DNA from: Reyranella massiliensis 521
GTDB lineage: Bacteria; Pseudomonadota; Alphaproteobacteria; Reyranellales; Reyranellaceae
DNA length: 32,949 bases
Assembly (NCBI GenBank): GCA_945862125.1
Contig: CAMAYC010000049.1
Coordinates: 1-32,949 of the forward strand
Reading direction: 5' to 3'
The position numbers were made by a program, and so were the translations under genes. Under the pieces are notes generated by a model. The model saw only the letters and a program-made list of their open reading frames with translations, made no database searches and was not told the origin of the DNA. This document shows positions 1 through 32,949 of the stretch, piece by piece. How positions within the stretch are numbered: position 1 is the first letter of the stretch; each line of letters opens with the position of its first letter.

Positions 1-1
1 C

Positions 2-523
2 GGCATTGCCGCGCCCGCCAAACTGGTCGATCTCGACGTCGCTACCTGGGATCGCGTCTTCGACATCAACCTCCGCGCCAACTGGCTGCTCGCCAAGGCG
101 GCGCATCCCCATCTCCGGAAGTCGAAGGGTGCCATCGTGATGGTGTCGTCGATGTCGGGCGTCATGCCGCAGCTGCCGACCGGCGCCTACAGCCCGGCCA
201 AGGCCGCGCTGATCATGCTTGCCGAGATGATGGCACTGGAATGGGGCCCCGACGGCATCCGCGCCAATTCCGTGTGCCCGGGCTTCGTCCATACCTCGAT
301 GACTGATGCGATCTACAGCCAGCCCAGGCTGGCGCGCGGACGTGCCAGGCTGGTGCCGCTGGGCCGCGTCGCCAAGCCTGGCGACATTGCCGACGCCATT
401 GCCTTCCTGCTGAGCCCGGAGGCGAGCTACATCACCGGCCAGGCGCTGGTGGTCGACGGCGGGCTCACGCGGTCGATCCTCAATCATGCGCCTGGTGTCG
501 CGGCCACCCCGAAAGGCAAGTAG
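2..523 (+). CDS. SDR family oxidoreductase, 3' part (5' end outside window)
   Basis: This is the C-terminal 173 residues of a classical short-chain dehydrogenase/reductase. Such enzymes are NAD(P)-dependent and cytoplasmic, and oxidise or reduce alcohols and ketones. The frame is open from base 2, so the gene begins upstream of the window and the N-terminal glycine-rich cofactor motif is not visible. Visible family marks are the segment IVMVSSMSG with the catalytic serine region, the YSPAK form of the YxxxK catalytic motif, an [10 protein letters not shown] stretch typical of the region after the active site, and the C-terminal [12 protein letters not shown] signature. The internal GTG at 137 is not the start, because conserved SDR sequence ([13 protein letters not shown]) lies before it in the same frame. 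It ends 14 bases from the stop of the convergent dihydropyrimidinase gene. The substrate cannot be told from the sequence. Confidence 0.93.
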
Positions 524-537
524 AGCGACGCCGGGGA

Positions 538-1983
538 TCAGTTGAAGATCGAGGGATCGATCAACGGCCGGCCGCGCGGGCGCGCGGCCTCGGGGCGGTC
601 GCATTTCTGGAAGAGGCCGCGGCCGGCCGAACCGCTCATCTTGCCCTCGTCCATTACCACCTCGCCGCGCGACAGGGTCATCACCGGATAGCCCGTGAGC
701 TCGCGGCCCTCGTAGGGCGTGTAGTCGCAATTGTGGTGAAGGATCGAGTTGGTGAGGCTCACCTTGCGGGTGGGATCCCACAGCACGATGTCGGCGTCGG
801 CGCCGACGGCGATCGTGCCCTTGCGCGGGTGCAGGCCGTAGATCTTGGCGGGGTTGGTAGAGCTCAGCGCCACGAACTGCTGCAGGGTGAGGCGGCCCTT
901 GTTGACGCCCTCGGAGAAGAGCAGCGGCAGGCGGGTCTCGACGCCCGGCACGCCGTTGGGGATCTTGCGGAAGCTCTGGGACGCGCCCGGCAGCTTCTTG
1001 CCGCGCACATCGTCGTACTTGAAGGCGGCGTGATCCGACGACAGGACCTGGAATGTGCCGGCGGCGAGGCCGGTCCAGATGTGCTCCTGATTGTCCGTGC
1101 CGCGCGGCGGCGGCGAGCACACGCATTTGCTGCCCTCGTCGCCCGGCTTCTCGAAATCCTCCTCGCTCAGGAAAAGGTACTGCGGGCAGGTCTCGCCGTA
1201 GACCCGAAGGCCGCGGGCCTGGGCGCGCTGGATCTCGTGCATGGCTTCCTTGGCCGAGACGTGGACGAGGAGCATCGGCACATCCAGCAGCTCGGCCAGC
1301 GAGATGGCGCGGTGCGTGGCCTCGCGCTCGACCACGAAGGGCCGCGACGTGGCGTGGAACTTGGCGGCCGTCATGCCCTTCAGTTCGAGCCGCTCGGTCA
1401 GCCAGGTGATGCAGTCCGAGTTCTCGGCGTGGATCATCAGCATCGCCTGCTCGCGACGGGCTGCCGCCAGCGCGTCGAGCATCTCGCGGTCGGTGAGCTT
1501 CACGTCGTCGTAGGTCATGTAGACCTTGAACGAGGTGTAGCCGTCGGCGACCAGGGCGGTGAAGTCCTGGCCCATGATCTTGTCGCTGGCATCGGACAGG
1601 ATGACGTGGAAGGCGTAGTCGATCAGCGACTTGCCCTCGGCGCGCTGGTGGTACTTGTTCACTGCGTCGCGCAGCGGCTGGCCCTTGTTCTGGTAGGCGA
1701 AGGGAATGATGGTCGTGGTGCCGCCCGCGGCCGCCGCCCGGCTGCCGCTCTCGAAATCGTCGCAGAACACCGAGCCGTCGGCCGTGTCCTGGTCGAAATG
1801 GACATGGGCGTCGATGCCACCCGGCACGGCGATCAGTCCCGTCGCGTCGATCTCCTTCTTGCCCTTGTCGAGGCGCTCGCCGAGCGCCACCACGCGACCG
1901 GCGGAAACCCCGATATCGCCCTTCACGACGTCTGAAGCCGTGGCGATGGTGGTGTTGCGGATGACGAGATCGTACTCGGCCAT
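538..1983 (-). CDS. hydA: Dihydropyrimidinase / D-hydantoinase
   Basis: A cyclic amidohydrolase of 481 residues that opens the ring of dihydrouracil or dihydrothymine to the N-carbamoyl-beta-amino acid in reductive pyrimidine breakdown. Binuclear zinc-site residues are visible: HVH at 60-62, the probable carbamylated lysine K153 in SFKVYMTY, H185 in IHAEN, H241 in LVHVSA, and D317 in SSDHAAF. Y155 matches the family's catalytic tyrosine. I chose the ATG at 1983 because GGGAGGAAAAT lies just upstream on the minus strand and the protein then begins with the family-like MAEYDLVIRN; a longer frame reaching 2010 has no such support. It is divergent from the nucleoside uptake operon and 117 bases from it. 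This fits degradation of bases released by that operon, although no dihydropyrimidine dehydrogenase or beta-ureidopropionase is in the window. Related hydantoinases and phenylhydantoinases cannot be excluded. Confidence 0.92.
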   Translation of the reverse strand: MAEYDLVIRNTTIATASDVVKGDIGVSAGRVVALGERLDKGKKEIDATGLIAVPGGIDAHVHFDQDTADGSVFCDDFESGSRAAAAGGTTTIIPFAYQNKGQPLRDAVNKYHQRAEGKSLIDYAFHVILSDASDKIMGQDFTALVADGYTSFKVYMTYDDVKLTDREMLDALAAARREQAMLMIHAENSDCITWLTERLELKGMTAAKFHATSRPFVVEREATHRAISLAELLDVPMLLVHVSAKEAMHEIQRAQARGLRVYGETCPQYLFLSEEDFEKPGDEGSKCVCSPPPRGTDNQEHIWTGLAAGTFQVLSSDHAAFKYDDVRGKKLPGASQSFRKIPNGVPGVETRLPLLFSEGVNKGRLTLQQFVALSSTNPAKIYGLHPRKGTIAVGADADIVLWDPTRKVSLTNSILHHNCDYTPYEGRELTGYPVMTLSRGEVVMDEGKMSGSAGRGLFQKCDRPEAARPRGRPLIDPSIFN

Positions 1984-2100
1984 ATTTTCCTCCCGGGCGG
2001 TGGGTAGCAAGGCCCGTGCCGATAAAGGGGCCGCCTATCCCCGCCTAGACCGGGAAAGTCCCAAGGTCCACACTGTTGCAATGCTGCCAAGGGAGACTCG
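1984..2100. promoter_or_regulatory. Divergent intergenic region between hydA and the nucleoside operon
   Basis: These 117 bases separate two divergent transcription units and must hold both promoters. I do not see a convincing -35/-10 pair or a clear palindromic operator by eye. The visible elements are the ribosome binding site of the minus-strand gene (GGGAGG in minus orientation next to 1983) and AAGGGAGA about 10 bases before the ATG at 2101. Shared control of pyrimidine breakdown and nucleoside uptake is an inference from the arrangement. Confidence 0.5.
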
Positions 2101-3105
2101 ATGAAACGCTGGATCGGACCGCTGGTCGCTCTGCTGATGGGCGCCTTGCTGCCCCTGCAGGCTGGAGCGCAGGCCGCCATCAAGCCCGCTGTCGTCTACA
2201 GCACGGGCGGAAAGTTCGATAAATCCTTCAACGAAGGCGTGAGCGCGGGTGCGGAGCAATTCAAGAAGGATACCGGCATCGCCTTCGCTGAGTTCGAGCC
2301 CAGTAACGAGACCCAGTTCGAGCAGGCGCTTCGCCGGTTCGCCCAGCGCGGCCAGGATCCCATCATCGCCGTCGGCTTCTCGCAGGCGGTGGCGCTGGAG
2401 AAGATTGCCAAGGAATTCCCCAACGTCCGCTTCACCATCATCGACAGCGTGGTCAACCTGCCAAATGTTCAGTCGGTGGTGTTCAAGGAGCAGGAAGGCT
2501 CTTTCCTGGTAGGCGTCCTGGCGGCGCTGGCGTCCAAGACGGGCAAGATCGGCTTCGTCGGCGGCATGGACATCCCGCTGGTCCGCAAGTTCCAGTGCGG
2601 CTTCGAGCAGGGCATCAAATACGCCAATCCCAACGCCGAGTTGATCACCAACATGACCGGCACGACGCCGGCCGCCTGGAACGATCCCGGCCGCGGTGCC
2701 GAGCTCGCCAAGGGCCAGTTCGACCGCGGCGTCGACGTGGTCTATGCCGCGGCGGGCTCGACCGGCATCGGAATCCTGCAAGCTGCCAAGGACCGCGGCA
2801 AGCTCGGCATCGGCGTCGATTCCAATCAGAACCACCTGCATCCCGGCACGATGCTGACCTCGATGCTGAAGCGCGTCGACCTCGCCACCTACAACAGCTT
2901 CAAGGCGGCGCAGGCCGGCACCTGGAAGGGTGGCGTCCAGGTGCTGGGCCTCAAGGACGGCGGCGTCGACTGGGCGCTCGACAAGGACAACGAGAAGCTC
3001 GTGACGCCCGATATGAGGGCCAAGGTCGAGGCAGCCAAGGCCGACATAGTGTCGGGCAAGATCGTGGTCCACGACTACATGAGCAACAATTCGTGCAAGC
3101 CCTGA
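2101..3105 (+). CDS. BMP-family nucleoside ABC transporter substrate-binding protein
   Basis: A periplasmic binding protein of 334 residues in the BMP/Med/PnrA family, which binds purine or pyrimidine nucleosides for ABC uptake. The N-terminus is a type I signal peptide (basic MKR, hydrophobic core, probable cleavage after AGAQA near residue 25). There is no lipobox cysteine, so it is probably soluble in the periplasm and not a lipoprotein. Family features include VVYSTGGKFDKSFNEG near the mature N-terminus, IIAVGFSQA, and the VVYAAAGSTGIG segment followed by GIGVDSNQNH. AAGGGAGA precedes the ATG. It is the first gene of a ten-gene run, and its stop overlaps the start of the ATPase gene. The downstream deaminases and phosphorylases support nucleosides over bases or sugars as ligands. 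The exact nucleoside preference is unknown. Confidence 0.93.
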   Translation: MKRWIGPLVALLMGALLPLQAGAQAAIKPAVVYSTGGKFDKSFNEGVSAGAEQFKKDTGIAFAEFEPSNETQFEQALRRFAQRGQDPIIAVGFSQAVALEKIAKEFPNVRFTIIDSVVNLPNVQSVVFKEQEGSFLVGVLAALASKTGKIGFVGGMDIPLVRKFQCGFEQGIKYANPNAELITNMTGTTPAAWNDPGRGAELAKGQFDRGVDVVYAAAGSTGIGILQAAKDRGKLGIGVDSNQNHLHPGTMLTSMLKRVDLATYNSFKAAQAGTWKGGVQVLGLKDGGVDWALDKDNEKLVTPDMRAKVEAAKADIVSGKIVVHDYMSNNSCKP

Positions 3106-4625
3106 CGCCTGCGGCCATCGAGTTTCGCGGGATCGACAAGTCGTTTGGGGTCGTTCATGCCGTTCGTGGCGTGTCGCTCAGGATCGAGGCGGGCACGATC
3201 ACCGGAATCGTGGGCGAGAACGGCGCCGGAAAATCGACGCTGATGAGCATCCTGTACGGCCTCTATCGCGCCGATGCCGGCGAGATATGGGTCGATGGCC
3301 AGCCGGTCGAGATGGCGAGTCCGCGCGACGCCATCGCCCATGGCATCGGCATGGTCCACCAGCATTTCATGCTGATCGACACCTTCACCGTGCTCGAAAA
3401 CATGGTGTTGGGTGCCGAAGGCGGTCTGATGCTGGCGGGCGGCCTCGCCGCGGCACGAGCCGAACTGATGCGGCTGGGCCGCGACTACGGCCTCACGATC
3501 GATCCCGATGCGCGCGTCGCCGATCTTTCGGTGGGCGAGCAGCAGCGGGTCGAAATCCTGAAGGTGCTGTTCCGCGGCGCAAGAACCCTGATCCTGGACG
3601 AGCCCAGCGCCGTGCTGACTCCGCAGGAGACCGATCGCCTGTTCCGCATCCTGCAGACGCTGAAGGACCGCGGCGTCACCGTCGTGCTGATCACCCACAA
3701 GTTGCGCGAGATCGTGGCGGCGACCGACCGGGTCTATGTGATGCGCCGGGGCCAGATCGTGGCCGAGCGCCGCACGGTCGACACCGGGACGGAGGAATTG
3801 GCCGAGCTGATGGTCGGCCGCAAGGTCCATCTCGATCTCCACAAGGCGCCACCCCGGCGGGGTGAGATCCTCCTGCAGGCCGAGCATCTGTCGCTGATTG
3901 ACGGCCGCGGAGTCCAGTTGCTCGACGACATCGGGATCGAGCTGCGCGCCGGCGAGATCGTGGGCATCGCCGGCGTCACCGGCAACGGACAAAGCGAGCT
4001 GCTGCAGGTGTTGGCGGGAATCCGTCCGCCGAGCGGGGGCCGGCTGACGGTCTGCGGCCACGCCCTCGATGCGCGCCGCCCGGGCAACCCCGCGGAAATG
4101 CGCTCCCTGGGCCTCGCCCACGTGCCCGAGGACCGGCTGCGTCAGGGCATGGTCGCGGCGTTCGCGGCCTCGGAAACATCCATCCTGGGCTACCAGGACG
4201 GGCCGCCGTTCACGCGCCATTACCTGCTCGACGGGCCGGCGGTCGACGCCCATTGCGCCCGACTGATGGAGCGCTTCGATGTGCGGCCGCGGTCGCCCAC
4301 TCTGCGGTCGTCCAGTTTTTCGGGCGGCAATCAGCAGAAACTGGTGCTGGCGCGCGAGATCGCGCGCGAACCCAAGGTGCTGCTGGTCGGCCAGCCGACA
4401 CGCGGCGTCGACATCGGTGCCATTGAGTTCATTCATCGCGAGCTCGTGAAGGCACGCGACGCGGGCTGCGCGGTGCTGGTCGTGTCGGTGGAGCTCGACG
4501 AGATTCTCTCGCTGGCCGACCGCATCCTGGTGATGTTCGCCGGCCGTATCGTGGGTGAAGTCGCTCCGGATCGCGCCGACGAACGCCGGCTTGGTCTGAT
4601 GATGGCGGGCGCCGACGCGGCATGA
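3093..4625 (+). CDS. Nucleoside ABC transporter, tandem ATPase subunit
   Basis: A 510-residue protein with two fused ABC ATPase domains, as in the NupO/YufO group that powers BMP-type nucleoside importers. Domain 1 has a Walker A (GENGAGKST, about 41-49), the signature LSVGEQQRVEIL and a Walker B with LILDEPSAVLTP. Domain 2 has a degenerate Walker A (GVTGNGQSE), signature SFSGGNQQKLVLA and VLLVGQPTRGVD, where glutamine replaces the Walker B acidic residue. Sequence before residue 1 in this frame is only the shadow of the preceding gene. The GTG at 3093 gives MQALTPAAIEFRGIDKSFG, places the ATPase fold correctly and overlaps the upstream stop by 13 bases, indicating translational coupling. The ATPase gene ends with ATGA shared with the first permease. 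The asymmetry of the two nucleotide sites is usual for this subgroup. Confidence 0.92.
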   Translation: MQALTPAAIEFRGIDKSFGVVHAVRGVSLRIEAGTITGIVGENGAGKSTLMSILYGLYRADAGEIWVDGQPVEMASPRDAIAHGIGMVHQHFMLIDTFTVLENMVLGAEGGLMLAGGLAAARAELMRLGRDYGLTIDPDARVADLSVGEQQRVEILKVLFRGARTLILDEPSAVLTPQETDRLFRILQTLKDRGVTVVLITHKLREIVAATDRVYVMRRGQIVAERRTVDTGTEELAELMVGRKVHLDLHKAPPRRGEILLQAEHLSLIDGRGVQLLDDIGIELRAGEIVGIAGVTGNGQSELLQVLAGIRPPSGGRLTVCGHALDARRPGNPAEMRSLGLAHVPEDRLRQGMVAAFAASETSILGYQDGPPFTRHYLLDGPAVDAHCARLMERFDVRPRSPTLRSSSFSGGNQQKLVLAREIAREPKVLLVGQPTRGVDIGAIEFIHRELVKARDAGCAVLVVSVELDEILSLADRILVMFAGRIVGEVAPDRADERRLGLMMAGADAA

Positions 4626-5722
4626 GGGCGTCCCGTCGTCCGTTGCCGACCTGGGCGGAGATCGTGCTGCTGCCGCTGGTCAACATCGTGCTGGCCTTCC
4701 TCGTCGTCGGCGTGATCGTAGCGATCATCGGCGTCGATCCCTTCCATGCGCTTCAGCTCCTGGTCGTGGGCGCCATCGGCTCGTCCGAATCGATCGGCTA
4801 CACGCTCTACTACGCCACCAACTTCGCCTTCACCGGGCTCGCGGTGGCGCTGGCCTTCCATGCCGGCCTGTTCAACATCGGCGGCGAGGGCCAAGCGTAT
4901 ATCGGCGGCCTGGGCTGCGGTGTCGCCATACTGGCGCTCGACGGCTGGCTGCCGGCCTGGCTGCTGATCCCGCTGGCCATTGCCGCCTCGGCCCTGTTCG
5001 GTGCCGCGTGGGCTGCCGTGCCGGCCTGGGCACAGGCCTGGCGCGGCAGCCACATCGTCATCACCACCATCATGTTCAATTTCGTGGCCTCGGCGCTGAT
5101 GGTCTACCTGATGGTGAACGTGCTGATCGCGCCGGGCTCGATGACGCCACAGAGCCGTACCTTCGCGCCCTCGGGACGGGTTCCCGCGATGCACGACGCG
5201 CTGGCCGCGATCGGCATCACCGTGGCGCCGTCGGCACTCAACCTCACGATCGTGCTGGCGGTGCTGTGCTGCGTCGGTGTCTGGGTGTTCCTGTGGCACA
5301 CGCCATGGGGCTATGCGCTTCGCACCATGGGGCACAATCCCGAGGCCGCTGTCTATGCCGGCACCAACCTCAGGCGCATGACCATGCTTGCCATGTGCCT
5401 CTCGGGCGCGTTGGCGGGCTTCGTGGGCGTCAACGAGTTGATGGGCGTGCACCACCGCATCGTGCTCGACTTTCCCGCGGGCTACGGCTTCGCCGGCATT
5501 GCCGTCGCCCTGATGGGGCGCAGCCATCCGCTGGGCATCGCGCTGGCGGCGCTGCTGTTCGGAGCGCTTCAGCAGGGCGGGGCCGAACTCGCCTTCGAAA
5601 TCCCCTCGATCACCCGCGAGATGGTGGTGGTGATCCAGGGCTTGGTCATCCTGTTCTCGGGTGCGCTGGCCTACATGCCGCGGCCGTGGCTGCAATTCCT
5701 GTTCGCGCGCCGGGCGTCGTGA
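4622..5722 (+). CDS. Nucleoside ABC transporter permease (first subunit)
   Basis: An inner-membrane permease of 366 residues from the BMP-linked branched-chain/ribose-type permease family (YufP/NupP-like). It has a hydrophobic N-terminal segment (IVLLPLVNIVLAFLVVGVIV) and repeated transmembrane helices. The stretches GLFNIGGEGQ near residue 80 and AGFVGVNELMGVHHR are diagnostic for this permease group. The start ATG shares ATGA with the ATPase stop at 4622-4625, and the gene's stop TGA shares its A with the next ATG at 5722. Together with the second permease it should form the heterodimeric channel. Membrane spans are judged by eye. High confidence in family, moderate in substrate. Confidence 0.92.
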   Translation: MRASRRPLPTWAEIVLLPLVNIVLAFLVVGVIVAIIGVDPFHALQLLVVGAIGSSESIGYTLYYATNFAFTGLAVALAFHAGLFNIGGEGQAYIGGLGCGVAILALDGWLPAWLLIPLAIAASALFGAAWAAVPAWAQAWRGSHIVITTIMFNFVASALMVYLMVNVLIAPGSMTPQSRTFAPSGRVPAMHDALAAIGITVAPSALNLTIVLAVLCCVGVWVFLWHTPWGYALRTMGHNPEAAVYAGTNLRRMTMLAMCLSGALAGFVGVNELMGVHHRIVLDFPAGYGFAGIAVALMGRSHPLGIALAALLFGALQQGGAELAFEIPSITREMVVVIQGLVILFSGALAYMPRPWLQFLFARRAS

Positions 5723-6642
5723 TGGACGAAGCTTTCTCCTTCGTCCTGCTGATGCTGGCCTCGACGCTCCGGGTCGCTACGCCGTTGGTGCTCTGTGCCA
5801 TGGGCGGGCTGTTCTCTGAAAAGAGCGGCATCGTCGATGTCGGTCTGGAGGGCAAGATGCTGATGGCGGCCTTCTTTGCCGCCGCGACTGCGTCCGTAAC
5901 CGGCTCGGTCTGGGCGGGTGTGGCCGCGGCCATCCTGGCGGCGGAAGCGCTGGCGCTGCTGCACGGCCTCGCCTGCATCACCTATCGGGGCAACCAGGTG
6001 GTAAGCGGCGTCGCCATCAACATCCTGGCGGCAGGGCTCACCGTCGTCCTCGGCACTGCCTGGTTCGCACGTGGCGGCCAGACGCCGCCGCTCCTGGACG
6101 GCCAGCGGTTGATGCCGCTTTTCTTGCCGAGGGCGGGGGACAATGTCCTGGTCTACGTGGCGCTGCTGTCGGTGCCGCTCACCTGGTGGGTCATCGCCCG
6201 CACGCGCTTTGGGCTCCGCCTGCGCGCCGTGGGCGAAATGCCGCTCGCCGTCGATGCCGCTGGCCTCTCGGTGGCCTGGTTGCGCTATCGGGCGGTGCTG
6301 CTCTGCGGGTTGCTCGCTGGCCTCGCCGGCGCCTATCTGTCGATCGGCCAGAATGCAGGCTTCAGCCGTGACATGACGGCGGGGCAGGGTTTCATTGCGC
6401 TGGCGGCCATCATCTTCGGCAAATGGCGGCCGTTTCCGGCGTTCGGGGCCTGCCTGATCTTCGGCCTGCTCGATGCCATGGCCATCCGGCTCCAGGGCGT
6501 CCGCGTGCCCGGCGTAGGCGAAGTTCCGGTGCAACTGATCCAGGCCATGCCATATCTTCTCACCATGTTCCTGCTGGCCGGCTTCATCGGCCGTGCGATC
6601 GCTCCCAAGGCGGCCGGCGTGCCCTACGAGAAAGAGCACTGA
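5722..6642 (+). CDS. Nucleoside ABC transporter permease (second subunit)
   Basis: A 306-residue integral membrane permease, the partner of the preceding subunit (YufQ/NupQ-like). Family features are the early ATPLVLCAMGGLFSEKSGIVDVGLEGKM region, NQVVSGVAINILAAG, and a C-terminal GFIALAAIIFGKW segment. The ATG at 5722 overlaps the upstream stop (TGATG); the GTG three bases earlier is possible but less likely. The frame extends far upstream only as an antisense-free shadow of the first permease and has no family-like content there. It is followed by one spacer base and the cytidine deaminase ATG, so transport and catabolic genes are tightly linked. Confidence 0.91.
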   Translation: MDEAFSFVLLMLASTLRVATPLVLCAMGGLFSEKSGIVDVGLEGKMLMAAFFAAATASVTGSVWAGVAAAILAAEALALLHGLACITYRGNQVVSGVAINILAAGLTVVLGTAWFARGGQTPPLLDGQRLMPLFLPRAGDNVLVYVALLSVPLTWWVIARTRFGLRLRAVGEMPLAVDAAGLSVAWLRYRAVLLCGLLAGLAGAYLSIGQNAGFSRDMTAGQGFIALAAIIFGKWRPFPAFGACLIFGLLDAMAIRLQGVRVPGVGEVPVQLIQAMPYLLTMFLLAGFIGRAIAPKAAGVPYEKEH

Positions 6643-6643
6643 A

Positions 6644-7039
6644 ATGGACGAACTGCTCCATCTGGCGCGCCGCATGATGCTGCGTGCCCATGCGCCCTAC
6701 TCGAAGTTCCATGTCGGCGCCGCCGTGCGTGCGGAGGACGGTTCGATCCATGGCGGCTGCAACGTCGAGAATGCCGCCTATCCGCAGGGGCTCTGTGCGG
6801 AGGCTTCGGCGATCGCAGCCATGGTGGCGGCTGGTCACAAGCGCCTCCTGGAATGCCTTGTCGTGGGTCCCGGTCCGGAGGTCATCACGCCCTGCGGCGG
6901 CTGCCGCCAGAAGCTGCGCGAATTTGCCGGCAACGATCTGCCTGTCCATCTCTGCGGCCCCGACGGCCTGCATCGCACCGTGACGCTGGGCCAGCTCCTG
7001 CCGATGTCCTTCGGCCCGCATCAGCTCGGCAAGCCGTGA
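6644..7039 (+). CDS. cdd: Cytidine deaminase
   Basis: A 131-residue cytoplasmic cytidine/deoxycytidine deaminase that converts (deoxy)cytidine to (deoxy)uridine. The length matches the small homotetrameric type. Zinc ligands are C51 in the CAEAS motif and C84 and C87 in PCGGC, with E53 as the proton shuttle. FHVGAAV and GGCNVENAAYPQGLCAE are diagnostic. I chose the ATG at 6644 because it starts just after the permease stop and gives MDELLHLARRMM; a longer frame to 6593 runs into the permease. Its last bases GTGA are shared with the start of the purine nucleoside phosphorylase. In this operon it feeds imported cytidine into the uridine/deoxyuridine pool for phosphorolysis. Confidence 0.95.
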   Translation: MDELLHLARRMMLRAHAPYSKFHVGAAVRAEDGSIHGGCNVENAAYPQGLCAEASAIAAMVAAGHKRLLECLVVGPGPEVITPCGGCRQKLREFAGNDLPVHLCGPDGLHRTVTLGQLLPMSFGPHQLGKP

Positions 7040-7827
7040 GCGACGTCGTCGCCCGCGCGGCACCGGGCTTCCGGCCGAAGGTGGCCGTGGTGCTGGGCTC
7101 GGGTCTTGGCGGTTTTGCCGATGAGGTGAAGAAGGTCGCCACCATCCCCTATGGCGAGTTGCCGGGCTTCCCGCAGACGACGGTCGGCAGCCATGCCGGG
7201 CAATTGGTGCTGGGCCATGTCGGTTCGACGCCTGTTGCCGTGTTGCAGGGCCGCGCGCACTACTATGAGCGCGGCCGCGCCGACGAGATGAAGGGTGCCA
7301 TCGACACCTTGGCCGGCCTCGGCTGCGGGACACTGCTCCAGACCAACGCCGCCGGCAGCCTGCGCCTCGACATGCCGCCGGGCTCGACCATGATCATCAC
7401 CGACCACATCAACTTTACCGGGGTCAATCCGCTGTTCGGCGTGGGATCGGGCGACAATCGTTTCGTCGACATGGTCGATGCCTACGATCCCGCCTTGGTC
7501 AAGAGCCTGCTCAAGGCCGCCAAGCAGGCCAACGTACTTTGCCATGACGGCGTCTATATGTGGTTCAGCGGTCCCAGTTTTGAGACGCCAGCCGAAATCC
7601 GCGCGGCCCGCATCCTGGGCGCTGACGCCGTGGGCATGTCGACGGCACCGGAGACGATCTTGGCACGCCACGCCGGCATGAAGGTGGCGGCGGTGTCGCT
7701 GATGACCAACTACGCCGCAGGTCTCGTCCCCGGCACACTCGCTCACGAGCAGACGATCGCCGTTGCGAGTTCGGCCTCGGGTGATGTCCGCCGCCTGCTG
7801 CGGTTGTTCCTCGAGCAATACGCCTAG
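7036..7827 (+). CDS. punA: Purine nucleoside phosphorylase (trimeric type)
   Basis: A 263-residue inosine/guanosine phosphorylase of the trimeric PNP class, which splits purine nucleosides with phosphate into base and (deoxy)ribose-1-phosphate. The phosphate-binding loop GSGLGGF lies at 21-27, followed by the GRAHYYERG motif, TNAAGSL, the SGPSFETPAEIR segment, VGMSTAPE and the base-binding TNYAAG. The start is GTG at 7036, giving a GTGA overlap with the cytidine deaminase stop. The frame upstream of this is only the shadow of that gene. Adenosine is usually a poor substrate for this class, which makes the adenosine deaminase later in the operon (adenosine to inosine) a sensible partner. Distinction from methylthioadenosine phosphorylase rests on the class motifs and the context. 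Confidence 0.93.
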   Translation: MSDVVARAAPGFRPKVAVVLGSGLGGFADEVKKVATIPYGELPGFPQTTVGSHAGQLVLGHVGSTPVAVLQGRAHYYERGRADEMKGAIDTLAGLGCGTLLQTNAAGSLRLDMPPGSTMIITDHINFTGVNPLFGVGSGDNRFVDMVDAYDPALVKSLLKAAKQANVLCHDGVYMWFSGPSFETPAEIRAARILGADAVGMSTAPETILARHAGMKVAAVSLMTNYAAGLVPGTLAHEQTIAVASSASGDVRRLLRLFLEQYA

Positions 7828-7832
7828 GCCTC

Positions 7833-9155
7833 ATGCTGCCGCAGGAGATCATCCGCCGAAAACGCGACGGCCACGAACTGTCGGCGTCGGAGATCGCCTT
7901 CATCGTGCGTGGCATCCACGACGGCAGCCTGAGCGAGGGCCAGGTCGCCTCTTTTGCCATGGCGGTGTTTTTCCGCGGCATGACAGTGCCGGAACGCGTG
8001 GCGCTCACCCTCGGCCTTGCCCACTCGGGCATCATGCTCGACTGGCGGGACCTCGCGCTGCCCGGTCCCGTGATCGACAAGCATTCGAGCGGCGGCGTCG
8101 GCGACAAGGTGAGCCTGATGCTGGCGCCGATCGTAGCGGCCTGCGGCGGCTTCGTGCCCATGATCTCCGGCCGCGGCCTCGGCCACACTGGCGGCACACT
8201 CGACAAGCTCTCGGCGATCTCGGGCTATGAAACCCAACCCGACATCGCGACCTTCCGCCGGGTCGTCCGTGAGGTCGGCTGCGCCGTGATCGGCCAGACC
8301 GACGAGCTGGCACCGGCCGACCGGCGGCTCTACGCGGTGCGCGACGTCACCGGCAGCGTCGAGTCGATACCACTGCTGGTGAGTTCAATCCTGTCGAAGA
8401 AGGTCGCCGAGGGCCTCGACGGGCTGGTGATGGACGTGAAATGCGGCTCCGGCGCCTTCTGCAACACCGAGGAGATGGCGCGCGACCTGGCGCAGAGCCT
8501 CGTGGCCGTGGCCAACCAGGCGGGCCTCCCCACCATCGCGCTGATCACCGATATGGACCGGGTGCTGGGCCGCGAGGTCGGCAACGCTCTCGAGGTCATG
8601 GAGACAGTGGCCTATCTGACCGGCCGCGATACGCGCGAGCCGCGCTTGCACGAGGTGACGATGGCCCTCGCCGGCGAGATGCTGGCGCTGGGCGGCTTCG
8701 TGCCCGACGTTGCCGCCGGTCGGGCGCGGGCCGAGGCGGCGCTGGCCGACGGCCGTGCGGCGGAGGTTTTTGGCCGCATGGTGTCGGCTTTGGGTGGCCC
8801 GGGCGATTTCGTCGACCATGCCGGCCGCTACCTGTTGCAGGCGCCGGTGATGAAAGCCTGCACCGCCGAGCGTTCCGGCCATATCGTGGGCATGGATGCG
8901 CGCCAGGTCGGTATTGCCGTGGTGGCGCTTGGCGGCGGTCGCGCCCATGCCGACGACGCGATCGATCCTTCCGTGGGCCTCAGCGAAGTCACCGACGTCG
9001 GCGTGCCGATCCGGGCCGGCAGTCCGCTCTGCATGGTCCACGCCGCGAGCGAGGCCGATGCCGATGCGGCTATTGCGCTGGTGCGCCAAGCCATCCGCAT
9101 CGGTGACGCGCCGGTTGCCGAGCGGCCGGTCGTCATGGAACGCGTCGTCCTATGA
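7833..9155 (+). CDS. deoA: Thymidine phosphorylase
   Basis: A 440-residue pyrimidine nucleoside phosphorylase (the same length as E. coli DeoA) that converts thymidine or deoxyuridine and phosphate to base and deoxyribose-1-phosphate. It has the alpha N-terminal domain, the phosphate loop KHSSGGVGDK at 83-92, the family signature around SGRGLGHTGGTLDKL at 112-126, MDVKCGSGAF, and the C-terminal PYNP-type domain. It starts five bases after the PNP stop and ends with an ATGA overlap onto the dioxygenase gene. The free pyrimidine product could be passed to the divergently encoded dihydropyrimidinase pathway. A broader uridine/thymidine specificity is possible. Confidence 0.94.
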   Translation: MLPQEIIRRKRDGHELSASEIAFIVRGIHDGSLSEGQVASFAMAVFFRGMTVPERVALTLGLAHSGIMLDWRDLALPGPVIDKHSSGGVGDKVSLMLAPIVAACGGFVPMISGRGLGHTGGTLDKLSAISGYETQPDIATFRRVVREVGCAVIGQTDELAPADRRLYAVRDVTGSVESIPLLVSSILSKKVAEGLDGLVMDVKCGSGAFCNTEEMARDLAQSLVAVANQAGLPTIALITDMDRVLGREVGNALEVMETVAYLTGRDTREPRLHEVTMALAGEMLALGGFVPDVAAGRARAEAALADGRAAEVFGRMVSALGGPGDFVDHAGRYLLQAPVMKACTAERSGHIVGMDARQVGIAVVALGGGRAHADDAIDPSVGLSEVTDVGVPIRAGSPLCMVHAASEADADAAIALVRQAIRIGDAPVAERPVVMERVVL

Positions 9156-9964
9156 GCGAGCCCGATCTGGGAGCTTACGAGCGCGACGGCTTTCTGGTGC
9201 TGGAAGGTTTCCTGCCGCCGGCCGACTGCGACGCGCTGCAGGCGCGTGCGGCCGAGCTGGTGGCCGCCTTCGATCCCGGTCCAGCGCGCACGGTCTTCTC
9301 GACCCGTGACCAGGGCCATGCCCGGGATCGCTACTTCCAGGAATCGGGTGGCGCAGTTCGCTTCTTCTTCGAAGGGCAAGCGACCGACCAGCCGGTGCCC
9401 CTGGCCTTGAACAAGATCGGTCACGCGCTGCACGATCTCGATCCGGTCTTCGATCGGGTCTCGCGCCAGCCACGGCTGGCCAGTCTCGCCCACGCGTTCG
9501 GCTTCGTCCGGCCGCTGCTGCTGCAATCCATGTATCTCTTCAAGCAGCCGCGGATCGGCGCCGAGGTCGACTGGCACCAGGACGCCACCTACCTGCATAC
9601 GCGGCCCTCGACCGTGACGGGCTTCTGGGTCGCCCTCGACGACGCCGACCAGGACAATGGCTGCCTGATGGCGCTGCCGGGCGCCCATCGGGGGCCGCTG
9701 CGCCAGCGGTTTCAGCGCGAGGGCGACCGGATGGTCACCCAGACGCTGGACACCACGCCGTGGCCCTCGGTCGCGCCGGTGGCGCTGGAGGCCCGGCGCG
9801 GTACGCTGGTCGTTCTGCATGGCCTGCTGCCGCATGCCAGCGCGCCCAACCATTCGTCCCGCGCTCGGCACGCCTATGCCTTGCATCTGATCGACGGGCA
9901 GGCCGATTATCCGGCAGACAATTGGCTGCAACGGCCAGATCTGCCGTTAAGAGGTTTTGCGTGA
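9152..9964 (+). CDS. PhyH-family Fe(II)/2-oxoglutarate dioxygenase
   Basis: A 270-residue protein of the phytanoyl-CoA dioxygenase (PhyH) superfamily, non-haem iron oxygenases that couple 2-oxoglutarate decarboxylation to substrate hydroxylation. The iron-binding facial triad is visible as H142 and D144 in WHQDATYL and H228 in LLPHAS, followed by a plausible 2-oxoglutarate-binding arginine (R237 or R239). An N-terminal YERDGFLVLEGFLPP stretch is typical. It sits between deoA and add with ATGA and GTGA overlaps, so it is an integral part of the nucleoside operon. Its sequence alone resembles PHYHD1-like proteins of unknown substrate. From context I infer that it may oxidise a nucleoside, base or modified sugar, but no residue proves this. 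Confidence 0.88.
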   Translation: MSEPDLGAYERDGFLVLEGFLPPADCDALQARAAELVAAFDPGPARTVFSTRDQGHARDRYFQESGGAVRFFFEGQATDQPVPLALNKIGHALHDLDPVFDRVSRQPRLASLAHAFGFVRPLLLQSMYLFKQPRIGAEVDWHQDATYLHTRPSTVTGFWVALDDADQDNGCLMALPGAHRGPLRQRFQREGDRMVTQTLDTTPWPSVAPVALEARRGTLVVLHGLLPHASAPNHSSRARHAYALHLIDGQADYPADNWLQRPDLPLRGFA

Positions 9965-10920
9965 TTCCCAAGGTGGAACTGCATTGTCATCTCGAGGGTT
10001 CGATCGCGCCCGCGCTCGCGCGCGAGTTGGCTGCCCGCAACGGCCTCGACCTGCCCAGTGGGCTGTTCGGGGCCGATGGCCACTATGTGTGGCGCGACTT
10101 CTGGAGTTTTCTTGCCGCCTACGATCGGGTCTGCACCGTGTTACGCACGCCGCGTGACTTCGGCGACGTGATCTATTCCTACCTTGCCGGCGTGGCGGCC
10201 GAGGGGGCGGTCTATGTCGAGATGTTCTGCTCGCCCGAGCGGCCGGCGGCACTGGGCATCTCTTATGCAGCCTGGCTCGAGGCGCTGGCCGAGGGCATCG
10301 ACCGCGCCCATCGCGAATTCGGCATCGTGGGCCGCATCATCATCATCTGCATCCGCCATCTCGGGCCCGAGCGTGCGCTTGCCATGGCTGAGGCCATGGT
10401 GGCGGAGCCGCATCCCTATGTCGTGGGCTTCGGCATGGGCGGAGACGAGGCCAAGTTCACGCCGGCTGATTTCGCGCCGGCCTACCGGCTGGCCCACGAC
10501 AAGGGCTATGGCTGCACCGTCCATGCCGGCGAGGTGGTCGGCCCGGAAAGCGTATGGGCTGCGATCGACTGCCTGCCGGTGACCCGGATCGGCCACGGCG
10601 TGCGCTCGGCCGACGATACCGCGCTGATGGCGGAGCTGGCGCGTCGCGGCACGGTTCTCGAGGTCTGCCCAGGCAGCAACGTCGCCCTGGGGCTGTATCC
10701 CGACCGGGCCTCTCATCCGTTGCATCGCTTAATCGCCGCCGGTGTTCCCGTTACCCTCAATTCCGACGATCCGCCATTCTTCCATACGACGCTCGGCAAC
10801 GAATACGACAAGGCGGATCTCGACGATGCAGCGTTGAGGCATATCGCGCGAACAGCGGTCGATGCTTCGTTCGCTGATGAAGCGACCAAACAAAGACTGT
10901 TGAAGGAGATCGGGTCATGA
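9961..10920 (+). CDS. add: Adenosine deaminase
   Basis: A 319-residue amidohydrolase-fold enzyme that deaminates adenosine or deoxyadenosine to inosine or deoxyinosine. Zinc ligands and catalytic residues are visible: HCH at 8-10 (HxH), H188 and E191 in HAGEV, H212 in IGHGV, and D269/D270 in NSDDPP. The start is GTG at 9961, overlapping the dioxygenase stop as GTGA and giving a family-like VELHCHLEGS N-terminus. The end overlaps the phosphatase start as ATGA. In the operon it converts adenosine into a substrate for the purine nucleoside phosphorylase. Adenine deaminase-type specificity within the same family cannot be excluded by eye. Confidence 0.93.
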   Translation: MIPKVELHCHLEGSIAPALARELAARNGLDLPSGLFGADGHYVWRDFWSFLAAYDRVCTVLRTPRDFGDVIYSYLAGVAAEGAVYVEMFCSPERPAALGISYAAWLEALAEGIDRAHREFGIVGRIIIICIRHLGPERALAMAEAMVAEPHPYVVGFGMGGDEAKFTPADFAPAYRLAHDKGYGCTVHAGEVVGPESVWAAIDCLPVTRIGHGVRSADDTALMAELARRGTVLEVCPGSNVALGLYPDRASHPLHRLIAAGVPVTLNSDDPPFFHTTLGNEYDKADLDDAALRHIARTAVDASFADEATKQRLLKEIGS

Positions 10921-11774
10921 TCGCAAGGATTGCCCTGGCGCTCGGCGCCACCCTTTCCGTGATTCTGTCGTCGGGTATGGTACGGGCGCAGGAAGCAACG
11001 CCGCACAACGACATGTTGCTGGCGACCCTGTGGACGCAGCGGTCCATCGAGTTCAAGGGCAATGCGCTCACGGTCTTCGCATTGGCCCGCATTCGCCTCG
11101 ACGAGGCCCTGGCCGACAAGAGCTGGACGGCGTCGCCGGCCGAGCAGAAAGCCGACTATCAGAACCTGCCGCCCGCCATCATTCTCGATATCGACGAGAC
11201 GCTGCTCGACAACTCGCGCTATCAGGTCTGGATGCTGAAGAATAACCAGAGCTTCAGCACCAAGACCTGGAACCAGTTCTGTGCCGCCCAGGTATCGACC
11301 GCGGTCCCGGGGGCGCTGGAGTTTACCAAGTACGCCGACTCCAAAGGCGTGAAGATCTTCTACATCACCAACCGCGGCGCCGAGACCGAGAAGGACACCC
11401 GTGAGAACATGGCCAAGCTCGGCTTCCCGATGGGCGGCAACGTCGACACGTTCCTGATGCAGGGCGAGAAGCCGGAGTGGGGCAGTGCCAAGGGCACGCG
11501 CCGCGCCGCGGTGACCAAGGATTATCGCGTCCTGCTCAACATCGGCGACAACTTCGGCGACTTCGACGATCGCTACCGGACGAGCGAAGCCGATCGCCAG
11601 AAGGCTTTCGATTCGGACATGGCCTACTGGGGACGCCAGTGGCTGGTAATCGGCAATCCGACCTACGGCTCGTTCGATACGGCGCCGTTCGGCCACGACT
11701 TCAAGAAGCCTCGCGAGGAGCAACGCAAGGCCAAGTGGGACGTGCTCGAATCGTGGGGCGGCCCCACGCCTTAG
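10917..11774 (+). CDS. Exported HAD acid phosphatase / 5'-nucleotidase, e(P4) family
   Basis: A 285-residue exported phosphatase related to lipoprotein e(P4)/class C acid phosphatases, HAD-fold enzymes that dephosphorylate nucleoside monophosphates outside the cytoplasm. A signal peptide covers about residues 1-24 (hydrophobic core, then VRAQE); I see no clear lipobox cysteine. The HAD nucleophile motif is DIDETLLDN with D91 and D93. FYITNRGAE supplies motif II, and GDNFGDFDD near residue 205 supplies the acidic motif IV. WTQRSIEFKGNALTVFALAR matches the family's conserved helix. It is the last gene of the nucleoside operon (ATGA overlap with add). Likely role: releasing nucleosides from nucleotides in the periplasm for the BMP-dependent importer. 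Its stop is one base from the stop of the convergent carbohydrate ATPase gene. Confidence 0.9.
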   Translation: MIARIALALGATLSVILSSGMVRAQEATPHNDMLLATLWTQRSIEFKGNALTVFALARIRLDEALADKSWTASPAEQKADYQNLPPAIILDIDETLLDNSRYQVWMLKNNQSFSTKTWNQFCAAQVSTAVPGALEFTKYADSKGVKIFYITNRGAETEKDTRENMAKLGFPMGGNVDTFLMQGEKPEWGSAKGTRRAAVTKDYRVLLNIGDNFGDFDDRYRTSEADRQKAFDSDMAYWGRQWLVIGNPTYGSFDTAPFGHDFKKPREEQRKAKWDVLESWGGPTP

Positions 11775-11775
11775 G

Positions 11776-12867
11776 CTAGATCGCCGCCTCTGTTTCGGCG
11801 TCGAACAGATGGAGCCGCTCGGGCTTCAGCGCCAGCTTGAGCTTGTCGTGGGCACGCACGCGCAGCGTCGGATCCACGCTCGCCACCATCAGGGCCGGGC
11901 CGGCGCGCATATCGAGCAGGATCTCCGAGCCCAGCTGCTCGACCACCTCAACCTCGGCCTCGAAGCAAAATTCCGGTGCATCGGCTGCGGTCGCGATGTG
12001 GATGTCCTCCGGCCGGATCCCGAGCGTTGCCTTGCGGCCGGCCTTGGCCCTGGCTCGTGCCGCCAGGGCGCCCGGCAGGCCGATCCTGAGGCCTGTCGCT
12101 TCGGCAATCGGACTGCCGCCGTTTTCCACCAGCGTAACGTCGGCGAAGTTCATCGCCGGTGAACCGATGAAGCCGGCCACGAACTTGTTGGCCGGGGTGT
12201 TGTAGAGTTCCAGCGGCTCGCCGACCTGCTGGACCCAGCCGTCTTTCATCACCACCACGCGGTCGCCGAGTGTCATTGCCTCGACCTGGTCGTGGGTGAC
12301 GTAGACCGAGGTCACCGCCAGACGCTCGTGCAGTTTCTTCAATTCGACCCGCATCTGCACGCGCAGCTTGGCGTCGAGATTGCTGAGTGGCTCGTCGAAC
12401 AGGAACACCGCGGGGTCGCGCACGATGGCGCGGCCCAGTGCCACTCGCTGGCGCTGGCCGCCCGACAGCTGCCGCGGCTTGCGCTGCAGGAGGCTCTCGA
12501 TGCCGAGAATGGATGCGGCGTTGTTGATGCGCCTCTCGATTTCGGACTTCTCGAACTTCCGCATCTTGAGGCCGAAGGCCATGTTCGAGGCCACGCTCAT
12601 GTGCGGGTAGAGCGCGTAATTCTGGAACACCATGGCGATGTCGCGGTCCATCGGCGGCACTTCGTTGACCACGTTGTTGGCGATGCGGATCTCGCCCGAG
12701 GTGATGGCTTCCAGTCCGGCGATCATGCGCAGCGTCGTGGTCTTGCCGCAGCCGGAGGGTCCGACGAAGACCATAAATTCCTTGTCGCGGATCTGCAGAT
12801 CGACGTCCTTCACGACATGTGTCGTGTCGAACATCTTGTTGAGCTTGTGGAGGCTGACCTCGGCCAT
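11776..12867 (-). CDS. CUT1-type carbohydrate ABC transporter ATPase (UgpC/MalK-like)
   Basis: A 363-residue ATPase that energises a sugar-type importer. Walker A is [10 protein letters not shown], the Q-loop lies in [12 protein letters not shown], the signature is [14 protein letters not shown], Walker B is [12 protein letters not shown], and the switch histidine is in YVTHDQ. A C-terminal OB-fold-like regulatory domain follows ([10 protein letters not shown]), as in MalK/UgpC. This is the last gene of the minus-strand cluster, six bases after the permease stop at 12874. The RBS is weak. Substrate identity is open: UgpC-like ATPases are often shared among several CUT1 systems. Confidence 0.92.
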
Positions 12868-12873
12868 GACGCG

Positions 12874-13725
12874 TTACCCCTTGACCGACCCGGTAAGGCC
12901 CGAGACGTAGTGTTCGACGAAGAATGAATAGACGATTGCCACCGGAATCGAGCCCAGCAGGGCGCCGGCCATCAGCGGCCCCCAGAAGAACACGTCGCCG
13001 CGGATCAGCTCCGAGGTGACCCCGACGGGGACGGTCTTCTGGTCCGGAGAGGACAGGAAGACCAGGGCGTAGATGAACTCGTTCCATGACAGCGTGAAGG
13101 CGATGATGCCCGACGACAGGATGCCGGGCACGGCGACCGGAATGATGATGTAGACCATCGCCTTCCAGCGCGAGGCGCCGTCGATGCGGGCGCACTCCTC
13201 AAGTTCCTTCGGGATGGCCTTGAAGTACCCCATCATCAGCCAGGTGCAGAACGGGATCAGGAACGTCGGATAGGTCAGGATCAGCGCCCACGGGGTGTCG
13301 CCGAGTTTGAAGTTCCGGATGATCTCCGCCAGCGGAATGAACAACAGCGTCTGTGGCACCAGATAGGTGATGAAGATCGCCGTGCCGAGGCCGCCGGCAT
13401 AGGGGAAGTTGAGGCGGGCCAGCGCATAGCCCGCCAGCACGCCGCAGAACAGCGAGATCAGCGTCGACACCAGCGCGATGAACATGGTGTTAAACATCCA
13501 GCGCGCGAAGCTGGTCTCCTCGAACAGATAGAGGATGTGCTCGAGAGTCGGATTGTTGGTCCAGAACGGCATGTAATTGGGCGCGTTCCACGGCAGGTAG
13601 AGTTCGCCGTCCGGCCGGAAAGTCGTCACGATCATCCAGTAGAACGGAAACAGCAGGACGAAGACGAACAGGATCAGCGGGAGATTATAGAAGACCCACC
13701 GTCTCCAGAGTGCACCCTCGATCAT
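12874..13725 (-). CDS. Carbohydrate ABC transporter permease (MalG-like)
   Basis: A 283-residue inner-membrane permease with about six hydrophobic helices, starting with NLPLILFVFVLLFPFYWMIVTTFRP. The cytoplasmic EAA loop that docks onto the ATPase is seen as EECARIDGASRWKAMVYIIIP, with the expected G-containing core. The C-terminus (FVEHYVSGLTGSVKG) is typical for MalG-like subunits. It follows the MalF-like gene by 30 bases and precedes the ATPase by six bases on the minus strand, so the four genes are probably one transcript. Confidence 0.93.
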   Translation of the reverse strand: MIEGALWRRWVFYNLPLILFVFVLLFPFYWMIVTTFRPDGELYLPWNAPNYMPFWTNNPTLEHILYLFEETSFARWMFNTMFIALVSTLISLFCGVLAGYALARLNFPYAGGLGTAIFITYLVPQTLLFIPLAEIIRNFKLGDTPWALILTYPTFLIPFCTWLMMGYFKAIPKELEECARIDGASRWKAMVYIIIPVAVPGILSSGIIAFTLSWNEFIYALVFLSSPDQKTVPVGVTSELIRGDVFFWGPLMAGALLGSIPVAIVYSFFVEHYVSGLTGSVKG

Positions 13726-13755
13726 GTCAGCGGGTCTCCGGGCTATTCGGGGGGC

Positions 13756-14685
13756 TCATCGGGTTTCGACCCGGCGGATGTAGAGCAGCTGCACGACCAC
13801 GATGATGAACAGGAACGGGAACATCGCGAGCGATATCGCGGCACCCTCGGCCAGCAACCCGGTGCCGATGCCGAGCTGGTAGGCGTAGGTCGCGAAGAGG
13901 TGCGTAGCGTTGGCCGGTCCGCCGCCCGTCATGACGTAGACCAGCTGGAAATCGGCGAAGGTCTGGATGACCGAGAACAGCACGACGACCAGTGTTACCG
14001 GCATGAGCAGCGGCCAGGTGACGTGCCAGAAGCGCTGCCAGGGACGGGCGCCGTCGATGGCGGCGGCCTCGTGGAGCTCCGGGCTGATGGTCTGCAGGCC
14101 GGCCAGCAGGGTGATGGCGAAGAACGGCACGCCGCGCCAGATATTGATGACGATGATCGACGTCATGGCGAGGTCGGGGTCGCCCAGCCAGTTGATGCGG
14201 GTGGTGATGAAGCCCAGCTGGAACAGCGTCCAGTTGATGACGCTGAAGGTGGGATCGAACATCCACTTCCAGGCGAAGGTCGAAAGCACCGTGGGGATGA
14301 TGAACGGCAGCAGGATGAAGGCGCGGATGATCGCCTTGCCCCTGAAATGCCGGTTGAGCAGGATCGCCAGCCACAGGCCAAGCGCCAGCTTGAACACCGT
14401 CGTCACGCCCGTGTACCAGAATGTGTTCCACACGGTCGTGCGGAAGATGCTGTCGTTCCAGATCTTGTGGAAGTTCTTCAGACCGACGAATTCGCCGGGC
14501 TGGCCGACGCGCGTGCTGCTGAGTGACAGCATGACGCCTTCGAAGAAGGGGTAGGCGATGAACAGACCGAGCAGGACCGCTGTTGGCGCGAGCAGAGCCA
14601 ACGCGAGCCAGCGTTCGTCTTCAAGCTTACGCAACCGCGGGGAGAGCCGTTTGCCCTCCGCCGCCGGAAGTGATGTCACCGCCAT
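13756..14685 (-). CDS. Carbohydrate ABC transporter permease (MalF-like)
   Basis: A 309-residue inner-membrane permease. A basic cytoplasmic N-terminus precedes the first helix (LALLAPTAVLLGLFIAYPF), and the EAA loop reads HEAAAIDGARPWQRFWHVTWP near residues 215-235. It pairs with the MalG-like permease downstream. It begins 32 bases after the substrate-binding protein stop on the minus strand. Its 3' end contains a short CGGGT/ACCCG inverted repeat (13760-13773) with no evident U-tract. Substrate unknown, probably a mono-, di- or polyol sugar as for other CUT1 systems. Confidence 0.93.
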   Translation of the reverse strand: MAVTSLPAAEGKRLSPRLRKLEDERWLALALLAPTAVLLGLFIAYPFFEGVMLSLSSTRVGQPGEFVGLKNFHKIWNDSIFRTTVWNTFWYTGVTTVFKLALGLWLAILLNRHFRGKAIIRAFILLPFIIPTVLSTFAWKWMFDPTFSVINWTLFQLGFITTRINWLGDPDLAMTSIIVINIWRGVPFFAITLLAGLQTISPELHEAAAIDGARPWQRFWHVTWPLLMPVTLVVVLFSVIQTFADFQLVYVMTGGGPANATHLFATYAYQLGIGTGLLAEGAAISLAMFPFLFIIVVVQLLYIRRVETR

Positions 14686-14717
14686 GGACGGGTTACCCTA
14701 AGCGCAGTTTCCCGGCC

Positions 14718-16037
14718 TTAGACGTAGACCTTCTTGAGCTCAGCTTCGGCCCACTTCATCGCGTCCTCGGGGGGCATGCCCTGCACCGCCTTGGCGTACA
14801 TGTCGGTGATGATGTACTTCGAGAGGACTTCCTGGGCCTTGGCGTCCGGTGGTCCGGCGTTGCCGATGGCCTGGCCGAGGCGGGCGGCAACCTTGAAGGG
14901 CGCCATGACCGGATCGACGTCCCACAGCTTGTCGGACTCCCACTTCGCTGTGCACGGCGTCGCGAAGCCCTTCTGCGATTCGAAGAACTTCCTGTAGTTC
15001 GCCTCGGTGTGGAGCCACTTCAGGAACTCCTTCGAAGCGTCCTGGTTCTTCGAGTACTTCATCAGCATGTTCGATTGCAGCAGATGGAATCCGAACTGTC
15101 CCGCCGGCCCCTTGGGCAGGGGCGCATGCTGGATGTCCTTGCTCATCGGCAGGCCCTTTTCCGTCTTGTACTGGTCGGGCTTGCGCAGGGTCTCGATGTA
15201 GATCGAGGCGCCGTTCAGGGTCGCGGAAATGGTCTGCGACAGGAATGCGCGGTTGTTGTTGGTGTCGTCCCAGGCAAGGCCACCCTCGTCATGGGCATCC
15301 TTCCAGAAACCCTGCATGAACTTGATCGATTCGAGCGTTTCCTTGCTGTTGAGCACCACCTTGCCGCTGGCGTCGATCTCCTTGCCGCCCCACGACCACA
15401 GGTACGGATAGGTGAAGCCCGGTGCGTCGCCGAATGTATGGCCCAGCGTCTGGCCGAGCGGACGTCCCTTGGCCTTGAGTTTCTTGCCGGCCTCACGGTA
15501 GGAATCCCACGTGTCGGGGAACTTGGTGACGCCGACTTCGTCGAACCACGATTTGCGGTAGGCGATCATGCCGCCGATCACGGCCCATGGCATGCCCATG
15601 TAGATCTTGCCGTTGCTGCAGATCGCCTTTGCGTACGGGAAGATGCCGCCTTCCCGCTTGCCGACTTCCTCGGCGATCGCGCTGACGTCGACGACGCTGT
15701 TGGCATAGAGATGCGTATAGCTGTTGAATGACATGATCAGATCGGGACCAGCGCCAGACTGGATGCCGGCGGTGATACGCGGCTGAAGATCGTTGCCGTT
15801 CACGGTCTCGAGGTTGATTTTGACGCCCAGCGCCTTTTCGGCCTCCGGCATCATTTCCTTCTTCAAGAGCGCATCGGTGGCCGGCACGAAGTCGACCCAT
15901 TTGAGCCAGTGAACCGTTCGCTGCTGGGCGAAGGCCGGCATACGGCCGGTTGCAAGAATGGCGGCCATGCCGCCCATCGACGCCGCGGCTGCACCGCCGG
16001 CAAGCTTAAGCACGCTACGACGCTTCGTCTTGGCCAT
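14718..16037 (-). CDS. Tat-exported family 1 ABC substrate-binding protein
   Basis: A 439-residue extracellular solute-binding protein (family 1, carbohydrate type). The N-terminus MAKTKRRSVLKLAGGAAAA carries a twin-arginine motif (KRRSVLK) before a hydrophobic stretch and AFAQQ cleavage site, so export should be by the Tat route as a folded protein. I chose the ATG at 16037 because GGGAGGACAAC precedes it; the frame extends to 16118 but that part has no signal-like sequence. Mature features include VHWLKWVDFVPATDALLKK and GAGPDLIMSFNSYTHLYA. It leads the minus-strand transporter cluster. A TATAAC hexamer about 45 bases upstream of the ATG (minus strand) could be a -10 element, but no matching -35 is clear. 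Confidence 0.92.
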   Translation of the reverse strand: MAKTKRRSVLKLAGGAAAASMGGMAAILATGRMPAFAQQRTVHWLKWVDFVPATDALLKKEMMPEAEKALGVKINLETVNGNDLQPRITAGIQSGAGPDLIMSFNSYTHLYANSVVDVSAIAEEVGKREGGIFPYAKAICSNGKIYMGMPWAVIGGMIAYRKSWFDEVGVTKFPDTWDSYREAGKKLKAKGRPLGQTLGHTFGDAPGFTYPYLWSWGGKEIDASGKVVLNSKETLESIKFMQGFWKDAHDEGGLAWDDTNNNRAFLSQTISATLNGASIYIETLRKPDQYKTEKGLPMSKDIQHAPLPKGPAGQFGFHLLQSNMLMKYSKNQDASKEFLKWLHTEANYRKFFESQKGFATPCTAKWESDKLWDVDPVMAPFKVAARLGQAIGNAGPPDAKAQEVLSKYIITDMYAKAVQGMPPEDAMKWAEAELKKVYV

Positions 16038-16140
16038 GTTGTCCTCCCAAGGACTGCCGCCACGTTGGACGGCTTCGTTGTTATAGCTATCGTAGGCATC
16101 GGGAGGGCCGCGGCGCAAGCCGAATAGCGGAAGCTCGACT

Positions 16141-16156
16141 GGCGAATCTTTTCGCC
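16141..16156. terminator. Short inverted repeat downstream of dps
   Basis: GGCGAA and TTCGCC form a perfect 6-bp stem with a TCTT loop. It lies 24 bases beyond the dps stop in the direction of dps transcription, where a terminator would be expected. The minus-strand sequence after the stem has no U-tract. It could be a weak or factor-dependent terminator, or chance. Confidence 0.25.
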
Positions 16157-16179
16157 CAGCTTTTCAGATTGGCCGACGG

Positions 16180-16671
16180 CTATTCCAGAAGCGACCGCAG
16201 CATCCGCGCCGTCTGCTCGTGCACCGTGAGCCGCTGCGTCAGCAGGTCTGCGGTCGGCTCGTCGTTGGCCTTGTCGGCGAGCGGAAAGACGCCGCGCGCC
16301 GTACGGGCCACGGCCTCGTGCCCGGTGACAAGGATGCGCACCATGTCCATCGCCTTGGGCGGCGTGGCGGGCGCGTCCTTGAGCGAACTCAGTTTGCCGA
16401 ACTGGGCGTAGGAGCCGGGTGCTGCGTGGCCCAGCGAACGGATGCGCTCGGCGATCGGGTCCACTGCATTCCATAGTTCGGTGTACTGCGTCATGAACAT
16501 GGTGTGCAGCGAGGTGAACATCGGGCCGGTGACGTTCCAGTGGAAATTATGCGTGGTCAGGTACAGCGTGTAGGTGTCGGCCAGCAGGTGGCTGAGGCCG
16601 GTGGCGATCTTGCGCCGGTCAGCCTCGGTGATGCCGATGGAAATGGTCGGTGCTTGTGCGCTCTTAGCCAT
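16180..16671 (-). CDS. dps: Dps-family DNA-binding ferritin-like protein
   Basis: A 163-residue Dps/ferritin-like protein, expected to form a dodecamer that stores iron and protects DNA in stress. The conserved region [12 protein letters not shown] (41-52), H56 in SLHTMF, and D71 and E75 in [11 protein letters not shown] match the inter-subunit ferroxidase ligands. The position four residues after H56, usually aspartate or glutamate, is M60 here. The ATG at 16671 was preferred over ones at 16683 or 16701 because GAGGGC lies just upstream and [10 protein letters not shown] fits other Dps N-termini. The short N-terminal tail has only a few lysines or arginines, so DNA binding may be weak. It lies 31 bases downstream of the nucleotide cyclase gene on the same strand. 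Confidence 0.92.
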
Positions 16672-16702
16672 GACTGCCCTCATCAAAAATGTATGCCCCA
16701 TC

Positions 16703-17917
16703 CTATAGGAGGGCGGGGTCGACGGTGAACAGTTCCTGGGCGCGGCCGACGCCGCGGAGCGCGAAACGCCCGACCGACACCAGCCGCGCGCGCTCGGCAG
16801 GCGGCAGCGCGTCCGCCAGGGCCTGCGACACCAGGACCGACCGGTCGACCGACCGGCACATCGAGGCGATCCGGCTGGTCTCGTTCACCGCAGGGCCCAC
16901 GACCGTGAAGTCGAGCCGGTCGATGCTGCCGACATTGCCGTAGAAGACCTCGCCGATATGCAAGCCGACATAGACCGAGGTGATCGGCCGCTCCTCGGCC
17001 TGGCGCCGCTCGTTCACGGCCCGCACCTTCTCGCGCATGTCGGCCTCGGCCCTGAGTGCCCTGGCGCTGGCCTCGGCCGGATCGTCGGCGCGGAAGATCG
17101 CCAGCGTGCCGTCACCGATCAGCTTCAGCACCTCGCCGCCCGAGTCCTGGATCGCCGTGATGACGGCCTCGGCATAGTCGTTCAGCAGCGGGATCACCTC
17201 GTCTGGCAAGGCCGTGTCGGTGATCCTGGTGTAGGCACTGAGGTCGGAGAACCACAGGACCGCATCGATGCGGTCGGCCACGCCGCGCGAGATGCGGCCG
17301 CTCAGCACGCGCCTTCCCGCATCGCGTCCGAGATAGACTTCGACCAGCGTACCGGCGACGCGGGCGAGAGCGGCGGCCTTGATGGCCAGCGCCAGCGGCG
17401 GCACCAGGCGGCGCAGCGCCACCAAGCCGGCATCGCTGAAACCCTCGGGATGGCGGGTCACCCACGATGAATAGACGCAATCCATCTCGCCGATGGCATT
17501 GTCGCCGGCGAAACGGTGAACGAAGACGAGATAGTCGGTGTGGCCGGCGTCCTTCATCTCCTGGACGACAGGAAAATCGGCGGTTTCGCCAAAACCGATG
17601 CGCAGCCGCATCTCTTCCTCACCAATCTGCAGGAGATGGAAGAACGGACTGCTCTGCCACTGCGCGGCTCCCTCGCCCTGGTCGCTGCGGCCGTATTCGA
17701 CCATGGCAGGATCGTTCGATTCCTCGTCGCGCCAGCGGAAGACGCGGCCTTCATGGACGGGATGCAGCGTGTCGATGAGGGCCATCGCGCGCGACAAATC
17801 GAGGCCGGCGGCGCGGCACTTCTCGCAGAACTCGCGCAGCAGGTCTTCTTCCGCCATGCCGGCTAGACCACGGCGAACTACCCAGCCTGCGATACGGACG
17901 ATATCGGCATCTTTCAT
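16703..17917 (-). CDS. Class III adenylate/guanylate cyclase with novel N-terminal region
   Basis: A 404-residue probable nucleotide cyclase. The C-terminal class III catalytic domain spans about residues 215-395: metal-binding D225 in WFSDLSAYT and D269 in [11 protein letters not shown], then [17 protein letters not shown] with the asparagine/arginine pair of the transition-state site. Residues 1-200 are soluble and not a transmembrane, GAF or HAMP sequence that I recognise; they contain [18 protein letters not shown] and an acidic segment. Such N-terminal regions in rhizobial-type cyclases are probably sensory. The start at 17917 gives [20 protein letters not shown] precedes it. It begins 16 bases after the peptide-transporter ATPase stop, so read-through is likely. 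Whether it makes cAMP or cGMP cannot be told. Confidence 0.9.
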
Positions 17918-17933
17918 GGGACCTCGGTCCCTA

Positions 17934-18914
17934 TCAGATGACGCGGTCGCGGAAGTGACAAGCGGCCAGATGGCCGGGCACGACGGCTTCCAGCAGCGGC
18001 ACCTCGGCGGTGCAGAGGTCTGCCTTGAGCGGGCAGCGCGGATTGAAATGGCACCCCGGCGGCGGATTGAGCGCGCTCGCGATCTCGCCCTTGGCCTTTG
18101 CCTTGGCGATCGTGGCGGCCGCCCGATGGAAGGGATCGGGGATCGCCGCGATCAGCGCGCGCGTATAGGGATGGCGCGGGTCCTCGAAGATCTCCCGCCA
18201 GCCGCCCTGCTCAACGATGCGGCCGAGATACATCACCGCCACCCTATCGCTCACATGCTCGACCACGCCGAGATCGTGGCTGATCATGATGTAGGCCAGA
18301 CCCATCTCGTCCTTGAGCTCGAGCAGCAGGTTGATGATCTGGGCGCGGATCGAGACGTCGAGCGCCGACACCGGCTCGTCGCAGATCACCAGCTTGGGCT
18401 TCAGGATCAGCGCGCGGGCGATGCCGATGCGCTGGCGCTGGCCGCCGGAGAATTCGTGCGGATAGCGATCGGCATGCTCGGGCCGCAGCCCGACCTTGGC
18501 CATCATGTCGGCCACGCGCGCCTCGATCTCGGCCTTGTCGCCGACGCCGTGCAGGCGCAGCGGATCGGCCAGGGTGCGGCGCACGGTCTGGCGGGGGTTG
18601 AGCGAGGCGTAGGGGTCCTGGAAGACCATCTGCACCGTGCGCGCCATCTCCATGCGGTCGGGCGGCGTGTCGCCCGAGATCTGCTGGCCGCCGACATGGA
18701 TGCGGCCCTCGGTAGGCAGCAGCAGGCCCATGATGGCGAGCGCCAAAGTGGACTTGCCGCATCCGGATTCGCCCACCAGCCCCAGGCACTCGCCGGGCTT
18801 CACGCCGAGCGTGACGCCGTCCACGGCCTTCAGGGTCTTGATGCCACCGGCCAGCACGCTGCCGACCCTGAAGTGGACGGCGAGATCGTCGAGGGAAAGC
18901 AGCGGTTCAGCCAT
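17934..18914 (-). CDS. Peptide ABC transporter ATPase (OppF/DppF-like)
   Basis: A 326-residue ATPase of the peptide/opine/nickel importer family. Walker A is GESGCGKST, signature FSGGQRQRIGIARAL, Walker B LVICDEPVSALD and the switch histidine is in ISHDLG. The C-terminal oligopeptide/dipeptide extension with spaced cysteines is present (GCHFNPRCPLKADLC, then ACHF). The start overlaps the stop of the OppD-like gene by eight bases, which indicates coupling. It works with the OppD-like ATPase as a heterodimer. Confidence 0.94.
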   Translation of the reverse strand: MAEPLLSLDDLAVHFRVGSVLAGGIKTLKAVDGVTLGVKPGECLGLVGESGCGKSTLALAIMGLLLPTEGRIHVGGQQISGDTPPDRMEMARTVQMVFQDPYASLNPRQTVRRTLADPLRLHGVGDKAEIEARVADMMAKVGLRPEHADRYPHEFSGGQRQRIGIARALILKPKLVICDEPVSALDVSIRAQIINLLLELKDEMGLAYIMISHDLGVVEHVSDRVAVMYLGRIVEQGGWREIFEDPRHPYTRALIAAIPDPFHRAAATIAKAKAKGEIASALNPPPGCHFNPRCPLKADLCTAEVPLLEAVVPGHLAACHFRDRVI

Positions 18915-19884
18915 GATGGTGGCACTTCACGAGACCGTCGGCCGGCAGTGGCGTCGCCTCGGGGACGGTCGTGCGGCAGACGTCGGTGACCGCGGGGCAG
19001 CGTGGATTGAAGCGGCAGCCGGCGGGATAGGCCTGGATCGAGGGCACGACGCCGGAGATCTCCGTCAGCCGCTGGCGGCCGCGCCGGGCGCGCTCGCCCA
19101 GCCGCGGCAGGGAATCGATCAGGCCCCGCGTATAGGGATGGCTGGGCGCGGCAAAGATGGCGTCGGCCACCTGGCTCTCGACGATGCGGCCGGCATACAT
19201 CACGGCGACGCGCTTGCACATGTTGGCGACCAGGCCGAGATCGTGGCTGATCATCAGCACCGCCGTGCCCTTGGCCGCACACAACTCGCCGATCAGATCG
19301 ATGATCTCGGCCTGCACCGTGACATCGAGCGCCGTGGTCGGCTCGTCGGCGACCAGCAGGTCAGGACCACAGGCGAGCGCGATGGCGATCATGACGCGCT
19401 GGCGCATGCCGCCCGAGAGCTGATGCGGATAGTCGCGGATGCGCCGCTCGGGCGAGGGCACGCGAACCTGGCGCAACGCCTCCTCGGCGCGGTCCATGGC
19501 TTCCCGCCAGTTGGCCCCCTGGTGCAGCACGAACATCTCGGCGATCTGGCGGCCGACTGGCGACAACGGATTGAGCGCCGTCATCGGCTCCTGGAAGATC
19601 ATGGCGATACGCTTGCCGCGCAGCCGGCGCATCTCGGCCGCCGGCACATCCTGGATTTCCTGGCCGTCGAGCACGATCCGGCCGCCGCCCAGCGACAGCG
19701 GCCGCCGCAGCAGGCCCATGACGGCAAGCGCCGTGATGCTCTTGCCGCAGCCGGATTCGCCCACCAGCCCGAAGGCCTCGCCGCGGCCGATCTCGAACGA
19801 CACGTTCTCGACGGCATTGTAAGTGACGCCGTCGCCGGCCAGCGCGATGCGGAGATTGTCGACCTTGAGAAGGGGTGTGCTCAT
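18907..19884 (-). CDS. Peptide ABC transporter ATPase (OppD/DppD-like)
   Basis: A 325-residue ATPase paired with the OppF-like subunit. It has Walker A GESGCGKSI, signature LSGGMRQRVMIAIAL, Walker B LLVADEPTTALD, and the C-terminal cysteine-rich extension (GCRFNPRCPAVTDVC and KCHHHG). I placed the start at ATG 19884, overlapping the upstream permease stop as ATGA and giving MSTPLLKVDNLRIAL. The same frame is open for 174 further codons upstream, but that sequence is only the out-of-frame shadow of the permease gene. Confidence 0.94.
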   Translation of the reverse strand: MSTPLLKVDNLRIALAGDGVTYNAVENVSFEIGRGEAFGLVGESGCGKSITALAVMGLLRRPLSLGGGRIVLDGQEIQDVPAAEMRRLRGKRIAMIFQEPMTALNPLSPVGRQIAEMFVLHQGANWREAMDRAEEALRQVRVPSPERRIRDYPHQLSGGMRQRVMIAIALACGPDLLVADEPTTALDVTVQAEIIDLIGELCAAKGTAVLMISHDLGLVANMCKRVAVMYAGRIVESQVADAIFAAPSHPYTRGLIDSLPRLGERARRGRQRLTEISGVVPSIQAYPAGCRFNPRCPAVTDVCRTTVPEATPLPADGLVKCHHHG

Positions 19885-20711
19885 CCCCGCCTCGTCGTCG
19901 ATTGCGGATCGAGGATGTCGCGCAGGCCATCGCCCAAGAGATTGAGGCCGAGCACGGTGAAGAAGATCGCCAGCCCCGGGAACACCGACAACCACGGCAC
20001 GGTGCGGATCTGGTCGCGCGCTTCCGCGAGCATGCTGCCCCAGCTCGGGAAGGGTGGGCGGATGCCGAGACCGAGGAAGGAGAGCGCCGCTTCGGCCAGG
20101 ATGGCGCCGCCCATGCCCAAGGTGGCGATCACGATCAGTGGCCCCAGGATGTTGGGCAGCACCTGCGTGAACATGATGCGCAGGTCGCTGTAGCCCAAAA
20201 TGCGCGCGGCCTGGATGTAACCCTGGCTCTTGAGCGACAGGACCTGGGCGCGCGCGATGCGGCAGGAGAATGACCAGCTCGTGAGGCCGAGCGCGATAAC
20301 GAGGCTGAACAGGCCGGGTCCCAGGATCGCCATGATGGCGAGCGCGAAGACCAGGGAGGGGATGGCAAGCATTAAATTGGTGAGGCCGCTCACCACGTCG
20401 TCCCACCAGCCGCCCCAGTAGCCCGCAGTGAGCCCCAAGGTGACGCCGATCAGGCTGTTGCAGATCTGGCTCGCGATACCGACCGTGAGAGAGACGCGCG
20501 CGCCATAGACGATGCGCGAATAGATGTCTCGGCCCTGTGCGTCGGTGCCGAACGGATACTCCCAGTCCGGCGGGATCTCGGCGTTCATCAGGTTGGCGCC
20601 CATCACCGGGTCAGTCAGCGCGATCCAGGGCGCGAGGAGGGCGACCAGGATGGCGAACGCTACCAGCCCGCCGCCGATCCAGAGAGAAGAGCCACCCTTC
20701 AGCTTCGGCAT
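19881..20711 (-). CDS. Peptide ABC transporter permease (DppC/OppC-like)
   Basis: A 276-residue inner-membrane permease. It has one N-terminal helix (LWIGGGLVAFAILVALLAPWIA), the FGTDAQGRDIYSRIVYGARVSL motif that is characteristic of DppC, five further helices, and an EAA-type loop (YIQAARILGYSDLRIMFTQVLPN). I chose the ATG at 20711, which follows the DppB-like stop by one base (TGACATG). A TTG at 20753 would lengthen the protein by 14 residues but overlaps the upstream gene by 41 bases. It ends in an ATGA overlap with the OppD-like gene. Confidence 0.92.
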   Translation of the reverse strand: MPKLKGGSSLWIGGGLVAFAILVALLAPWIALTDPVMGANLMNAEIPPDWEYPFGTDAQGRDIYSRIVYGARVSLTVGIASQICNSLIGVTLGLTAGYWGGWWDDVVSGLTNLMLAIPSLVFALAIMAILGPGLFSLVIALGLTSWSFSCRIARAQVLSLKSQGYIQAARILGYSDLRIMFTQVLPNILGPLIVIATLGMGGAILAEAALSFLGLGIRPPFPSWGSMLAEARDQIRTVPWLSVFPGLAIFFTVLGLNLLGDGLRDILDPQSTTRRG

Positions 20712-20712
20712 G

Positions 20713-21648
20713 TCAGCGATAGCGGATGCGCGGATCGATCGCGACGTACGCAAGATCGACGAGCGTGTTGATGAGCAGGAAGAACAGCACGATCATCAAG
20801 ATGCAGCCTTGGACCGCCGGCATGTCGCGCTGGAACACCGAATCGACCAGCAGCGAGCCGACTCCGGGCCAGGCGAACAGTTTCTCGACCACCACGGCCT
20901 GACCCATCAGCGAGCCGAATTGCAGGCCGACGATTGTTACGACCAGTACGAGCGCGTTGCGCAGCACGTGCCATTCCACGACGCGCCGCTCGCTCATGCC
21001 TTTACTGCGCGCGGTGCGGACGAAGTCGGCGTTCAGCACGTCGAGCACGGCAGCGCGCGTGGTGCGGGCGAGCAGGGCCATCGGACCGACGCCCAGTGCC
21101 ACCGCCGGCAGGATGAGATTGCGCAGGCCGCCGTCGCCATAGCCGAAGCTCGGCAGCCAGCCCAAGGTCAGTGCGAAGAGGTACATCAGCATTAGGCCGA
21201 ACCAGAACTGGCTGAGCGACAGGCCTGAAATCGCGCCGACCATGGCGGCGGTGTCGATCAAGCTTCCGGGTCGTAGCGCCGCGAGAAACCCCAGAGTTAC
21301 GCCGACGCTGATCGCGAACAGCATGGCGGCGAACACCAGCTTCAGCGACGGCCAGACCCGGACGCCGATCAGCTTGGTCACCGGCTCACGGGTGCGGAAG
21401 GAGGTCCCGAGATCGCCGGTAGCGACATTGATCATGTAGCGAGCGAAGCGCTCGGGCAGGGGATCGTCGAGCCCCATCTCCTTGCGCATGCGCTCCATCA
21501 CTGCCGGATCGATGGTCGAGCGGCCATCCTCGTTCATGCCCGAGATGAAGCTTCCGGGCAGAACGGAGAACAACAGGAAGACCAGCGCCATGACGGCGAT
21601 GACCGTCGGCACCACGTTGGCAAGCCGACGCGCGAGCACGAGAAGCAT
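20713..21648 (-). CDS. Peptide ABC transporter permease (DppB/OppB-like)
   Basis: A 311-residue inner-membrane permease with the DppB-type N-terminus (LARRLANVVPTVIAVMALVFLLFSVLPG), the large periplasmic segment, and the cytoplasmic loop DFVRTARSKGMSERRVVEWHVLRNAL that contacts the ATPases. The C-terminus FLLINTLVDLAYVAIDPRIRYR is typical. Its ATG directly follows a perfect 14-bp hairpin that contains its likely Shine-Dalgarno GGAG. Translation may therefore be reduced relative to the binding protein gene. Confidence 0.94.
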   Translation of the reverse strand: MLLVLARRLANVVPTVIAVMALVFLLFSVLPGSFISGMNEDGRSTIDPAVMERMRKEMGLDDPLPERFARYMINVATGDLGTSFRTREPVTKLIGVRVWPSLKLVFAAMLFAISVGVTLGFLAALRPGSLIDTAAMVGAISGLSLSQFWFGLMLMYLFALTLGWLPSFGYGDGGLRNLILPAVALGVGPMALLARTTRAAVLDVLNADFVRTARSKGMSERRVVEWHVLRNALVLVVTIVGLQFGSLMGQAVVVEKLFAWPGVGSLLVDSVFQRDMPAVQGCILMIVLFFLLINTLVDLAYVAIDPRIRYR

Positions 21649-21681
21649 CCGCCTACGCTCCGGAAGACGGAGCGTAGGCGG
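21649..21681 (-). promoter_or_regulatory. Intercistronic hairpin sequestering the dppB-like ribosome binding site
   Basis: CCGCCTACGCTCCG (21649-21662) and CGGAGCGTAGGCGG (21668-21681) are perfectly complementary over 14 bp with a five-base loop. On the transcribed minus strand the 3' arm ends at the base before the permease ATG and contains GGAG nine bases from it. There is no U-tract, so this is unlikely to be a classical terminator. Hairpins between a binding-protein gene and permease genes commonly stabilise the upstream mRNA; here the structure should also mask the ribosome binding site. Confidence 0.8.
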
Positions 21682-21696
21682 TGAAGGGTTGGCGGA

Positions 21697-23289
21697 TCAC
21701 TTGGCGGTGGACCGCGTGTCGACCCAGATGTCTTCCGGATACTGGTGCGTGATCTCGGTCGGGTTGGCCTGCAGGCCGTGGACCCACGGCTGATAGGCCA
21801 GCACCGCCTTGTTGTAGTTGAAGAACCACACCGGCGCGTCCTCGTAGAGCAGGTTGTTGGCCTGCTTCAGGAGGGTGCCGCGCTTGGCCATGTCGCCCTC
21901 CTGGGCGGCGGCGTCGAGCAGCTTGTCGAATTCCGGGCTCTTGTAGTTGGTGTAGTGGCAGGCCGTGCGCGGCGTCGTGGAATAGAAGCAGCGCAGGGTC
22001 GCGAGCGAATCCGGACCGGTGAGGTTGGAGCTGATCAGGGACTTGTGCTCGCCCTTCATCAGGATCTCGGTCAGCACCGTGGCCTCGACCAGCTTTGGCT
22101 TCACCTTGATACCGACCTTGTCGAGCATCGGGAGGATCGCCTCGACGATCGGCAGGCCCCAGCTCTCGTTCTGGCTGGTCGTCAGCTCCCATTCGAAGCC
22201 GTTGGGAAAGCCGGCCTCGGTCAGCAGCTTCTTGGCCTTGGCCTGGTCGAAGGCGTACGGCTTGAAGCTCTTGTCGAAAGCCTCCGACGAGGGCGGCAGC
22301 CAGCTCGTCGCGCGATAGGCCTTGTCCTTGACCAGCCGCTTGACGATCAGGTCGGCGTCGATCGCGTGGTTGATGGCCTGGCGTACCCGCTTGTCGTCGA
22401 ACGGCTTGACGTCGTGGTTGAAGGTGATGGCGCGGGTGAACATTTCCGCGACCTCGAGGATGCCCTTGGAAAGCTGCGCGTCCTCGCGATAGGCGACATA
22501 CTGGGCGGGGCCCAGGATCGAGGTGTCGATCTCCTTGTTGCGGAAGGCGACGTCGCGGGCGGCGGCCTCGGCCATGATCAACACTTCGTAGCGATCGAGG
22601 TATGGCTTGCCTGGCTTATAGAACCTGTCGAACCGCTCGGTGACGACGCGCGAGCCGGGCAGGTGCTCCTTGAACTTGAACGGGCCGACGCCGACCGGCG
22701 CCGACGCGAAGTTGCCCTTCTCGACCTCTTCCTTGGGCAGGATCGACGTCGTGCCGGCAAAGAAATAGTAGCCGGGATCGACGCGCTCGGTGACGGTCAT
22801 CTCGAGCGTGAAGTCGTCGATTTTCTTCAGGCCGGAAATCTCCTTGGCCTGGTTTTTCTCGACGTCGACGGCGCCCTTGATCAGGCGAACGTAGCGCGCG
22901 CCCGGATAGCCCTTGCTGCCGTCCATGATGCGGGTGAACGACCAGATCACGTCGTCCGCCGTCATCTTACGGCCGTTGTGGAAGAAGACGTCGTCGCGCA
23001 GTTTGAAGGTGTGCGTCATGCCGTCGGCCGACACCGTCACCGACTTCGCAAGTTCGAGCGCGAGCTTGTTGTTGGCGGTGTCCCACATATAGAGCGGGCG
23101 GTGAATCGCCTGGTTGACGATCCAGTCCTGCGCACGCGGCGTGGTGTGCGGATCGAGGCTGCCGAAGCTCGCGGCGTAGGGCCCCGTCATGCGGAGCACG
23201 CCACCCTTGCGCGGCGTCTCTTGGGCATCGGCTGCTCCCGCGCCGGCAACGGCAATCGCGGCAGCGGCAAGCCAGGCAAATTTACGCAT
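21697..23289 (-). CDS. Peptide ABC transporter substrate-binding protein (family 5, DppA-like)
   Basis: A 530-residue periplasmic binding protein of the solute-binding family 5, for peptides or related compounds. A signal peptide spans about 1-23 (MRKFAWLAAAAIAVAGAGAADAQE). Family features are GGVLRMTGPYAASFGSLDPHT near the mature N-terminus, LRDDVFFHNGRKMTADDVIWSFTRI, and VRQAINHAIDADLIVKRL. The ATG at 23289 was chosen because AGGGGATGGAG precedes it and a signal peptide follows; the longer frame to 23439 adds non-signal sequence. Ligand unknown: dipeptides, glutathione-like gamma-glutamyl peptides or opines are all seen in this family. The adjacent gamma-glutamyltransferase favours a gamma-glutamyl ligand, as inference only. 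Confidence 0.94.
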   Translation of the reverse strand: MRKFAWLAAAAIAVAGAGAADAQETPRKGGVLRMTGPYAASFGSLDPHTTPRAQDWIVNQAIHRPLYMWDTANNKLALELAKSVTVSADGMTHTFKLRDDVFFHNGRKMTADDVIWSFTRIMDGSKGYPGARYVRLIKGAVDVEKNQAKEISGLKKIDDFTLEMTVTERVDPGYYFFAGTTSILPKEEVEKGNFASAPVGVGPFKFKEHLPGSRVVTERFDRFYKPGKPYLDRYEVLIMAEAAARDVAFRNKEIDTSILGPAQYVAYREDAQLSKGILEVAEMFTRAITFNHDVKPFDDKRVRQAINHAIDADLIVKRLVKDKAYRATSWLPPSSEAFDKSFKPYAFDQAKAKKLLTEAGFPNGFEWELTTSQNESWGLPIVEAILPMLDKVGIKVKPKLVEATVLTEILMKGEHKSLISSNLTGPDSLATLRCFYSTTPRTACHYTNYKSPEFDKLLDAAAQEGDMAKRGTLLKQANNLLYEDAPVWFFNYNKAVLAYQPWVHGLQANPTEITHQYPEDIWVDTRSTAK

Positions 23290-23365
23290 GCTCCATCCCC
23301 TCTTAAACGTTCTGCTTGGAAAGCATTCCATAGTGTCGCGCCCGTCCGTGCAAGAGGAATGCCGA

Positions 23366-23476
23366 ATGCCCGCCCTGCCGAACTGCCTGCTTATCGTAAC
23401 GGCCGAAGTCGACGTCGCCTGGGGCCATTTGGCGCCCAACGTCCGTTCGCAGACGCGGGTCGTCGAGGCGCTCTAG
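23366..23476 (+). pseudogene. Possible 36-residue ORF or gene remnant
   Basis: In the 196 bases between the peptide-binding protein and gamma-glutamyltransferase genes there is a small plus-strand frame: ATG at 23366, AGAGGA nine bases upstream, ending nine bases before the ggt stop on the other strand. The product starts MPALPNCLLIVTAEVD, which resembles the first strand of small alpha/beta-barrel (EthD-like) proteins, then ends quickly with RSQTRVVEAL. It may be a decayed gene with an internal deletion, or chance coding. Confidence 0.25.
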
Positions 23477-23485
23477 AGTTCTGGG

Positions 23486-25090
23486 CTACGCCGGCACCAC
23501 GTAGCCGTCGCGCCGCGGATCGCAGCCGCCGGTGTAGGTGCCGGTCGCGGGATCGACCGCCACGCCCTGCATGCCGCCCACCTTCATGGTCCAGTCCGGA
23601 CCGCTGGTGAGGTCGTGGCCGCGCTTGCGCAGCTCGGCATGGACCTCGGCCTCGACGCGGGTTTCCAGCGTCACGGCGCGGCCGTCGGTCAACCGCGCGC
23701 GCGGCGCCTCGATCGCCTGCTGCAGCGGCAGGCCGTAGTCGATGTACTGCACGAAGGCCTGCGGCTGGGTCTGCAGGATGCCGTAGCTGCCGGGTGTGCC
23801 CAGCGCCATCACGGCCTTGTCGCCCTGCGTCACGATCGAGGGCGCAACGCAGATCGGCATGCGGCCACCCGCCTTCACGCGGTTGGGGCTCTTGGGATTG
23901 ACGTCAGCCCAGTAGAGGAAATTGTTGAGGCAGAGGCCGGTGCCGGGCACGACCACGCCCGAGCCGAAAACGCTGCCCAGGCTCTGCGTCACGCAGACCA
24001 TGTTGCCTTCGGAATCACCGATCGAGAAGGACGTGGTGTGGCCTTCGGCGATATCCGGCGTCCATTGCTCGGTCGGACCGGTCACCGGCTTCCTGTCGCG
24101 GACGCGCGCGCGCAGCGATTCGACGTGGCCCTCCGAGAGCAGCTCGGCCAGCTTCTGCGGCGAGGGGATGCCCGCCAGGATGCGCACGCCGGCGGCGATG
24201 CGGATGGCACGCAGCACCGTGTCGACATGCTCCACGCCGTCCCTCGGCATGCTCTTGAGGTCGAAGCCTTCGAGGATGCGCAAGGTCAGCAGGTACTGGA
24301 ACGCCTCGCAGGGCGGCGGCGGCACGTGCACCGTGCGGCCACGATAATCGACGCTGATGGGGTCGACCCAGACGGCCTTCGCTTCCGCGAGATCGTCCAT
24401 GGTGAGCACGCCGCCGAGCTCCTTTAGCCGATCGACCAGCTTCTTGCCGAGCGCGCCGCCATACATCAGGCCAGGGCCTTCGTTGGCGAGTGCTTCGAGG
24501 GTCTTGGCGAGGTCGGGCTGGCGCAGCACGGCGCCGAGCTTCGGCTTCCCGCCGGCAATGCCCTCGAGGTAGACGCGGCTCCATTCGGGATAGAGCTCAG
24601 GCCGGCCCTTGAGCTCCGCGTTGACGCTGCCGCCGATCTCCTCGACGTTGAACTCGATCAGGGCGAAGCCGTCGCGGGCGAGCTTGATTGCCGGCGCGAA
24701 CAGTTCAGGCAGTTTCTTGGTGCCGTAGGTGCTCACCATCTCGCACCACCCGCCGAGATTGCCGGGCGCGCCCACGGGGATCGGACCGCGGATCAGCTGC
24801 TCGCGGTTGGAGAGCTTGTCGACCGGGAAGGCCTTGGGGATCTGAGTCACGAAATCGAGCGATCGCACGCGCCGTTCCTTGGCCACGTAGACCGTGGCCA
24901 TGCCACGCCCCGCCAGGCCCGACATGTAGGGCTCGACCACATTCAGCGCTGCGGCCGTGGCTGCCGCCGCATCAAAGGCATTGCCGCCATTGCTCAGGAT
25001 GCGCGCGCCGGCTGCCGCCGCCAGCGGATGGGCCGCTGCCACCATTCCGTGCTGCGATGTGATCGTCGGACGCTTGCCGTGCTGCAACAT
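23486..25090 (-). CDS. ggt: Gamma-glutamyltransferase family protein (no signal peptide)
   Basis: A 534-residue Ntn-hydrolase-fold protein of the gamma-glutamyltranspeptidase family. These proproteins cleave themselves before a threonine, which then attacks gamma-glutamyl bonds. The probable processing site is GHTTSFS with T352 as nucleophile; the usual TTH is TTS here. GSGVVVPGTGLCLNN follows, matching the family. The N-terminal segment EPYMSGLAGRGMA replaces the common SGIGGGGF. There is no signal peptide: the ATG at 25090, preceded by GAGAGGATTGAGC, gives MLQHGKRPTITSQHGMVAAAHPLAA. This suggests a cytoplasmic enzyme acting on imported compounds. It is upstream of, and co-oriented with, the peptide importer (196-base gap). 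Acylase-like activities exist in this family, so the substrate is uncertain. Confidence 0.9.
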   Translation of the reverse strand: MLQHGKRPTITSQHGMVAAAHPLAAAAGARILSNGGNAFDAAAATAAALNVVEPYMSGLAGRGMATVYVAKERRVRSLDFVTQIPKAFPVDKLSNREQLIRGPIPVGAPGNLGGWCEMVSTYGTKKLPELFAPAIKLARDGFALIEFNVEEIGGSVNAELKGRPELYPEWSRVYLEGIAGGKPKLGAVLRQPDLAKTLEALANEGPGLMYGGALGKKLVDRLKELGGVLTMDDLAEAKAVWVDPISVDYRGRTVHVPPPPCEAFQYLLTLRILEGFDLKSMPRDGVEHVDTVLRAIRIAAGVRILAGIPSPQKLAELLSEGHVESLRARVRDRKPVTGPTEQWTPDIAEGHTTSFSIGDSEGNMVCVTQSLGSVFGSGVVVPGTGLCLNNFLYWADVNPKSPNRVKAGGRMPICVAPSIVTQGDKAVMALGTPGSYGILQTQPQAFVQYIDYGLPLQQAIEAPRARLTDGRAVTLETRVEAEVHAELRKRGHDLTSGPDWTMKVGGMQGVAVDPATGTYTGGCDPRRDGYVVPA

Positions 25091-25187
25091 GCTCAATCCT
25101 CTCGAAAGTTCGGGTGATCGTGCCGATTGGAGGCGGTCACGGCCAGAACGAATTGCGCTAAGCTGCCTCGCAGGAGGAAATGGACTC
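25091..25187. promoter_or_regulatory. Divergent intergenic region, ggt / flavin monooxygenase
   Basis: This is a 97-base spacer between divergent genes and must hold the promoters of both the ggt unit and the monooxygenase-selenoprotein operon. Only the two ribosome binding sites are clear: GAGAGGATT for ggt, and AGGAGG at 25172-25177, ten bases before the ATG at 25188. No convincing hexamer pair or operator is visible by eye. Confidence 0.5.
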
Positions 25188-26267
25188 ATGCGCAGACTGG
25201 AATTCGGCTGGTTCCTGCCGACCGCCGGCGACACAACGGCCTACGGGCTGGCGAGCGCGCAGGTGGCGCCCTCCCTGCTGCTGTTCGACAAGGTCGTCGC
25301 GGCCGCCGAGGCGGCGGGCTTCGAATACATGCTGGTGCCGGTGCAGACCGCCTGCTGGGAGGCGTGGATCTCCAGCGCCATGATGGTGGCGCGCTCGAAG
25401 TCGATGCGCATGCTGGTGGCGGCGCGGCCGAGTTACGTCAATCCGGTGCTGCTGGCCAAGATGATCAGCACCTTCGACCAGCTCTCGGGCGGACGCATCT
25501 GTATCAACCTGATCGCGGGCCAGAGCGAGGCCGAGAATGCCTCCGAGGGCATCAAGTGGGGCAAGGAAGAGCGTTACGAGATCATGGACGAGGAAGTCTC
25601 GATCCTGAAGGCGCTCTGGACGACGCGCGGCCCGGTCGATTTCGACGGCAAGTTCTATCAGTTGAAGGGTGCGCAGATCCGGCCCTACCCGCTTCAGCAG
25701 CCTCATCCGCGCTTCTATCTTGGTGGCGGTTCTCGACAGGCTTGGGAGCTCTCGGCCAGGCATTCCGACGTTCATCTTTTCTGGGGCGATACCTACGAGC
25801 GCATCCGCGCCAACATGGCGGAGATCAGGCAGATGGCTGCCGCGCATGGCCGTGAGAAGGACATCGGCTTCGGCATGCGCCTGCAGGTCGTGTGCCGGCC
25901 GACGGAGAAGGAGGCCTGGGACTTCGCGCACGGGTTGGTCGCTCATGCCTCCGAAGCGCAGAAGGCCTTCGTCAAGGAGCGCTTCGCCACGTCGGAGGCC
26001 AATCGCCGCGTCCGCGAGCTGGCGGCGATCGGCGAGACCATCGAGCCGAATTTGTGGACCGGCATCACCCAGGTCCGGCCGGGCGCCGGCATCGCCGTGG
26101 TCGGCGATCCCGAGCAATGCGCTAACACTTTGCAGAAGTTCATCGACCTCGGCTGCCATTCCTTCTGCCTGTCGGGCTATCTGCACGACGAGGAGGCGGA
26201 GCGTTTCGGCAAATGGGTGATGCCGATCCTGCGCGAGCGCAACAAAGAGCGTATGCTCGCCGCCTGA
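25188..26267 (+). CDS. LLM-class flavin-dependent monooxygenase, SsuD-like
   Basis: A 359-residue TIM-barrel, FMNH2-dependent oxygenase of the luciferase-like/alkanesulfonate monooxygenase type. The N-terminus LEFGWFLPTAGDTTAYG matches SsuD-type proteins. Further family marks are RMLVAARPSYVNPVLLAKM, the FDQLSGGRICINLIAGQSE segment, FYLGGGSRQAWEL, and the C-terminal NLWTGITQVRPGAGIAVVGDP followed by CLSGYLHDEEAERFGKWVMPIL. SsuD enzymes cleave C-S bonds of sulfonates using reduced flavin from a separate reductase; no reductase or ssu transporter is nearby. The start was chosen by AGGAGG ten bases upstream. It is the first of three genes separated by 11 and 16 bases, ending with a selenoprotein. 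The real substrate may therefore be an organosulfur or organoselenium compound, as inference. Confidence 0.9.
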   Translation: MRRLEFGWFLPTAGDTTAYGLASAQVAPSLLLFDKVVAAAEAAGFEYMLVPVQTACWEAWISSAMMVARSKSMRMLVAARPSYVNPVLLAKMISTFDQLSGGRICINLIAGQSEAENASEGIKWGKEERYEIMDEEVSILKALWTTRGPVDFDGKFYQLKGAQIRPYPLQQPHPRFYLGGGSRQAWELSARHSDVHLFWGDTYERIRANMAEIRQMAAAHGREKDIGFGMRLQVVCRPTEKEAWDFAHGLVAHASEAQKAFVKERFATSEANRRVRELAAIGETIEPNLWTGITQVRPGAGIAVVGDPEQCANTLQKFIDLGCHSFCLSGYLHDEEAERFGKWVMPILRERNKERMLAA

Positions 26268-26278
26268 GGAACCAAGAG

Positions 26279-27331
26279 ATGCAACTCACCTCCCGCAACT
26301 ACCAGGCTGACAGCATCGAGGCGGTGCAGGAACTCTATCATAGCAACGGCTGGACCGACGGGCTGCCGATCGTGCCGCCGACGCCCGAGGCGGTCCAGGC
26401 CTGTCTCGACTGGGTCATGATGCCACCGGGCCAGCTGATCGGCATCGAGCCGGTGCGCGGGCTCGCGATCACTGCCGAGAAGCTCGCCATCAACGCGGTG
26501 ATGGCGGGCTGCCTGCCCATGCATTTTCCGGTCATGGTCGCGGCCTGGACCGCCATGATGCAGGAGCCGTTCCTGATGCACGGCGCCACGGCCAGCACCG
26601 GCGGCTGCGCGGTGCTGGTGGTGATCAACGGGCCAGTCCGGCTCGAGATCGGCGCCAGTGGCACGTTCAACGTGCTGGGCAACAGCGATCGCGCCACGGC
26701 CGTCATCGGCCGTGCGATCCGGCTCTGCCTGATCAACCTCATGGACGTGCGGCCGGGCGTCATCGACCGATCCACGCTCGGCCATCCCGGCAAGTACAGC
26801 TATTGCCTCGCCGAAGACGAGGAGGATTCCGACTGGTTGCCGCTTCATGCCGTGCGCGGCGTCGAGCGCGAAGCTTCGGCGGTGACGGTGATGGCAGCGG
26901 GCGCGCCGCGCCAGATCATGAACGAGTGGACGACCAAGCCGGAAGAGATCCTCGAGACCTTCGCCGCCGAGATGCGCGCCAACATGCGGCACTATTCAAT
27001 TCATCCCGGCAACTATGTGATCGTGATCCCCAAGCAACTGCGCGATCACCTGCGGGCGGCAAAGTGGTCCAAGCAGATGATCGCCGAGTTCATCCATGCG
27101 CGGGCGCGAATCAAGCGCAGCGAATGGCACGAGGTCGGCAAGGGCGCCGTGGTGCGCGACCGGGGCGACAAGGAATATGCGGCAATGGAGTCGCCCGACC
27201 AGCTTTTGGTGGTTGCGGCGGGCGGGCCGGCCGGCGGGTTCGGGGCCATCATTCCGCCCTGGCTCGGCAACAAGAGTTACGCCGTGACGCTGCCGATCGG
27301 CGTCTGTGTCGATTGCGAACCGCCGAAGTAG
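26279..27331 (+). CDS. Uncharacterised 350-residue protein with C-terminal CxxC, partner of UGSC selenoprotein
   Basis: A soluble protein of 350 residues with no signal peptide and no domain I can name. The sequence is well-formed: NGWTDGLPIVPPT near residue 23, EKLAINAVMAGCLPMHFPV (68-86), an STLGHPGKYSYCLAEDEE segment (165-182), and a C-terminus with CVDC at 343-346. GHPGKY and WTDGLP look like conserved family motifs. I recall similar proteins of unknown function next to UGSC-type proteins, but cannot verify this here. The ATG at 26279 follows GAGG and lies 11 bases after the monooxygenase stop; the selenoprotein starts 16 bases downstream. The terminal CxxC could serve as a redox partner for the selenocysteine protein. 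No function is assigned. Confidence 0.85.
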   Translation: MQLTSRNYQADSIEAVQELYHSNGWTDGLPIVPPTPEAVQACLDWVMMPPGQLIGIEPVRGLAITAEKLAINAVMAGCLPMHFPVMVAAWTAMMQEPFLMHGATASTGGCAVLVVINGPVRLEIGASGTFNVLGNSDRATAVIGRAIRLCLINLMDVRPGVIDRSTLGHPGKYSYCLAEDEEDSDWLPLHAVRGVEREASAVTVMAAGAPRQIMNEWTTKPEEILETFAAEMRANMRHYSIHPGNYVIVIPKQLRDHLRAAKWSKQMIAEFIHARARIKRSEWHEVGKGAVVRDRGDKEYAAMESPDQLLVVAAGGPAGGFGAIIPPWLGNKSYAVTLPIGVCVDCEPPK

Positions 27332-27347
27332 AGTCTAGGAGAGCGCC

Positions 27348-27872
27348 ATGTCCTTTCTCGTGCTCGACCCCACTGCTGAAAAAGCCGCTCCCCTCGGCGC
27401 TGCCGCGCCGCGGCTCGCCACGCTGGAGGGCAAGACCGTCGGCTTCATCTCCAACGGCAAGAAGGGCACCAAGGGTTTCTTCGGCCATCTCGAGCGAATG
27501 CTCATGGAGGAGCAGGGCGTCGCCAAGGTGGTCATGCGCACCAAGTCGAATTACAGCGCCCCCGCCGATCCCGACATCGTGGCCGAGATCAGGCACTGGG
27601 ATGCCGCGATCTCTGGCATCGGGGATTGAGGCAGCTGTTCATCGTGCAGTCTGCACGACTCAGTGACTGCTGAACGCCTCGGCGTTCCCGCCTTCAGCGT
27701 GATGACGACCCGGTTCGTGAGTGCCGCGGAGATGATGAGCCGCGTGCTCGGCATGCCCGACTACGCCTTCGCCACCATCGGCCATCCGGTCAGCAGCGCC
27801 ACCGACGATGGCCTGCGCGACATGGCCCGGATCGCTCTCGACCAGGGCCGCCGCCTGCTGCTGCGTCCCTGA
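27348..27872 (+). CDS. UGSC-type selenoprotein (TGA at 27627 read as selenocysteine)
   Basis: A probable selenoprotein of 174 residues. The frame opens at ATG 27348 after AGGAG, runs 93 codons, meets TGA at 27627-27629, then continues in the same frame for 80 sense codons to a TGA at 27870. Around the internal codon the protein reads GIGD-U-GSCSSCS: selenocysteine at 94 with C97 and C100, a redox-type UxxC/CxxC cluster. The N-terminal half has GKTVGFISNGKKGT followed by a helix and NYSAPADPDIVAEI. The C-terminal half (VPAFSVMTTRFVSAAEMM, MPDYAFATIGHPV) folds like the second half of an alpha/beta domain, so a product stopped at residue 93 would be incomplete. I recall an NCBI family called 'UGSC family (seleno)protein' with this motif; its function is not known to me. 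A SECIS-like hairpin follows the TGA. Alternative: a nonsense mutation, which the hairpin and motif make unlikely. Confidence 0.88.
27631..27670 (+). promoter_or_regulatory. Bacterial SECIS element for selenocysteine insertion
   Basis: The hairpin begins two bases after the in-frame TGA. The lower helix is GCAGCTG (27631-27637) with CAG (27661-27663) and CTGC (27667-27670), with a three-base bulge. A 4x2 internal loop follows, then a perfect 7-bp upper helix TCGTGCA (27642-27648) / TGCACGA (27652-27658) capped by GTC. The loop's G and U lie about 20 bases after the TGA, close to the spacing and apical GU of the E. coli fdhF SECIS (which also has ...TGCAGGTCTGCA...). SelB should bind the apical part. 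All of this is coding sequence as well. Confidence 0.82.
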
Positions 27873-27882
27873 AGCGGCGCTT

Positions 27883-27904
27883 TCCGACGCAACCTTTCGT
27901 CGGA
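27883..27904. terminator. Inverted repeat after the selenoprotein gene
   Basis: TCCGACG and CGTCGGA form a perfect 7-bp stem with an eight-base loop, 11 bases after the selenoprotein stop. No T-tract follows, so it is at most a weak intrinsic terminator. It lies just upstream of the next small gene. Confidence 0.35.
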
Positions 27905-27921
27905 CCAGGCGTTGAGCCGAC

Positions 27922-28146
27922 ATGAAACCAATTGCTGTCCTCGGCGTCTTTCTGATCGCGATCGGTATCGCGGGTCTCGTCATCGCAAATATCTCCTTCA
28001 CGGAGAAGAAGGTGATCGTCGATGCCGGGCCCCTCAAGGTGACGGCCGATCAGCAACGCAATATTCCGATCCCGACGATCGCGGGCGTCATTGCCGTCGT
28101 GGTCGGCGCCGGCCTGCTGTTCTACGGCCGCAAGGCCCGCAGCTAG
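27922..28146 (+). CDS. Small two-helix membrane protein (DUF3185-like)
   Basis: A 74-residue protein with two transmembrane helices: about residues 4-24 (IAVLGVFLIAIGIAGLVIANI) and 50-68 (IPTIAGVIAVVVGAGLLFYG), joined by a periplasmic loop with VDAGPLKVTADQQRNIPIP. It ends in a basic GRKARS tail, which sets an N-in/C-in topology. This layout resembles DUF3185-type proteins of unknown function found widely in proteobacteria. The upstream ribosome binding site is weak. It overlaps the stop of the convergent Lin0512 gene in the tetranucleotide CTAG. Confidence 0.75.
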   Translation: MKPIAVLGVFLIAIGIAGLVIANISFTEKKVIVDAGPLKVTADQQRNIPIPTIAGVIAVVVGAGLLFYGRKARS

Positions 28147-28487
28147 GGCAGTTCCAGTCTTACAGCGACGGCCGCACTGGCGATCACCGCCGGATCGTTG
28201 TTGTCGGGATCGGCGACGTCGAGCCCGCCCTTCACTACCTTCACCGTGACGATGCCGTGCGGCAGCGATGCGCGCACTTTTTCGACATCGACCTTGTCGG
28301 GCTGCTGCACGCCGATCGTCACATCGACGAACATATCCGTCTTGGGGTTGATCTTCAGCGTGCGGATCATCGCCAGCGAGGAATGATGCAGCGCGTCCTG
28401 CACGGCGCGGAGCGCGGCCTTGGTGTAATCGCCGCCGTGCAGGTCGTTGCCGGTGCCGAGTTCGAGGATGACGCGTCTGGCGGCCAT
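28143..28487 (-). CDS. Lin0512 family protein, copy 1
   Basis: A 114-residue protein of the small Lin0512 family, whose function is unknown. Visible marks are VILELGTGNDLHGGDYTKAALRAVQDALHHSSL, VDVTIGVQQPDKVD, and LPHGIVTVKVVKGGLDV. It is a tandem paralogue of the next gene upstream, with the same fold order throughout. The start at 28487 is preceded by GGGAGCCGC and yields MAARRVILELG, matching MAMKRVALEIG of the paralogue. The 5' extension to 28742 in this frame is the shadow of the paralogue. The two products probably form a complex, as inference. Confidence 0.85.
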   Translation of the reverse strand: MAARRVILELGTGNDLHGGDYTKAALRAVQDALHHSSLAMIRTLKINPKTDMFVDVTIGVQQPDKVDVEKVRASLPHGIVTVKVVKGGLDVADPDNNDPAVIASAAVAVRLELP

Positions 28488-28501
28488 GTTGCGGCTCCCG
28501 T

Positions 28502-28840
28502 TTACAGGTCGAGCCGGACGATGGCGGCCGCTTGCGCGATCACCGTCTTGTCCGTGCCGGCTTCGTTGGGAATTTCCAGGCCGCCCTCGACGACCTTCAC
28601 GGTGCCGGTGCCGTGCGGCAACACCGCCAGCACCTGCTTGGTGTCGACCTGGTCGGGCTTCGGGACCCCGATCAGCACCTCGACCTGCATGTCGTCGCTC
28701 GACTTGCCGAGCGCCGTGGCGACGGTGAGCGAGTTGTGCCACAGCGCATCCTTGAGCGCGCGGACGGCGGCCTTGGTGTAGTCGCCGCCGCGGATGTCGG
28801 TGCCCATGCCGATCTCGAGGGCCACGCGCTTCATTGCCAC
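28502..28840 (-). CDS. Lin0512 family protein, copy 2
   Basis: A 112-residue Lin0512-family protein and the upstream member of the tandem pair. Key segments are EIGMGTDIRGGDYTKAAVRALKDALWHNSL, VEVLIGVPKPDQVDTKQV, and LPHGTGTVKVVEGGLEI. I prefer the GTG at 28840, which has GGGGGA seven bases upstream and aligns with the start of the other copy; ATG at 28834 is the alternative, two residues shorter. Downstream it is followed by copy 1 after 14 bases. Function unknown; duplicates imply a heteromer or specialised ligands. Confidence 0.85.
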   Translation of the reverse strand: MAMKRVALEIGMGTDIRGGDYTKAAVRALKDALWHNSLTVATALGKSSDDMQVEVLIGVPKPDQVDTKQVLAVLPHGTGTVKVVEGGLEIPNEAGTDKTVIAQAAAIVRLDL

Positions 28841-28853
28841 TGCCGCTTCCCCC

Positions 28854-29777
28854 TTACTTTCCAGGCCCCGCCTTGGCGGCGCCCAGCCTCGTGCCGGGAT
28901 AGGTCGCGCTGAAGCCGAACAGTTCGACCAGCGCGTTGGGCTTCATGATCTTGTCGAGGTCTTCCAGTCCCGCCTTCGAGGCCGGCTTCAGCCCCAGCGT
29001 CAGCGGCCCCTTGGGCGTCTTCCAGTCGCCGATGAACGAGGACACGGCGTCGAGCATCTTCAGCGTCGGCGGCCCCTGGATGGTGGCGAAGCCCGCGATC
29101 GTCATCAGCGCGGTGTTCACGATCTCCTGGGCTTCGGTGTTCTCTTCCTTGGCCATCGCCGGCAGCACCTTGGCGAGCAGGCCACCGCTATCGTCGATCG
29201 TGAGCGAGGCGGTGCGCAGCTTGCCGTCGTCCATGGCGCTCGACTTGTCGCTGATGCCGTCGACCACCAGCGCCAGCGTAAGCTTGCCCTGGGCGCGCAG
29301 GCTCACTTCCAGCGTCTTCAGCGTCAGCACCTTTTCCTTGCCGTCGATCCTGTAGTCGAGCGCGATGTCGACCGGCACCTTCGGCACGCCATAGGGCGCC
29401 AGTGCGGTGAAGATCTCGTCGTCGCCCGTCATGCCCTCGAACCTGAGCTTGGCGAAGCGTGGCGCCTCGTCGTCCTTGGCATCCTTCTTCAGCCGGTCGA
29501 AGTCGAGCTCGTCGACCGCGATCTTGTCGACCTTGACCGTGCTCTCCTTGTCGCCGGTCGCGGGATTGGCCGGCACCACGGCGACCACGTCGGTCAGCAC
29601 GAAGCCCGAGGCGCCGACGGCGGTACCGGTCTTGTAGGTGAAGCTCTTGAGCTCGAGCTGCGGCTTCAGCTCCTTCTCGAAGCGCTGCAGCCCGTCCTGC
29701 GCCCAGGCACTCGACGTTCCGATCGCCAGCCCGACCACCAGCAATGCCGACCCGAGCCCGGCAAAAATCCCCCGCAT
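28854..29777 (-). CDS. Exported protein of unknown function
   Basis: A 307-residue protein with a type I signal peptide (about 1-26: MRGIFAGLGSALLVVGLAIG, then SAWAQD). The mature part is rich in beta-type repeats with alternating charges: LKSFTYKTGTAVGASGFVLTDVVAV, VKVDKIAVDELDFDRL, VDIALDYRI, LRTASLTIDDSGG. A C-terminal Lys/Gly-rich tail ends in AAKAGPGK. I do not recognise the family; the pattern fits a periplasmic beta-rich protein. The ATG at 29777 was chosen by GGGGGA just upstream and by the signal peptide. It precedes the Lin0512 pair on the same strand with 13 bases between, so it may share their transcript. Confidence 0.8.
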   Translation of the reverse strand: MRGIFAGLGSALLVVGLAIGTSSAWAQDGLQRFEKELKPQLELKSFTYKTGTAVGASGFVLTDVVAVVPANPATGDKESTVKVDKIAVDELDFDRLKKDAKDDEAPRFAKLRFEGMTGDDEIFTALAPYGVPKVPVDIALDYRIDGKEKVLTLKTLEVSLRAQGKLTLALVVDGISDKSSAMDDGKLRTASLTIDDSGGLLAKVLPAMAKEENTEAQEIVNTALMTIAGFATIQGPPTLKMLDAVSSFIGDWKTPKGPLTLGLKPASKAGLEDLDKIMKPNALVELFGFSATYPGTRLGAAKAGPGK

Positions 29778-29819
29778 CGCATCCCCCGTCTGTTGAGCGC
29801 GGAGCCTAACACCGAGGTA

Positions 29820-29876
29820 CACGGGGCCGATACAGCGGCGAGTCAATTGGACAGCGGTTGCCGTCACGGCCCCGTG
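29820..29876. repeat. Long inverted repeat between exported protein and HTH gene
   Basis: CACGGGGCCG (29820-29829) and CGGCCCCGTG (29867-29876) are perfect 10-bp complements 37 bases apart. The loop contains further short complements (GCGGC against GTTGC). It lies in the 125-base gap after the stop of the HTH gene and before the start of the exported-protein gene on the minus strand. It could be a structured terminator or 5' leader. No U-tract is seen. Confidence 0.45.
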
Positions 29877-29902
29877 CCCGGGACAGGCCCCAAGACCATG
29901 TC

Positions 29903-30202
29903 TCACAAGGCTTCCGGCGAGCGAGCGGCCGCGCGGCCGTTGGACGCCGAGTGACTCGTTTCAAGACGCCCCGCCGCCCTCAGGACGCGGCGGCGCAGCG
30001 TCCGGCGGCGGTGGCTCGACGCCGCGATCTCCGCCCACAGGCCGGCGAACGCCGGGTCCTCGAGCTTCCAGCGATAGACCGTGCCGCGATTGAGGTTGGC
30101 GCGTGCGGCCGCCAGGCGGGCATTGGCGCCGCGGAGCAGCGCGGCCAGGAAGGCCACGCGCTTGTCGTCATTGCCGCAGCGGAAGGGCGAGGTGGGGCTC
30201 AT
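29903..30202 (-). CDS. Small helix-turn-helix protein (terminase-small-subunit/homeodomain-like)
   Basis: A 99-residue basic protein. Residues 12-57 read like the homeodomain-type helix-turn-helix of phage terminase small subunits and transposase-like proteins: KRVAFLAALLRGANARLAAA followed by NRGTVYRWKLEDPAFAGLW. The C-terminal part is arginine-rich (SSHRRRTLRRRVLRAAGR). The start is supported by a strong ribosome binding site (GAGAGGAGA five to thirteen bases upstream). The promoter region is unusually AT-rich for this window. A role as a DNA-binding regulator, possibly autoregulated through the ATAGG repeats upstream, is inference. No other phage genes are nearby. Confidence 0.7.
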   Translation of the reverse strand: MSPTSPFRCGNDDKRVAFLAALLRGANARLAAARANLNRGTVYRWKLEDPAFAGLWAEIAASSHRRRTLRRRVLRAAGRLETSHSASNGRAAARSPEAL

Positions 30203-30226
30203 CGGAATCTCCTCTCGGAACCGACG

Positions 30227-30268
30227 ATAGGAGTATAGGAATAGGATATTGTAGTCAATAGGCCTATT
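30227..30268 (-). promoter_or_regulatory. Promoter with ATAGG repeats and palindromic operator
   Basis: On the minus strand TTGACT (30258-30253) and TATACT (30237-30232) are separated by 15 bases, a near-consensus sigma-70 pair driving the HTH gene. The same stretch holds ATAGG four times (30227, 30235, 30241, 30258) and the perfect palindrome AATAGGCCTATT (30257-30268). The repeats overlap both promoter elements, as expected for a repressor operator. Confidence 0.55.
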
Positions 30269-30287
30269 CCGGGCTCAGCCGATGGCT

Positions 30288-30428
30288 CTACCGCGTCGGC
30301 GCAATATGGGGCTGCTCGAGTTCGGCATTGCGCGCGGGGGAATCTTCATGGTCCAGCGCATCGCCGACATAGAGACCCGCGAGGAGGGCGAAGAAGCCGA
30401 TCAGCAGGATAAATCGGAGGCCGCTCAT
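30288..30428 (-). CDS. 46-residue single-span membrane peptide
   Basis: A short frame below usual ORF cut-offs. ATG at 30428 is preceded by GAAGGCAATTC, and the stop is at 30288-30290. The product starts MSGLRFILLIGFFALLAGLY, a single transmembrane helix (residues 5-22), followed by a charged tail (DALDHEDSPARNAELEQ). A short basic start and acidic tail predict the tail in the periplasm. This is a typical small alphaproteobacterial membrane protein; function unknown. It lies between the HTH promoter and the SRAP gene. Confidence 0.5.
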   Translation of the reverse strand: MSGLRFILLIGFFALLAGLYVGDALDHEDSPARNAELEQPHIAPTR

Positions 30429-30513
30429 GAATTGCCTTCAGCTTCATTAGGTGTGCAACGAACGATCGTATGAAAGTTTGGCCGGAAAGGCCAGCCGTGA
30501 GGGCCACCCCGGG

Positions 30514-30582
30514 GCGGCGGCCGAAAAGGGCTGCCCGGTGTCGAACCTCTTCAAGGCCGAGATCACGCTCACGAAGACGCTG
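30514..30582 (+). pseudogene. Possible remnant of an OsmC-type peroxiredoxin C-terminus
   Basis: In the 213-base gap before the SRAP gene, one plus-strand frame reads AAAEKGCPVSNLFKAEITLTKTL. This resembles the end of OsmC/Ohr proteins, where a catalytic cysteine sits in a CPVS motif followed by a beta strand. The rest of the gene is absent, so this would be a relic. The match is short and made by memory. Confidence 0.3.
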
Positions 30583-30641
30583 AAGTGGGGATCCGCCGAG
30601 CCTTTGACGACGGAGGCTCGTGGCAATGATAGCGTTCCGCT

Positions 30642-31349
30642 ATGTGCGGAAAATTCACATCCATGTCGTCATGGAGCGAAGTCGTCGATTTCTCCCAACC
30701 GCTGACGGTAAGCAGGAGCGGCGAAGGAGCAGGCGGCGGCGAGGGCAGCAACGACGCCGTCGTCACCTATCGCGTCAACGGCATGTTGCCGGTCATCGTC
30801 TGGGACGCCGAGAAGAGCGTGCGGCGCGTGGCGAGGATGCGCTGGGGCTTTCCCGATCCGCGCGACTGGCGGCGGCCCCGGCCGATCCACGCGCGGTCGG
30901 AAACCGTCGACACCAAGGAGCCGTTCCGCACGCCCTTCCACGCCGGCCAGCGCGGCATCGTCGTCTTCCGCACCTTCAACGAGGGCGAGGAGGTGATGAA
31001 GCCGTCCGGCAAGGCGGAAACCCGGCAATGGACGATCGATCCCAGGGACGGCCAGCCACGCGGCTTCGCCTTCGTGTGGCGGCGCTTCGAAGTTGCCGAT
31101 CTCCCGGCGCCGATGCTGGCCTGCGTCATGGCAACAGTGCCCGCCAACGAACTGATTCGCCGCTCGCTCAAATCCCAGGAGGACGATCCCCGCATGCCGG
31201 CGATCCTGGCCGACGAGGCGGCCTGGTCGACCTGGCTCGGTGAAGACGGTGCGACGCCGGCGGCTGCCAAGGTCGCGCTGAAGACCATGGAAGGCGTGAA
31301 CTGGCAGGCAGCGCCTGAACCGAAGGCGCCGAGGCCCCGCAAGCCCTGA
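30642..31349 (+). CDS. Divergent SRAP (YedK/HMCES-like) domain protein
   Basis: A 235-residue protein of the SOS-response-associated peptidase family, whose members bind single-stranded DNA and crosslink abasic sites through the cysteine at position 2. The N-terminus MCGKF fixes the start at the ATG at 30642, although no good ribosome binding site is close. C2 is present. The usual NARSET is HARSET with H83 in place of asparagine; the FYEW motif is FNEG with E114 kept; the histidine of the usual HxRMP is replaced by D182 in DDPRMPAIL. So two of the four expected active-site residues differ. A glycine-rich insert (SGEGAGGGEGS) follows residue 25. It may be a structural or altered-activity variant; function in abasic site repair is uncertain. 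Confidence 0.82.
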   Translation: MCGKFTSMSSWSEVVDFSQPLTVSRSGEGAGGGEGSNDAVVTYRVNGMLPVIVWDAEKSVRRVARMRWGFPDPRDWRRPRPIHARSETVDTKEPFRTPFHAGQRGIVVFRTFNEGEEVMKPSGKAETRQWTIDPRDGQPRGFAFVWRRFEVADLPAPMLACVMATVPANELIRRSLKSQEDDPRMPAILADEAAWSTWLGEDGATPAAAKVALKTMEGVNWQAAPEPKAPRPRKP

Positions 31350-31427
31350 CTCGCCACAAGGTCTGACTCGACGTTGGACTGCAAGCATGGGCGTATCCTA
31401 ACGGCCGGCCTCGACACGACGTCTCCT

Positions 31428-31835
31428 TCAATCCCGCGCGGCCGTCTTGGTCGGATCGCCGAGAGTCTTGTTGAGCGCGACGGCTTTCGCGGCGAGGCGG
31501 CGGGCGGTGAAGGCGTCGACGGTCGTGCCCCTTGTGATTTCCAGCGTGGCCATTTCGAATTTTCCGCCGGGCTTCAGTCTCGGCTCGATCAGGCGCAGGC
31601 GCTGTCCGCGCCAGAAACCGAACAGCACGCGCTCCTCCTCGGCGCGGATCAGCAGCACCGGGCCACGCGCGAAGTAGACGAGGTGGCCCCACTTGATCGC
31701 CTCGTCCAGGGTCGCGGCCGACTGGACGGCGGCGCGCAGCGTCTCGACGCAGTCGCGACGCCAGCCACGGAGCGCGTTCACGTAGGTGTCGGGGGTGGCG
31801 TCGGCGCCGGCGGTCGGCGGGGTCTTCTTCATCAT
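31428..31835 (-). CDS. DUF1801 domain protein (YdhG-like)
   Basis: A 135-residue cytoplasmic protein with the DUF1801/YdhG fold: WRRDCVETLRAAVQSA near the N-terminus, then EAIKWGHLVYFARGPVLLIRAEEERVLFGFWRGQRL, where KWG and the aromatic strand pattern are diagnostic. Bacillus YdhG/Fra is described as an iron chaperone, but most members are uncharacterised. Two ATGs at 31835 and 31832 lie next to GGGGA; the first gives MMKKTPP. It is 11 bases downstream of the membrane-anchored unknown on the same strand. Confidence 0.85.
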   Translation of the reverse strand: MMKKTPPTAGADATPDTYVNALRGWRRDCVETLRAAVQSAATLDEAIKWGHLVYFARGPVLLIRAEEERVLFGFWRGQRLRLIEPRLKPGGKFEMATLEITRGTTVDAFTARRLAAKAVALNKTLGDPTKTAARD

Positions 31836-31846
31836 CCCCGGTCGCC

Positions 31847-32668
31847 CTACGACGAGACCGTGAGCAGATAGCGCGCCAGCGCGCCGCCGCGCTCCGGCGG
31901 CAGCAGGGTCGGCGCCATGTAGAGCTTCACGGTGGCCGCGCAGCCGTCGGCGTCCGAGGCCTTGGTGAGGGCGGCCAGGTTCTCGAAGTCGGCGGCGGTG
32001 TAGCCCGCCTCCTCGAGCAGCCTGTGGACCTCCTGGTTGGTGATCTGCTGCGGTGCCACCGGCCGCGACTTGCCGTTCACATAGGCCTCCTCCTGCGCCG
32101 CGAGCGCACGCTTGAAGAAGGCGGCACCCGTGGCGTCCAGCCGGCCCGGCTGCTGCAACCCCACCATGCCGAACTCCCGGCACAGCCCCACGTTCGTGCC
32201 TTGCAGATGTTTGACGAAAGCCTGCATGGCCTTGATGGCGTCGAGCGCGGCGGCATCGTCGGCGCGCCGCAAGGTGGGCGCGATGATGTCGCGGCGCACC
32301 TCGGCGCCCACGATGTAGGAGCGTGGCGGGCCGACCTGGGCGGGGGTTTTCAGTTCGGCTGCCAGGGCCTCACGGAAGCGGGCGTCGAGCGCGGGAGTCT
32401 CCTTCAGCACCCGGCCGAGCAGGGGCGTTTCCCGGATTGCCTGCATGGCCTGGTCGATCGCCGCGGGCTGGTCGGAAAGGATGGGCAGGCTCTCGGAGTC
32501 CCTGAGGTATTTCATGCCGGCGCTGGCCAGGGCGGCGGACAGCGCCGCGGCGGCGACCGCCGCCAGGGCCTGCCGGAGGCGTGCCGTGCGGGTGGGCTTC
32601 CTGCCGTAAAAATAAGCGCCGACGCCGGCGGCGACGGCAATGCCGAGCACTATTCCCCAATTTTCCAT
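31847..32668 (-). CDS. Membrane-anchored protein of unknown function
   Basis: A 273-residue protein with an N-terminal membrane helix (NWGIVLGIAVAAGVGAYFYG), a basic stretch (RKPTRTARLR), then a second hydrophobic Ala-rich segment (about 34-51), and a soluble domain of about 215 residues. The soluble part is mainly helical and has two cysteines (GLCREFG and DGCAATVK) that could form a disulfide. I do not recognise the family. The ATG at 32668 has AAGGCGCC just upstream. It is flanked downstream by the DUF1801 gene and upstream by a membrane protein whose stop is 41 bases away. Confidence 0.75.
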   Translation of the reverse strand: MENWGIVLGIAVAAGVGAYFYGRKPTRTARLRQALAAVAAAALSAALASAGMKYLRDSESLPILSDQPAAIDQAMQAIRETPLLGRVLKETPALDARFREALAAELKTPAQVGPPRSYIVGAEVRRDIIAPTLRRADDAAALDAIKAMQAFVKHLQGTNVGLCREFGMVGLQQPGRLDATGAAFFKRALAAQEEAYVNGKSRPVAPQQITNQEVHRLLEEAGYTAADFENLAALTKASDADGCAATVKLYMAPTLLPPERGGALARYLLTVSS

Positions 32669-32678
32669 AGGCGCCTTA

Positions 32679-32705
32679 TATCAGGCCCAACCGGTATCAG
32701 GCCCA
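32679..32705. repeat. 11-bp direct repeat before the membrane-anchored gene
   Basis: TATCAGGCCCA occurs at 32679-32689 and 32695-32705, each followed by (A)CCGG, forming an imperfect 16-bp tandem duplication between the stop at 32710 and the start at 32668. It probably arose by replication slippage. Confidence 0.6.
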
Positions 32706-32709
32706 CCGG

Positions 32710-32949
32710 CTAAGCGTGGCGGCCACCGACTTGCTGGGCGATTTGCCGGGCGACCTGCTGCTCGGAGCGTTCGTTGGCCATCAGGACCAGGCCGAAGGTC
32801 ACCACCAGCACGCAGACGGTGCCGACGTACATGCCGTAGCCCCAGAACAGGTCGGCGGTATGCGGCTCGATGAGGTCGACCCAGTCGAGCGCGAGGAGGC
32901 CGACGCGGCCCAGGCGGGCGGCGGCAATGCCGGCCAGGGCGATGGCGGC
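32710..32949 (-). CDS. Membrane protein, 3' part (5' end outside window)
   Basis: The minus-strand frame is open from the window edge to a TAG at 32712-32710, giving the last 79 residues of a protein. They hold a hydrophobic segment at the edge (AAIALAGIAAARLGRVGLLAL), a polar loop WVDLIEPHTADLFWGYG, a second membrane helix (MYVGTVCVLVVTFGLVLMAN) and a C-terminal cytoplasmic tail (ERSEQQVARQIAQQVGGRHA). The start lies beyond the window, so the family cannot be named. Confidence 0.7.
   Translation of the reverse strand, partial: AAIALAGIAAARLGRVGLLALDWVDLIEPHTADLFWGYGMYVGTVCVLVVTFGLVLMANERSEQQVARQIAQQVGGRHA

Follow-up and report, generated by a model that had tools for sequence, protein, structure and literature searches.

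The PhyH gene and its surroundings

The window analysed here is a 32,949-nucleotide stretch of DNA from Reyranella massiliensis 521 (assembly GCA_945862125.1, contig CAMAYC010000049.1, positions 1-32,949). Matches to Pfam and NCBIfam models reveal an operon on its forward strand that runs, in order, from a BMP binding protein through an ATPase, two permeases, cdd, PNP, deoA, a PhyH-family gene and add to a phosphatase. A dihydropyrimidinase gene diverges from it.

538..2010, reverse strand: dihydropyrimidinase (pyrimidine base catabolism), divergent; NF009941, 741.3 bits, above cut-off
2101..3105, forward strand: BMP/PnrA-like substrate-binding protein of the importer; PF02608, 222.8 bits
3099..4625 (start provisional), forward strand: ABC transporter ATPase; PF00005 in two stretches, inside the open reading frame 2595-4625
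4622..5722, forward strand: ABC permease 1 of the BMP-type importer; PF02653
5719..6642 (start provisional), forward strand: ABC permease 2 of the BMP-type importer; PF02653, inside the open reading frame 5008-6642
6644..7039, forward strand: cdd, cytidine deaminase; NF004064, 145 bits, above cut-off (scanned from 6641)
7036..7827, forward strand: purine-nucleoside phosphorylase (PNP); TIGR01698, 307 bits against a cut-off of 302.6
7833..9155, forward strand: deoA, thymidine phosphorylase; TIGR02643, 632 bits against a cut-off of 570.7
9152..9964, forward strand: PHYHD1-family Fe(II)/2-oxoglutarate dioxygenase, predicted 2'-O-methylnucleoside demethylase; PF05721, alignment with PHYHD1, and fold
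9961..10920, forward strand: add, adenosine deaminase, GTG start; TIGR01430, 319.5 bits against a cut-off of 216.55
10917..11774, forward strand: acid phosphatase like the lipoprotein e(P4) 5'-nucleotidase (HAD IIIB); PF03767, 137.6 bits

The cdd start is that of the open reading frame, while the PNP start was placed at the GTG at 7036 because of the overlap with the cdd stop. The phosphatase is probably secreted, judging from its hydrophobic N-terminus, and scores 195.7 bits with the e(P4) model TIGR01533, under the cut-off of 216.05. Synteny shows that several relatives, too, have a dihydropyrimidinase gene ahead of the operon. A scan for promoters and terminators gave 2 and 3 sites, respectively, against 1.2 and 4.4 in shuffled sequences. 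Tail to tail with the operon, on the reverse strand, lies an apparent sugar-type ABC importer (11776-16118), whose solute-binding protein (14721-16118) is of the SBP_bac_1 type and whose ATPase and permease were read from translations. Further along the same strand, the region 16180-25234 encodes a ferritin-like protein, an adenylate/guanylate cyclase, a peptide-type ABC importer and a gamma-glutamyltranspeptidase.

The PhyH reading frame is intact, starts with ATG and encodes 270 amino acids, of which residues 9-241 match the Pfam PhyH family (PF05721) at 160.5 bits, the cut-off being 22. The four-base overlaps with both neighbours claimed in a preliminary description of this DNA are real: the deoA stop codon TGA (9153-9155) shares ATGA with the PhyH start, and the GTG start of add at 9961 runs over the PhyH stop (9962-9964) in GTGA. 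A chance insertion or frameshift at the gene was set aside, there being no internal stops among the matches listed. Viral contigs, queried with a single protein and so for close relatives only, gave two pattern matches and no confirmed relative, and one relative (47%) was found among 72,556 plasmid records, in Azospirillum ramasamyi. A phage or plasmid origin was set aside on these counts.

Relationship to human PHYHD1

When the window protein was compared with the PDB using phmmer, human PHYHD1 was the best of 15 matches (E = 1.2e-56, covering residues 4-261), with EvdO2 next (E = 9.7e-16) and human PHYH lower (2a1x, E = 2e-12). The window protein and human PHYHD1 share 43% identity. An AlphaFold2 model of the former (58 rows) has a mean pLDDT of 93.4 and a pTM of 0.92, and a fold search with it placed two PHYHD1 structures, 3obz and 2opw, first, each with a TM-score of 0.89 and with identities of 40 and 39%, respectively. 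Human PHYH came third, with a TM-score of 0.64 and 20% identity. By sequence and predicted fold, then, the window protein is a close relative of human PHYHD1 and a bacterial member of its family.

Two other identities were considered and rejected. Ectoine hydroxylase EctD and human PHYH have the PhyH superfamily fold and metal site in common with the window protein, but the latter scores 24.9 bits with the EctD model TIGR02408 against a cut-off of 336.5, and PHYH falls short of PHYHD1 in both the E-values and the TM-scores given above.

The preliminary description had looked for precedents to thymine-7-hydroxylase, pyrimidine deoxynucleoside dioxygenase and LipL. These are absent from the 15 PDB matches, which PHYHD1 heads, and PDN2'H is likewise not named among them. 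This bears on the possibility that the enzyme oxidises nucleoside bases or modified forms of them, whether in the manner of thymine-7-hydroxylase or by N-demethylation, a reaction that would suit both the nucleoside operon and the dihydropyrimidinase gene adjoining it. However, thymine-7-hydroxylase and LipL do not appear among the 15 matches, and PHYHD1 leads the next match by about 40 orders of magnitude, so that we regard base oxidation as extremely unlikely.

The active site

PHYHD1 was reported in December 2025 in Nucleic Acids Research to demethylate free 2'-O-methylated nucleosides (PMC12709175). According to that paper, PhyH demethylases from human, animals, fungi, plants, viruses and some bacteria are active, the bacterial enzymes assayed being FJS and those of Sphingomonas, Poribacteria and Acidisoma. 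The FJS reaction is 2-oxoglutarate-dependent and releases formaldehyde. Neither FJS nor human PHYHD1 acts on 2'-O-methylated mono- or triphosphates, and the methylated miRNA substrates tested with FJS, human and plant enzymes gave no activity. Zebrafish without phyhd1 build up free 2'-O-methylnucleosides, and an E. coli strain without such an enzyme could not use 2'-O-methylcytidine (PMC12709175).

Docking in the same paper brings the ribose into contact with K102, H105, Q139 and W277 of human PHYHD1, while the base stacks on F161, a tyrosine in bacterial enzymes, and S154 touches purines (PMC12709175). In our alignment the four ribose contacts correspond to K88, H91, Q125 and W258 of the window protein. 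The human F161 is replaced by Y147, which would be base-stacking by alignment, and S154 by D140, in a column that varies widely across the family. The iron triad H142, D144 and H228, described earlier as intact, aligns with H156, D158 and H246 of human PHYHD1. Alongside this HxD...H triad R239 is conserved, by analogy with the family the putative 2-oxoglutarate-binding residue. Model helices at 54-58 and 60-63 lie in the segment that aligns, by eye, with the PHYHD1 helix of human residues Q56-L71, the region being four residues shorter in the window protein.

Residue conservation was assessed in 140 family rows, which take in the window protein, human PHYHD1 and the best 80 of at least 585 bacterial relatives. 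K102, H105, Q139 and W277 are kept in 140, 139, 140 and 138 of the 140 rows, respectively, although in 80 of them conservation is partly by selection, because these rows were found with two search patterns that contained three of the residues, one with NKxGH (K102 and H105) and one with QSM..FK (Q139). The other bacterial rows came from a protein search that used no residue patterns. The single row without the histidine of the H91 column belongs to one relative (L066/L112, family f124) with alanine there.

The picture is different for the paralogs in the window's genome, seven of which, out of 15, were aligned. The HxD motif, second histidine and arginine are kept in all seven, whereas K102, H105, Q139 and W277 are kept in 0, 0, 2 and 1 of the seven; the K102 column is gapped in four of these rows and the H105 column in five, so part of the contrast reflects a missing or unaligned segment.

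Linkage to nucleoside genes in the order

An ortholog of the PhyH gene (E <= 1e-30, 67-100% identity) is present in 67 of 76 genomes of the window's order, a set that includes the window's own genome and belongs entirely to one family. deoA lies within 150 bases upstream at 65 of the 67 loci and add within 150 bases downstream at 66, these gaps being estimated from BLAST ends, and the phosphatase gene was seen at 65. The exceptions are a locus at a contig end (L078) and one with wider gaps (L081). An ortholog held so widely, and nearly always in the same place, bears out the earlier view that the gene is no chance insertion. Seven of the nine genomes lacking it are also without a deoA match, four of these being at least 90% complete; in one of the remaining two a contig end truncates deoA, and the other has PNP and deoA without the PhyH gene.

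Linkage in more distant genomes

Farther out, linkage was called with tblastn, using markers from the window and from E. coli (E <= 1e-10, at least 60 bits, within 5 kb), and because of these markers and thresholds divergent nucleoside genes are missed in the counts. A relative of the PhyH gene occurs in 38 of 385 genomes of Alphaproteobacteria. Among the 34 class genomes outside the window's own family, the gene is linked (a nucleoside-specific gene within 5 kb) in 18 and unlinked in 11, while five have too little flank; the linked ones are spread over 11 of 22 families. Another six genomes, drawn from the phylum, comprise one linked and five unlinked. The best 80 of at least 585 relatives, those nearest to human PHYHD1, divide into 19 linked, 38 unlinked and 23 with too little flank. 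The 19 include Actinomycetota (four directly after cdd), Gammaproteobacteria, two Woeseiaceae, Dongia, Pelagibius, Hongsoonwoonella and Pseudovibrio, and one (L206) owes its place to a PNP match of 23% some 5 kb off.

Several layouts are seen in these genomes: the gene may have deoA or deoB on one side and add on the other, stand immediately ahead of a BMP importer, be divergent from the importer, or lie beside rihB and psuG. The synteny of deoA, PhyH and add that the preliminary description proposed to survey is thus conserved in the order, and linkage with nucleoside genes recurs in several layouts elsewhere. Genes like rihB (nucleoside hydrolase) and psuG (pseudouridine-5'-phosphate glycosidase) are found within 5 kb of the PHYHD1 gene in an uncultured alphaproteobacterium (L220) and in another genome of the class, 1.6 Mb in size (L086, genome G235), where they hint at a wider scavenging of modified nucleosides.

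The window's genome has 15 further PF05721 places. Used as controls, none of these 15 loci had a nucleoside-specific marker, with four of them (L228, L234, L240 and L241) having less than 3 kb of flank on one side; the matches seen were only to generic ATPases, plus one 26% dihydropyrimidinase match. In eight other linked genomes, chosen for being linked, 0 of 55 other PF05721 places lay within 20 kb of deoA, the one gene checked, by eye. A Fisher test of 9/9 against 0/70 was set aside because eight of those nine genomes had been picked as linked.

Co-occurrence points the same way. deoA is found in 35 of the 38 class genomes with the PhyH gene, against 59 of the 347 without (Fisher p ~6e-21, with related genomes treated as independent); the other three of the 38 have no deoA match, and deoA is still present in eight of the 11 unlinked class genomes. 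The neighbours of 49 unlinked loci, taken with a rough ORF picker (78 of 98 proteins), fall into 115 Pfam families, of which the 25 most frequent display no nucleoside theme, and the idea of a common theme among them was set aside on that sample. The linkage of the PhyH gene with nucleoside genes is real, though not universal.

Since a pocket directing the 2' position towards the iron could reach C2'-H too, the enzyme might instead hydroxylate C2' of 2'-deoxynucleosides, like Neurospora PDN2'H, or another ribose carbon, to give ribonucleosides. The adjoining deoA in the window's order would accord with this; an Fe/2OG nucleoside 2'-hydroxylase does exist, and the substrates in Table 1 of PMC12709175 include no plain deoxynucleoside. 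Yet deoA is not a constant neighbour, other lineages having in its place a solitary cdd, genes of the BMP importer, or rihB together with psuG, and the family, fold and ribose contacts of the window protein all match the demethylase. Deoxynucleosides, moreover, are usable directly by DeoA and PNP with no such step, as is known of these families. Hydroxylation at C2' is thus, in our estimation, very unlikely.

Phylogeny

A quick LG+G4 tree was calculated from the 140 family rows and seven of the 15 paralogs, FJS being left out. The family rows, human PHYHD1 included, split from the paralogs with an SH-aLRT of 99, although the paralogs sit on long branches, with warnings, and one paralog row (L002) has an untrimmed N-terminus; no meaning attaches to the position of the root within the family. 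The best 80 of the at least 585 relatives confirmed in bacterial genomes span Acidobacteriota, Myxococcota, Bdellovibrionota, SAR324, Actinomycetota, Bacteroidota, Vulcanimicrobiota and Pseudomonadota. In this quick tree, with its one eukaryotic row, human PHYHD1 falls within the bacterial rows, next to a Bdellovibrionota sequence and close to two from Bacteroidota.

Linkage changes state at least 12 times on the tree. Loci away from nucleoside genes, 38 of the best 80 of at least 585 and 11 of 34 at class level, raise the possibility that the enzyme acts on a non-nucleoside substrate and owes its place in the operon to regulation or history. PhyH enzymes are diverse, and there are 15 other PF05721 places in the window's genome. 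Against this, linkage recurs with different neighbours over those many changes of state, deoA co-occurs in most unlinked class genomes (8/11), and not one of the 15 paralog loci is linked. A non-nucleoside substrate consequently seems highly improbable.

Proposed function

PHYHD1 is both the best PDB match of the window protein and a 2'-O-methylnucleoside demethylase (PMC12709175), so that the step encoded is most likely an oxidative O-demethylation. We consider it highly probable that the window protein is a bacterial PHYHD1 that converts 2'-O-methylnucleosides into plain nucleosides and formaldehyde, so feeding Cdd, Add, PNP and DeoA. The analysis shows the gene itself, its family membership, predicted fold, active-site residues, operon linkage and co-occurrence with deoA; its demethylase activity, and the order and origin of its substrates, we infer.

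In the proposed pathway, the 5'-nucleotidase-like phosphatase would strip phosphate from RNA-derived nucleotides outside the cell membrane and the BMP-type ABC importer would take the nucleosides in. Inside the cell the dioxygenase would lift the 2'-O-methyl block, by hydroxylating the 2'-O-methyl group of a free 2'-O-methylated ribonucleoside; the hemiacetal would collapse to plain nucleoside and formaldehyde as 2-oxoglutarate is converted to succinate and CO2. Cdd, Add, PNP and DeoA could then deaminate and phosphorolyse the demethylated products. The published inactivity of the demethylase on nucleotides fits a system in which dephosphorylation comes first, and the failure of the E. coli strain on 2'-O-methylcytidine (PMC12709175) suggests that demethylation would be the gate step. 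Glutathione-dependent formaldehyde dehydrogenase may serve as the sink for the formaldehyde by-product. This enzyme is present in the window's genome (608.5 bits, above cut-off), but it lends weak support to the demethylase reading because it is common, with relatives in 13 of 14 control genomes, three of them above cut-off.

The preliminary description had thought a new nucleoside- or sugar-oxidising step plausible. The nucleoside direction survives one refutation set out there, a lack of conserved linkage with nucleoside genes, but the novelty most likely does not hold, since the probable reaction was published in 2025 (PMC12709175). The bacterial operon context, on the other hand, was not found in print: the open-access literature searched yielded no description of a PhyH gene in a nucleoside operon, and a term search of the main text of PMC12709175 gave no genomic context for FJS or its bacterial relatives.

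Comparison with known enzymes

Human PHYHD1 (2opw, 3obz) and the window protein are alike in family, fold, metal triad, ribose contacts and the helical segment at the cavity mouth; they differ in that the latter is bacterial and lies within a nucleoside operon. FJS, a metagenomic bacterial enzyme compared here by its description, likewise belongs to the PhyH superfamily and presumably catalyses the same reaction, but its cavity-mouth helices are described as coming from C-terminal residues and not from the PHYHD1 helix (PMC12709175). That paper ties conservation of the ribose contacts to the non-bacterial demethylases tested, so FJS and the Sphingomonas, Poribacteria and Acidisoma enzymes may belong to a subgroup other than that of the window protein.

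The nucleoside hydrolases RK9NH and LbNH represent another route to the use of 2'-O-methylnucleosides. They cleave the glycosidic bond with no oxygen chemistry, LbNH leaving 2'-O-methylribose, and RK9NH was found adjoining an aldolase gene (PMC12709175).

Implications

The operon lends genetic support, independent of the 2025 work, to the claim that PHYHD1 acts on free 2'-O-methylated nucleosides. It also offers a simple bacterial setting in which the role of PHYHD1 can be tested, and shows the destination that the demethylated products would have. A broader picture, which we put forward tentatively and on balance somewhat doubt, is that many bacteria have a dedicated route for 2'-O-methylnucleosides of external RNA, made up of nucleotidase, BMP importer, PHYHD1 and salvage enzymes, and that the animal enzyme arose late from within this bacterial family. 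If true, human PHYHD1, with its disease associations, would be a domesticated bacterial nutrient-scavenging enzyme. If the assignment of the window protein is right, the blocking of RNA nucleoside reuse by 2'-O-methylation would be a problem of nutrient access, and bacterial salvage operons would contain an enzyme dedicated to it.
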